A stretch of DNA of 40,112 nt from a virus. Made by a program: the position numbers and the translations under genes. The stretch lies in the IMG/VR virus record IMGVR_UViG_3300045286_000056, positions 1-40,112 of that record. One strand, given 5' to 3'. The notes beneath the pieces are model-generated. The model did no database searches and was not told the origin of the DNA. It saw nothing but the letters and a program-made list of their open reading frames with translations. This document shows positions 1 to 40,112 of the stretch, piece by piece. Numbering within the stretch: position 1 is the first letter of the stretch; every line of letters begins with the position of its first letter.

Positions 1-127
1 TTAGCCGTTGAGAGCCGGTCATCCTGCGTGAGAAATCGCGCCGGGTGACCGGCTCTTTTTGTTTACCCGGAGCGCGTATGCCGAATCCGAACGACTTTGA
101 CAACCAGGCCGACTTCATGAAAGTCTG
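1..127. repeat. Terminal direct repeat, copy 1 (circle closure)
   Basis: Bases 1-127 are identical to 39986-40112. A repeat of exactly 127 bases is what an assembler using k=127 leaves at the ends of a circular contig, so the molecule is most simply a circle, or a circularly permuted linear phage genome, of 39,985 bp. It holds an intrinsic terminator and the first codons of the protease-capsid gene. A true 127-bp terminal redundancy is less likely but not excluded by sequence. Confidence 0.93.
11..60 (+). terminator. Intrinsic terminator before the protease-capsid gene
   Basis: An 11-bp perfect stem (AGAGCCGGTCA at 11-21 with TGACCGGCTCT at 46-56) is followed by a T tract (56-60). It ends the sugar operon that reads in across the circle junction. 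It also lies about 45 nt downstream of the start expected from the promoter at 39916-39944, so that promoter must read through it to reach the capsid genes. It may therefore act as an attenuator or antitermination target. The same element is repeated at 39996-40045. Confidence 0.85.
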
Positions 128-2234
128 CGTTCCGATGCGCATGAAGGAAGGCGACACGAACGAGCAGGCGGTCGGCGCCTGCATGGGCATCTGGAGAGGC
201 AAGAAGTCTATGGACAGAGAAGAGATCATCAAGGCCATCGGCAAGCGCGAGGACGTGAACCCCGAGCGCGGCAAGGCGGAATACGGGGATGTGACCTTCG
301 CCGACGAGAAGAACAAGAAATATCCCATCGACACCGAAGAGCATATCCGCGCCGCCTGGAATTACATCAACAAGGAAGGTAACGCGGGCAAGTACTCCCC
401 GGCGGAAGTCGCCACCATCAAGCGCAAGATCATCGCGGCCTGGCGCTCGAAGATCGATAAGGAAGGCCCGCCCTCGGCGGGCAAGGACGAGGAGCTGATC
501 GCCTTTGGCTCAGAGCTGAAGGACCTGGGCGGCGGGAAAATCGGCGGGTATCTGGTGCGCTTTACGACTAAGCATGACCCGGACCTGACCGGCGACTACT
601 TTGACAAAGACACCGAGCTGCACGTGCCGGACAGACTGGAACTGCTGTATGCGCATGGGCAGGATAGCACGCTCAAGCGGCGCGTGCTGGGCAAGGTCAC
701 GACCAAAACCGACGACGCGGGGCTATGGGCCGAGGCGCAGATGAACCTGCGCGACGAGTACGAAAAGGCCATCTACAACATGGCGAAGGAAGGCAAGCTC
801 GGCTTTTCATCCGGGGCGCTTTCCCATCTGGTCGAGCGCGAGCCGGCCGGCAAGGCCATGCACATCAAGAGCTGGTGGATCGGGGAAGCCTCGCTGACCC
901 CCTCCCCGGCCGAATATCGCAATAGCGTAATGACGCTCAAATCGTTGATCGCATCCGACCAGGCGGCGTTGACCGATGCGGATGATCGAAGCAAATCCAA
1001 CAAAGGAGATATAGCCATGACTGAAGAAGAGATCAAGGCCGCCACGGAAAAGGCGGTCGCCGATGCGCTTGCCAGGCGCGAGGCAGAACAAAAGGCGGAA
1101 GCTGACAAACAGGCAGCCTTGAAAGCCGCGGAGGAAACCGGCTACAAGAAGGCCCTCGACGATGTCATCAAGAATCGCCGCCCACCTGCCTACAACGTCA
1201 TCCCGGATGGAACGCCGGATGAGAATAACGGAGGCGTCCCGGCCTTCAAGCATTGGATCAAGACCGGCCAGGAAAATTCCGAGCTGATCCGGCCCGATGC
1301 TTGGGACACCAAGACGGTCGGGTACGACCCGGCAACCAAGGCAGCCTTCAACGTCACCACGGGCGCCTCGGGCGGTTTCCTGGTCCCTGACATCCTGTAC
1401 AGCCAGATCATCGCCAAGCGCCAGCTGGCCTCCTGGGTGCGGCTGGCCCCCGTGCAGCATTTCCAGACCCCGGCCGATCACCTGCTGGTGCCAGTGGAGG
1501 ACACCAAGTTCAGCGCCTTCACGCAGACCAGCGAGGCCGCAGCCTATACCGAGAACGAGGCCACCGTCAATCAGAAGGACCTGGTGCTCTACAAATACAC
1601 CAAGCTCGTGAAGATGAGCGAGGAGTTTGTCGTCTTCAACCAGACTAACTTCGACGCCTGGCTGGTCGGCGCTCTCGCTCGCGCCGAAGGCATCACGGAG
1701 AATACGATCTTCACGACCGGCACGGGCGGCGCGAACCCGGAAGGCGTCAGCAATGACCCGACCGCCGGCAACACCGTCACCACGACCCTGACCATCACGC
1801 CGAACGACCTGACCACGCTGGTCGGGCAGCTCGGAGCCGGCTACAACACCGGCGCGGTCGAGTGCGGTTTCCTGATGGCGAATGCCACCAAGTATTACAT
1901 CAAGGGCCTGTCCAGCTCGAACTACTTCGCGTTCATCCAGACCCCGAACCAGGGGCCGTCCAGCGGGGCGCAGGCGGCTGCGATCGGCGTCGAGGGCATC
2001 CTGGGCTATCCGATCTACATCTCGGACGACATGGGCGCCTATGCCAGCCAGACCGCCAAGGCCGTGATCTTCGCCAACTTCAATTTCTACGGCGTGGTGG
2101 AGCGGCCCGGCATGATGGTGCAGCGCAACCCGTACCTGTATATGGCTACCGGGCAGATCGGCCTGTTCGCCTCGATCTATCGCGGCGGCGGCGTGTTGCA
2201 GAAGGAAGCGTTCTACTATCTGGTGCCCAAGTAA
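78..2234 (+). CDS. HK97-type prohead protease fused to major capsid protein
   Basis: 718 residues. The ATG at 78 is chosen over an in-frame codon at 45 because it follows GGAG (69-72); the upstream codons lie inside the terminator. Residues 1-130 resemble the DUF6582-type domain seen in phage proteins. Residues about 140-300 look like a Peptidase_S78 prohead protease, with His193 in LLYAHGQ and Ser244/245 in GFSSGA as the likely catalytic pair. Residues 314-375 form a charged helical, delta/scaffold-like segment. From about 395 to the end is an HK97-fold capsid protein. There is no stop between protease and capsid, and the capsid part has its own start at 1017. In virion assembly the protease would cleave head proteins during maturation. 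The fusion could supply a few protease copies per head. Confidence 0.9.
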   Translation: MPNPNDFDNQADFMKVCVPMRMKEGDTNEQAVGACMGIWRGKKSMDREEIIKAIGKREDVNPERGKAEYGDVTFADEKNKKYPIDTEEHIRAAWNYINKEGNAGKYSPAEVATIKRKIIAAWRSKIDKEGPPSAGKDEELIAFGSELKDLGGGKIGGYLVRFTTKHDPDLTGDYFDKDTELHVPDRLELLYAHGQDSTLKRRVLGKVTTKTDDAGLWAEAQMNLRDEYEKAIYNMAKEGKLGFSSGALSHLVEREPAGKAMHIKSWWIGEASLTPSPAEYRNSVMTLKSLIASDQAALTDADDRSKSNKGDIAMTEEEIKAATEKAVADALARREAEQKAEADKQAALKAAEETGYKKALDDVIKNRRPPAYNVIPDGTPDENNGGVPAFKHWIKTGQENSELIRPDAWDTKTVGYDPATKAAFNVTTGASGGFLVPDILYSQIIAKRQLASWVRLAPVQHFQTPADHLLVPVEDTKFSAFTQTSEAAAYTENEATVNQKDLVLYKYTKLVKMSEEFVVFNQTNFDAWLVGALARAEGITENTIFTTGTGGANPEGVSNDPTAGNTVTTTLTITPNDLTTLVGQLGAGYNTGAVECGFLMANATKYYIKGLSSSNYFAFIQTPNQGPSSGAQAAAIGVEGILGYPIYISDDMGAYASQTAKAVIFANFNFYGVVERPGMMVQRNPYLYMATGQIGLFASIYRGGGVLQKEAFYYLVPK
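1017..2234 (+). CDS. Major capsid protein from an internal in-frame start
   Basis: 405 residues, read in the same frame as the fusion gene. The ATG at 1017 follows a strong ribosome site AAAGGAG (1002-1008) at ideal spacing, which would be an unlikely coincidence inside a coding region. The product starts with a Lys/Glu/Ala-rich helical segment (about 60 residues), typical of the HK97 delta domain that acts as a built-in scaffold. The capsid domain follows, with the usual beta-rich C-terminal half and a late GLFASIYRGG segment. Expected to be the most abundant virion protein, made in large excess over the protease fusion. The start is inferred from the ribosome site. Confidence 0.82.
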   Translation: MTEEEIKAATEKAVADALARREAEQKAEADKQAALKAAEETGYKKALDDVIKNRRPPAYNVIPDGTPDENNGGVPAFKHWIKTGQENSELIRPDAWDTKTVGYDPATKAAFNVTTGASGGFLVPDILYSQIIAKRQLASWVRLAPVQHFQTPADHLLVPVEDTKFSAFTQTSEAAAYTENEATVNQKDLVLYKYTKLVKMSEEFVVFNQTNFDAWLVGALARAEGITENTIFTTGTGGANPEGVSNDPTAGNTVTTTLTITPNDLTTLVGQLGAGYNTGAVECGFLMANATKYYIKGLSSSNYFAFIQTPNQGPSSGAQAAAIGVEGILGYPIYISDDMGAYASQTAKAVIFANFNFYGVVERPGMMVQRNPYLYMATGQIGLFASIYRGGGVLQKEAFYYLVPK

Positions 2235-2287
2235 ACCGGGCATGGCAAGAAGTTGAAGTCAGATAGAAACGAATAAGGAGAATTAGC

Positions 2288-2713
2288 ATGGCTCGAAAAA
2301 TGGACGATGTCTCAGAGGTCAAGGTCGCCGTCGCGAATAGCGTTACCAGCGGCGCCCTGGCCGGAACAAAGATCAACGCGGCAGGCTATGGCCGCGCCCG
2401 GTTCGTGTTCACCTTCGGGCAGCCCCTGGCCAATGCCTCGCTGAGTTCGGCGGGCGTATGGCAGGCGGCCACCTCGGGCGCAACCTTCGCCTCGATCGCC
2501 GCCGCGCAACTGGCGGCAGTCACCTCCGGGGCCATCTCGGACGTGGCGATGGTGCTGGACACAGCCGTGGATCCCACCAATCCCTGGCTGCTGATCTCGG
2601 GCGCGATGGCGACCTCCAGCATCTATCACAGCGCGACCGTGACGCTCTACAACGGCACGCGGCTGGTCAAGGCGGCCACCGCCCTGGCGCAGCAAACGGT
2701 ATCCGTCGGGTAA
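2288..2713 (+). CDS. Putative head decoration or minor structural protein
   Basis: 141 residues, Ala/Ser/Thr-rich, with alternating hydrophobic stretches that suggest a beta-sandwich. No family is recognised. It starts at an ATG behind AAGGAG and lies 53 bp after the capsid gene, the usual place for a capsid decoration protein. No signal peptide or membrane segment is seen. Role inferred from position only. Confidence 0.5.
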   Translation: MARKMDDVSEVKVAVANSVTSGALAGTKINAAGYGRARFVFTFGQPLANASLSSAGVWQAATSGATFASIAAAQLAAVTSGAISDVAMVLDTAVDPTNPWLLISGAMATSSIYHSATVTLYNGTRLVKAATALAQQTVSVG

Positions 2714-2731
2714 TACACACAGGGGAGGGCG

Positions 2732-3562
2732 ATGAGCCCTCCCCGGAAAGTCCATGTGAAGATTACCCAATGGGTGCCGGCCTTCGAATCCCCGCGCTGG
2801 TCTGTCATCCTGTCCTGGATGAATGTGCGCATGCAGGAGAACCTGCCGGGGGGTTGCAGCGAGATCCGTTTCATGCGCAGCCTGACCGAGGGCGACGAGA
2901 AGCTGCGCCCGTGGAACGATGCAATCCAGGCTTTTTTGGACAGCGGCGATGACTGGCTGTGGTCCACGCACAACGATGTCAAGTTCGATTTCAAGACCCT
3001 GCAACGGCTCTTCTCGTGGGACAAGCCCTTTATCTCGGCCCTGGTCTTCATGCGGCAGAGCCCGGCCATCCCGCACATCTGGAAGAGCTACGAGGACAAT
3101 AACCATTACGCCCACCGCATCATCGACACGCGCGAGTGGTTTATGGACCGCCCGGAATGGATCCGCTTCGACCCGTATGTGATCGAGCCGCGCCCGGATG
3201 ATGCGCTGGTAGAGGTCGGTTTCTCCTCAACGGCCTGCACGCTGATCCACCGCTCGGTGCTGGAAGCCATCGAGCCGCCCTGGTTCCAGATGGACGGCTA
3301 CCTGGGCGGGGGCGAGGACCGGCGCTTCTTCGAGAAGGCGCGCGCGGCGGGCTTCCCCGGCTACGTGGACCGCTCCTGCATCGCCGGGCACGTGGTGGGC
3401 GATGTGGCGACCAGCGCCATCGATTTTATGATGTGGACGCAGAGCACCGAGTTCAAGAACACCGGCGAGCCGGGGCAGGACGCACCGGCGATGGAGAACG
3501 CACAACATGATCAAGAAATCCACAACCTTGCAGGCGGCAACGGTAATCTCAAAGACCACTGA
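2732..3562 (+). CDS. GT-A-type glycosyltransferase
   Basis: 276 residues. Features of the GT-A (GT2-like) fold are an early variable-sugar region, an acidic metal/nucleotide site around STHNDVKF (about residues 78-85, in place of the DXD), and a C-terminal acceptor-side motif GGGEDRRFFEKARAAGF followed by a late conserved His (AGHVV), as in many phage glycosyltransferases. It would transfer a sugar from a nucleotide sugar to a phage or host acceptor. It sits among virion genes and, on the circle, about 2.9 kb after the sugar synthesis cassette, so that sugar is a natural substrate. Its start follows GGGGAGGG. Its last 56 bases overlap the next gene. Confidence 0.72.
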   Translation: MSPPRKVHVKITQWVPAFESPRWSVILSWMNVRMQENLPGGCSEIRFMRSLTEGDEKLRPWNDAIQAFLDSGDDWLWSTHNDVKFDFKTLQRLFSWDKPFISALVFMRQSPAIPHIWKSYEDNNHYAHRIIDTREWFMDRPEWIRFDPYVIEPRPDDALVEVGFSSTACTLIHRSVLEAIEPPWFQMDGYLGGGEDRRFFEKARAAGFPGYVDRSCIAGHVVGDVATSAIDFMMWTQSTEFKNTGEPGQDAPAMENAQHDQEIHNLAGGNGNLKDH

Positions 3563-3893
3563 AACGCTGGTCGGGTCTGCCATCGACTGTGAGGGTGCGA
3601 CCTACTGCACGGTTTATCTGAACTACACCAAGGGCGACGAGACCGGGCTGAACGTCGTGCCCTACTTCGTGGCGCCCGATAGTTCCGCCACCGAGTTCCC
3701 CGTGATCGACTGGGCTTCTGCCGCGGGGGTTTACACCGGCAACGCCGTCAAGGTGCAGTTCACCGCGACCGCCAAGCGTGCGGTGTGTTTCGACGTGCGC
3801 GGGGCGCGCTTCCTGAAGATTTACCAAGCCGGCTCGAACAACGACGGCACCCCGACCGGGACGCTAGCCGTATCCTACGACCTGAAGGAGTAG
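3507..3893 (+). CDS. Putative virion structural protein
   Basis: 128 residues with an alternating beta-strand pattern and no membrane segment or known motif. It overlaps the glycosyltransferase gene by 56 bp and starts behind GGAG (spacing about 11). The Thr/Val-rich beta character resembles small capsid- or tail-surface proteins such as head fibres. It may be an acceptor for the neighbouring glycosyltransferase, but this is inference only. Confidence 0.45.
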   Translation: MIKKSTTLQAATVISKTTETLVGSAIDCEGATYCTVYLNYTKGDETGLNVVPYFVAPDSSATEFPVIDWASAAGVYTGNAVKVQFTATAKRAVCFDVRGARFLKIYQAGSNNDGTPTGTLAVSYDLKE

Positions 3894-3895
3894 CC

Positions 3896-4522
3896 ATGCC
3901 TGACGGCCCCATCGTCCTATCGCATGTCGTATTGAAGGCGGATGCCGGGCTGGGCAATGGCGCGCGCCTGCTGGCAACCGGGCAGACGACCGTTTATGTG
4001 GCGGGTGACAACGGCACGAATCAGAAGGGGATTGCCAAGTCCTACACCGTCCTCACGACCGGACAGTATGCTGGGAATACCAACATCACCATCAACTCCA
4101 AGACCGATGCGCACCCGAATGCCTGCGTCATCGACAACAACACCGGCCTGATGTGGTCGCGCACACAATCGGCCAGCGTGGGCCCATCTTCCAATGGTTT
4201 CATTCCGTGGACAACCACGGGCGCGGGCGGCACGGCCGAGGGCATATTTCCCTACGTCGCCGCGGCAAATGCTGCCTCTCTGTCCGGCTACACCGACTGG
4301 CGCATTCCGAATATCAACGAACTTTTGAGCCTGTGCGACTATGAAGCGCCGACCTCAGTGCCGGATACGACGGCATTTCCTGGATTTTCGGCGGCGAACT
4401 TCTGGTCATCCACCACGCGACCCAGCGGGACGACCGCCGCGGTGGGCGTGAACTTTTCAGGCGTCGGCGGTTTTCAGGATTTCAAGACATCCGGCAACCT
4501 GCTGATCCTGGTGAGAGGATAA
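3896..4522 (+). CDS. Lcl C-terminal (DUF1566) lectin-fold virion protein
   Basis: 208 residues. The C-terminal half has the DUF1566/Lcl signature in order: DNNTGLMWSR (residues about 81-90), a WRIPNINEL core after SGYTDW, FWSSTT, and a final NLLILVRG. This fold belongs to the C-type-lectin/formylglycine-enzyme-like group used in surface binding. The N-terminal 65 residues probably anchor it to the particle. The start ATG follows GAAGGAG and lies 2 bp after the previous stop; a longer open frame upstream overlaps the previous gene and is not used. Likely role: host or carbohydrate binding at the virion surface. No reverse transcriptase or variable repeat is present. Confidence 0.65.
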   Translation: MPDGPIVLSHVVLKADAGLGNGARLLATGQTTVYVAGDNGTNQKGIAKSYTVLTTGQYAGNTNITINSKTDAHPNACVIDNNTGLMWSRTQSASVGPSSNGFIPWTTTGAGGTAEGIFPYVAAANAASLSGYTDWRIPNINELLSLCDYEAPTSVPDTTAFPGFSAANFWSSTTRPSGTTAAVGVNFSGVGGFQDFKTSGNLLILVRG

Positions 4523-4524
4523 GT

Positions 4525-5943
4525 GTGACCGCGCAGACCGCCGCAACGCTGAAAGGCTATTTCAACTCCGGCGACATTCCCACCGAGGGCAACTTCGCCG
4601 ACTTGGTTGATTCCTTGCCGACGGATACCAACGTACAGGCCTACGGCGCGGTGGGAGATGGATCGCACGATGACACCGCGGCGATCCAGGCGGCCATCGA
4701 CGCGTGTGCAGCGGGCGGCGTGGTCTACATCCCCATCGGGCTGTACAAGATCACGGCGGCATTATCCTGCACGACCAACCTGACGCTGCGCGGCGCGGGC
4801 GCGTCGGTGATCTACGGCGCGGTGGCGGTCGATTATGCAACCTATCCCGCGGCCGCGCCGTGGGTGACGGGTAGCGTCCTGCTGCAATCCACTCCCGCGA
4901 CCAATGGAATCAACATCACCGGCACGGGTGTCAATGTCTCCATCGAGAATATCGCCATCCGGTTCGCGGATGCCATCGCCTTCAACAATACTGGGCATGG
5001 CGTCTATGCTGTTCCCACGGCGACCAGCGGCAGCGGGCACAATAACGGGACTCTATCGGCGACCTGGCGCAATGTCATCGTCTTCGGGCATGACGGCAAT
5101 CATTATGCGTTCTACAACGTCAATTCGGTCTATCTTCTGGCCGAGCATCTGCAAGGCTTCGGCGGGGGCGGATGGTATCAGGAGTGCGACTCCTATGCTA
5201 CCAACTACGGCAACACGGTCATCAACGACACTTATTTTCTCCTGATGGCGGGCGGAACGGCGGACGGCTTCCACATTAAGAGCCGCACGACCACGTACCC
5301 CGGCGTTCTGAACATGCTGACGTTCATCCGCCCGCAATGCAACGTGGCGCTGGCGTCCGTGACCCTGTCTGCCGTGTTCACATTCTCACCTGTCACCGCG
5401 GCGCAATATCGCTGGAAGGATGAAGGCGATCCGACCGCGGTGTACGTCATTGCGCCCGACCTGGAATGTCCGGTCGGCATCCCCTGCCCTGTCTCTTTTG
5501 GTGCCAAGACCTACATCAGCCCCGAGGGCAGTTTCCTGAGTGAGACTAGCGGGGTGCGTGTCGCATTCCGCAGGAAGAAGCCTTATGATGGCCTGCCCAC
5601 GCTCTCATTCGGCGGCGGCGCGGGAACGGTCGGGACGCCGACTGGGTCTGTGCTGCAAGTCTATTCGCTGGCACCCAATGACGAGCGCGGCAAAGTGCGC
5701 TTCATTCCCAGCGCGGGCCCGATGGCGGCCAACGGCGACCGGGTCGTGCGGGTGACGCTCGAATCGTGGAACGGGATCGGCGCGGTTTTCATCCAGCCGA
5801 CGCCCTACGAGCCGAACGAGTTTGCGTCGGTGGGCGCGCAGTTTTATCCCTACAACGTCACAACCAACAGCTTCGAAGTGTGGGCCAATACGCAACTGAC
5901 TGAAGGCGTGAAATATGCCTTTATGTACCTGGTGTTGGAGTAG
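4525..5943 (+). CDS. Pectate-lyase-like beta-helix tailspike or fibre protein
   Basis: 472 residues, GTG start behind GAGAGGA. Residues 35-70 read AYGAVGDGSHDDTAAIQAAIDAC, the hallmark opening of the Pectate_lyase_3 / tailspike right-handed beta-helix family, followed by repeated short beta-rungs to about residue 320 and a different C-terminal beta domain. Such proteins bind or cut host surface polysaccharide. The N-terminal 30 residues (TLKGYFNSGDIPTEGNFADLV) are a short motif often found at the head of phage fibre proteins. Whether it is an active enzyme cannot be told. Confidence 0.75.
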   Translation: MTAQTAATLKGYFNSGDIPTEGNFADLVDSLPTDTNVQAYGAVGDGSHDDTAAIQAAIDACAAGGVVYIPIGLYKITAALSCTTNLTLRGAGASVIYGAVAVDYATYPAAAPWVTGSVLLQSTPATNGINITGTGVNVSIENIAIRFADAIAFNNTGHGVYAVPTATSGSGHNNGTLSATWRNVIVFGHDGNHYAFYNVNSVYLLAEHLQGFGGGGWYQECDSYATNYGNTVINDTYFLLMAGGTADGFHIKSRTTTYPGVLNMLTFIRPQCNVALASVTLSAVFTFSPVTAAQYRWKDEGDPTAVYVIAPDLECPVGIPCPVSFGAKTYISPEGSFLSETSGVRVAFRRKKPYDGLPTLSFGGGAGTVGTPTGSVLQVYSLAPNDERGKVRFIPSAGPMAANGDRVVRVTLESWNGIGAVFIQPTPYEPNEFASVGAQFYPYNVTTNSFEVWANTQLTEGVKYAFMYLVLE

Positions 5944-5945
5944 AT

Positions 5946-6113
5946 ATGCCAGTGGCGAATGATGCGGTGTTCGTGATCGGATACGGGCGCGTCGGCACCT
6001 CCGTCGTATGGGGGCCGGGCATCCATATCTACCGGACGTTTTCCTTCGGCGCCCTGCCGCTGTTCATCGAGGTCAATGCGGAGCTGAAGAAGGCGCTGGG
6101 AGGTCTGCTGTGA
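5946..6113 (+). CDS. Small protein of unknown function, 55 aa
   Basis: 55 residues, with the ATG 2 bp after the previous stop and the stop TGA sharing bases with the GTG of the next gene (GTGA overlap). Gly/Val-rich start, then a short amphipathic C-terminal helix (ELKKALGGLL). No family recognised. The tight coupling and intact frame in a dense operon support a real gene. It probably belongs to the head-tail joining set. Confidence 0.5.
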   Translation: MPVANDAVFVIGYGRVGTSVVWGPGIHIYRTFSFGALPLFIEVNAELKKALGGLL

Positions 6114-6730
6114 CCATTTCGAACGGATACATTACGCTGGTGCAGATCAAGGCAGACGGCGCGCTGGGGATCTCCGACTCGACCAACGATACGGAACTGG
6201 AACAGGTCATCGAATCGGTGAGCCGGGAGATCGACAATTTCTGCAATCAATATTTTTACAAGTCGGCCTCGCCTGAGGTGCGCTATTTCACCCCAACCTA
6301 CGAGGATCAATGCTATGTCTCGCCGCTGGTGAGCGTTTCGAGCCTGTCGACCGACACCAACCTGGACCGAACCTATGCCGATACGTGGACCACGGATGAT
6401 TACGACCTGTATCCCTACAATGCCGCCTCCGGCACGGAGGCCGAGCCTTATTGGAGAATCGACCGGGTGCGCAATAGCGAACTGTCCTTCGTGAAGGGTG
6501 AGCCAAAATACGTCAAAGTGACGGGCGTCTTCGGATGGGCTGCGGTGCCGCAGGCCGTGCAGCAGGCTTGCCTGCTGTGGTCGATGCGCACCTGGATGCG
6601 GCATAAGACCGTCCTGGGCGTGTCGGCCGTGACGGCACTGGGGCAGATGATCGTCAAGGTGCCGCCGCCCGATCCGGATGTGCAGCAGCTTCTCAGCAAC
6701 TACAAGCTGGTCATCACGGGGGTGATATGA
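6110..6730 (+). CDS. Head-tail connector (HK97 gp6-like adaptor)
   Basis: 206 residues, GTG start overlapping the upstream stop by four bases. The segment VIESVSREIDNFCNQYFYKS followed by beta strands (VRYFTP, YVSPLVSVSSLSTD) and a C-terminal helix bundle rich in Trp and Met is the pattern of gp6-like adaptor proteins that form the ring under the portal. Its place before the tail terminator and tail tube genes fits. A longer frame to 6008 would cover the preceding small gene and is not chosen. Confidence 0.7.
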   Translation: MTISNGYITLVQIKADGALGISDSTNDTELEQVIESVSREIDNFCNQYFYKSASPEVRYFTPTYEDQCYVSPLVSVSSLSTDTNLDRTYADTWTTDDYDLYPYNAASGTEAEPYWRIDRVRNSELSFVKGEPKYVKVTGVFGWAAVPQAVQQACLLWSMRTWMRHKTVLGVSAVTALGQMIVKVPPPDPDVQQLLSNYKLVITGVI

Positions 6731-7152
6731 CAATTCAAAGCATGATGGCGGCCATCGCGACGGTTGTGGACTCCGTATCCGGCATCCGCGTGGCGACCTC
6801 GCTGCCGCCCGATAATCCGCCGCCTGATCCGGTCGCCATCGTGTTCCTGTTCGCCTCCAACGTGGAGGTGTCGCCGCTGGGTACGCGGCGCAGCCTGACC
6901 AACGTCGCCATCGACGTGCTCAAGGTTCGACGCGACCTGCCGCGTGACCTGGGCGTGCTTAACCCATTCCTGGACAGCGTGCCGCTGGCGCTGATCTCGG
7001 AGATTTCCACCGGGGGCGGGCGCTTTGCCAACAGCATGTCGACCTTCGGGCGCGTCACGATCCAGCTGCTGCCGGACTTCGACTACGCCGGGGTGCAGAT
7101 GATCGGCTACCGGCTCATCATGGAGGATTGCAAGATTCTGGTGGACCTATGA
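6727..7152 (+). CDS. Putative tail completion / tail terminator protein
   Basis: 141 residues, starting in an ATGA overlap with the connector gene. Alternating alpha and beta segments (an initial helix MMAAIATVVDSV, then strands with VAIVFLFAS and VTIQLLPDF) fit the fold of gpU/gp10-type neck proteins. Assigned mainly by position between the connector and the tail tube. No diagnostic motif. Confidence 0.5.
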   Translation: MTIQSMMAAIATVVDSVSGIRVATSLPPDNPPPDPVAIVFLFASNVEVSPLGTRRSLTNVAIDVLKVRRDLPRDLGVLNPFLDSVPLALISEISTGGGRFANSMSTFGRVTIQLLPDFDYAGVQMIGYRLIMEDCKILVDL

Positions 7153-7352
7153 GCGAGAAGATCATCAAGATACGCTATGTCGGCTACGGAGATTCCATTC
7201 CGGCTATCCCGGCGCGCGACCTGACGCAGGCGGAGATTGCGCGCCTGCGCCCGGAGGAGATCGAGTGGATGAAGTACAGCAACCTGTATGAGTTTACCTA
7301 TGAAACCCCCAGGCCGCCCAGGAAACCGGCGGCAAAGGAGCTTGAAAAATGA
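7149..7352 (+). CDS. Small tail-module protein, 67 aa
   Basis: 67 residues, ATGA overlap with the previous gene and a 4-bp overlap with the tail tube gene. The sequence (IRYVGYGDSIPAIPARDL then a short helix) looks like the small proteins found next to neck and tail tube genes of many siphoviruses. Function unknown. The C-terminus is rich in Pro, Lys and Glu. Confidence 0.5.
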   Translation: MSEKIIKIRYVGYGDSIPAIPARDLTQAEIARLRPEEIEWMKYSNLYEFTYETPRPPRKPAAKELEK

Positions 7353-8365
7353 CAGGCGTTCCAGGCGTCAAGGGACTACGTAAAATCCAGTTCGGTCGCG
7401 AGACGACCAGCGGCACGGCCGCGGCCGCCACGACCATCTGGCGCGGCGAGGGCACTATCGAGGATACGGTGCTGGTGGTATTCCCGCCCGAGGACATCGG
7501 CTACTTGAGCGGCGTGACACGCTCCTATATCCCGCTGAAGGGCGCCAAGCTGTCCCTGAGCGGACCGGCAACCTTCGAGCAACTGCCGCACTTCCTGGAA
7601 ATGGGCTGCAAGACCGTATCCGCCGTGGCGGACGGCGGCGGCTCGGGCAAAATCTACACCTATACCTTCCCGACCACCGCGCAGAACGTCATCAAGACCT
7701 ATACCATCGAGGGCGGCGACGATCTGGCGGCAGACCAGGAGCGCATGGAATACTGCCACGTGACCGACTTCGAGCTGTCCTTTGCAGCCGGCGAAGCGAT
7801 GATGATCAAGGCCAATATCGCCGGGCGGCAGGTCGCCATCAATGCCTTTGCCGGCGGCGCGACCCTGCCCTCCATCGAAGAGATCCTGGGCTCGAAGGGC
7901 AAGCTGTACATCGACGCGGTCGGCGGCACGCTGGGCTCGACGCAGGCCAGTTCCACCGTGATCTCTGCGACGCTCAAGGTCAAGACCGGGCTGATCGCCG
8001 TGGCTACTGCCGACGGCAACCTGTACTTCAGCTTTGTGAAGGGCACCAACCCGGAGATCACGCTCGAGATCCTGTACGAGCATGAGAGCACGGCGGCCAC
8101 CGAGAAGGTCGCCTGGCGCGCGGGTACGCCGCGCAAGATGCGGCTGCTGTTCCAGGGCAACGCCCTGACCACCTCCGGCACGACCGGCGGCTATGCGTTC
8201 AAGACCTGCATGATCGACGTGGCCGGCAAGTATGAAAAGTTTGCCGCTCTGAGCGAGAAGGACGGCAACGATACCGTGGCGGCTACCTTCCGCGTGCGCT
8301 ATGACGCCACTGCGGCGTTGTTCTGTAATGTCACGATCGTCAACGAAGTCGCGGCGCTGCCGTAG
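7349..8365 (+). CDS. Major tail tube protein
   Basis: 338 residues, beginning in a 4-bp overlap. It is dominated by beta strands. The opening KIQFGRETTSGTAAAATTIWRG is typical of tail tube proteins that start from an N-terminal linker strand. It precedes the two-frame chaperone gene and the tape measure, the invariant order for long-tailed phages. It would polymerise into the tube around the tape measure. Confidence 0.78.
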   Translation: MTGVPGVKGLRKIQFGRETTSGTAAAATTIWRGEGTIEDTVLVVFPPEDIGYLSGVTRSYIPLKGAKLSLSGPATFEQLPHFLEMGCKTVSAVADGGGSGKIYTYTFPTTAQNVIKTYTIEGGDDLAADQERMEYCHVTDFELSFAAGEAMMIKANIAGRQVAINAFAGGATLPSIEEILGSKGKLYIDAVGGTLGSTQASSTVISATLKVKTGLIAVATADGNLYFSFVKGTNPEITLEILYEHESTAATEKVAWRAGTPRKMRLLFQGNALTTSGTTGGYAFKTCMIDVAGKYEKFAALSEKDGNDTVAATFRVRYDATAALFCNVTIVNEVAALP

Positions 8366-8379
8366 AGAAAGGCTTATGG

Positions 8380-8667
8380 ATGATCAAGATCGTCGTCACG
8401 CAGGAAAAATTTGACGAGCTTTTCAGCATCGAGGCCTGGCTGAACTTCGGGCAACTGACCAACCAGGAGGCCTACGCCCTGATGCTGAAATTCGTGGTGG
8501 ATGACGAGGGGAAGCCCTGCGAGGAAGCACAGGCGCGCGAGATGTTCAAGACCGTGCCGAAAAAGGAATGGGGCAAATATCTGGCAGACTTTATGCGACT
8601 GGTGAACGAGGCCTTTGTAAACCCTACGAGCGGGACGCTATTGCCTTCACTCTCCAAAGTGGAGTAG
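8380..8667 (+). CDS. Tail assembly chaperone, short form (G-type)
   Basis: 95 residues, mostly helical and acidic. It lies between tail tube and tape measure. An ATG at 8376 in another frame is not used. Near its end (8619-8625) is a canonical -1 slippery heptamer, and the -1 frame stays open to 8810, so a second, longer product is expected. Short and long forms in a fixed ratio chaperone the tape measure during tail assembly, as for lambda gpG/gpGT. Confidence 0.78.
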   Translation: MIKIVVTQEKFDELFSIEAWLNFGQLTNQEAYALMLKFVVDDEGKPCEEAQAREMFKTVPKKEWGKYLADFMRLVNEAFVNPTSGTLLPSLSKVE

Positions 8668-8810
8668 CACGGGCGCCCCTGTGGGTGGAAGTTCTGGAGG
8701 CGGCACAGGATTGGGGCGTGCCGCCCTGGGAAGTGGCGGGAGGCAGCAAATCATTATGGTGGTTTCGGTGGAAGGCGCTTAGAGAGATACGATGGCAGCA
8801 AACCAGGTAG
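8380..8810 (+). CDS. Tail assembly chaperone, -1 frameshift fusion (GT-type)
   Basis: Predicted as join(8380..8625, 8625..8810), 143 residues: 82 from the short frame and 61 from the -1 frame. The extension begins YERDAIAF right after the slippery site and continues with LWVEVLEAAQDWGVPPWEVAGG and a Trp-rich end, resembling T-domain extensions that sit before tape measure genes. The -1 frame is open from 8505, has no better start with a ribosome site, and overlaps the tape measure start (8792) by 19 bp. The shift is inferred from sequence. Confidence 0.74.
8619..8625 (+). promoter_or_regulatory. Programmed -1 ribosomal frameshift site AAACCCT
   Basis: The reading frame is GTA AAC CCT, so the heptamer fits X XXY YYZ exactly (A AAC CCT). 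tRNAs on AAC and CCT can re-pair with AAA and CCC. It stands in the overlap of the two chaperone frames, just before the extension. A weak 4-5 bp hairpin (CTCC 8652-8655 with GGAG 8661-8664) follows at some distance and is not convincing as a stimulator. Confidence 0.72.
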
Positions 8811-10462
8811 AAATCGAAGTCATCGCCAAGGACCTGGCGTCCCAGGCCCTGAATACCGTCGTTAACAGCCTCAAAGGACTGGGAACAACGGCGGGCCTGA
8901 TGGCGGCCGGATTCGTTACGGCAGGCGTGGCGGTGGGCGGCGCGCTTCTGAAAATGGGGCAGGAAGCGGTCAGCTATGCGGATGACGTTCGCAAGGTGCA
9001 GCAGGTCACGGGTGATACGGCGGAGGAAAGCAGCCGCCTGATTCAAGTCCTGGATGATCTGAAGGTGGGTACTGAGAGCGTGGACGCGGTCACGCGCGCC
9101 CTGGCACAGAAGGGTATGGCACTTTCGATTGATACGCTGGCGAAGTTGTCCGATCAATACCTAGCACTCAGCACCCAGCAGGAACGAAATAAATTCATTG
9201 TTGATAATCTCGGGCGCTCCGGCCTTCAATACGTGGAGGTCTTGCAACAGGGCTCGACGCGCCTGCACGAGATGAACGGGGAAGTCGAGAAAGGCTTGAT
9301 CCTGTCTCAAAAGCAGGTCGACGCGGCGCGCGAAAACCAGAAGCAGGTCGACGCTCTCAACGACCGATTCCAGGCGCTCAAGGTCACGATTGGCAACCAG
9401 GTTGTGCCGGTCGAGAACGATCTGTTGCAGGCCACGCTGGACAGCAACGCCGCGCAGGAGCAGGCCATCGCCCTGTACGGCCATGCGCTAACGGCCTTCG
9501 ACCCGCGCCTCATCAAATTGCGTGAGGATATCGTCGCCACGCGGGAAGCCAAGGATGCTGTCCTTCTGCACTCGGAGGCGATGCGGGAAAACACAACCAC
9601 CCTGGCCGGTAACGCCGATGCCCTCGCGCTGGATAAGGAAGCACTAAAGGCCGTGACCGAAGCCAACAACACGGCGCTGAGCACGATCACGAACGTGCAG
9701 AGCGAGAACGATAGTTATGCCAAGTCGCTGGATGATCTGAACAAAAAGCACGCCGAGGAGCAGGCCGAAATAGACAAGCTGCTGGCTCAGGGCTGGTCGC
9801 CTCTGAGCGACAAGGTTCAGGAAGTCCAGAAGCGATACGACGACACCGGCAAGGCCATCGACGGTCTGGCGGCACAGCACGACCAGGCCATGAAGCGCAT
9901 CGTGTACGACCTGTTCGTCGCCAAGCTCCAGGCGGACGGCTTTACCGATTCAGAATTCCAGATGGCGCTCCAGGCGGGCGAGGCGCTGGGGGTGATCGAC
10001 CCGGCCACCGCGCAGATGGCGCTGGGTTTCAATACCGTGGCACAGGCCGCTGCCGCTGGAAAGATCAAGGTCAGCGAACTAGGCGACGCTGCCAAGGCCG
10101 TCGTGGGTGAATACAATATCGATCTATACATCAATGCATACGGTGATACATCCCTGATCGACGCCCTGAAGACGCAGAACAAGGCGACCGGGGGGCCGGG
10201 CTCTAATAAAGGTGCGAAGAAACCCACAGCCTTTGCATCGGGAGGCTCGTTTATCGTTCCCAGCGCCTACGGCAATGAAGGCTTCAATTTGGGCGGCATG
10301 GCGACGGCCAGCGCGGGCGAGCGGGTGACGGTTTCTCCCAGCGGCGCGGGCGGCTCGATCATCTTCAACTTCCCCAATTACATCGGCACGCCGCAGGACC
10401 TGAAGAACGCCATGCAGCAGGCGGTGCGGCAGATGCAGCTCGACGGGCGGGTGCCTTCCTAA
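8792..10462 (+). CDS. Tail tape measure protein
   Basis: 556 residues. It opens with ANQVEIEVIAKDLASQALNTVV, typical of tape measure N-termini, then a hydrophobic Gly/Ala stretch (residues about 32-55), then long coiled-coil helices with heptads rich in Asp, Gln, Lys and Ala to about residue 350. The C-terminal part has an Ala/Gly-rich region and a final globular end with IIFNFPNYIGTPQDLKNAMQQAVRQMQL. At about 0.15 nm per residue it predicts a tail near 83 nm, short for a siphovirus. It overlaps the chaperone extension upstream and shares one base with the next gene. Confidence 0.85.
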   Translation: MAANQVEIEVIAKDLASQALNTVVNSLKGLGTTAGLMAAGFVTAGVAVGGALLKMGQEAVSYADDVRKVQQVTGDTAEESSRLIQVLDDLKVGTESVDAVTRALAQKGMALSIDTLAKLSDQYLALSTQQERNKFIVDNLGRSGLQYVEVLQQGSTRLHEMNGEVEKGLILSQKQVDAARENQKQVDALNDRFQALKVTIGNQVVPVENDLLQATLDSNAAQEQAIALYGHALTAFDPRLIKLREDIVATREAKDAVLLHSEAMRENTTTLAGNADALALDKEALKAVTEANNTALSTITNVQSENDSYAKSLDDLNKKHAEEQAEIDKLLAQGWSPLSDKVQEVQKRYDDTGKAIDGLAAQHDQAMKRIVYDLFVAKLQADGFTDSEFQMALQAGEALGVIDPATAQMALGFNTVAQAAAAGKIKVSELGDAAKAVVGEYNIDLYINAYGDTSLIDALKTQNKATGGPGSNKGAKKPTAFASGGSFIVPSAYGNEGFNLGGMATASAGERVTVSPSGAGGSIIFNFPNYIGTPQDLKNAMQQAVRQMQLDGRVPS

Positions 10463-12003
10463 TGGCTTCCATCGCGGCCGACAACCGTTACAGCCGGGTC
10501 AAGTGGGGCGCGACCAAATGGGGCGCCTCAGCCGCCGCGGCGGTGCTGGACTGGGAATTGTCTGTGGATTGGAACGGCGACGGCCTCTTCGACAACAACG
10601 AGGCGAACCGCATGGTGGGGCTGTCGGGCTTCCGCGGGCGCACCAACATGCTGCAGCCCGTGGGCAGCGGCTTCGAGCCGGTCCAGACCGGGCGCTATAC
10701 CGTCACGCTGGATAATTACGACGGGCGCTTCGACCCACGTAATACCGCCAGCCCGCTGTACCCGAATGTCAGCTACGGCAAGGACGTGCGCATCCGGGTG
10801 CGGGATATGTCGACCGGCACTACCTACCCGCTGTTCTACGGCATCATCACCGATATCGTTTCCACCGGCGGCATCGAGAACCCGCAGGCGCAGCTCATGC
10901 TGGAGGACAGCTGGACGTACCTGCGCAACAACAAGGCGCGTGTGGCGATCCAGACGGGCATCACCACCGATACGGCCGTCGCCGCCGTGCTAAATGCCGT
11001 GTCGTGGCCGGTGCGCTGGGGCCGCAACCTGGACGTGAACACCGATACCCTGGCGTACTACTGGGCGACCGGCAACAATACCGCCGGGGAGGAGATCCAG
11101 AACCTGACCGATTCGGGCGCGGGCGCGTTCTTCATCGCCGCCAACGGCAACGCCACCTACCGCATCCGCTCCGATATCCCGGCCGCCACGCTGGACCTCG
11201 GACAGAGCGATGTGTACCGGGAGATCAACCCGGCGCAGCCGTGGGCGAACTTCCGCAACGTCATCAAGCTGACGGTCAACCCGCGCGTGCAGGCTGTTTC
11301 GGGCGTGATCTGGAAATTGCAGGGCAACGCCCCGAGCATCAACGCCGGGCAGCACCTGAAGTTCTTCGCCTCGTACACCTACAACGGCACGCCCGCCCCG
11401 GCCAACAATGTGTTACAGCCGGTGCCCACCACCGACTGGACCACGAACACGCTGGCGGGCGGGGGTGGCACGGATAAGACCGCCGTCTGCACGCTGGTCA
11501 TCACCGACTTCGGCGACACCGCGCTGGTGGACGTGTTCAACGGCGACGCCGGGCTGGTGTACCTGACCTCGGCGCAGATCAAGGGGCAGGCCATCTACAT
11601 CCAGAACAGCGCCGACGTGACCTACCCGGCCGACGCCACGACCGTACAAAATCCGCGCGAGTTCAAGCAGAACCTGGCCTGGCAGCAGGACATCAATGTG
11701 GCCGTGACCATCGCGGCCGTGCTCGGGCCGTTCTTCGGCACCACCTTCCCGACCATCGTGTGCCGCACGAGCGGGCAGCCGGCGAAGCAATTCGCGCTGG
11801 ATCTGTGGAGCACGGTCTCCGCGACCTTCCCCAAGTTCGGCATCAGCGGCAACTCCATGCGCGTGACGGGCATCCAGCACGACAGCCGGATCGCGAATTG
11901 CCAGGACATCCTGACCACGCTGTACCTGGAGCCCTACCCGACCGTGACCGGCGCGGCCATCTGGGATACGAGCGTTTACGACACGGGAGTGTATGGATGG
12001 TAG
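10462..12003 (+). CDS. Distal tail / tail tip structural protein
   Basis: 513 residues, starting in the last base of the tape measure gene. Largely beta structure. The N-terminal segment KWGATKWG...LDWELSVDWNGDGLFDNNEANRM contains a DxNxDG calcium-loop-like motif and is followed by a domain with TVTLDNYDGRFDP, a pattern common in distal tail proteins that follow the tape measure. It probably forms the tail tip hub. No enzymatic motif seen. Confidence 0.6.
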   Translation: MASIAADNRYSRVKWGATKWGASAAAAVLDWELSVDWNGDGLFDNNEANRMVGLSGFRGRTNMLQPVGSGFEPVQTGRYTVTLDNYDGRFDPRNTASPLYPNVSYGKDVRIRVRDMSTGTTYPLFYGIITDIVSTGGIENPQAQLMLEDSWTYLRNNKARVAIQTGITTDTAVAAVLNAVSWPVRWGRNLDVNTDTLAYYWATGNNTAGEEIQNLTDSGAGAFFIAANGNATYRIRSDIPAATLDLGQSDVYREINPAQPWANFRNVIKLTVNPRVQAVSGVIWKLQGNAPSINAGQHLKFFASYTYNGTPAPANNVLQPVPTTDWTTNTLAGGGGTDKTAVCTLVITDFGDTALVDVFNGDAGLVYLTSAQIKGQAIYIQNSADVTYPADATTVQNPREFKQNLAWQQDINVAVTIAAVLGPFFGTTFPTIVCRTSGQPAKQFALDLWSTVSATFPKFGISGNSMRVTGIQHDSRIANCQDILTTLYLEPYPTVTGAAIWDTSVYDTGVYGW

Positions 12004-13220
12004 ACCTGCTCTGTGCCAACGCGGTGGAATGGGCGTGCTCGTATCGGGGCGAGCCGTTCCATGCGTTGCTGTGCGACCCGCCATATGAATTGAAGTTCAT
12101 GGGGCGCAATTGGGATAACTCGGGCGTAGCCTTTGACCCCGAGACGTGGGCGGCGTTCTTGTCCGTGATGTACCCCGGCGCGTTCGGGATGGCGTTTGCT
12201 TCTTCCCGCGGCTGGCATCGTCTTGCCTGTGCCATTGAAGACGCGGGGTTTGTCATCCATCCGTCTATCTTCGGTTGGGCGTATGGAAGTGGATTTCCCA
12301 AGGCAACCCGCGTCAATCACGGCGACCCACACACTGAGACATTTGCAGGACATCGCTACGGTTTGCAAGCCCTGAAGCCCGCGCTGGAACCCATCATCGT
12401 ATTCCAGAAGCCTTACCAGGGCAGGCCGATAGAGAACATCACCCGGACGGGCGCGGGGGTGCTGAACGTGGACGGGGGGAGGATTGGGACAGACGACGGT
12501 ACACGCAACAGGCCGCCCGCCAAGCCAACGTCAACCACATTCGCTCAAGACGAATGGACATCGAACCCCGAAAACAGAAAGCCCTTTGACGCTAACGGTT
12601 CCGGTCGCTGGCCTGCGAATTTCTACTGTGACGCCGAAGCCGCGCGGCGGCTGGATGAGCAGAGCGGGGAGAGTGTGAGCAAGCGTAGCCAACGCGGAGC
12701 CGTTGAGATATTCAAGAAACCGAACGGCTGGATTGGCGAAAGCACAGAGCGGGGCATAGATGACTCCGGCGGTGCCTCCCGCTTCTTCTTCCGCGTGGAA
12801 GAGACACTCGACGCCGCCGACCCGGTGCGGTATCAGGCGAAGGCAAGCAGGGCAGAGAGGGACGCGGGGCTGGATGGGTTTGAGAAAGTCCCGTCCTACA
12901 TGGTGGAGAACGGTAGCAAGACGGCGGGGGCGGCGAATGGTGTGAGATACGACAGAACGACAATGCTCCACAATCCTCATCCAACTATTAAGCCCCTCGC
13001 GCTTGCCAAGTATCTAGCCACTCTCTTACTGCCTCCCGACGAATATGCACCGCGGCGCATCTTTATCCCCTTCGCTGGTGTAGCTTCCGAATGTATAGGC
13101 GCAATGCAAGCAGGCTGGGATGAGGTCGTAGGTGTGGAATTGACGGAAGAATATATCCCCATCGCAAAGGCAAGAGTGGAACACTGGCAAAAGCGAGTGC
13201 AGACAGTGATGAACCTATGA
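11997..13220 (+). CDS. DNA methyltransferase (N6-adenine / N4-cytosine class)
   Basis: 407 residues, overlapping the previous gene by 7 bp; GGGAG at 11985-11989 supports the ATG at 11997. Motif IV comes first (CDPPYELKFMGRNWD, DPPY at 27-30) and the SAM-binding motif I is near the end (FAGVASECIGAMQAG, from about 359, then EVVGVELTEEY), the order of the beta group. Between them is a long region with target-recognition character. The DPPY form favours adenine-N6. An orphan enzyme without a restriction partner, placed among tail genes. Likely self-modification of phage DNA against host restriction. Confidence 0.83.
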   Translation: MVDLLCANAVEWACSYRGEPFHALLCDPPYELKFMGRNWDNSGVAFDPETWAAFLSVMYPGAFGMAFASSRGWHRLACAIEDAGFVIHPSIFGWAYGSGFPKATRVNHGDPHTETFAGHRYGLQALKPALEPIIVFQKPYQGRPIENITRTGAGVLNVDGGRIGTDDGTRNRPPAKPTSTTFAQDEWTSNPENRKPFDANGSGRWPANFYCDAEAARRLDEQSGESVSKRSQRGAVEIFKKPNGWIGESTERGIDDSGGASRFFFRVEETLDAADPVRYQAKASRAERDAGLDGFEKVPSYMVENGSKTAGAANGVRYDRTTMLHNPHPTIKPLALAKYLATLLLPPDEYAPRRIFIPFAGVASECIGAMQAGWDEVVGVELTEEYIPIAKARVEHWQKRVQTVMNL

Positions 13221-13744
13221 ACATCAAATCTGTTGATTACATCCTGACCGCCAAGCACATGAGCCCGGACGGCACGGCGCGCGGCTACTACCTGCACCAC
13301 GCCGCGGTCGTGACCGCCACACGCGGGGCGCGGCTGGATAACCTCGACCTGGACCATCCCTCCGGCACGCCGATCTGGGCGCGTGTCTATCAAGGGCAGT
13401 GGATCGCGGACTGCGAGTGCGCCGGGGCATCGTTCGTCGATCCCGACTTCCCGGTGTTCTTCTGCTTCTCGTGCGGCAACCGGGCGAACGACGGCAGGGT
13501 GCGCCCGGTCTTGTTCCCCCCCGATCGGGCGCAGATCGAGGCGGCGCTGCTGGAGAGGCCGGTGGACGACCTGCGCGGCCTGACCGATGCGGAGCGCGCC
13601 GTGCTGGCGCAGCCGCTCATCCACGTGATGGGCAAGGGAGGCCTGGCGCGCAACTGGCTGCCGGGCGAAACGCTGGACGACCTGCATGCCCAGCAGGACG
13701 ACCCGATTAGAAAATGGCGCAAGGCGCTGAAGGAAGGTAAGTAA
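13217..13744 (+). CDS. Zinc-ribbon-like protein of unknown function
   Basis: 175 residues, 4-bp overlaps on both sides region-wise (starts in the end of the methyltransferase gene and shares its last base with the next). A CXC...CXXC set (DCECAG then FCFSCGNR, residues about 71-96) could bind zinc. The rest is mixed alpha/beta with a C-terminal charged helix. No family recognised. Its context between the methyltransferase and fibre-like genes gives no firm role. Confidence 0.5.
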   Translation: MNIKSVDYILTAKHMSPDGTARGYYLHHAAVVTATRGARLDNLDLDHPSGTPIWARVYQGQWIADCECAGASFVDPDFPVFFCFSCGNRANDGRVRPVLFPPDRAQIEAALLERPVDDLRGLTDAERAVLAQPLIHVMGKGGLARNWLPGETLDDLHAQQDDPIRKWRKALKEGK

Positions 13745-14361
13745 TGGCCTGGACTGCCCCTTTCACAGCGGTGACCGGAAACACGATCCTTGCCAGTCAG
13801 TGGAACACATCCGGGCGCGATAATCTGAATGCTATCTGGGTCTATACAAACCAGGGCGATATATCCTATGCCACGTCCGGCACCTCGCTGGCGCGGCTTG
13901 CGATCGGCGCCAACAAGGGTATCCTGACCTCCAACGGCTCCATTCCCGTCTGGGCGGCGGCACTCTCTGCGGCGGGCGTGAAGAACGTATCGAACCGCGT
14001 GGACTACGACGCCGCCGACCAGGACATCGGCACGACGGTCCATACCGATATCACGGGCGCCACGGTAACCCTTACCCTCACGGCGACCAGTACCGTCTAC
14101 ATGTGGGGCTTCGGCACCATCACCACGCTGACCGTCGGGCACCGCGCCGTGGTCGGGTGCGTGATCGGCGGCACCGCGCAGGCCTCCGGCTTCGTGCATA
14201 CCTCTAGCGTTTCCACCTACGTGCCCTTCGGCACCGAGTTTGGTATAGCGGGCGTGGCGGCCGGTGCGGTGATCTGCAAATTGCAGGGCTGGGGCAACGC
14301 GGCCGGCAACCATGCCCAGTTCTCGACCGGCAACATCGCCGCCTTTGCGTTCGCGGAGTAG
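13744..14361 (+). CDS. Tail fibre / virion surface-like protein
   Basis: 205 residues. The opening MAWTAPFTAVTGNTILASQWNTSGRDNLNAIW is a recurrent N-terminus of phage tail-end proteins, followed by a linker (DISYATSGTSLARL) and a C-terminal beta-sandwich from about residue 90 rich in Thr, Val and Gly. No membrane segment. Likely part of the tail tip or side fibres, assigned by pattern and position. Confidence 0.5.
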   Translation: MAWTAPFTAVTGNTILASQWNTSGRDNLNAIWVYTNQGDISYATSGTSLARLAIGANKGILTSNGSIPVWAAALSAAGVKNVSNRVDYDAADQDIGTTVHTDITGATVTLTLTATSTVYMWGFGTITTLTVGHRAVVGCVIGGTAQASGFVHTSSVSTYVPFGTEFGIAGVAAGAVICKLQGWGNAAGNHAQFSTGNIAAFAFAE

Positions 14362-14364
14362 CCC

Positions 14365-15582
14365 ATGACCACGATCACGGATTTCCAGGTCACCGATAAT
14401 GTCACCGATGTGCTGGCGGCGCAGTACAACCTGCTCTTGGGCTCGATCCTGCGCGGCGAGATTTCCAACGCCACCACGATGGCCGGCACGGTCTCGCTAC
14501 TGGACAGCGACACGGCCATCCAGCGCTTCAACTGCAACGGCGCCGACCGCATCGTGAAGTTACCGGCGCAGGCCGCCGCCAACCATCCGTTCTTCATCAT
14601 GAACGTGACAGCCGCCACCTATATCCTGACCGTCCAGAACGCGGCGGCGGCGGTCCTGACCGCCCTGGCGCCGGGCGGGGATTACGTGCTGTTCATCCCG
14701 GACGGCACGGCGGGCTTCAAGGCACTCACGCCGCCGGCCTCCATGCTGGCGAAGTCGGAAGCACCGGGCGGGCGCCTGACACTGACCAGCGGTACGCCGA
14801 TCACCACCGCGGATGTCAGCGGGGCGACCAATATCTATTACACGCCCTATACCTCGGACGAGATCGCCCTGTGGGATGGAACCATCTGGCGCATGGTGAC
14901 GTTCGCCCAGACGACGCTGGCGCTGGGAACCCTCACGGCCAGCCTGCCCTATGACGTGTTCGGGTATTTGTCCTCCGGCGTGCTGGCGCTGGAGCTGCTG
15001 GCGTGGTCCACGGGCATCGCCCGCGCCACGGCGGTCACCATCCAGGACGGGCGCTACTGCAAGAGCGGCGACAAGACCCGTCTGTACCTCGGCACGTTCT
15101 ATACGACCGCCACGACCACCACCGAGGACAGCAAGACCAAGCGTTTCCTGTGGAACTGCTATAACCGCGTGCGGCGGGTCATGTATGTCTTCGAGAGCAC
15201 CACATCCTGGACCTATGGCGCCTCGGCCTGGCGCCCGTGGAACAACTCGACCGGCGACCGGGTTGCGACCGTGATCGGGCTGGAAGAGCACCCGCCGCGC
15301 GCCGAGATGCGCGGGCTGGGCAATAACTCCTCGCTGACATTCGGAGTGGGAATCGGCGTGGATGTTACCACCGGAAACTCCGCCGATATCACCGTGGGCA
15401 GTAACGCCGGGGGTGCTGCGACAGTTGGCAATGCCTCGGCGCTCTACGAGAACTATCCCGGCATCGGCTTCCATTTCTTCCAGGCCATCGAATCGGCCGG
15501 CGCGACCGGGATCACCACTCTCTACGGGACGCAGACCACGACCGTCCAGAAGCCTGGATTGCAGGTGGTGGTGCTGGCATGA
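14365..15582 (+). CDS. Tail fibre / baseplate-like protein
   Basis: 405 residues, 3 bp after the previous gene. The N-terminal segment (TITDFQVTDNVTDVLAAQYNLLLGSIL) parallels the previous protein's start and probably serves for attachment. Then come two beta-rich domains and a C-terminal domain beginning near VMYVFESTTSWTYGASAWRPW. Its stop overlaps the start of a small membrane protein. Possible receptor-binding protein; no enzymatic motif seen. Confidence 0.5.
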   Translation: MTTITDFQVTDNVTDVLAAQYNLLLGSILRGEISNATTMAGTVSLLDSDTAIQRFNCNGADRIVKLPAQAAANHPFFIMNVTAATYILTVQNAAAAVLTALAPGGDYVLFIPDGTAGFKALTPPASMLAKSEAPGGRLTLTSGTPITTADVSGATNIYYTPYTSDEIALWDGTIWRMVTFAQTTLALGTLTASLPYDVFGYLSSGVLALELLAWSTGIARATAVTIQDGRYCKSGDKTRLYLGTFYTTATTTTEDSKTKRFLWNCYNRVRRVMYVFESTTSWTYGASAWRPWNNSTGDRVATVIGLEEHPPRAEMRGLGNNSSLTFGVGIGVDVTTGNSADITVGSNAGGAATVGNASALYENYPGIGFHFFQAIESAGATGITTLYGTQTTTVQKPGLQVVVLA

Positions 15583-15680
15583 AACTCCTGACCATCCTGC
15601 TGCTCGCGGCCTTCTTCGCGCTATTCGCCTCCTACTGGTATCTTCTATTCACCTGGAACGGGCTCGCGGGAGCCGGATAA
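15579..15680 (+). CDS. Very small membrane protein at the head of the lysis region
   Basis: 33 residues, ATGA overlap with the fibre gene. Residues 2-25 are one hydrophobic segment (LLTILLLAAFFALFASYWYLLF) followed by a short polar tail. It could be a pinholin-like peptide or another lysis accessory next to the endolysin, or simply a small membrane peptide. No family recognised. Confidence 0.5.
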   Translation: MKLLTILLLAAFFALFASYWYLLFTWNGLAGAG

Positions 15681-15705
15681 GAGAGGAAATGCAAAAGGGA
15701 AGCCA

Positions 15706-16191
15706 ATGCCAACAACTGAAGTATCGACCATCGAGTTATTCATCAGGCAATGGGGCGGCTGGATCGGCCTGCTCATCTTTTTCCTGTACGCCAAGGTGTG
15801 GCCGTTGATCGCCGACAAGTGGTTCCCGAGCCTGATGAAGAAGAGCGAGGAAAGCCACCGGCAGCAATTGAAGCAGAAGGAAGCCGAGTACCAGGCGCGG
15901 CTGGTGGAGATCCGCGACGACATCGAGTTCCGGCGCGGCATCGAGCGCGAGCGGGCAGCGGCCGCCAAGGTCACAAGCGACGCCATCCAGCAGTTAGGCG
16001 TCGCCATGATCCAGACCAACGAGCGCATTGCGCAGATCATGGCGAACCAGGCCACCATCCTGGACCGGCAGAACGATACCTTATCCGCCCTGAATACGGC
16101 CGTCACGGAGATGAAGGAACGCCTCGCCCGGCGGCAGGGCTACGAGGAGCGCAAGCGCGAGACCGGGCCGCTGGACAAAGATAAGCCATGA
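15706..16191 (+). CDS. Membrane-anchored coiled-coil protein, possible holin or lysis accessory
   Basis: 161 residues. One membrane segment at about 17-36 (GGWIGLLIFFLYAKVWPLIA), then a long charged coiled coil to about 145 (repeats of Glu, Gln, Arg, Lys), ending in a basic tail. Directly before the endolysin with a 4-bp overlap. The topology resembles the single-pass lysis proteins found beside GH25 endolysins. Whether it acts as a holin or links membrane and wall is not decidable here. Confidence 0.55.
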   Translation: MPTTEVSTIELFIRQWGGWIGLLIFFLYAKVWPLIADKWFPSLMKKSEESHRQQLKQKEAEYQARLVEIRDDIEFRRGIERERAAAAKVTSDAIQQLGVAMIQTNERIAQIMANQATILDRQNDTLSALNTAVTEMKERLARRQGYEERKRETGPLDKDKP

Positions 16192-17315
16192 TGCATGGTA
16201 ACTATCTACCGCCACGCTACAACTTCAACCGCTTCTGCCATCGGCTGAGGGCGCTCGTGACCCCCGAGCGCAGGCTCGAAGTTCCGGGCATCACCAACCC
16301 GCAGGAAGTGCGCATCGCTGATACGTCCATCTACGAGGGTTACATGGACGCCGGGCAGTTCCTGACCACCGACGCGCAGGGCATCATCCCCAAGGCCTCG
16401 CAGGGCATCCACACCGACCCGCAGTTCGCCCCGACCTGGCGCAATTTCAATACAAAGGTGCCGCGCGGCTGCTATCATTTCTATGATCCGCTCTATTCCC
16501 CGACCGCACAGGTCAATACCTATGTGTCGCTGGTGCGCGATGATCCGGGCGAGCTGCCGCTGGTCGTGGATTGGGAATATACCTGGGCCGGCAACTGGAC
16601 GGGCTGGAGCAACCTGTACGGTTTTCTGGAAGGCTTGAAGGCGGCTATGCTCGGCAGGAAGATCGACATCTACACCGGATATTATTTCTGGCTCGACCAT
16701 TCCCCCAACCCAATCACGCAGCCGGCATCGCTGGCGTACTTCGCGCAGTTCGGCCTGTGGCTGGCGTGGTATGCGCCCGCCTCGGTGGTGCGCATCCCGA
16801 AGCCGTGGGCCGAACTGGAGTTCTGGCAGTACACGTCCAGCGGGCCGGGAGCGTATTACGGGGCGGACAGCAACGCCATCGACCTGAACTGGTATGGGGG
16901 CACGCAGCAGCAGTATAACGAGACCTATGGGGCAGGCGGACCCCCTGACCCTCCGCCGGGAGAAGCCATGCACATCGAAGGGACCGTAAAGCCGGGCATG
17001 ACCGTGAAGATCCGCAACGCGCCCGCCGGCGCCGAGTTCATCCCGCCGCGCTACTTGACCGGCGGCGACAAGATCACCGCCTCCGAAAACTCGGCGCAAT
17101 GGCTGCACCTGACGAGCATCAACGGCGCCGCCGTGCACGACACCGAGTGGTCCAGCGCGGGCGGAGCGCAGGAGTATATCGGCTGGCAATGGGTTGCCGA
17201 CGTGCCGCCTCCGCCTCCTCCCCCGCCGGCTGAAGTCACGCCGCACGTGCGTGTCGAGTTCACGAGCGACGATGGCACCGCCTGGTACATCGACCAGGAT
17301 ATGGGCAAGGCATGA
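16188..17315 (+). CDS. GH25-type endolysin (muramidase)
   Basis: 375 residues, starting at the first of two adjacent ATGs in an overlap with the previous gene. Residues about 40-245 match a GH25 lysozyme: IADTSIYEGYMDAGQF near the start, then PRGCYHFYDP, then the catalytic Asp-X-Glu in LPLVVDWEY, then a late WQYTSSG and DLNWYGG. It would cut the muramic-acid-GlcNAc bond of peptidoglycan at the end of infection. A C-terminal domain (from about 260) looks like an SH3-type wall binder, followed by a proline run and a short beta segment. No signal peptide, so a holin must release it. Confidence 0.85.
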   Translation: MMHGNYLPPRYNFNRFCHRLRALVTPERRLEVPGITNPQEVRIADTSIYEGYMDAGQFLTTDAQGIIPKASQGIHTDPQFAPTWRNFNTKVPRGCYHFYDPLYSPTAQVNTYVSLVRDDPGELPLVVDWEYTWAGNWTGWSNLYGFLEGLKAAMLGRKIDIYTGYYFWLDHSPNPITQPASLAYFAQFGLWLAWYAPASVVRIPKPWAELEFWQYTSSGPGAYYGADSNAIDLNWYGGTQQQYNETYGAGGPPDPPPGEAMHIEGTVKPGMTVKIRNAPAGAEFIPPRYLTGGDKITASENSAQWLHLTSINGAAVHDTEWSSAGGAQEYIGWQWVADVPPPPPPPPAEVTPHVRVEFTSDDGTAWYIDQDMGKA

Positions 17316-17902
17316 GCGGCAAGCTCAACATCGTCATCACCGTTCCCCCCGCCTCTCCGCCTCCGCCCGAACCTCCGCCTGCGGATACGACGCTGGGGAA
17401 GTACCGCATCCTGAACGACTATGAAGTGGCGGCCTATAACTTCGCCTCGCGCACCGCCGATCCGGAATGGGCGGGCAACGACATGACGCCGGAAACCATC
17501 AAGTTCCACGGCGGGCAGACGCCGCTGACCATCTCGGATGCGGCCGCGAAACTGGTATTCAAGCTGGACGAGCTGCACGGAACGTACGGCTACGTCACGC
17601 GCACCAGCGCCGGCTGGTCCAACCGCGGGCAGGAGTTCCCGAAGGTGGAGGAGCTGACCTTCTGCGATAACGTCGTGGACGTGATCCGCATCGAAGGTAA
17701 CCGGCGCTACATCCGCACCTGGCGCGGCGAAGAGGCCGACCCATGCGTGATCCACCGCTGGGTGAATATCGACAGCCACAACAGCCTGTTCGGATGCCAG
17801 AACCCCGGCGGCGACGGGCTGGGCTTCATCGTGCTGGATTATCCCGATGGGGTGTGGCTGGAAGCCGAGAGACTGATAAAGGTAGAAGACACAGGAGATT
17901 AG
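17312..17902 (+). CDS. Unknown protein with proline-rich N-terminal linker
   Basis: 196 residues, ATGA overlap with the endolysin. Begins with a strand (KLNIVITV) and a proline-rich linker (PPASPPPPEPPPAD), then a domain of about 160 residues with beta character. The proline linker recalls the end of the endolysin, so the two could share origin or act together at the cell wall. No family recognised. Confidence 0.45.
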   Translation: MSGKLNIVITVPPASPPPPEPPPADTTLGKYRILNDYEVAAYNFASRTADPEWAGNDMTPETIKFHGGQTPLTISDAAAKLVFKLDELHGTYGYVTRTSAGWSNRGQEFPKVEELTFCDNVVDVIRIEGNRRYIRTWRGEEADPCVIHRWVNIDSHNSLFGCQNPGGDGLGFIVLDYPDGVWLEAERLIKVEDTGD

Positions 17903-17904
17903 AA

Positions 17905-18015
17905 ATGCCCTGGACACTTTCCCCCACTGACCTGCTGACCGTATTCGTCGTGCTGTTCGTTGCAAGCCTGGGCTGGCATCTTGCCGCCTGGGTACTCAGC
18001 AGGGTATTGCACTAA
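17905..18015 (+). CDS. Small single-pass membrane protein
   Basis: 36 residues behind CAGGAG, 2 bp after the previous stop. Residues 8-33 form one hydrophobic segment (LLTVFVVLFVASLGWHLAAWVL). It is the last gene of the rightward late operon and precedes a strong hairpin. Likely another lysis accessory. Confidence 0.5.
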   Translation: MPWTLSPTDLLTVFVVLFVASLGWHLAAWVLSRVLH

Positions 18016-18017
18016 AG

Positions 18018-18052
18018 ACAACACCCACCGCGGTGGAAGCGGTGGGTGTTGT
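18018..18052. terminator. Strong hairpin between converging operons (bidirectional terminator)
   Basis: A 14-bp perfect stem (18018-18031 with 18039-18052; core CAACACCCACCGC) has a 7-nt loop. Read on the minus strand it is followed by TCTTTA, a weak T run; on the plus strand there is none. It sits between the end of the late rightward operon and the end of the leftward operon, as expected for a shared terminator. Confidence 0.7.
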
Positions 18053-18086
18053 GATGCGCAAGGCATCGCCCATAAACCCATAGGGT

Positions 18087-18107
18087 GCCAGTGTCGGCGT
18101 CACTGGC
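18087..18107. repeat. 7-bp hairpin in the convergent intergenic region
   Basis: GCCAGTG (18087-18093) pairs with CACTGGC (18101-18107) around a 7-nt loop. It stands between the terminator hairpin and the 13-bp inverted repeat. The 131-bp stretch 18016-18146 holds no gene, only this series of palindromes. Confidence 0.55.
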
Positions 18108-18110
18108 TCG

Positions 18111-18147
18111 GACACGTGTCTATACCATTATAACATAGACACGTGTC
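18111..18147. repeat. 13-bp perfect inverted repeat with internal palindromes
   Basis: GACACGTGTCTAT (18111-18123) and its exact complement ATAGACACGTGTC (18135-18147) flank an 11-bp AT-rich spacer. Each arm contains the palindrome GACACGTGTC. The spacer holds ATTATA, which on the minus strand is a perfect -10 box TATAAT, but no good -35 is present. The arms could be two dimer sites of a regulator or segregation protein, or recombinase arms. The right arm overlaps the stop codon of the leftward gene. No function can be fixed from sequence. Confidence 0.65.
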
Positions 18148-18386
18148 TATTTGGTACGGGGGAGGAACGGCGCCTTATAGCGGGCGACCTGATACAGGAT
18201 CGTAAACTCGTGTTCCCCCACTTCCGTGACCGCGCCGAATCCGATGCAGTTCCCGCCCTGCTGGAGATTATCGATGACCGCCACGTGCTGCCCGAGGCGG
18301 ATTTTGTCGGCGGAGTGCGGATAGAACACCGGGTAGGCGTGGCCTTCGACGAGCACGCGGCCGGGGCGGAGGTAGATGGTGGTCAA
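18147..18386 (-). CDS. Small beta-rich protein after the Mom-like gene
   Basis: 79 residues on the minus strand. A TTG start is chosen because it overlaps the Mom-like gene's stop (TTGA) and lies about 8 nt behind AAGGA; longer in-frame starts run back through the Mom coding sequence. The sequence (TIYLRPGRVLVEGHAYPVFYPHSADKIRLGQHVAVIDNL...) looks like a small SH3-like or beta-barrel domain. Last gene of the leftward operon. Could assist the Mom-like enzyme; no family recognised. Confidence 0.55.
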   Translation of the reverse strand: MTTIYLRPGRVLVEGHAYPVFYPHSADKIRLGQHVAVIDNLQQGGNCIGFGAVTEVGEHEFTILYQVARYKAPFLPRTK

Positions 18387-19174
18387 AAGAGCGTTCCTTG
18401 CACTGCGCTGGCTTTCTCGCGTACGTTGTTGTACGAATAGTTCCCCGAGAATATGGGTTGCGTTGTCGTTTCCCAATAGCCTTTTTCGTCCTGTACTTTC
18501 CATTCGAGGTCGGATTCTTTTGGATAATCTGACCGCCTCCATTGAACCGTAGAGCCTTTCAGAAGTTGCTTTTCATCGCGCAAAAAATAAGCATATCTAA
18601 ACTGCTTGCCTTGATAGTGCAGAATGTGTTGTGCGTGAAGCTGTGCCGGACTTGGGCGCGTACGTTCGGGTTCAACGCCTGAGCGTCGTATGATTTCCTT
18701 AGATGTGCGTGGATGTACCTTTTCTCCATCCGCGGTCACATACGTATCCGTCCAGATGAAACCGCCGTAATAGAAATTTGCAGCCTGATAAACGTATCCC
18801 GGCTTCCCCATAATGCCGTCCGCCCATGTGTAAATAACCCTTTTTTTTGGGTATAGCCTTTTTACTTCTGCCATCACTTTTGACATGAAGAAACTTTCGG
18901 AGTTGCGCGGTAGGTCATCTACAAGACACATTTTCCCGATTTCCCAATAGTCGGGCGGCATCAATGTTGGGAACAATTTCTTGATAGTATGCAACGGACG
19001 GACACCCCATCCGAGCGTGAGAACCGCAAGTAGTTCGCCGCGTATCACGCCGCCGAAGCACACAGCGGTTAGTTTCGGCATTACTCTTGAGTAGTGGTGA
19101 TTGCTTACAAGCTGATACGCCACATCGACAGGAACCGGCTTTATTTCTATATCGTGGAAATCGGGAGGAGTCAT
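18383..19174 (-). CDS. Mom-like DNA modification enzyme (GNAT fold)
   Basis: 263 residues, ATGA overlap with the upstream gene. The family pattern of phage Mu Mom-type proteins is visible in order: NHHYSRVMPK (about 28-37), an AVLTLGWG strand, WEIGKMCLVDDLPRNSESFFMSKVMAEVKR (about 96-126), VIYTWADGIMGKPGYVYQAANFYYGG (about 134-160), then TYVTADGEKVHPR. Mu Mom adds an acetamide-type group to adenine in phage DNA and so blocks many restriction enzymes; the same role is inferred here. It sits in an early leftward operon rather than a late one as in Mu. The C-terminal 80 residues (FRYAYFLRD...) also fit family members. Substrate and exact chemistry are not known. Confidence 0.78.
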   Translation of the reverse strand: MTPPDFHDIEIKPVPVDVAYQLVSNHHYSRVMPKLTAVCFGGVIRGELLAVLTLGWGVRPLHTIKKLFPTLMPPDYWEIGKMCLVDDLPRNSESFFMSKVMAEVKRLYPKKRVIYTWADGIMGKPGYVYQAANFYYGGFIWTDTYVTADGEKVHPRTSKEIIRRSGVEPERTRPSPAQLHAQHILHYQGKQFRYAYFLRDEKQLLKGSTVQWRRSDYPKESDLEWKVQDEKGYWETTTQPIFSGNYSYNNVREKASAVQGTLF

Positions 19175-19464
19175 ATCAGTCCCCCGAAATGTAGCGCCAG
19201 CATGACCAGCACGGCGAAGAAGCCGAGCCGCACCAAGGCGCGGATGATCTGCGAGCGGTAGCGGATGGGCTGCGGCGAGCAGTCGGCGGTCGGCGTCCAG
19301 GAGACCGTCGCGCCGCTGTCCTTGTGCGTGGCCGTGGCGAAGCGCCGGCCGTTCCTCACGTCATGCCCGCGGCTGCGCAGGCTGCGGGTGATCTGCAAAT
19401 CGGTGGACAGGTGCAAGGCCTCGTCGGGGATCTTGACCGGCGGCTCAACTTTCTGCTTGAACAT
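19171..19464 (-). CDS. Small protein with C-terminal membrane segment
   Basis: 97 residues; the start overlaps the upstream small gene by 20 bp and the end overlaps the Mom-like gene (ATGA). Residues about 1-70 are basic and soluble; residues 77-95 are one hydrophobic segment (LVRLGFFAVLVMLALHFGG). A tail-anchored inner membrane protein. No family recognised. Confidence 0.5.
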   Translation of the reverse strand: MFKQKVEPPVKIPDEALHLSTDLQITRSLRSRGHDVRNGRRFATATHKDSGATVSWTPTADCSPQPIRYRSQIIRALVRLGFFAVLVMLALHFGGLI

Positions 19465-19615
19465 CGGGCACCTCCGGCAGCGGTTCGACTTCCACGGTCT
19501 CGGCAGTGATGAGGCATTGGCATTCCATGTACTCGCGCAGGTCGTCGATGGCCGCCGCTCTCATCTCTGCCGTCAGCAGTTCCGTGAACTGTATCCTCAC
19601 TTCAGTGACTTGCAT
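19445..19615 (-). CDS. Small acidic protein, 56 aa
   Basis: 56 residues. Two adjacent ATGs (19618 and 19615); the second has the better spacing from AAAAGGAG. The sequence is acidic and helical (EVRIQFTELLTAEMRAAAIDDLREYMECQCL) and ends in a Glu/Pro-rich tail. First gene of the leftward operon after the hairpin at 19644-19677. Function unknown; small acidic early proteins are often host or defence inhibitors, but that is a guess. Confidence 0.55.
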   Translation of the reverse strand: MQVTEVRIQFTELLTAEMRAAAIDDLREYMECQCLITAETVEVEPLPEVPDVQAES

Positions 19616-19643
19616 CATGGTCTCCTTTTGTCATTCCCTTTGT

Positions 19644-19677
19644 CCGGGGCACGATCCGTAAATGGACCATGCCCCGG
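19644..19677. terminator. 14-bp hairpin in the leftward operon leader
   Basis: 19644-19657 pairs with 19664-19677 (core CCGGGGCA / TGCCCCGG, with inner G-T pairs) around a 6-nt loop. There is no T tract on either strand, so it is not a clear terminator. It separates the small regulator gene from the rest of the leftward operon and may be a processing or partial termination site. Confidence 0.45.
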
Positions 19678-19697
19678 CACCCAAGGAGAGTGCACCA

Positions 19698-19907
19698 TCA
19701 GCCGAGGGGGGTTCGGCTGGGATGGCCTGACTGAATGACCTCGCTGGATTTGCCCGAGCCGACCACGATCTTGATCGGCTGCCCGGCCCTGTGCTGGTTC
19801 TTCAGGTAGGTGCTCAGCTGGGAATAGTTCTCGAAGCCCAGGCTGCGGGCGAGCTGCTCCAGCTCGGCGCTGCGTTCTCGCAACTTCTCTGCGTTCGTCT
19901 TTGGCAT
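19698..19907 (-). CDS. Small putative regulator of the divergent switch
   Basis: 69 residues, basic and helical (NAEKLRERSAELEQLARSLGFENYSQLSTYLKNQ), with a segment around ARSLGFENYSQLSTYL that could be a short DNA-recognition helix pair. The ATG at 19907 lies about 7 nt after the -10 box of its promoter, so the mRNA would start at or next to the ATG: a leaderless message, as for lambda cI from PRM. A GTG at 19913 is nearer the -10 and unlikely. It is transcribed away from the early rightward genes across paired operators, the classic place of a repressor. Its binding to them is inferred. Confidence 0.6.
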   Translation of the reverse strand: MPKTNAEKLRERSAELEQLARSLGFENYSQLSTYLKNQHRAGQPIKIVVGSGKSSEVIQSGHPSRTPLG

Positions 19908-19913
19908 ATCCAC

Positions 19914-19942
19914 ATTATAGCACGGCGTTTATAAACTTACAA
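19914..19942 (-). promoter_or_regulatory. Leftward promoter with operator in the spacer
   Basis: On the minus strand TTGTAA (19942-19937), 17 nt, then TATAAT (19919-19914). The 10-bp palindrome GTTTATAAAC (19927-19936) lies in the spacer, where a bound protein would block the polymerase. It drives the small regulator and probably the whole leftward operon. Confidence 0.78.
19927..19936. promoter_or_regulatory. Operator palindrome GTTTATAAAC, copy 1
   Basis: Perfect 10-bp palindrome in the spacer of the leftward promoter. The identical sequence at 19991-20000 lies in the spacer of the rightward promoter, so one dimeric regulator could control both. Confidence 0.65.
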
Positions 19943-19977
19943 CAAGGCAAATAAGTAATTTAGAAACTCTAATCTTA

Positions 19978-20006
19978 TTTTAATCTATTGGTTTATAAAC
20001 TATGAT
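19978..20006 (+). promoter_or_regulatory. Rightward early promoter with operator in the spacer
   Basis: TATGAT at 20001-20006 serves as -10; the -35 is poor (TTTTAA at 19978-19983, spacing 17). The palindrome GTTTATAAAC recurs at 19991-20000, directly upstream of the -10, the mirror of the leftward arrangement 64 bp away. The region 19908-20020 is markedly AT-rich. The first gene starts at 20034. Confidence 0.6.
19991..20000. promoter_or_regulatory. Operator palindrome GTTTATAAAC, copy 2
   Basis: Second exact copy, 64 bp (about six helical turns) from the first, next to the rightward -10. The spacing would allow cooperative binding or looping. Confidence 0.65.
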
Positions 20007-20033
20007 AGGATTGTACCAACCAAGGAGATGTGT

Positions 20034-20441
20034 ATGGAAACCCTCAAGGAAAGACTGGAACAAGTGGATAATGGCGAGATCACGGCGCACGAATTCTGCC
20101 GCCAGCAGCAGGTCGAATACCTGGCCGGGGAACTGCTCGCCTCGCGCTTCACCACGCTGCAACAGCGCACGGTCACGGCCGGGCGCTGCGTGGTTTGCAA
20201 TGAGCGCGGGCCGGCGGGGATGTTTCGGGTCAAGCTCGCCGGCAGCACCGTTTCCCTGCACCCCCACTGCCACAAGGCAGTGTACCGGGAGGCGGCCGAG
20301 GCGGCGCTGACTGCGAACGGGCAGCACACGCGGCAGGAAGACCGGGCGCACTTTGACCGGCTGATGGACGAGCGCGCCGCCTCGCGCGTCGAAGCGCAAT
20401 ATCGGGAATGGGGGCTACTGCCTGAGGAGGTGCTGGGATGA
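20034..20441 (+). CDS. Early protein with zinc-binding motif
   Basis: 135 residues. The ATG at 20034 has the right distance (6 nt) from AAGGAG; the ATG at 20028 touches it and is rejected. An N-terminal helix is followed by CVVCNERGPAGMFRVKL...LHPHCHKAVY (about residues 49-80), where CXXC with later His/Cys may form a zinc site. The C-terminal half is charged helix. First gene of the rightward early operon; 4-bp overlap with the next. Function unknown. Confidence 0.6.
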   Translation: METLKERLEQVDNGEITAHEFCRQQQVEYLAGELLASRFTTLQQRTVTAGRCVVCNERGPAGMFRVKLAGSTVSLHPHCHKAVYREAAEAALTANGQHTRQEDRAHFDRLMDERAASRVEAQYREWGLLPEEVLG

Positions 20442-20644
20442 GCGATAAGGAAAAGCAATTTCTGCAAATGTTCGTGCATAACTTCCGTGACTGTTATGAA
20501 TGCCACGGATCGGGAAAGGCACCTCGTGGTAGGGATGCCTGCCGACATTGCGGCGGCACCGGCATTGAGATTGAATCGCAGGGTGTGATGATCGCCGATC
20601 TTTTGCCGATGGCGCAAGAGCTACTGAAGGAGAAGCTGGGATGA
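20438..20644 (+). CDS. Small DnaJ-type zinc-finger protein
   Basis: 68 residues, ATGA overlap. CYECHGSGKAPRGRDACRHCGGTG contains two CXXCXGXG motifs, the repeat that binds zinc in the DnaJ cysteine-rich domain. No J domain. Such minimal proteins are common in phage early regions and might bind unfolded or partner proteins. The C-terminal helix is amphipathic. Confidence 0.6.
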   Translation: MSDKEKQFLQMFVHNFRDCYECHGSGKAPRGRDACRHCGGTGIEIESQGVMIADLLPMAQELLKEKLG

Positions 20645-20721
20645 CCATCCTCATCGTGATCGTGCTGGCGGTGCTGGTCATCGCCGGACTTTGGGATACC
20701 TGGAAGGGAGCAGAACAATGA
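20641..20721 (+). CDS. Very small membrane peptide
   Basis: 26 residues, with overlaps to both neighbours (ATGA each side). Residues 2-17 are hydrophobic (TILIVIVLAVLVIAGL). The tight overlaps support translation by coupling. Function unknown. Confidence 0.5.
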   Translation: MTILIVIVLAVLVIAGLWDTWKGAEQ

Positions 20722-21446
20722 ATGCAATGATTGAGAAGCAGGACGACGCACGCATCATGGAGAGCGTGCTGCTGGACGGGGATCTGTCAAAGCTATCCCC
20801 GGCCCAGCGCGTGAGCTACTACCTGAGCGTATGCGACAGCCTTGGATTGAATCCTAAAACCAAGCCGTTCAAGTACATCACGCTAAACGGCAAGCTGACG
20901 CTGTACGCGCAGAAGGATGCCACGGACCAGCTCCGCAAGCTGCACGGCGTGAGCATCGACGACGTGGACATCAAGGAAACAGACAGCCAGTTCATTGTCA
21001 AGGTCAAGGGCCACGATGAGACCGGACGCAGCGACGTGGAGGTCGGCGTCGTGAACAAGACCGACATGCGCGGCGATACGGCCAACGCACAGATGAAGGC
21101 GGTCACGAAATCGAAGCGGCGCCTGACGCTCTCCATCTGCGGGCTCGGCTTCCTGGACGAAACCGAAGTCGTCACCATCCCGGATGCGCGGGCGGTGGAA
21201 GTCACAGAGGCCGGAGAGATCAAGGGGCCTGAGTGGAATATCGAGAACCAGGAAACTGGGCAGGAAGAAGCGCCCATTGAGCTAATCGACCCGATGGGGG
21301 AATGGGCCATCGGGTACGCCTCCGAGCAGTGGAACAGCACTAAGGCGCAGGCAGCCATCGAGATCGGCGCACAGAAGCTTGGCAAGCGCATCGACAAGCG
21401 GGAGTTCATCAAGATCATCGCTGGCGAACGGCCTGCGCAATCCTAG
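20718..21446 (+). CDS. RecT/Red-beta-like single-strand annealing protein
   Basis: 242 residues. The ATG at 20718 overlaps the upstream stop. The segment YYLSVCDSLGLNPKTKPFKYITLNGKLTLYAQKDATDQLRKLHGVSI (about 35-80) and QMKAVTKSKRRLTLSICGLGFLDE (about 125-150) are the conserved core of a phage recombinase group related to RecT/Red-beta. It would anneal complementary single strands in recombination and replication. No exonuclease partner is recognised nearby. The C-terminal 70 residues are variable. Placed in the early operon as expected. Confidence 0.68.
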   Translation: MNAMIEKQDDARIMESVLLDGDLSKLSPAQRVSYYLSVCDSLGLNPKTKPFKYITLNGKLTLYAQKDATDQLRKLHGVSIDDVDIKETDSQFIVKVKGHDETGRSDVEVGVVNKTDMRGDTANAQMKAVTKSKRRLTLSICGLGFLDETEVVTIPDARAVEVTEAGEIKGPEWNIENQETGQEEAPIELIDPMGEWAIGYASEQWNSTKAQAAIEIGAQKLGKRIDKREFIKIIAGERPAQS

Positions 21447-21453
21447 TGGTTTC

Positions 21454-21632
21454 CGGGTCAGCGTCAAGCCAGCGGTAAGGCTACCTCCTCTCAGCCATCT
21501 CGACGGCATAGGCTGGCTAATAAGAGGACACGAAATCAAGACACTGGCTGACCCGATACCAGCCCCCGCCGCCGTGCGCGAGAACGATAGCGCGTAGTAA
21601 GCCTCTGAACCAGAGAGGGCGACGGCGGGGGC
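21454..21632 (+). ncRNA. Candidate structured RNA with two multi-helix domains
   Basis: No gene fits in 21447-21653, yet it folds strongly on paper. Domain 1: P1 CGGGTCAGC (21454-21462) with GCTGACCCG (21547-21555); P2 AGCCAGC (21467-21473) with GCTGGCT (21512-21518); a small hairpin GGTA/TACC (21474-21477/21482-21485); and TCCTCT (21486-21491) with AGAGGA (21523-21528), a possible pseudoknot across P2. Domain 2: a 10-bp closing helix GCCCCCGCCG (21562-21571) with CGGCGGGGGC (21623-21632) enclosing two hairpins (GCGC 21576-21579/21590-21593; CTCTG 21603-21607/CAGAG 21611-21615). It ends 22 nt before the next ATG, so it may be a leader element or a separate RNA. No known class recognised. Confidence 0.55.
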
Positions 21633-21653
21633 AACCTGAAAGGGGAAGCAATC

Positions 21654-21827
21654 ATGGGACGAACGGTGGCAATGATGCACAGTGAAGAGATCGAGCGAAT
21701 ACAGGCGAACACAATCGAATGGCAGCGCCGCCGGATTTGGCGGCAGCGGGTCGTCATCGGCATCCAGACCGTGCTGCTGGGCTGCGCGCTGATCCTGTTG
21801 TGGGCGCTATGGATGGCGGCGCAATGA
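21654..21827 (+). CDS. Small single-pass membrane protein
   Basis: 57 residues behind AAAGGGG. A charged N-terminal half (EEIERIQANTIEWQRRRIWRQR) leads into one membrane segment (VVIGIQTVLLGCALILLWALWM). 4-bp overlap with the next gene. Function unknown. Confidence 0.5.
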   Translation: MGRTVAMMHSEEIERIQANTIEWQRRRIWRQRVVIGIQTVLLGCALILLWALWMAAQ

Positions 21828-22306
21828 CAACCACCCATCAGTACGACCAGCTTCTGAACGACCTCGCCGCGGGGCAGCTCGAACCGATCCAGAAGCAGAT
21901 CCTGGACGCCCTGCGCCGCGCCTACCCGGCCGCGGTCTCGCGCGAGGACCTGGCGGTGGCGGTGTTCGGCGGGAACCGCCCGGCGGATATCAGCCGCGAC
22001 GTGCGCGACCGGAAGAATAGGCTGGCGATCCAGGGGCTGCGCGAGCTGGGCATCCCGATCATCTCCTCCTCGCGCGAGGCAGGCTACCGGCTGGATGTGA
22101 GCATGAAGGCATTGGATGCCATGCAGGCGGAGAACTCCAGCCGCATCGAGCGGCTGCGGGATCGCAACAACGCCATCGAGCGGGCGCGGCAGAAGATACG
22201 CGCCCAGGGTATCAATGCCATCCCGTCCACGGCGCCGCGGGCGGAGAAGGCGAAGCAGCCTAGCCTGTGGGTTGAATATTTACCATTCCAAAAAAAGAGG
22301 GAATGA
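21824..22306 (+). CDS. Winged-helix DNA-binding protein with repeated tail
   Basis: 160 residues, ATGA overlap. Residues about 18-85 (ILDALRRAYPAAVSREDLAVAVFGG ... LAIQGLRELGIPIISSSREAGYRLD) are a winged helix of the type that ends in a beta wing. Residues about 100-150 (SSRIERLRDRNNAIERARQKIR...) are a charged helix repeated almost exactly in the 55-residue protein at 22522. Probably a transcription regulator or replication accessory protein. The 129-bp DNA repeat indicates recent duplication. Confidence 0.6.
   Translation: MTTTHQYDQLLNDLAAGQLEPIQKQILDALRRAYPAAVSREDLAVAVFGGNRPADISRDVRDRKNRLAIQGLRELGIPIISSSREAGYRLDVSMKALDAMQAENSSRIERLRDRNNAIERARQKIRAQGINAIPSTAPRAEKAKQPSLWVEYLPFQKKRE
22130..22258 (+). 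repeat. 129-bp direct repeat, copy 1
   Basis: Covers the C-terminal part of the winged-helix gene. It is near-identical to 22540-22668, equal in length and in frame in both genes, with scattered substitutions and a long block with no differences. A recent duplication inside the phage is likely. Confidence 0.85.
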
Positions 22307-22307
22307 C

Positions 22308-22520
22308 ATGGATACCTATATTACATACAAAGAGCACGAAATCAAGATCGTCCGAGAATTCGCGGGACCTGGAAAATGGTTTCGGTACTCGGTTAGTCTT
22401 GGCGGCTGCCTACTCGTCATGGGTGAGATGCAGGAAAAGTCGCAGAAGGCTGTCTTCAGCCACATCAAGTGGGACATCGACACGGGGCGACTCTTCCCAA
22501 ATGTCGGCGCGGAGGAATGA
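22308..22520 (+). CDS. Small unknown early protein, 70 aa
   Basis: 70 residues behind GAGGGA, one base after the previous stop. Beta-rich start (TYITYKEHEIKIVREFAG) and a hydrophobic middle. Inserted between the two copies of the 129-bp repeat. No family recognised. Confidence 0.5.
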   Translation: MDTYITYKEHEIKIVREFAGPGKWFRYSVSLGGCLLVMGEMQEKSQKAVFSHIKWDIDTGRLFPNVGAEE

Positions 22521-22546
22521 CATGCAGACCATCCAGGTCGAGAACA
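22514..22546 (+). repeat. 33-bp start-cassette repeat, copy 1
   Basis: A ribosome site, the TGA of the upstream gene, and the ATG with the first eight codons (MQTIQVEN) of the next gene. Repeated exactly at 23189-23221, where it opens a different protein. Confidence 0.8.
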
Positions 22547-22689
22547 GCAGCCGCATCGAGCGGCTGCGGGATCGCAACAACGCCATCGAGCGGGCGCGGC
22601 AGAAGATACGGGAGCAGGGCATCGGCGCCATCCCGTCCAAGGCACCGCGGGCGGAGAAGGCGAAGCAGTTCAGGTTGTGGAGGGAATGA
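22522..22689 (+). CDS. 55-aa coiled-coil protein, duplicate of a regulator tail
   Basis: 55 residues. After MQTIQVEN the sequence SSRIERLRDRNNAIERARQKIREQGIG is almost the same as the end of the winged-helix protein at 21824, without the DNA-binding domain. It could form mixed oligomers with that protein and change its action. It starts in a start cassette reused at 23197. Confidence 0.55.
   Translation: MQTIQVENSSRIERLRDRNNAIERARQKIREQGIGAIPSKAPRAEKAKQFRLWRE
22540..22668 (+). repeat. 129-bp direct repeat, copy 2
   Basis: Second copy, forming most of the 55-residue gene. Differences from copy 1 cluster at the ends and in the middle (around 22614-22648), while the block at about 22549-22613 is unchanged. 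Confidence 0.85.
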
Positions 22690-22691
22690 TT

Positions 22692-23195
22692 ATGGAACTC
22701 ACAAATGAGCAAGTCGCATTTCTGGAGCACGGATTGTCTGACGATGAATACCGGAAGAATCTGCAATTTATGTGGAGCCTTCCAGATTATCAGTGTGTCA
22801 TGAGTGCCAACGGCTTCATCCTGCTCGCGCTCCAATTCAAGGCGGGCAGCCGGTTCGCCGTGCGTCCAATTAGCATAGACCACCGAACGGAACTGGCCCT
22901 ATCTGATATTCCAGAATCGGATGCCCCAAATCTAAGTTTGGCCGCACCTAAGCGCAGACTGGCGTCCATGTATATCAATCCGGGCTTGCTGATTAAGGCG
23001 CTTGAAGGTCTCAGGGATGAGCACTCGGTACTCATTGCCATCGCGGACAACGGCGATGGCAAGTTAGAACGGCTTGAAGTCCTGGGGGAGATTGGCGATA
23101 AACCGGCCTATGCTCTTGTTATGGGTATGTACCGCGACCGCTATGAACAGAGCAAATGGACGCCGTTCGTTGCCTCCGCGCAAGAGGGGGAATGA
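22692..23195 (+). CDS. Unknown early protein, 167 aa
   Basis: 167 residues. The ATG at 22692 lies 6 nt from GGAGGGA; earlier in-frame GTG/ATG codons at 22677 and 22686 are closer to or inside it. Mixed alpha/beta, with LIKALEGLRDEHSVLIAIADNGDGKLERLEVLGEI near the end, reminiscent of small domains that scan or bind nucleotides but with no clear motif. The gene is less GC-rich than its neighbours. Function unknown. Confidence 0.5.
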   Translation: MELTNEQVAFLEHGLSDDEYRKNLQFMWSLPDYQCVMSANGFILLALQFKAGSRFAVRPISIDHRTELALSDIPESDAPNLSLAAPKRRLASMYINPGLLIKALEGLRDEHSVLIAIADNGDGKLERLEVLGEIGDKPAYALVMGMYRDRYEQSKWTPFVASAQEGE

Positions 23196-23221
23196 CATGC
23201 AGACCATCCAGGTCGAGAACA
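23189..23221 (+). repeat. 33-bp start-cassette repeat, copy 2
   Basis: Identical to 22514-22546. Here it joins the same ribosome site and eight N-terminal codons to an unrelated coding body. Confidence 0.8.
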
Positions 23222-23391
23222 CGAAGCAATTGCCGAAGGCGCGCCTGCTGTGCGTCCAGAACCGGGACGGCGACAAGGCCGCGCTGAAGGAGCTCGCGCA
23301 GGTCGCGGCCAACCGCGGCATCGAGATCGGGCAGACCGTCTATCGATGGGCGACGTATTACTACGCCGTGGTGCTGGGGCGGGCGGCATGA
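23197..23391 (+). CDS. Small unknown protein, 64 aa
   Basis: 64 residues, opening with the shared MQTIQVEN segment and then a different helical body (KQLPKARLLCVQNRDGDKAALKELAQVAANRGIEIG). Its start and ribosome site are a copy of those at 22522. 4-bp overlap with the next gene. Function unknown. Confidence 0.5.
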   Translation: MQTIQVENTKQLPKARLLCVQNRDGDKAALKELAQVAANRGIEIGQTVYRWATYYYAVVLGRAA

Positions 23392-23600
23392 TGAAGAGCA
23401 AGCTGTGGTACGCGGGCTACTCCATCGTCATCAAGTGCGAGCCGCACGATCCCGAGGCGCCGGTCGAGCACGAGTGGACGGTCACCGGCCCGCACGTCGA
23501 ATGGAGCGGCACGATGAAGGCGGCCTCCACGATCGCCGTATATCGATACATCAAGCTGCAACTGGACAACAGCGTGCTGTTCAAGGAACCGTCCGGTTGA
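23388..23600 (+). CDS. Small unknown protein, 70 aa
   Basis: 70 residues, ATGA overlap with the upstream gene. Beta-rich (KLWYAGYSIVIKCEPHDP, EHEWTVTGPHVEW) with a C-terminal helix. The stop codon region contains the -35 box of a promoter reading on. Function unknown. Confidence 0.5.
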   Translation: MMKSKLWYAGYSIVIKCEPHDPEAPVEHEWTVTGPHVEWSGTMKAASTIAVYRYIKLQLDNSVLFKEPSG

Positions 23601-23625
23601 CGGGCGGCGCGGGGCGGCGTATAAT
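23597..23625 (+). promoter_or_regulatory. Strong sigma70-like promoter
   Basis: TTGACG (23597-23602), 17 nt, TATAAT (23620-23625): eleven of twelve consensus bases with ideal spacing. Expected start at about 23632. The transcript runs into a long hairpin with a T tract (23652-23727) before reaching the initiator gene at 23744, so it makes a short RNA unless termination is relieved. Confidence 0.85.
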
Positions 23626-23651
23626 GGAGATGCGGAAATATGATAGGGACG

Positions 23652-23727
23652 AGACTCCATTCGTGGGTCTGTGTCTGGCCTAGCCCTATCAGGCCACCGC
23701 GGACGCAGGCCCACAAATGGAGTTTTT
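23652..23727 (+). ncRNA. Candidate short RNA: long rod hairpin ending in a terminator
   Basis: 23652-23675 pairs with 23702-23725 almost completely (one mismatch, a few G-U pairs), topped by TGGCCT/AGGCCA (23676-23681/23691-23696) with a 9-nt loop and a 5-nt bulge. T residues at 23723-23727 follow. With the promoter just upstream this is an RNA of about 95 nt. It could be a free small RNA, a decoy or an attenuator for the replication initiator. The stem far exceeds what termination alone needs. Confidence 0.68.
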
Positions 23728-23743
23728 CCATTAAGGGAGTTCG

Positions 23744-24610
23744 ATGAAGCGGTTATGGGTCAGCATCAAGAGAGGATTTATCAGGGAACCAAAGCATCGC
23801 CTGGCAGTAGGGGAGTGCGTCTGGCTTTTTGAGTACATGCTGGATATTGCGGATTGGGATACCGGCATCATCCACGACTGGAAGGACGAGGCCGCGGCCG
23901 ATGATATGCAGATGCCCTTGCGGACCCTGCGGGAGCAGCGCCGGAAGCTGGATGATCTGCACTACATCACCTGCACGCAGAAGCAGTATACCCAGGATAT
24001 TGCGATCCATAACTGGACGAACCCGAGAGACTACACCGGCGAAGTGCTGAATAAAAAGCAGGGTTACGTTTCAACGGAACCCCAGGATTACACCCAGGAT
24101 TACACCCAGGGTAGCACTCAGGATGGAACCCCTACATCTAATCCAAAGAATCAAACATCAAACAAGAACGCGCGTGCGCTTTCGCCTGCGGAGCTGGAGC
24201 AGGCCAATGGCAAGGTTACGGCGATCATCGAGGCCGCGCGCCACAAGTCGTATCCGAACCGCGACAAGATCCCTGAGCCCTACCTGGCGTACTGCGATGC
24301 CTACGTGCGCCTGACGGGGCAGGAGCCGCGCAAGTCTGTATTGTCGGACTGGCTGATGGAGTTTTCGGAATGGGAATCGGCCGGGCTGTCCGCGAAGAAC
24401 ATCAGCGACGCCTTCGAGAAAAGCCGGGAGGGTCATTGGATGGTGACGCGGCCGGGCAGCCTGACCAAGACCGCGCTGGCGCTGAAGGGCGCGGAGCGCG
24501 CCTCGGGCGTCGATCCGCTGGCGCCGTTCCGGTATGAGCGCGATGAAGACGGGCGCATCCAGGCTTCCAAGAAGGTCTGGACGCCCGAAGAGCTGGCAAG
24601 GATTCAATAG
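23744..24610 (+). CDS. Replication initiator (lambda O-like, winged helix)
   Basis: 288 residues, ATG behind AAGGGAG. Residues about 1-90 form a winged helix typical of phage replication initiators (FIREPKHRLAVGECVWLFEYMLD ... MPLRTLREQRRKLDDLHYITCTQ). Residues 113-128 (QDYTQDYTQGSTQDGT) are encoded by four tandem 12-bp units, probably origin iterons. The C-terminal part (about 180-250, with LSDWLMEFSEWESAGLSAKNISDAFEKSREGHW) resembles the helicase-loader-interacting domain of DnaD/O-like proteins. No phage helicase or primase is seen, so it would recruit host enzymes. Confidence 0.68.
   Translation: MKRLWVSIKRGFIREPKHRLAVGECVWLFEYMLDIADWDTGIIHDWKDEAAADDMQMPLRTLREQRRKLDDLHYITCTQKQYTQDIAIHNWTNPRDYTGEVLNKKQGYVSTEPQDYTQDYTQGSTQDGTPTSNPKNQTSNKNARALSPAELEQANGKVTAIIEAARHKSYPNRDKIPEPYLAYCDAYVRLTGQEPRKSVLSDWLMEFSEWESAGLSAKNISDAFEKSREGHWMVTRPGSLTKTALALKGAERASGVDPLAPFRYERDEDGRIQASKKVWTPEELARIQ
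24081..24128 (+). repeat. Four tandem 12-bp iterons, probable replication origin
   Basis: CCCAGGATTACA at 24081-24092 and 24093-24104, CCCAGGGTAGCA at 24105-24116, CTCAGGATGGAA at 24117-24128. A related CCCAGGATAT lies at 23991-24000. They are in frame inside the initiator gene and followed by an AT-rich stretch (about 24130-24170), the same plan as lambda ori inside gene O. Confidence 0.7.
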
Positions 24611-24619
24611 GAGGATGGC

Positions 24620-25003
24620 ATGCACCAACATTATCCGAGCGCCTGGAATTTCTACATCAATAGTCCGGACGTGAAGAAGGTCCTGTGGTTGCAATACGAG
24701 GGCGTGGGCAGCTGCCCGAACTGCGGCGGCAGCGGAGTGGTTAGCGTATTCCTGGCGACCGCCGGCCCATTCGATTCGCCGGGCTCATCCAATTATGTAT
24801 CCAAGTGGTTCGATGGCAAGTGGTGGTGCGCGCCATCCTTCGATTCGAAGAAGCCGGACGAATCCCTGCACTTCGGCACGTTTAGCGCGGACTGCCCGGA
24901 CTGCCGCGGCGAGCACGCGCCCGGCCACGGCGTTTATGTGCCCATGCCGGATGAAGTGCGCCTCGCGCTGAACGCGGTGCTGGATCGAAAGCGGGTGCGA
25001 TGA
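24620..25003 (+). CDS. Zinc-ribbon protein, 127 aa
   Basis: 127 residues. CPNCGGSG (about 32-39) and CPDCRGE (about 93-99) form two CXXCXG knuckles, a likely zinc ribbon. Rich in Trp and aromatic residues between them. 4-bp overlap with the methyltransferase gene that follows, so the two may be made together. Function unknown. Confidence 0.55.
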   Translation: MHQHYPSAWNFYINSPDVKKVLWLQYEGVGSCPNCGGSGVVSVFLATAGPFDSPGSSNYVSKWFDGKWWCAPSFDSKKPDESLHFGTFSADCPDCRGEHAPGHGVYVPMPDEVRLALNAVLDRKRVR

Positions 25004-25929
25004 AGCTCCTGCAAGGCGACGCCCTGGAAGTCCTGCGAACGCTTGAGGCTGGTACGGTGCAAACCTGCGTCACATCGCCGCCTTACTACGGCTTGCGCGA
25101 TTACGGCGTAGCGGGGCAGATTGGCCTTGAAGAAACTCCCGAAGCCTATGTCTCGAAGCTCGTTGCCGTGTTCGCGGAAGTGCGGCGGGTGCTGAAGGAT
25201 GACGGGACGCTGTGGGTGGTGATTGGAGATAGCTACGCCGGCAGTCACGGCAACGGCAACTATCCGCAGGCCAACACGGGCATGAATTCAGAAGCGGCCG
25301 GCTTTGTGCGGTACGAAAGCCCAACGAAAGACATTGCCGGCTTCAAACCCAAAGACCTGATCGGCATTCCTTGGATGCTGGCCTTTGCCCTGCGCGCCGA
25401 TGGCTGGTATCTGCGGCAGGACATCATCTGGGCGAAGCCGAATCCGATGCCCGAAAGCGTGACCGACCGCTGCACGAAAAGCCATGAATACATCTTCCTG
25501 CTGAGTAAGTCGGCGCGGTACTACATGGATATGGATGCAATAGCAGAGGCGTCCATTTGGGCAGATGACCCACGCGCTGAAAGCGGGCGCATCCATTACG
25601 CGGGAAAGCGGGAAGGCGCGGCGAGAACGGGTAACGAGAACTTCGTGAAGATAACCGAAACCCGCAATCGTCGATCTGTCTGGACCGTGACCACGAAGCC
25701 GTACAAGGAAGCTCATTTCGCCACCTACCCGCCGGACCTCATCGAGCCGTGCATCCTGGCGGGCAGCAAGGTCGGTGATGTGGTTCTCGACCCCTTCAAC
25801 GGCTCAGGCACAACCGGCGCGGTGGCGCTGCATCACAACCGCGACTACATCGGGATCGAGTTGAGCCCGTCTTATCTGCGCCTGACAGAGCGCCGGCTGA
25901 GCCGGGTGCAGCGGAGGTTGTTCGCATGA
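25000..25929 (+). CDS. DNA methyltransferase, probably N4-cytosine type
   Basis: 309 residues. Motif IV TSPPYYGLRDYG (SPPY at 26-29) comes first and the SAM motif DPFNGSGTTG (from 264) last, the beta-class order; the SPPY form is usual for N4-cytosine enzymes. KLLQGDALEVLRTL at the N-terminus and NRDYIGIELSPSY at the C-terminus also fit. No restriction enzyme is adjacent, so it is an orphan. With the Mom-like enzyme and the second methyltransferase it makes three DNA modification genes. Confidence 0.85.
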   Translation: MKLLQGDALEVLRTLEAGTVQTCVTSPPYYGLRDYGVAGQIGLEETPEAYVSKLVAVFAEVRRVLKDDGTLWVVIGDSYAGSHGNGNYPQANTGMNSEAAGFVRYESPTKDIAGFKPKDLIGIPWMLAFALRADGWYLRQDIIWAKPNPMPESVTDRCTKSHEYIFLLSKSARYYMDMDAIAEASIWADDPRAESGRIHYAGKREGAARTGNENFVKITETRNRRSVWTVTTKPYKEAHFATYPPDLIEPCILAGSKVGDVVLDPFNGSGTTGAVALHHNRDYIGIELSPSYLRLTERRLSRVQRRLFA

Positions 25930-26240
25930 TCATCGGCTGGGCTCTGGTCGCCGTCGCCTTCATCGTGATCGTCTGGGCCTTCGCCGGTCTGTTCGGCTGG
26001 GGGCGTAAGGTGCCGCTGTCGCCGGAGAACCTGGAGGCCCTGAGGGAGTACCAGAGGACCCGCGCGGCGATGGGGAGGATGTTTCACGTGAAACCTGAGC
26101 CGCCGCTGGAGATCGTGGACGGGGAAGTGGTGGACGAGCTGCCCCCTCTGCCTCCCCCACTTCCGCGTAGTGGATTGGGGAAAATGGGCGAATCGGGCAG
26201 CGCACGCAGGGAAAATCGCGGAGGGGGAGGAGGTAGGTGA
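25926..26240 (+). CDS. Membrane-anchored protein that carries a parS site in its gene
   Basis: 104 residues, ATGA overlap. Residues 4-24 form a membrane segment (GWALVAVAFIVIVWAFAGLFGW), then a helix, then a Pro- and Gly-rich low-complexity tail (PPLPPPLPRSG ... ENRGGGGGR). The codons for MFHVKP are the 16-bp ParB-binding site at 26080-26095. Function unknown. Its Pro/Gly tail may be a linker of little constraint. Confidence 0.5.
   Translation: MIIGWALVAVAFIVIVWAFAGLFGWGRKVPLSPENLEALREYQRTRAAMGRMFHVKPEPPLEIVDGEVVDELPPLPPPLPRSGLGKMGESGSARRENRGGGGGR
26080..26095. promoter_or_regulatory. parS-like ParB binding site
   Basis: TGTTTCACGTGAAACC matches the bacterial parS consensus (TGTTNCACGTGAAACA) at all but the last base; the 14-bp palindrome GTTTCACGTGAAAC is perfect. 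An exact 14-mer is expected by chance about 1.5 times in 10,000 genomes of this size at even base composition. No ParB or ParA gene is recognised on the phage, so host ParB would bind. It lies inside a coding region. Confidence 0.75.
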
Positions 26241-26917
26241 TGAACGGCTCTAAATGGGAATGGCTGCTCCCGGCGGTCATCGTGCTGGCGCTGTTCGTGG
26301 CATCGGCCATCTTTCAGGAAGTCGCGGCGATATTCCTGCCCGGAGTTGTCTACTTTGCCTGCCAGTCGGCGCTGGTGGTGGGGATGGTGTTCGCAGCCAT
26401 CGGCGCGGCATCGGCCTATCACAACTGGCGCGCGTGGGAAGAGACGCAGAGGAACATGGAGCGCCGTCGCCTCGAGGCGATCACGCCGGTGACGCTGATG
26501 GCCGACGCGCTGAAGATGATGCACCCCGAGGCGGTGAGGGCCTTGTCGAAGTTCGGCATCAAGACGATCTGGGAGCTCGCGCCCTCCAAGGACGAGGGCG
26601 GCGACGTGGACTGGATCTTGAGCAATACCTCGGTGCGCGCCGAGTTCATCGCGCACGTGCTGGATAAATCCAGCGCGAAATATGTGATGAGCAAGCGCAC
26701 GCTCTCCGAGGGCGCGTTCAAGTTCGACCCGGACATGCTGGTGACGGATTACGAGCAGTACGACCAGCTGCTGGCCTGGTGGAAGGGGCGCATGATGGTG
26801 ACGGAGCCGTTCGGCAACCTGCCGGCGGGCTGGATGCCTCCGTGGAATCCGGAGCGAGTGAAAGCAAAAATGGGCTTGAACGATTCGGAAGAGCCAGCGG
26901 TCGCGGAACTGAGCTGA
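26240..26917 (+). CDS. Membrane protein with two N-terminal segments
   Basis: 225 residues. The ATG at 26240 is preceded by GGAGGAGG. Two hydrophobic segments at about 9-28 and 31-57 are followed by a soluble cytoplasmic domain of about 165 residues, mainly helical, with RRRLEAITPVTLMADALKMMHPEAVRALSKFG. No known family. Part of a run of small membrane proteins that may act at the cell envelope during infection. Confidence 0.5.
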   Translation: MNGSKWEWLLPAVIVLALFVASAIFQEVAAIFLPGVVYFACQSALVVGMVFAAIGAASAYHNWRAWEETQRNMERRRLEAITPVTLMADALKMMHPEAVRALSKFGIKTIWELAPSKDEGGDVDWILSNTSVRAEFIAHVLDKSSAKYVMSKRTLSEGAFKFDPDMLVTDYEQYDQLLAWWKGRMMVTEPFGNLPAGWMPPWNPERVKAKMGLNDSEEPAVAELS

Positions 26918-26918
26918 C

Positions 26919-26999
26919 ATGAGCAAGCGCAGATCGTGTTGCCGAAGGCCCGCAGGACATCTTTTAGCACCGCTAAAAACCCCTCAGGCGCACGAATGA
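26919..26999 (+). CDS. Possible 26-aa leader peptide
   Basis: Open frame of 26 codons beginning MSKRRSCCRRPAGHL, with the stop overlapping the next ATG. The ribosome site is weak. The DNA also holds a small hairpin TTTTAGC/GCTAAAA (26962-26968/26972-26978). May be a leader peptide or not translated at all. Confidence 0.2.
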   Translation: MSKRRSCCRRPAGHLLAPLKTPQAHE

Positions 27000-27307
27000 C
27001 CCAGACCGCGAGAGTACTGTCACTTGCCCGGAAAATTCGCAACCTGAGGGCAAAGCGCCATCCGTTGAAGTGGCGGGAAATCTGCGTCAAGTTCGGAATC
27101 CTGAAGGCAGACGGCGCGCCCGATTCAGGATTGGCGTACATGATTGCCTGGAAGGGCTTACAGCCCAAGAAGACGACGCTGGTGCGCATCGGGCTATGCC
27201 GGCGCAAGGTCGTGTATGTGCCGCGCCCGGTTGCGCCTGCCGATGCGTGGTGGCGCGGCTTGAGCGCGGAAGAGAAAGAAGGGATCCATGCGGAATTTGG
27301 CGAGTGA
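26996..27307 (+). CDS. Small HTH-like protein, 103 aa
   Basis: 103 residues from the ATG at 26996; a GTG at 26936 would extend it by 20 residues and cannot be excluded because both ribosome sites are weak. The sequence HPLKWREICVKFGILKADGAPDSGLAYMIAWKGLQPKKTT suggests a helix-turn-helix or substrate-contact helix pair, followed by a basic region and a helical end. Possibly a DNA-binding regulator. No family name is certain. Confidence 0.45.
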   Translation: MTQTARVLSLARKIRNLRAKRHPLKWREICVKFGILKADGAPDSGLAYMIAWKGLQPKKTTLVRIGLCRRKVVYVPRPVAPADAWWRGLSAEEKEGIHAEFGE

Positions 27308-27461
27308 CGCGTGCGCGGCGTTCCTGCTGGCCGGGGCGCTGTGGGTGATCTTCTTAAGCGCGACCGGAGAGCATTGGAGCAAAGCCCAGTACGGGCTGAT
27401 GATCGTCGGGGCGCTGGTCCTGGCGTGGCTGTATCAGACATTGCGGGAGGTGGAGCGATGA
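27288..27461 (+). CDS. Small two-pass membrane protein
   Basis: 57 residues; starts inside the end of the previous gene in another frame. Two hydrophobic segments (AAFLLAGALWVIFLSA and YGLMIVGALVLAWLYQ) joined by a short polar loop. The ribosome site is AGAAGGG. 4-bp overlap with the next gene. Function unknown. Confidence 0.5.
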   Translation: MRNLASDACAAFLLAGALWVIFLSATGEHWSKAQYGLMIVGALVLAWLYQTLREVER

Positions 27462-27592
27462 ACGGCTGGGAGCTCGTGCGCGTTATCCGAGACGCATTGG
27501 TCTGCGTCGGCTGTGCTGAGATATGGATCATCGCGGTGCTGGCAATCGTGGCGTGGAACGCCAGCGCATATAACAACGATCGGAAAGGATAG
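27458..27592 (+). CDS. Small single-pass membrane protein
   Basis: 44 residues, ATGA overlap. An N-terminal helix with Cys pair (VCVGC) leads into a membrane segment (EIWIIAVLAIVAWNAS). Part of the membrane protein run. Function unknown. Confidence 0.5.
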   Translation: MNGWELVRVIRDALVCVGCAEIWIIAVLAIVAWNASAYNNDRKG

Positions 27593-27596
27593 CCGG

Positions 27597-27809
27597 ATGA
27601 AGCAGCTATTCCATCGCTCGGACCGCCTGTTGTGTTACGACGCGTTGACGGGGGAGTGGTATCCGGCAGAGGTATTGCGCGTCACCAATGCCAATGGGTT
27701 TTTGTATTACGTGCTGCGAGACCTGGAAACCAATCAGGTCATGCACCGCATCCCGCCGAATGAAGTGAAGCCCATCCCGGGATTTCTGCTGATTGCTACG
27801 GATAAATAA
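27597..27809 (+). CDS. Small unknown protein, 70 aa
   Basis: 70 residues behind AAAGGA, 4 bp after the previous stop. Compact beta-rich domain (LLCYDALTGEWYPAEVLRVTNANGFLYYVLRDL), like a small SH3 or Tudor-type barrel. Function unknown. Confidence 0.5.
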   Translation: MKQLFHRSDRLLCYDALTGEWYPAEVLRVTNANGFLYYVLRDLETNQVMHRIPPNEVKPIPGFLLIATDK

Positions 27810-27846
27810 TGTTTGTGCTAACAATATTTATCGCACCTAATAACCC

Positions 27847-28092
27847 ATGACCTCCATCCAGCCCTCCCCCGCTTCGCCGTTCACCCCGCGCCAGCTCCAG
27901 GTCTTGCAGATGCTGGCGGACGGCATGACGCAGCGGCAGATCGCGGTCGAGCTGGGCCGGTCGTACATGTGGATCAACGACTGCCTCCGGCACGCGCGCA
28001 AGCGCCTGCGCTCCCCCACCCTGTACCGCCTCGTCGCGCTGGCGGTTGCGGCGGGTTATATCACAGTGGAGGGCTATGGTACAAAACCTTAA
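27847..28092 (+). CDS. LuxR/GerE-type HTH regulator
   Basis: 81 residues. Residues about 12-75 (FTPRQLQVLQMLADGMTQRQIAVELGRSYMWINDCLRHARKRLRSPTLYRLVALAVAAG) are a clear LuxR-type HTH. There is no sensor domain. No ribosome site precedes the ATG, and the poor promoter-like boxes upstream (TTGTGC at 27813) leave the start of the message open. It stands between the early and late gene blocks and next to an inverted-repeat promoter (28079-28105), a plausible late gene activator. Confidence 0.68.
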   Translation: MTSIQPSPASPFTPRQLQVLQMLADGMTQRQIAVELGRSYMWINDCLRHARKRLRSPTLYRLVALAVAAGYITVEGYGTKP

Positions 28093-28105
28093 AAAGTTGT
28101 ACAAT
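28079..28105 (+). promoter_or_regulatory. Putative late promoter with inverted repeat
   Basis: GTACAA (28079-28084) and TTGTAC (28097-28102) form an inverted repeat; the right half overlaps a -10-like TACAAT (28100-28105). The -35 position is poor, as often seen at activated promoters. It lies between the LuxR-type gene and the holin-like and terminase genes. Confidence 0.45.
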
Positions 28106-28153
28106 GTCGTCAAGGGTACGTAAGCAGATCGTGGGCAACACATAGGAGATTCT

Positions 28154-28462
28154 ATGCACAGCTTGTTATTCCAATCCGGTGTAGTTCTTCCCGACGCGCT
28201 CGTGGTCATCATCTCGGGCGCGATCATGTTCCTGGCGACCGAAGGCCTCAAGGCCGTGGGCGCCTGGCTGAAGATCGATCTGTCCGGCTTTGCCGCGGGC
28301 CTCACAGCTATCATCGTCGGGCTGGTCGTGGCGACCCTGAACGGCTGGCTGGCGATGGTGCCGATCCAGTTCGCGCCGTTCGTCAATGAAGTCCTGACCC
28401 TGCTCGTCCTACTGCTCTCGGGCCTCGGCTTCTACCGAGTCAACAAAGCTCACCTCAAATAG
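28154..28462 (+). CDS. Holin-like membrane protein
   Basis: 102 residues behind TAGGAG. Three hydrophobic segments at about 12-37, 44-68 and 76-96 with short polar loops and a basic C-terminus (RVNKAHLK), the outline of a class I holin. It is far from the endolysin on the map (on the circle about 28 kb upstream of it in the same direction), so holin function is tentative; it might also be an early membrane protein. Confidence 0.5.
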   Translation: MHSLLFQSGVVLPDALVVIISGAIMFLATEGLKAVGAWLKIDLSGFAAGLTAIIVGLVVATLNGWLAMVPIQFAPFVNEVLTLLVLLLSGLGFYRVNKAHLK

Positions 28463-28481
28463 CGTTCTCCTCCTTGCCTCT

Positions 28482-28516
28482 GGGCGCGGTGCCGCTTCCC
28501 TCCCGGTGCCGCGCCC
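28482..28516 (+). repeat. GC-rich hairpin between holin-like and next gene
   Basis: GGGCGCGG (28482-28489) pairs with CCGCGCCC (28509-28516). No T tract follows, so it is only a possible pause or partial terminator before the terminase operon. Confidence 0.35.
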
Positions 28517-28530
28517 TATGGGGTTATTAG

Positions 28531-28740
28531 ATGACCACCTATTACGCCATCATCGATCCGAAGACGAAGAACGCCGTCGAGATCACGGATAGCGTTCATA
28601 AGGTTGTGATGGGGCTGAATATGCTGAAGCTGTCGAAGGCAGAATACGACATCCTGCGCGCCTGCCGCGGCGATGCGCCTGCGGGGATCAAGACGCTGAC
28701 GGCTTTGCAGAAGCGCGCGGCGGCGATGCTGGGTAAGTAA
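28531..28740 (+). CDS. Small unknown protein before the terminase genes
   Basis: 69 residues. The stop overlaps the small terminase ATG by one base. Beta start (YYAIIDPKTKNAVEI) then helices. No strong ribosome site (GGGG at 28519-28522). Small proteins at this position are often linked to packaging. Function unknown. Confidence 0.5.
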   Translation: MTTYYAIIDPKTKNAVEITDSVHKVVMGLNMLKLSKAEYDILRACRGDAPAGIKTLTALQKRAAAMLGK

Positions 28741-29135
28741 TGTCTGCCGCAAGAAAAGAAAACACGCAAAAAAAAGGCAAGCGCGGTGGACTTCGCAGCA
28801 CGTCCTGGAAGAAGGGCCAGAGCGGGAACCCAAGCGGACGCCCGAAGGATAAAGAGTCCTGGTCTGCCATCACGAAAGCCGTGGGGGATATGTACCCGGA
28901 AGACCTTATCAAATTCATTGGAATGGACAACGACCTGGGCCGGATGCTGGCGCAACTTCCCAAGAAGGTCCAGATGAAGTATCAAGTCACGGCGCGCGTA
29001 TATGCTTCACTGATGTTTGAGCCCACCGCGCAGTTGTGGGATAAGCTCATGGAGCGCGCTGAGGGAAAAGTCGTGCAGCCTGTGGAAGTCAGCAATAAAA
29101 CCATTTTAGTGGACCTGCCGGATGAAGACAGCTGA
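28740..29135 (+). CDS. Putative small terminase subunit (DUF5681-like)
   Basis: 131 residues. A basic N-terminus with WKKGQSGNPSGRPK (about 23-36) is the DUF5681 signature seen in phage packaging proteins, followed by helices that could form the oligomer. It lies directly before, and overlaps by 14 bp, the large terminase gene. The small subunit would recognise phage DNA and start packaging. Assigned by motif and position. Confidence 0.65.
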   Translation: MSAARKENTQKKGKRGGLRSTSWKKGQSGNPSGRPKDKESWSAITKAVGDMYPEDLIKFIGMDNDLGRMLAQLPKKVQMKYQVTARVYASLMFEPTAQLWDKLMERAEGKVVQPVEVSNKTILVDLPDEDS

Positions 29136-30375
29136 TCCCGACGTAACGGTCAAGATCAGCCCGCGGGTGTTCAACCCGGTCTATATGCCGCAGCTGAAGA
29201 ACATGAGCCGCGTACAAATCCTGTATGGCGGCTCGTCCTCGGGCAAATCCAAGTTCAAGGCGCAGCAGGTCATCGTGGACCTGATGGCCGGCGGGCGCAA
29301 CTGGCTCGTCTGCCGCCAGGTCGGGCGCACGATCCGGGGCAGCGTATCGCAGGAGATCCAGCGGGTCATATCCGAATGGAACGTGCAGGGCTTGTTCAAT
29401 ATCAACAAGACGGATGGCACGATCACCTGCGCCAATGGTTACCAGTGCATCTTCGCCGGGCTGGATGATGTCGAGAAGCTGAAATCGATCACGCCGGCCC
29501 GTGGCGCGGTCACGGATGTATGGGTGGAAGAGGCGACCGAGACCGAGCAGGACTCGATCAAGCAATTGTTGAAGCGGCAGCGCGGCGGCAAGAGCGACAC
29601 GCCCAAGCGCCTGCACATGACATTCAATCCCATCCTACAGACGCACTGGATTTACAAAGAATACTTCGAGCGATTGGAGTGGACGGATGAGCAAAAAGAT
29701 TATATCGATCCTGACCTGTCTATCCTCAAAACGACTTATAAAGACAATCGATTTCTCACTCTCGATGATCGCGCAGACCTTGAGCAGGAGAGGGATACTT
29801 ATTACTACAGTGTGTATACCCTGGGAAACTGGGGAGTGCTTGGTGACGTCATCTTCACGAACTGGACCGTGCAAGATTTGGCTGACAAGACCGCCCAATT
29901 TACGAACCCGCGCCACGGATTAGACTTCGGCTTCGCAGACAACCCGGCCGCCGTCGTAGTATCGCATTACGACAATGAGCGCGGCATCATCTATGTGTAT
30001 CAAGAGCTGTACGAAACCAACCTGACCAATCCCGAGCTTGCACAGCGCGTCGTGGACCTGGTCGGCGATAACCCCGTGACCTGCGACAGCGCCGAGCCGA
30101 AGTCGATTGTCGAGCTCAATAACAACGGCGTGTCAGCCTCGGGCGCGAAGAAGGGCAAGGACAGCATTCACTTCGGCATCCAGTGGCTTCAGCAGCGAAC
30201 CATCGTTATCGACAAGTCCTGCATCAACCTGCGCAACGAATTGCAGCAATACCACTGGAAGAAGGACGCGGGCGGCAATAGTCTGCCTGTGCCAGTGGAT
30301 AAGAACAACCATCTGATCGACGCGCTGCGCTATGCCTATGAGGGCGACATGCTGGAAACCTGGTGGACCAGCTAA
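29122..30375 (+). CDS. Large terminase subunit
   Basis: 417 residues. Walker A at 36-43 (GGSSSGKS), Walker B at about 132-137 (DVWVEE). The C-terminal nuclease domain shows GLDFGFADNPAAVV, TCDSAEPKSI and a final NNHLIDALRYA, the three acidic clusters of the Terminase_3/PBSX-type family. It pumps DNA into the prohead and cuts it. Normal length and intact motifs. Confidence 0.92.
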   Translation: MKTADPDVTVKISPRVFNPVYMPQLKNMSRVQILYGGSSSGKSKFKAQQVIVDLMAGGRNWLVCRQVGRTIRGSVSQEIQRVISEWNVQGLFNINKTDGTITCANGYQCIFAGLDDVEKLKSITPARGAVTDVWVEEATETEQDSIKQLLKRQRGGKSDTPKRLHMTFNPILQTHWIYKEYFERLEWTDEQKDYIDPDLSILKTTYKDNRFLTLDDRADLEQERDTYYYSVYTLGNWGVLGDVIFTNWTVQDLADKTAQFTNPRHGLDFGFADNPAAVVVSHYDNERGIIYVYQELYETNLTNPELAQRVVDLVGDNPVTCDSAEPKSIVELNNNGVSASGAKKGKDSIHFGIQWLQQRTIVIDKSCINLRNELQQYHWKKDAGGNSLPVPVDKNNHLIDALRYAYEGDMLETWWTS

Positions 30376-30383
30376 GGATCACA

Positions 30384-32120
30384 ATGACCTCTTCCCCACT
30401 CCTGCGAATGGACGAGCAGAACAACCTCAAAACCATGAACTTCGACGCCTGGGGCGGGCTCGAAGGCTTCCTGCGCGACACCTCCAACGGCGCGGGCGGC
30501 TATTCGACCATGAACCTGCTCAAGCGCATCCAGCCGTTCCTGGGCAAGGCGGTGGTCATGACCGCCACGGCGGTGAGCGAGCTGCCCTTCGAGATCGTGA
30601 AGGAAAACGGCGACGTGGTCGACAAGTCGGCCGATTGGCAGAACGAGATCGGTGGTCTGCCCAGCCCCAAGAAGTTTATCTACAACCTGGCATCCTCCCT
30701 GTGCGGCGGCAAGGCATACGTTATCCCCGAATTCTCGGACGATGCCCAGCAGCACCTGATGCGCCTGCGCTACGTCGCGCCGCATACCGTTCTGCCGCTC
30801 ATCACCACGCAGGGCTTGCAGTGGTTCAGCCGCGCCTCGGACTACGGCAACGCCGGCATCTACTCCCCCATCACGCCCGCGCCCGGCAACCCGCAGGAGC
30901 CGCGCAAGAACCTGACGCCTGAGCAGATCGAGAATAGCATCCAGCTCTTCTATAACGGCCCGCTGAACCATGCCAAGCTGCTGGACATGACCATCTCCGC
31001 GCAGCAGAAGACCGAAGGCTACGATGGCCCGATGATGTATTTCTGGCTGCCGGACTCAGACATCGAGATCGGGCCTGCCAAGCAGTACCCGCTGGGCAAG
31101 GCAATCGCCGCCGCGCAGACCTTATCCAGCATGGACCAGACGGCGAAACTGCTGGCAGACCGCAACTTCGTGCCGGCGCAGCTCGTGAGCGCCAAGGGGA
31201 TGCCATCACCTAAAGACCGCGAGGTCACGGAGAACTGGCTGAACCGCTTCATGAAGGGCGCGTTCGAGACCTTTGCCAAGATCATCAATTCCGAAGCGGT
31301 GAGTGTGGTCAAGCTGGGCGCGGGCATGGAAGACCTGAAGGGCTCGTACAGCGAGATCAAGAAGGAGGCGCGCGAGGAGGTCGGCGCGGCCTTCGGCATC
31401 CCGGCCGGCATCTTCCTGTCCGACAAGGCCTACTCGCAGGAGATGGATGCGCTCATCCGCATCTGGTACTCGTCGGGCGAGTTCATCCTGATCTATCGCT
31501 GCATCGAGGACACCTTCGACACGCAGTTGTTGGAGCGCTGGGGCTATCACCTGCGCTTCCGACCCGAAACCTTAGACGCCTTCCAGGACGATGAGGCCAC
31601 GCGCATGAATGCCTTCAAGCTATGGGTCGAGAGCCGGCAGCGCCCGTCCATCGGCGCGCAATTGCTGGGCATGGAGCTGCCCGAGGGCATTGAGTTCTCC
31701 GAACTGGACGAGAACTTTGACAAGCCCGAGACCGTGCTGCCCATCGCGCCGGGGTTCAATCCCGGCCTGCCTCCGGGCGAAGCGCCGCCCAAGGGCGTGC
31801 AGGAGGGCGAGCAAGCGCCTGCACCTGCACCCGAGAAGAAGCCGATGACCATGACGCCCGACATGCAGAAGGACGTCGTGCTGTGGCGGCAGATGGCTCA
31901 GCGCTTCTATCGCAAGGGCAAGCCGTTGCCGATTGACTTCGAGTGCAAGGCGCTGCCGGAGGAGATGGCCGCGCCCATCCGCGCAAAGCTGGCGGCAGCG
32001 CAGGACGAGCTGGCGATCGTCAAGGCGTTCGAGATCACGACCTCGGATGTGCTGGTGGACTCGGAGGGGCTGTTCCGGGTCGCGGCGGCATTGGAGAAAC
32101 TGGCCGATAGCCATGATTGA
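30384..32120 (+). CDS. Portal protein
   Basis: 578 residues. The ATG at 30384 is preceded by AAGGATC; an ATG at 30363 overlaps the terminase gene. Homology pattern of HK97/SPP1-type portals: GYSTMNLLKRIQPFLGKAVVMTATAVSELPFEIV near the start, a long central alpha/beta region, then EEVGAAFGIPAGIFLSDKAYS and the C-terminal Pro-rich, helical end. It forms the dodecameric gate for DNA. 8-bp overlap with the next gene. Confidence 0.85.
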   Translation: MTSSPLLRMDEQNNLKTMNFDAWGGLEGFLRDTSNGAGGYSTMNLLKRIQPFLGKAVVMTATAVSELPFEIVKENGDVVDKSADWQNEIGGLPSPKKFIYNLASSLCGGKAYVIPEFSDDAQQHLMRLRYVAPHTVLPLITTQGLQWFSRASDYGNAGIYSPITPAPGNPQEPRKNLTPEQIENSIQLFYNGPLNHAKLLDMTISAQQKTEGYDGPMMYFWLPDSDIEIGPAKQYPLGKAIAAAQTLSSMDQTAKLLADRNFVPAQLVSAKGMPSPKDREVTENWLNRFMKGAFETFAKIINSEAVSVVKLGAGMEDLKGSYSEIKKEAREEVGAAFGIPAGIFLSDKAYSQEMDALIRIWYSSGEFILIYRCIEDTFDTQLLERWGYHLRFRPETLDAFQDDEATRMNAFKLWVESRQRPSIGAQLLGMELPEGIEFSELDENFDKPETVLPIAPGFNPGLPPGEAPPKGVQEGEQAPAPAPEKKPMTMTPDMQKDVVLWRQMAQRFYRKGKPLPIDFECKALPEEMAAPIRAKLAAAQDELAIVKAFEITTSDVLVDSEGLFRVAAALEKLADSHD

Positions 32121-32817
32121 CCGCTCCGAGATCGTGCGCCTGACCGTGCAGGCCATCCCGCAGGTGCTGCCCCACCTGAAGGGCCGCGCGCTGGCGTTCG
32201 TGTTCAATCTCGACCCGGCCTACAAGACGCAGGAGTTCTTTCAATCGACGGTCGAACACCTGATCACGCAGGTCTACAACGGCAATATGGGCGGGCAGTT
32301 CATCGACATCATGTTCTCGCTCATCTCGGGGCAGATTTACGACGCCTATGTGCAGGCATGGGAAGACGACGGCAACACGCTGGACATGCCCGACTACCTG
32401 CTGGCCTCCGAGCGGCAGGCGGTGGTGGACCAGCAGGATTATGTGCAGGCGTTCTACAACGATATCGTGGATGCCCGCATCGACGGGACGGGCGCCCCGA
32501 CCGACCGCGCCGCGCTGTGGGCGAACAGATGGACGGAAGCCTACAACGAGGCGGTGCGGCTGATCGTGGTCAACTCGGGCGGCAAGCTGCAATGGCAGAT
32601 GGGCGCGACCGAGGAGCATTGCGATACCTGCGCGGCGCTGGACGGCCTCGTGGCGTATGCAAGCGAATGGGAGGATGCCGGGGTGAGGCCGCAGAACGCT
32701 CCCAATTCGACGCTGCAATGCGGCGGCTGGCGCTGCGACTGCTCCCTGCAACCTACAGACAAGCGCAAGACGGCGAACGCGCTGGACCGCATACTGGAGG
32801 CGATTACCAATGGCTGA
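32113..32817 (+). CDS. MuF-like minor head protein
   Basis: 234 residues. The C-terminal portion EEHCDTCAALDGLV...WEDAGVRPQNAP...LQCGGWRCDCSLQ is the Cys-rich ending of phage Mu gpF-like head morphogenesis proteins. The rest is helical. It follows the portal with an 8-bp overlap, the standard order. It is probably packaged inside the head or helps head assembly. Confidence 0.72.
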   Translation: MIDRSEIVRLTVQAIPQVLPHLKGRALAFVFNLDPAYKTQEFFQSTVEHLITQVYNGNMGGQFIDIMFSLISGQIYDAYVQAWEDDGNTLDMPDYLLASERQAVVDQQDYVQAFYNDIVDARIDGTGAPTDRAALWANRWTEAYNEAVRLIVVNSGGKLQWQMGATEEHCDTCAALDGLVAYASEWEDAGVRPQNAPNSTLQCGGWRCDCSLQPTDKRKTANALDRILEAITNG

Positions 32818-33190
32818 CAACCCCCGCATCGAGGTGCGCGGCGTGGAGAGCATCCAGGCAATGCTCAAGGAAATGCCCTACGGCACGCGGCGCATCGCGG
32901 CGCAGGCGGCGACCGATTATCTGATCGGCGACGATACGCACGGGCTGAAGCACTACCCGCCGCAGACGACGCAGATGTACACCCGCACGTACAACCTGCA
33001 ACGCGGCTGGGGGCGTTCGCAGGATGAGTACAACCCGGTCATCCGCAACGCCATGCCCTATGCGATGTTCGTGCCGCGCTGGAAGAAGTACGGCTGGCGC
33101 GAGTGGATGGAAGTCATCGAGACGAACACCGCCGGGGCGATCCGGCACGCGCAGGCGATGGTCAATCAATACCTGGACAAATGGAGATAA
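32810..33190 (+). CDS. HK97 gp10-like head-tail or head closure protein
   Basis: 126 residues, overlapping the MuF-like gene by 8 bp. A helix at the N-terminus (ESIQAMLKEMPYGTRRIAAQAATDYL), then a beta region with a MPYAMFV turn and a C-terminal helix, typical of gp10-like proteins. The next expected gene would be the protease and capsid, but the ferritin and sugar cassette intervenes. Confidence 0.6.
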   Translation: MADNPRIEVRGVESIQAMLKEMPYGTRRIAAQAATDYLIGDDTHGLKHYPPQTTQMYTRTYNLQRGWGRSQDEYNPVIRNAMPYAMFVPRWKKYGWREWMEVIETNTAGAIRHAQAMVNQYLDKWR

Positions 33191-33191
33191 C

Positions 33192-33683
33192 ATGACAACG
33201 ATGGATCTGCTGCAGGAACAATTCAACAAGGAACGCATGAACGCCCAGGTATACGAGAGCTTTGCTAACTGCCTGGAGAGCTACAACTGGCCCGGCTTCG
33301 CGGCGTGGATGAGGAAGGCGAGCGCGGACGAACTGACGCACGCCGCGCGCTTCGCCGGGTATCTCATCGACCGCAACCAGAAGCCGATCTCGACCGCGCT
33401 GGAGGCGCCGCCCGAGATGAGCGGCGACAACCCCCTCCCCTTCTTCCAGGCTGCGCTGCAACTGGAGCAGGAGAACACCAAGAGCATCCTTGCTATCGAG
33501 GACCAATCGGATGCGGAGGATGACGAGCAAACCGACGTGTTCCTGTACTCGTGGGCGATCGCCGAGCAGACGAGATCGGAGCGCGAACTGGTGGATGCGC
33601 TGCTGGAATTGAACCGCGTAGGCCCGGACGGACTGATCATCTTAGACCGTGAGTATGGCGAGAGAGCAGCCGGTGGCGGGTGA
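33192..33683 (+). CDS. Ferritin
   Basis: 163 residues, the usual length of bacterial non-haem ferritin. By eye it aligns with E. coli FtnA along its whole length: NKERMNAQVYES (helix A), DELTHAARFAGYLIDRNQKPI (helix B), FFQAALQLEQENTKSI (helix C), WAIAEQTRSERELVDALLELN (helix D) and the end DREYG. Ferroxidase positions Glu47, His50 and Glu92 are conserved; the residue matching FtnA Glu17 is Gln19, which may weaken the site. It would store iron as a 24-subunit shell. The gene follows the head genes and leads the sugar cassette, whose radical SAM and RfbH-like enzymes need iron-sulfur clusters. Ribosome site GGAG. Confidence 0.86.
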   Translation: MTTMDLLQEQFNKERMNAQVYESFANCLESYNWPGFAAWMRKASADELTHAARFAGYLIDRNQKPISTALEAPPEMSGDNPLPFFQAALQLEQENTKSILAIEDQSDAEDDEQTDVFLYSWAIAEQTRSERELVDALLELNRVGPDGLIILDREYGERAAGGG

Positions 33684-33880
33684 TAGATATTCTGTATGCT
33701 GTTTACACTGATTTAAGACCACCTTGGCGTACTATGCGACTTAGTAATGTTCCCGTTATTGGAGATGTAATAATTCACGATTATGAAAAATATATTGTTG
33801 TTTCTCGTTTTTTCGATGATGGGGGACTTGTTATTGTCATAAAATTAGATCAGGAATATAAGAAAGCAGGCGGAGGGTGA
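33680..33880 (+). CDS. AT-rich moron-like small protein
   Basis: 66 residues from a GTG start overlapping the ferritin end and in turn overlapping the SDR start. GC content is about 36% by hand count, far below the flanking genes, with codons such as ATA and TTA that are rare elsewhere. The protein is beta-rich (VPVIGDVIIHDYEKYIVVSRFFDDGGLVIVIK), possibly a small barrel. The base composition indicates recent transfer. Function unknown. Confidence 0.6.
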   Translation: MIDILYAVYTDLRPPWRTMRLSNVPVIGDVIIHDYEKYIVVSRFFDDGGLVIVIKLDQEYKKAGGG

Positions 33881-34542
33881 TCGCCCTCGTAACCGGCGGA
33901 ACGCGGGGGATTGGGTTTGCCATCGACGCTGCCCTCTCTGCGGCAGGCTACGCGGTCTCGGGCATCGGGCGGAAGACGGGCGACCTATCCAAGCGGCATG
34001 AGCGCCACGATATCATCCAGGATGTCATTGAGCTATATGGCGGCCTCGATGTCCTGGTGAACTGCGCGGGCGCGCAATCCTTCCACAAGGCAACTGAATA
34101 TCCTGCAACCGAATGGGATTACGAGCTGGCGCTGATGCTGACCGCGCCCTTCGAACTGTCCCAGCAGGCGGCGAAGTGGATGCTCGCGCACGACGGCGGG
34201 CATATCGTCAACATCCTGAGCACATCGGCCTTCCAGGGCGCGCGCAACGTGGCGGGCTACGTGGCCGCCAAGCACGGGTTGCTGGGCGTCACGCGTGCCT
34301 GTGCGATCGAATGGGCGCCGAAGGTGCATGTCAACGCGGTCGCGCCGGGCCTGACCGACACGGATATGACGCGCGCCTATATCACACCCGAGCGCAGGGC
34401 GCTGCTGGAAAGTATCACGCCCGGCGGCCGCTTCTGCACACCGGAGGAGATCGCCGCGGCGGTGGTGTTCTTGGTGGGTTCGACGGCGATCTACGGGCAG
34501 GTCATCACGGTGGACAACGGCTGGATGGTGAAGAATGGCTGA
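33877..34542 (+). CDS. Short-chain dehydrogenase/reductase
   Basis: 221 residues, GTG start overlapping the moron gene. Nucleotide-binding TGGTRGIG (6-13), NCAG (about 63-66), catalytic Ser in ILSTSAFQ and YVAAK (Tyr and Lys) are all present. It is a classical SDR, likely reducing a keto group of a sugar or a small intermediate in the pathway. The sequence resembles FabG-type enzymes rather than extended SDRs. 8-bp overlap with the radical SAM gene. Confidence 0.85.
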   Translation: MIALVTGGTRGIGFAIDAALSAAGYAVSGIGRKTGDLSKRHERHDIIQDVIELYGGLDVLVNCAGAQSFHKATEYPATEWDYELALMLTAPFELSQQAAKWMLAHDGGHIVNILSTSAFQGARNVAGYVAAKHGLLGVTRACAIEWAPKVHVNAVAPGLTDTDMTRAYITPERRALLESITPGGRFCTPEEIAAAVVFLVGSTAIYGQVITVDNGWMVKNG

Positions 34543-35539
34543 CATCATCCAGGCACGAGACCTGCGCGGCGCGCGCACGGAGCGGCTGATCGATAGTGTG
34601 CCCTTGCCCGCGCCGTGGACGATGTTCATCGAGCCGACCAACGCCTGCAACTACCGCTGCCAGTACTGCCCCACCGGGCACCCTGATTTGCTGACACAGG
34701 TCGGGCGGCGCGTCACGCTCATGCGCTGGGAATTGTTCACGAAGGTCGTGGACGATATGAAGCAGTTCCCGCGCAAGTGCAAGATGGTGAACCTGTACAA
34801 GGACGGCGAATCTCTCATCCATCCGCAGTTCATCGAGATGGTGCAGTACCTGAAGAGGGCGGATGTGACCGAGCGCATCTGGCTCAAGACCAACGGGCAG
34901 CTATTGAAGCCCGAGTTGAACGAGCAACTGATATCGTGCGGCCTGGATATGATCGGCGTGAGTGTGCAGGCGCCGAGCGCCCAGGGTTTCTATGAAATCG
35001 CAGGAGTGAGGATCGACTATGAACACTATCGTGATGGCGTTCTGGATCTGTACCGTCGAAGCCGGGGCACGCCTACTCGCATTAGTGCCAAGATCGCGGA
35101 TGTCGGGCAGAGCGAGGGAGAGAAGCGGCGGTTCATCAACGACTTCGAGGACCGATGTGATGCGATTGCCGTTGAAGGACTTCATGGATGGGCATCTAGT
35201 GACGCTTACGACTTCAGGCTCGGAACCGACCAGTCCTTCGACGGCTCCCCGCGCACGGCGAAAATCGCCTGCCCGCTCGTCCTCTATATGCTCACCGTCA
35301 ACGCAAACGGCGATATCTCCGTATGTAACGACGACTGGCAGCATACCCACCAAATCGGAAATGCGGCACACATGGGACTGATGGACATCTGGCGCGGCGA
35401 ACGGCTCAAGCAGTTCCGCATGACGCACCTGCTGGGGCACCGCGCAGAGCTCGCGGCCTGCGGGACCTGTGATTACGTCCAGGCGCTGCCGGACAATATC
35501 GACGCCGACCGCGCATCCTACATCGAGAGGCTGCGATGA
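34535..35539 (+). CDS. Radical SAM/SPASM enzyme
   Basis: 334 residues. CNYRCQYC (Cys38, Cys42, Cys45) is the [4Fe-4S] motif of radical SAM proteins. The C-terminal region has KIACPLVLYMLTVNANGDISVCNDDW and a later CGTC, a SPASM-type auxiliary cluster region. It makes a radical for a difficult reaction on a sugar, peptide or other substrate. In bacteria such enzymes occur within O-antigen clusters. 4-bp overlap with the methyltransferase. Substrate unknown. Confidence 0.85.
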   Translation: MADIIQARDLRGARTERLIDSVPLPAPWTMFIEPTNACNYRCQYCPTGHPDLLTQVGRRVTLMRWELFTKVVDDMKQFPRKCKMVNLYKDGESLIHPQFIEMVQYLKRADVTERIWLKTNGQLLKPELNEQLISCGLDMIGVSVQAPSAQGFYEIAGVRIDYEHYRDGVLDLYRRSRGTPTRISAKIADVGQSEGEKRRFINDFEDRCDAIAVEGLHGWASSDAYDFRLGTDQSFDGSPRTAKIACPLVLYMLTVNANGDISVCNDDWQHTHQIGNAAHMGLMDIWRGERLKQFRMTHLLGHRAELAACGTCDYVQALPDNIDADRASYIERLR

Positions 35540-36543
35540 GACCCTGCCCCGTCTGCGAATCCTACATGCGCATCGAGTCCTTCCGGTCGCAATTCCACGT
35601 GCCGGACGGCTGGCCCCTGCCCGACGAGATCATCTGGTATGACTGCCTGGAGTGCGGGATGATCTTCGGCGATGGCGACTTCGACCAGGAGATGCTGGAC
35701 CGCTATTATCGGCAGTATTATGGCTACGGCATCAACGGGCCGGACAACATCGAGAGATTGAAGCGGGACGCGGCGCGCATCGAGGGTTGGGTGAGCTCCA
35801 AGCAGGCGCGCATCCTGGACTTCGGCGGCGCGGGCGACGACGGGCGCAGCCTGATCGTCGACCATTTTCAGCGAGTCGGCTATACAGACGCCCATTGCAC
35901 CGGGCCGAATGAACCTCTGCCGCAGGACTGTGACTTGATCTATGCCTCGCATGTGCTGGAGCACATCTACGACCTGCCGCACGTCATGACGCGGCTGGGT
36001 CAGGCGCTGAAGCCGGAAGGCGTGCTGGTCGTGGACATCCCGGAGGCGGCGGGCATCCTGCTCCACTGGCAGAAGGCCATCCTGGACTACAACACCAAGC
36101 ACATCAACCACTTCACGATCCGCACCATGCTGGACCTGCTGCACCGCTATGGGTTCGAGCTGGTGGACCATCGCGACTACACTCTGGAGGGTGCGCCGTG
36201 TGTGCAATTCGTCTGCAAGCGCCTGGACATTGCGGAAGAGGCGCGGCGGCATATCGAAGCGCGGGCGGACGAGACGCTGGCGAAGCTGGCGCCGTACAGC
36301 GGGCCGGTCAACCTGTGGGGGCTGAACGACCGCGTTTGGAGCATCATCGACCGCACGCGCCTGGACGTGCTGAACTACATTGACAATGACCCGGCCTATC
36401 GCGGTCAGACGTACCGGGGCAAGCCGGTGCTGGAGCGGCCGGACAACGATGCGCCGATCCTGATTATCTGCCAGGGACAGGGCGGGCGGCTGGTTGCGAA
36501 CATCAAGAAATGGGGCATCCAGAACAAGGTGGTGGAGATATGA
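35536..36543 (+). CDS. Sugar C-methyltransferase-like protein
   Basis: 335 residues, ATGA overlap. An N-terminal zinc-binding segment (CPVCESYM, later YDCLECGMIF), a central SAM domain with ILDFGGAGDDG and LIYASHVLEHI, and a C-terminal Rossmann-like part (VNLWGLNDRVWSIIDRT ... GKPVLE). This three-part plan matches NDP-hexose C-methyltransferases that put a methyl group on a ketosugar. It fits a pathway for a branched deoxysugar. Confidence 0.75.
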   Translation: MRPCPVCESYMRIESFRSQFHVPDGWPLPDEIIWYDCLECGMIFGDGDFDQEMLDRYYRQYYGYGINGPDNIERLKRDAARIEGWVSSKQARILDFGGAGDDGRSLIVDHFQRVGYTDAHCTGPNEPLPQDCDLIYASHVLEHIYDLPHVMTRLGQALKPEGVLVVDIPEAAGILLHWQKAILDYNTKHINHFTIRTMLDLLHRYGFELVDHRDYTLEGAPCVQFVCKRLDIAEEARRHIEARADETLAKLAPYSGPVNLWGLNDRVWSIIDRTRLDVLNYIDNDPAYRGQTYRGKPVLERPDNDAPILIICQGQGGRLVANIKKWGIQNKVVEI

Positions 36544-37049
36544 GAATCGCAGATGCGATCTGGAAGCGCGTCGCGCAGGAATGCGATACCGTCTTCTATC
36601 TGCCCGGAGGAGGGTCGTCTCACCTGGTGGATGCGCTCGGGCAGAGCGGGCTGCGCGCAGTCGCCTGCCTGCATGAGCAGGGAGCGGGCTACGCGGCGGT
36701 CGGGTACGCGCAGATCCACGGCTTCGGCGTGTGCTGCGTGACGAGCGGGCCTGGCGCGACCAATGCCATGACGCCCTGCCTAGCGGCGTGGGTCGACTCG
36801 GTTCCGGTGCTGTTCATCTCCGGGCAGGTGCGCACGGATTGGTTGGCACTGCCGGGGATGCGCAGCAGAGGGACGCAGGAAGCGCCGACGATCGAGTTAA
36901 TTATGTCAATCACTAAGTTTGCATATCAGCCGTTTGGAGGCGGTGACAGCTTACCAGGCTTGGAAGATGCAATCAGGATTTGTAAAATAGCGCGCTTCGG
37001 CCCGGTGTGGCTGGACGTGCCGCAGGATGTGCAGGCCGCCAATGTATAA
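36540..37049 (+). CDS. TPP enzyme, N-terminal (PYR) half
   Basis: 169 residues, ATGA overlap. Contains the pyrimidine-binding domain of acetolactate-synthase-like enzymes, with catalytic Glu46 in CLHEQGAGYAAVGYAQ and VTSGPGATNA. It ends soon after GPVWLDVPQDVQ, where the domain normally continues through a linker. The next gene supplies the rest in a +1 frame, overlapping by 8 bp. Either a natural two-subunit enzyme or a recent frameshift split. Confidence 0.8.
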   Translation: MRIADAIWKRVAQECDTVFYLPGGGSSHLVDALGQSGLRAVACLHEQGAGYAAVGYAQIHGFGVCCVTSGPGATNAMTPCLAAWVDSVPVLFISGQVRTDWLALPGMRSRGTQEAPTIELIMSITKFAYQPFGGGDSLPGLEDAIRICKIARFGPVWLDVPQDVQAANV

Positions 37050-38145
37050 GCCGTGTGTACTCATCGGCAACGGCATCCGCGGCAACACTGCGCTAATCGA
37101 CCATCTGTGCAGCCTGAATATTCCGGTGCTCACGACCTGGATGGGTGCGGACTTGATCGCCGAGGACAACCCAACATTCTGTGGGCGGCCGGGGATATTG
37201 GGGCAGCGCGCCGCCAACATCATCCAGCAGAAGGCGACGCATTTCTTCGCCTTCGGAGCGCGGCTGGACGGCGAGCAGGTCTTTTACAACTACGACAAGT
37301 TTGCGCCTCACGCCGAGAAATATATCTATGATATGGACCCGATGGAGTTCAAGAAGTTCCCGCCCGATTGGACAGCGCTGGGCGACAAGAACGGCAGCTA
37401 TACACCGGATGCGGCCGACCCTGTCTGGCTCGCCTGGTGCCGCGCCTTGTACTGCCGCTTCCGGGGAGAGCTGGACGAGGTGAGCGCAGGCAAGTATGTA
37501 GATCCGTTCACGCTGGTGCGCCTATTATCGGAATACAGTCTCCCCACTGACGTGTTCGCCATTGGCTCATCGGGCAACGCGCCGACCGCCTTCTTCCAAT
37601 CCTTCAAGGTGAAGCAGGGGCAGCGCATCCACAACTGCTGCACCATCGGCGCGATGGGCGCGGACATCCCGATGGCGCTCGGCTCGGCACTGGCCTCGGG
37701 GCGGCGCACCATCTGCGTGACGGGCGACGGCGGCTTCCAGCTCAACACGCAGGAGCTGGAAACGATCCGGCGACTACACTTGCCCATTATCTTCTTCGTG
37801 TTGAACAATAACGGCTATGCCTCGATCCGCAACAATCAGAAGCTGCGTTTCGGGCGCGTGACGGGCGCAGACCCCAAGTCAGGGCTGACCCTGCCGAGAT
37901 TGGAGGATATCGCAGACGGCTATCGCATCGTCTATGATAGGTTGTGGGGCAGGGACCTGCCGCGCTTCGAGCGCTGCTTCGACTTCGCGCCCAAGATCGT
38001 GGAGGTGATGTGCGACCCGGATTGGGTGCAGTATCCGCGGGCGATGGCGCACATGCAGCCGGATGGCTCATTTCTCAATGATGACATGGCCGACATGACG
38101 CCCAAGATTGACGACCTGCAAGAACTGATGGAGTGGGACGGGTGA
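37042..38145 (+). CDS. TPP enzyme, central and C-terminal (PP) halves
   Basis: 367 residues from the ATG at 37042, which shares 8 bp with the previous gene's end. Begins YKPCVLIGNGIRGN, the start of the central domain, and carries the diphosphate-magnesium motif GDGGFQLNTQELETIRRLHLPIIFFVLNNNGY (Gly228-Asp229-Gly230 and the Asn run). Together with the PYR half it would make a complete enzyme of about 536 residues that acts on 2-keto acids, for example adding a two-carbon unit to a ketosugar (YerE-like). The usual long linker between the halves is missing. Confidence 0.8.
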   Translation: MYKPCVLIGNGIRGNTALIDHLCSLNIPVLTTWMGADLIAEDNPTFCGRPGILGQRAANIIQQKATHFFAFGARLDGEQVFYNYDKFAPHAEKYIYDMDPMEFKKFPPDWTALGDKNGSYTPDAADPVWLAWCRALYCRFRGELDEVSAGKYVDPFTLVRLLSEYSLPTDVFAIGSSGNAPTAFFQSFKVKQGQRIHNCCTIGAMGADIPMALGSALASGRRTICVTGDGGFQLNTQELETIRRLHLPIIFFVLNNNGYASIRNNQKLRFGRVTGADPKSGLTLPRLEDIADGYRIVYDRLWGRDLPRFERCFDFAPKIVEVMCDPDWVQYPRAMAHMQPDGSFLNDDMADMTPKIDDLQELMEWDG

Positions 38146-39266
38146 AGGTCCCTATCTCCGGGCAGGTCACGGGGCGCGAAGAGATCCGCAACGTTTTTCG
38201 CGTCGCGCTTTCCCAGCATTACGGCGGCGGGGAGTGGACAGACCTGTTCGAGCGCTTATTTGCAAAGTACATGGGCGCGCGCAATGCGGTGTTGTGCAAC
38301 AGCGGGTCATCGGCGAACCTGCTGGCGATGTCGGCCATCGAGCTGCCGCCCGGCTCAAAGGTGCTCACCAGCGCGGTCGGCTTCCCCACGACCGTCAATG
38401 CCATCATCCAGCGCGGCTTTACGCCCGTGTTCGTGGACGCCGACCCGCGCACGCTGAACCCGGTGGATGTGGAAATCGACCCCGGCGAGATCCGGGCGAT
38501 CATCCTGGCGCACACGCTGGGCAACCCCATCGACCTGACGCACTACGCGCAGTATCGCATCCCGATCATCGAGGATTGTTGCGATGCGGTCGGTAGTACC
38601 ATTCACGGGCGCTCGGTCGGGCGCGTCGGCATCATGAGCACCTATTCGTTTTATCCGGCGCACCACATGACGATGGGCGAGGGCGGGGCGGTCCTGACCG
38701 ACTCCCCCAAGCTCAAGCGCATCCTGGAATGTATGCGCGATTGGGGCCGGGACTGCTGGTGCGAGCCCGGCGAAGACAATACCTGTGGAGTGAGGTTCGA
38801 GCTGGACTATGATCACAAATACACCTACAGCCGTATCGGATACAATCTCAAGGCATCTGATTTTCAGGCTGCCGTGGGGGTCGCTCAGTTGGATCGGCTT
38901 TCAAGTTTCATTTCCAAACGGAAAGAGAATCACGCATATTATAAATATGCGCTGGAAGGGCTACCGATTGAAGTTGTGGAGGCAACCCCCGGAAGCGATC
39001 CGTCCTGGTTTGGTTTTGCATTTCTCACGCCCGAACGGAACCGGCTGGCTCGTTTTCTGGACACCAAAGGCATAGGCAATCGCCCGATCATGGGCGGCAA
39101 CCTGACGCGCCAGCCTGCCTATCGTGCCCTGGAGCATCACGTCATTAGCAGCCTGGACGGGGCGAACCGCATCCATGAGCAAGGCCTATGGATCGGCGTG
39201 TTTCCGGGCATCACGCGCGAGATGCAGGATTACGTCATCGAGGCATTTCATGAGTTCTTTGCGTAA
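38142..39266 (+). CDS. RfbH-type PLP/iron-sulfur 3-dehydrase
   Basis: 374 residues, GTG start. The sequence STYSFYPAHHMTMGEGG carries His174 where DegT aminotransferases have the PLP lysine, the mark of CDP-4-keto-6-deoxyglucose 3-dehydrase (E1/RfbH) and ColD. CMRDWGRDCWCEPGEDNTCG and YDHKYTYSRIGYNLKASDFQAAVGVAQL are strongly RfbH-like, and the Cys cluster suggests a [2Fe-2S] site as in E1. It removes the C3 hydroxyl of a 4-keto-6-deoxysugar to give a 3,6-dideoxysugar. The normal partner reductase is not found, so a host reductase would be needed. Confidence 0.85.
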   Translation: MKVPISGQVTGREEIRNVFRVALSQHYGGGEWTDLFERLFAKYMGARNAVLCNSGSSANLLAMSAIELPPGSKVLTSAVGFPTTVNAIIQRGFTPVFVDADPRTLNPVDVEIDPGEIRAIILAHTLGNPIDLTHYAQYRIPIIEDCCDAVGSTIHGRSVGRVGIMSTYSFYPAHHMTMGEGGAVLTDSPKLKRILECMRDWGRDCWCEPGEDNTCGVRFELDYDHKYTYSRIGYNLKASDFQAAVGVAQLDRLSSFISKRKENHAYYKYALEGLPIEVVEATPGSDPSWFGFAFLTPERNRLARFLDTKGIGNRPIMGGNLTRQPAYRALEHHVISSLDGANRIHEQGLWIGVFPGITREMQDYVIEAFHEFFA

Positions 39267-39930
39267 GGTGTTAGTCACGGGCGGCACAGGCTTCGTGGGC
39301 CGCTGGATGCAGCGTACCCAGCCCGCGGGCGTCGAAGGGCACTACATCGGCCGCGAATTGTACAATGGCGGCGTGTGGCCCATCCCCCACTTCTATGTGC
39401 ACCTCGCGCCCATCGCACCAACCGCGGTGCTGGACGTTGCGCGGCGCTACGGCGGGCGGGTGCTGTATGCCTCCTCGGGCGCGGTGTACGAGCGCACAAC
39501 CAGGTATGCAGACGACAAGCGCCTCTGGGAGCAGGAATGCCTGGCCAGCGAGTGCAACGTGGTCATCGCGAGATTGTTCACCTTCTTCGGCGACGGCATC
39601 CTGAAGGACGACAGCAAAGCCATCACGCAGTTCGTGAAGGCGGCCAAAGCCTGCGCGCCGCTCCGTATCTGGGGCGACGGCGCGACCGTCCGCAGCTACA
39701 TGAGCGGCGCAGAGATGGGGCGGCAGCTATGGGCGATCCTGTTCCGAGGGCAGAACGGCGAGGCCTACGACGTAGGCTCTGACGAGCCGGTCACGATGCT
39801 GGAGTTGGCGCAGATGGTCAACCGGGCCTTCGGGAACAGGTCGCAAATCTGGATCGAGAACCGCCCGGAGGAATGCACGTATTACCTGCCGAAGGACACA
39901 GCCAAAACCAGGGCATTGTTATCGGCTTGA
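39250..39930 (+). CDS. NAD-dependent sugar epimerase/dehydratase
   Basis: 226 residues, overlapping the previous gene by 17 bp. TGGTGFVG (10-17) binds NAD; YASSGAVYE with a later YADDK provides the catalytic residues; ARLFTFFGDG, RSYMSGAEMG and YDVGSDEPVTMLELAQMV complete the extended SDR pattern. Shorter than usual (about 300), mainly by loss of residues between the nucleotide site and the catalytic strand, so it may be trimmed. Last enzyme of the sugar cassette. Confidence 0.8.
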   Translation: MSSLRKVLVTGGTGFVGRWMQRTQPAGVEGHYIGRELYNGGVWPIPHFYVHLAPIAPTAVLDVARRYGGRVLYASSGAVYERTTRYADDKRLWEQECLASECNVVIARLFTFFGDGILKDDSKAITQFVKAAKACAPLRIWGDGATVRSYMSGAEMGRQLWAILFRGQNGEAYDVGSDEPVTMLELAQMVNRAFGNRSQIWIENRPEECTYYLPKDTAKTRALLSA

Positions 39931-39944
39931 TTTTGTGCTACACT
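39916..39944 (+). promoter_or_regulatory. Sigma70-like promoter for the capsid operon
   Basis: TTGTTA (39916-39921), 17 nt, TACACT (39939-39944). The -35 lies inside the end of the epimerase gene. The expected start is about 39951. The transcript meets the terminator at 39996-40045 before the protease-capsid gene. The leader holds three short repeats of CCGTTGAG or CCGTTAG (39967-39974, 39983-39989, 39990-39997). Confidence 0.65.
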
Positions 39945-39995
39945 ACTGGCAACTGAATAGGGCGTGCCGTTGAGCCGCTAGACCGTTAGCCGTTG

Positions 39996-40045
39996 AGAGC
40001 CGGTCATCCTGCGTGAGAAATCGCGCCGGGTGACCGGCTCTTTTT
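39996..40045 (+). terminator. Intrinsic terminator (same element as 11-60)
   Basis: Stem 39996-40006 with 40031-40041 and T tract 40041-40045. It ends the sugar operon and lies between the promoter at 39916 and the capsid gene. Confidence 0.85.
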
Positions 40046-40062
40046 GTTTACCCGGAGCGCGT

Positions 40063-40112
40063 ATGCCGAATCCGAACGACTTTGACAACCAGGCCGACTT
40101 CATGAAAGTCTG
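40063..40112 (+). CDS. Start of the protease-capsid gene (partial, repeat copy)
   Basis: The first 16 codons (MPNPNDFDNQADFMKV) of the gene at 78-2234, present again because of the terminal repeat. Not a separate gene. Confidence 0.9.
   Translation, partial: MPNPNDFDNQADFMKV

Follow-up and report, generated by a model that had tools for sequence, protein, structure and literature searches.

What does a row of sugar-modifying genes make in a phage genome, and where does the product go? Such genes in phages are usually viewed as stand-alone aids to the polysaccharide synthesis of the host. The window analysed here is the whole of the IMG/VR virus record IMGVR_UViG_3300045286_000056 (40,112 nt), which a 127-bp terminal repeat indicates to be circularly closed. 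A multi-gene cassette lies in the head-gene region of this complete phage genome. The reading that we prefer, with a probability of about 0.55, is that the cassette finishes a host NDP-4-keto-6-deoxyhexose into an unusual activated sugar, which would be used by a phage glycosyltransferase and placed on the virion more probably than on host LPS.

The cassette in the head module

The genes for an SDR, a radical SAM enzyme, a methyltransferase, a ThDP enzyme, RfbH and an epimerase, placed by the first-pass annotation at 33877–39930, are all open on the plus strand within that interval (Table 1). On the closed genome the next gene after the cassette is the capsid gene. A terminator-like hairpin, a copy of which lies within the terminal repeat, separates the two, so that cassette and capsid gene need not be co-expressed. 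A promoter scan of the cassette region gave counts no higher than in shuffled sequences, and an Rfam search returned no matches. The ferritin-like gene upstream is kept in two related contigs, L002 (91%) and L013 (64%), and falls outside our pathway assignment.

Table 1. Features of the cassette and the adjoining head genes.
Feature	Coordinates	Strand	Evidence
Major head protein with protease region	78..2234	+	phrog_10 E=2e-34, phrog_80
Small protein, 141 aa, candidate head decoration protein	2288..2713	+	role inferred
Predicted GT-A-type glycosyltransferase, 276 aa	2732..3562	+	alignment, Foldseek
Ferritin-like protein, directly upstream of cassette	33192..33683	+	PF00210 E=7e-23
Classical SDR, candidate ketoreductase, 221 aa	33877..34542	+	PF00106/PF13561
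Radical SAM/SPASM enzyme, 334 aa	34535..35539	+	PF04055 and PF13186
NDP-sugar C-methyltransferase-like, N-terminal CxxC/CxxC, 335 aa	35536..36543	+	PF13489; model fold
ThDP enzyme, PYR half, 169 aa	36540..37049	+	PF02776
ThDP enzyme, middle + PP half, 367 aa	37042..38145	+	PF00205 and PF02775
RfbH, E1-type CDP-4-keto-6-deoxyglucose 3-dehydrase	38142..39266	+	NF011936; 3bcx
Short extended-SDR epimerase/reductase, 226 aa	39250..39930	+	PF01370
Hairpin then T run, intrinsic-terminator-like	39995..40042	+	folding z = -4.6; pattern scan

The gene set is not a chance assembly, because many further viral contigs carry these genes at the corresponding place; in phages with enough sequence, the cassette lies between the portal/MuF and capsid genes, that is, in the head module. 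The first-pass view that such a pathway is rare in phages was too strong, given this conservation in a group of uncultivated phages. All RfbH and ThDP-half relatives in a known-phage collection share less than 60% identity with the genes described here, and several of them sit in small records that resemble host DNA. In the search for a host, capsid and ThDP profiles run against 400 Chloroflexota genomes gave weak capsid matches and only fused bacterial ThDP enzymes; four further bacterial genomes, searched without a positive control, gave no capsid match. Our literature search found no paper treating phage, RfbH and thiamine pyrophosphate together.

The small protein that comes after the capsid gene in most relatives had no family matches in profile searches. 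The next gene encodes a predicted GT-A-type glycosyltransferase with conserved HND/HHD and GGGEDRRF motifs. No Pfam or PDB profile matched its sequence; its low-confidence model (pLDDT 59, pTM 0.67) gave Foldseek matches to STIV A197 (E=5.5e-7), LH3, COLGALT1 and mimivirus R699, and the call rests on this fold together with one homologue that matches a PHROG glycosyltransferase. The gene adjoins the capsid genes, as would be expected for virion glycosylation. Where sequence reaches that far, the capsid gene is followed by a glycosyltransferase gene in phages of both capsid types, but those with the other capsid carry different glycosyltransferases at this place. All cassette-positive contigs carry the glycosyltransferase gene where their sequence reaches it. 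The link is one-sided: the gene stands without the cassette in contigs L215 and L217, and with only a methyltransferase in L209 and L218. We therefore rejected this association as proof, since some cassette-negative contigs carry the glycosyltransferase too.

Mycobacteriophage Che8 and its relatives, as cited in PMC11256854, likewise encode glycosyltransferases and carry glycans on their major capsid proteins. The glycosyltransferase genes of phage Maravista lie near the genome end; here the gene follows the capsid gene. For Che8-type virion glycosylation we know of no nucleotide sugar made by the phage.

The same chemistry could instead serve the host surface: the sugar would enter the LPS or capsule of the infected cell, alter the receptor and block superinfection or re-adsorption to debris. 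We consider this possible though clearly less probable than virion glycosylation. The natural sugars that PMC12247030 describes for YerE-like enzymes are mostly found on bacterial LPS, genes for O-antigen sugars are known from other phages (PMC12911398), and a bacterial relative (L097, below) adjoins a glycosyltransferase-type gene. Against it, none of the scanned ORFs was recognised as an integrase, flippase or membrane glucosyltransferase, and the head module is not where a lysogenic-conversion gene would be expected.

Cassette enzymes and the proposed pathway

The first-pass annotation had described an RfbH-like dehydrase whose PLP lysine is replaced by His174 and whose cysteine cluster is kept, and this proved accurate. 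RfbH scores 435.4 against the curated cutoff of 423 for NCBIfam equivalog NF011936, and E1 (3bcx, E=2e-108) leads its PDB matches. The histidine (His177 in ORF numbering, His174 counted from the GTG at 38142) lies within YPAHHMT and aligns with the His of 3bcx, which is Lys in 3bb8. Cysteines 150, 208, 210 and 218 fit the E1 four-cysteine motif C-X57-C-X1-C-X7-C exactly and are invariant across the aligned RfbH homologues. Four cysteines for a [2Fe-2S] cluster are a feature of E1/RfbH that is absent in ColD. Profile score, histidine and cysteines all three place the phage protein in the E1/RfbH family, for which the roles of the catalytic His and the cluster have been described (PMC8987622).

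The two ThDP halves, joined, gave as best PDB matches 8rph (E=3e-57) and 5ahk (E=4e-55), which we take to be JanthE and PpYerE, respectively; E. coli acetolactate synthase gave 7e-42. Both leading matches span the PYR, M and PP domains, and these scores place the phage enzyme nearer to YerE/JanthE than to acetolactate synthases. The catalytic Glu is kept in the PYR half, where HEQGAG is invariant among relatives, and the GDG...N motif in the other half, where TGDGGF is invariant; JanthE has CDG at the same place. The three domains, catalytic Glu and GDG...N of a YerE-like ThDP lyase are thus all present. PMC12247030 describes YerE-like enzymes as the sole decarboxylase subclass that takes isolated ketones.

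Among the remaining enzymes, the methyltransferase has profile matches to KijD1 and TcaB9, and its AlphaFold model (pLDDT 86) appears closest to NDP-sugar C-3 methyltransferases, to which all of the top 18 Foldseek matches belong. Its C4, C7, C37 and C40 are invariant and form a Zn-type CxxC...CxxC, alongside the core and C-terminal domain of such enzymes. Pfam searches of phage and bacterial homologues gave general methyltransferase matches only (e.g. PF13489) rather than PF08421 and PF08484, presumably the NDP-sugar C-methyltransferase domains. BtrN provides the sole PDB matches of the radical SAM/SPASM enzyme (E=2.5e-6, residues 235-317), a candidate sugar oxidoreductase or epimerase. The SDR is the conserved first cassette gene in type A phages. 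The epimerase, a short protein of 226 aa with a YADDK motif, has its start at 39250 instead of 39124; this start and the two-gene form of the ThDP enzyme correct the first-pass annotation. UDP-glucuronate decarboxylases and 4,6-dehydratases are the profile matches of the epimerase.

Branched 3,6-dideoxyhexose chemistry is, judged from these sequences, well supported as the putative function of the cassette. The starting compound would be a host-supplied NDP-4-keto-6-deoxyhexose, most likely CDP-4-keto-6-deoxyglucose; host supply is assumed because the phage gave no matches to RfbF and RfbG (TIGR02622 and TIGR02623) and no E3 reductase of its own was found in it. PF00175 was matched in none of 17 viral records. 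RfbH would then take off the 3-hydroxyl with electrons from host carriers, which could serve it as they do SpnQ (PMC8987622). In the probable next step the two-subunit YerE-like lyase would add a decarboxylated 2-oxo acid to the 4-keto group, and the C-methyltransferase, SDR, epimerase and radical SAM enzyme may tailor ring and branch. The phage glycosyltransferase would finally use the sugar, the capsid or the small protein at 2288-2713 being a likelier acceptor than host LPS.

Yersiniose itself, as the first-pass annotation had suggested, would require a pyruvate-derived acetyl branch at C4 followed by ketoreduction by the SDR or epimerase. The 3,6-dideoxy chemistry with a YerE-like partner stood up (NF011936; 8rph and 5ahk as best matches), and so did the presence of two reductase-type SDRs; the window lacks a NeuB-like synthase, which makes a donor as simple as pyruvate plausible. 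We nevertheless think a literal yersiniose pathway unlikely, since the conserved C-methyltransferase and radical SAM enzyme would be superfluous and the two SDRs are only candidates for the YerF role. The Yersinia pseudotuberculosis O:VI yersiniose A pathway shares the E1-type 3-dehydrase and YerE-like enzyme; the phage-borne set differs in its two-gene ThDP enzyme, the added C-methyltransferase and radical SAM enzyme, and the missing RfbF, RfbG and E3. A NeuB-like synthase occurs in related phages and bacteria, which fits longer, erwiniose- or caryophyllose-type branches better than yersiniose.

Bacterial homologues are not all found in amino-sugar clusters, an outcome that would have told against the first-pass proposal: the 80 nearest bacterial RfbH loci include 34 with a YerE-like ThDP ORF close by on the plus strand. 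Locus L097 (Anaerolineae) carries RfbF-RfbG-RfbH-epimerase-methyltransferase-ThDP-NeuB as a single run of genes, and the ThDP enzyme among them is clearly JanthE-like (404 bits versus 254 and 224). This cluster shares RfbH, epimerase, methyltransferase and ThDP enzyme with the phage, but differs in its fused ThDP enzyme, its own CDP-glucose genes and its bacterial genome context, and neither an SDR nor a radical SAM match lies close to it. The linkage bears on whether the ThDP enzyme acts on the sugar at all. YerE-like enzymes also accept aldehydes, and some tested members lack ketone activity (PMC12247030), so it might make a small 2-hydroxy-ketone or aldehyde beside a methylated, unbranched 3,6-dideoxyhexose. 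The strong, conserved ThDP–RfbH linkage in phages and bacteria makes this quite doubtful, as does contig L205: its cassette pairs an RfbH of 70% identity with a fused, only distantly related ThDP enzyme, as though both versions were needed for one common step.

Fission of the ThDP enzyme in viruses

JanthE and 5ahk are single chains, as are all bacterial YerE-like relatives examined; the phage enzyme is split into about 169 aa and 367 aa. Among 91 distinct ThDP enzymes compared, all 42 bacterial ones are fused, whereas 35 of the 49 viral ones are split. The start codon of the second half overlaps the stop of the first (ATGTATAA), a junction conserved in relatives. Although every bacterial relative is fused, a frameshifted, dead gene is very improbable, given a split at the domain boundary, junctions that overlap as ATGTATAA or ATGA among phages sharing 50-78% identity, catalytic residues kept in both halves, and a separate endonuclease-like gene between the halves in contigs L004 and L010. 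The M domain stands alone in L023/L024, and the viral split appears to have arisen in several events. Sulfopyruvate decarboxylase ComDE is also a two-gene ThDP enzyme, with PYR and PP on separate chains and no middle domain; in the phage, M stays with PP or, in L023/L024, stands alone. The split probably marks a difference of architecture rather than activity, so that the phage enzyme would work like YerE, as a variant.

New here are the recurrence of the cassette in many viral contigs, the gene row of L097, the viral-only ThDP split among 91 enzymes, and the glycosyltransferase after the capsid gene. Tentatively, and with less confidence than in our main reading, we propose that some tailed phages form a group that synthesises a branched 3,6-dideoxy nucleotide sugar for itself and attaches it to the phage capsid by means of a phage glycosyltransferase, and that in viruses alone the gene for the YerE-like enzyme broke up, on several independent occasions, into two or three genes for separate domains. 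Because this fission of a ThDP carboligase happened repeatedly, nature supplies the enzyme in two and in three parts; the class is of interest for making tertiary alcohols, and the parts could serve as a model of ThDP domain assembly. A multi-gene branched-sugar cassette in the head module of different phages, near glycosyltransferases, makes phage-made virion glycans directly testable; the gene set hints at a special coat of sugar, made by the phage either for its own particles or for the host.

Genome and place of the cassette

As a phage record the window is complete, with an exact 127-bp repeat at both ends; among its genes are those for terminase, portal, head protein, tail and endolysin, as well as a Mom-like DNA modification gene. 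The sugar cassette consists of seven ORFs, with neighbours overlapping by a few bases; its epimerase starts at 39250. The adjacent ferritin-like gene, 91% and 64% identical in compared loci L002 and L013, respectively, is an odd component for a phage head module.

Features of the phage genome discussed in the text
Feature	Position	Remarks
Head protein	78-2234	Next gene after the cassette on the closed circle
Candidate glycosyltransferase	2732-3562	Second gene after the head protein; based on conserved HND/HHD and GGGEDRRF and on model fold
Tail-spike-like protein	4525-5943	Pectate-lyase/rhamnogalacturonase-type domain (PF12708)
DNA methyltransferases	11760-13220, 25000-25929	
Mom-like DNA modification gene	18383-19174 (-)	
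Ferritin-like gene (PF00210)	33192-33683	Immediately 5' of the cassette
Sugar cassette	33877-39930	On the closed circle, 3' of portal, MuF-like and ferritin-like genes, immediately 5' of the head protein
ThDP enzyme, PYR domain	36540-37049	Separate gene
ThDP enzyme, middle + PP domain	37042-38145	Separate gene

Predicted chemistry of the cassette

The first-pass annotation had read the cassette as suggestive of a yersiniose-like pathway to a branched 3,6-dideoxyhexose. Branched 3,6-dideoxy chemistry is probable (roughly 0.7), and yersiniose itself is an improbable product. RfbH scores above the curated RfbH cutoff and matches the solved E1 structure (3bcx) at E=2e-108 versus 4e-46 for ColD. 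Its active-site lysine-to-histidine change, previously annotated as His174, is present, the numbering following from a GTG start at 38142 that overlaps the stop of the preceding gene. The cysteine cluster described earlier is also confirmed, as four cysteines occur with the exact C-X57-C-X1-C-X7-C spacing that is the rule for E1. In E1 and SpnQ, four cysteines ligate a [2Fe-2S] cluster, which is absent from ColD (PMC8987622). Because neither the phage nor any of 16 related viral records contains an E3-type reductase domain (PF00175), the electron carriers for RfbH are assumed to be host-derived.

The joined ThDP halves score best against PDB entries 8rph (198 bits) and 5ahk (191 bits), which we take to be JanthE and PpYerE, respectively, with acetolactate synthases at 147 bits or less. 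Both PpYerE and JanthE are YerE-like enzymes with structures (PMC12247030). In alignments of the halves, the catalytic Glu and GDG...N are invariant, and the start of the second gene overlaps the stop of the first (ATGTATAA). The two subunits very probably form a working enzyme.

For the methyltransferase model (pLDDT 86), the 18 best structural matches are all sugar C-3 methyltransferases (MtmC, KijD1, TcaB9), and its profile matches resemble them; the domain arrangement differs from theirs, since TM-scores are about 0.5. A SPASM domain is present in the radical SAM enzyme, which weakly resembles BtrN. The SDR and short epimerase are generic members of their families.

NeuB-like enzymes join PEP to a sugar, and such synthases occur within other phage branched-sugar cassettes (L173 8449-9318, L176 6161-7018, L014 ~9116-10666). 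By analogy with ErwE, which favours hydroxylated 2-oxo acid donors (PMC12247030), they may be the source of a long 2-oxo acid donor. NeuB is absent from the window, so its donor may be simpler.

Distribution and fission of the ThDP gene

RfbH and ThDP searches recovered many viral relatives, and the window RfbH falls into a viral-only clade. Type A phages share the order SDR-radical SAM-methyltransferase-PYR-M+PP-RfbH-epimerase, followed by the same head protein as in the window. In type B phages the head protein is another one, and the cassette follows other orders, for example RfbH-epimerase-methyltransferase-radical SAM-(NeuB)-PYR-M+PP, sometimes with an added RfbG/RfbF-kind dehydratase or nucleotidyltransferase; their cassettes likewise sit between portal and head genes. 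In viral record IMGVR_UViG_3300025030_000076 (80 kb; L164, L168) the entire cassette and head module occur twice, in differing copies, which may reflect either an assembly artefact or the joining of two phage genomes.

Bacterial RfbH proteins are at most 51% identical (best 80 among the matches listed). In 34 of these 80 best-listed loci a ThDP ORF of this kind, on the plus strand and always fused, lies near RfbH. An Anaerolineae locus (L097) carries RfbF, RfbG, RfbH, epimerase, methyltransferase, fused ThDP enzyme and NeuB in a row (Pfam identified RfbF and NeuB; RfbG was recognised by eye).

Among 91 distinct ThDP enzymes compared, all 42 bacterial ones are fused; the 49 viral ones are divided as PYR / M+PP (24), PYR+M / PP (10) or three pieces (1), or are fused (14). 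One locus with type A enzymes (L205; RfbH 70% identical) has a fused form. The tree requires at least four split/fused changes, and a single clade of all split forms was rejected (quick tree, p-AU 6e-43, indicative only because the group was named after the tree was seen). That the split gene is a damaged one is unlikely, since junctions at the domain boundary are conserved and, in L004 and L010, endonuclease-like genes separate the two halves. By eye, GIY-YIG homing endonuclease-like ORFs (L004 ~5600-6560, L010 332-1003, L002 3535-4146) are inserted either between the two parts of the ThDP enzyme or between the SDR gene and the radical SAM gene. In L023 (7380-9009) and L024 (13971-15603), which may be one virus, the YerE-like enzyme is encoded by separate but overlapping genes for PYR, M and PP, all three with a start of their own. 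The pair in L013 (9154-10190; PYR 176 aa, PP 169 aa) lacks the middle domain and has GEG in place of GDG, so activity may be changed or lost.

Proposed use of the sugar

The candidate glycosyltransferase has no Pfam match, and its model (pLDDT 59, pTM 0.67) matches the glycosyltransferases STIV A197, LH3, COLGALT1 and mimivirus R699. Type B phages carry GT4-like and GT34/nucleotide-sugar-transferase-like genes after their own head protein; one GT4-like gene (L178 14309-16330) has an intein-splicing domain match (PF14890) under the curated cutoff. A terminator-like hairpin (folding z=-4.6) separates the cassette from the head gene, and the timing of the two may therefore differ. The chances that the predicted glycosyltransferase uses the sugar are about even, and the virion is a somewhat more tentative acceptor. 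Glycosylated capsids are known among mycobacteriophages (Che8, as cited in PMC11256854). A glycosyltransferase-type gene occurs in every cassette-bearing contig whose sequence extends that far; of the head-protein relatives that lack a complete cassette, some have it (L209, L215, L217, L218) and others do not (L208, L211, L222). We read this as a capsid-adjacent glycosyltransferase module that at times recruits its own sugar pathway.
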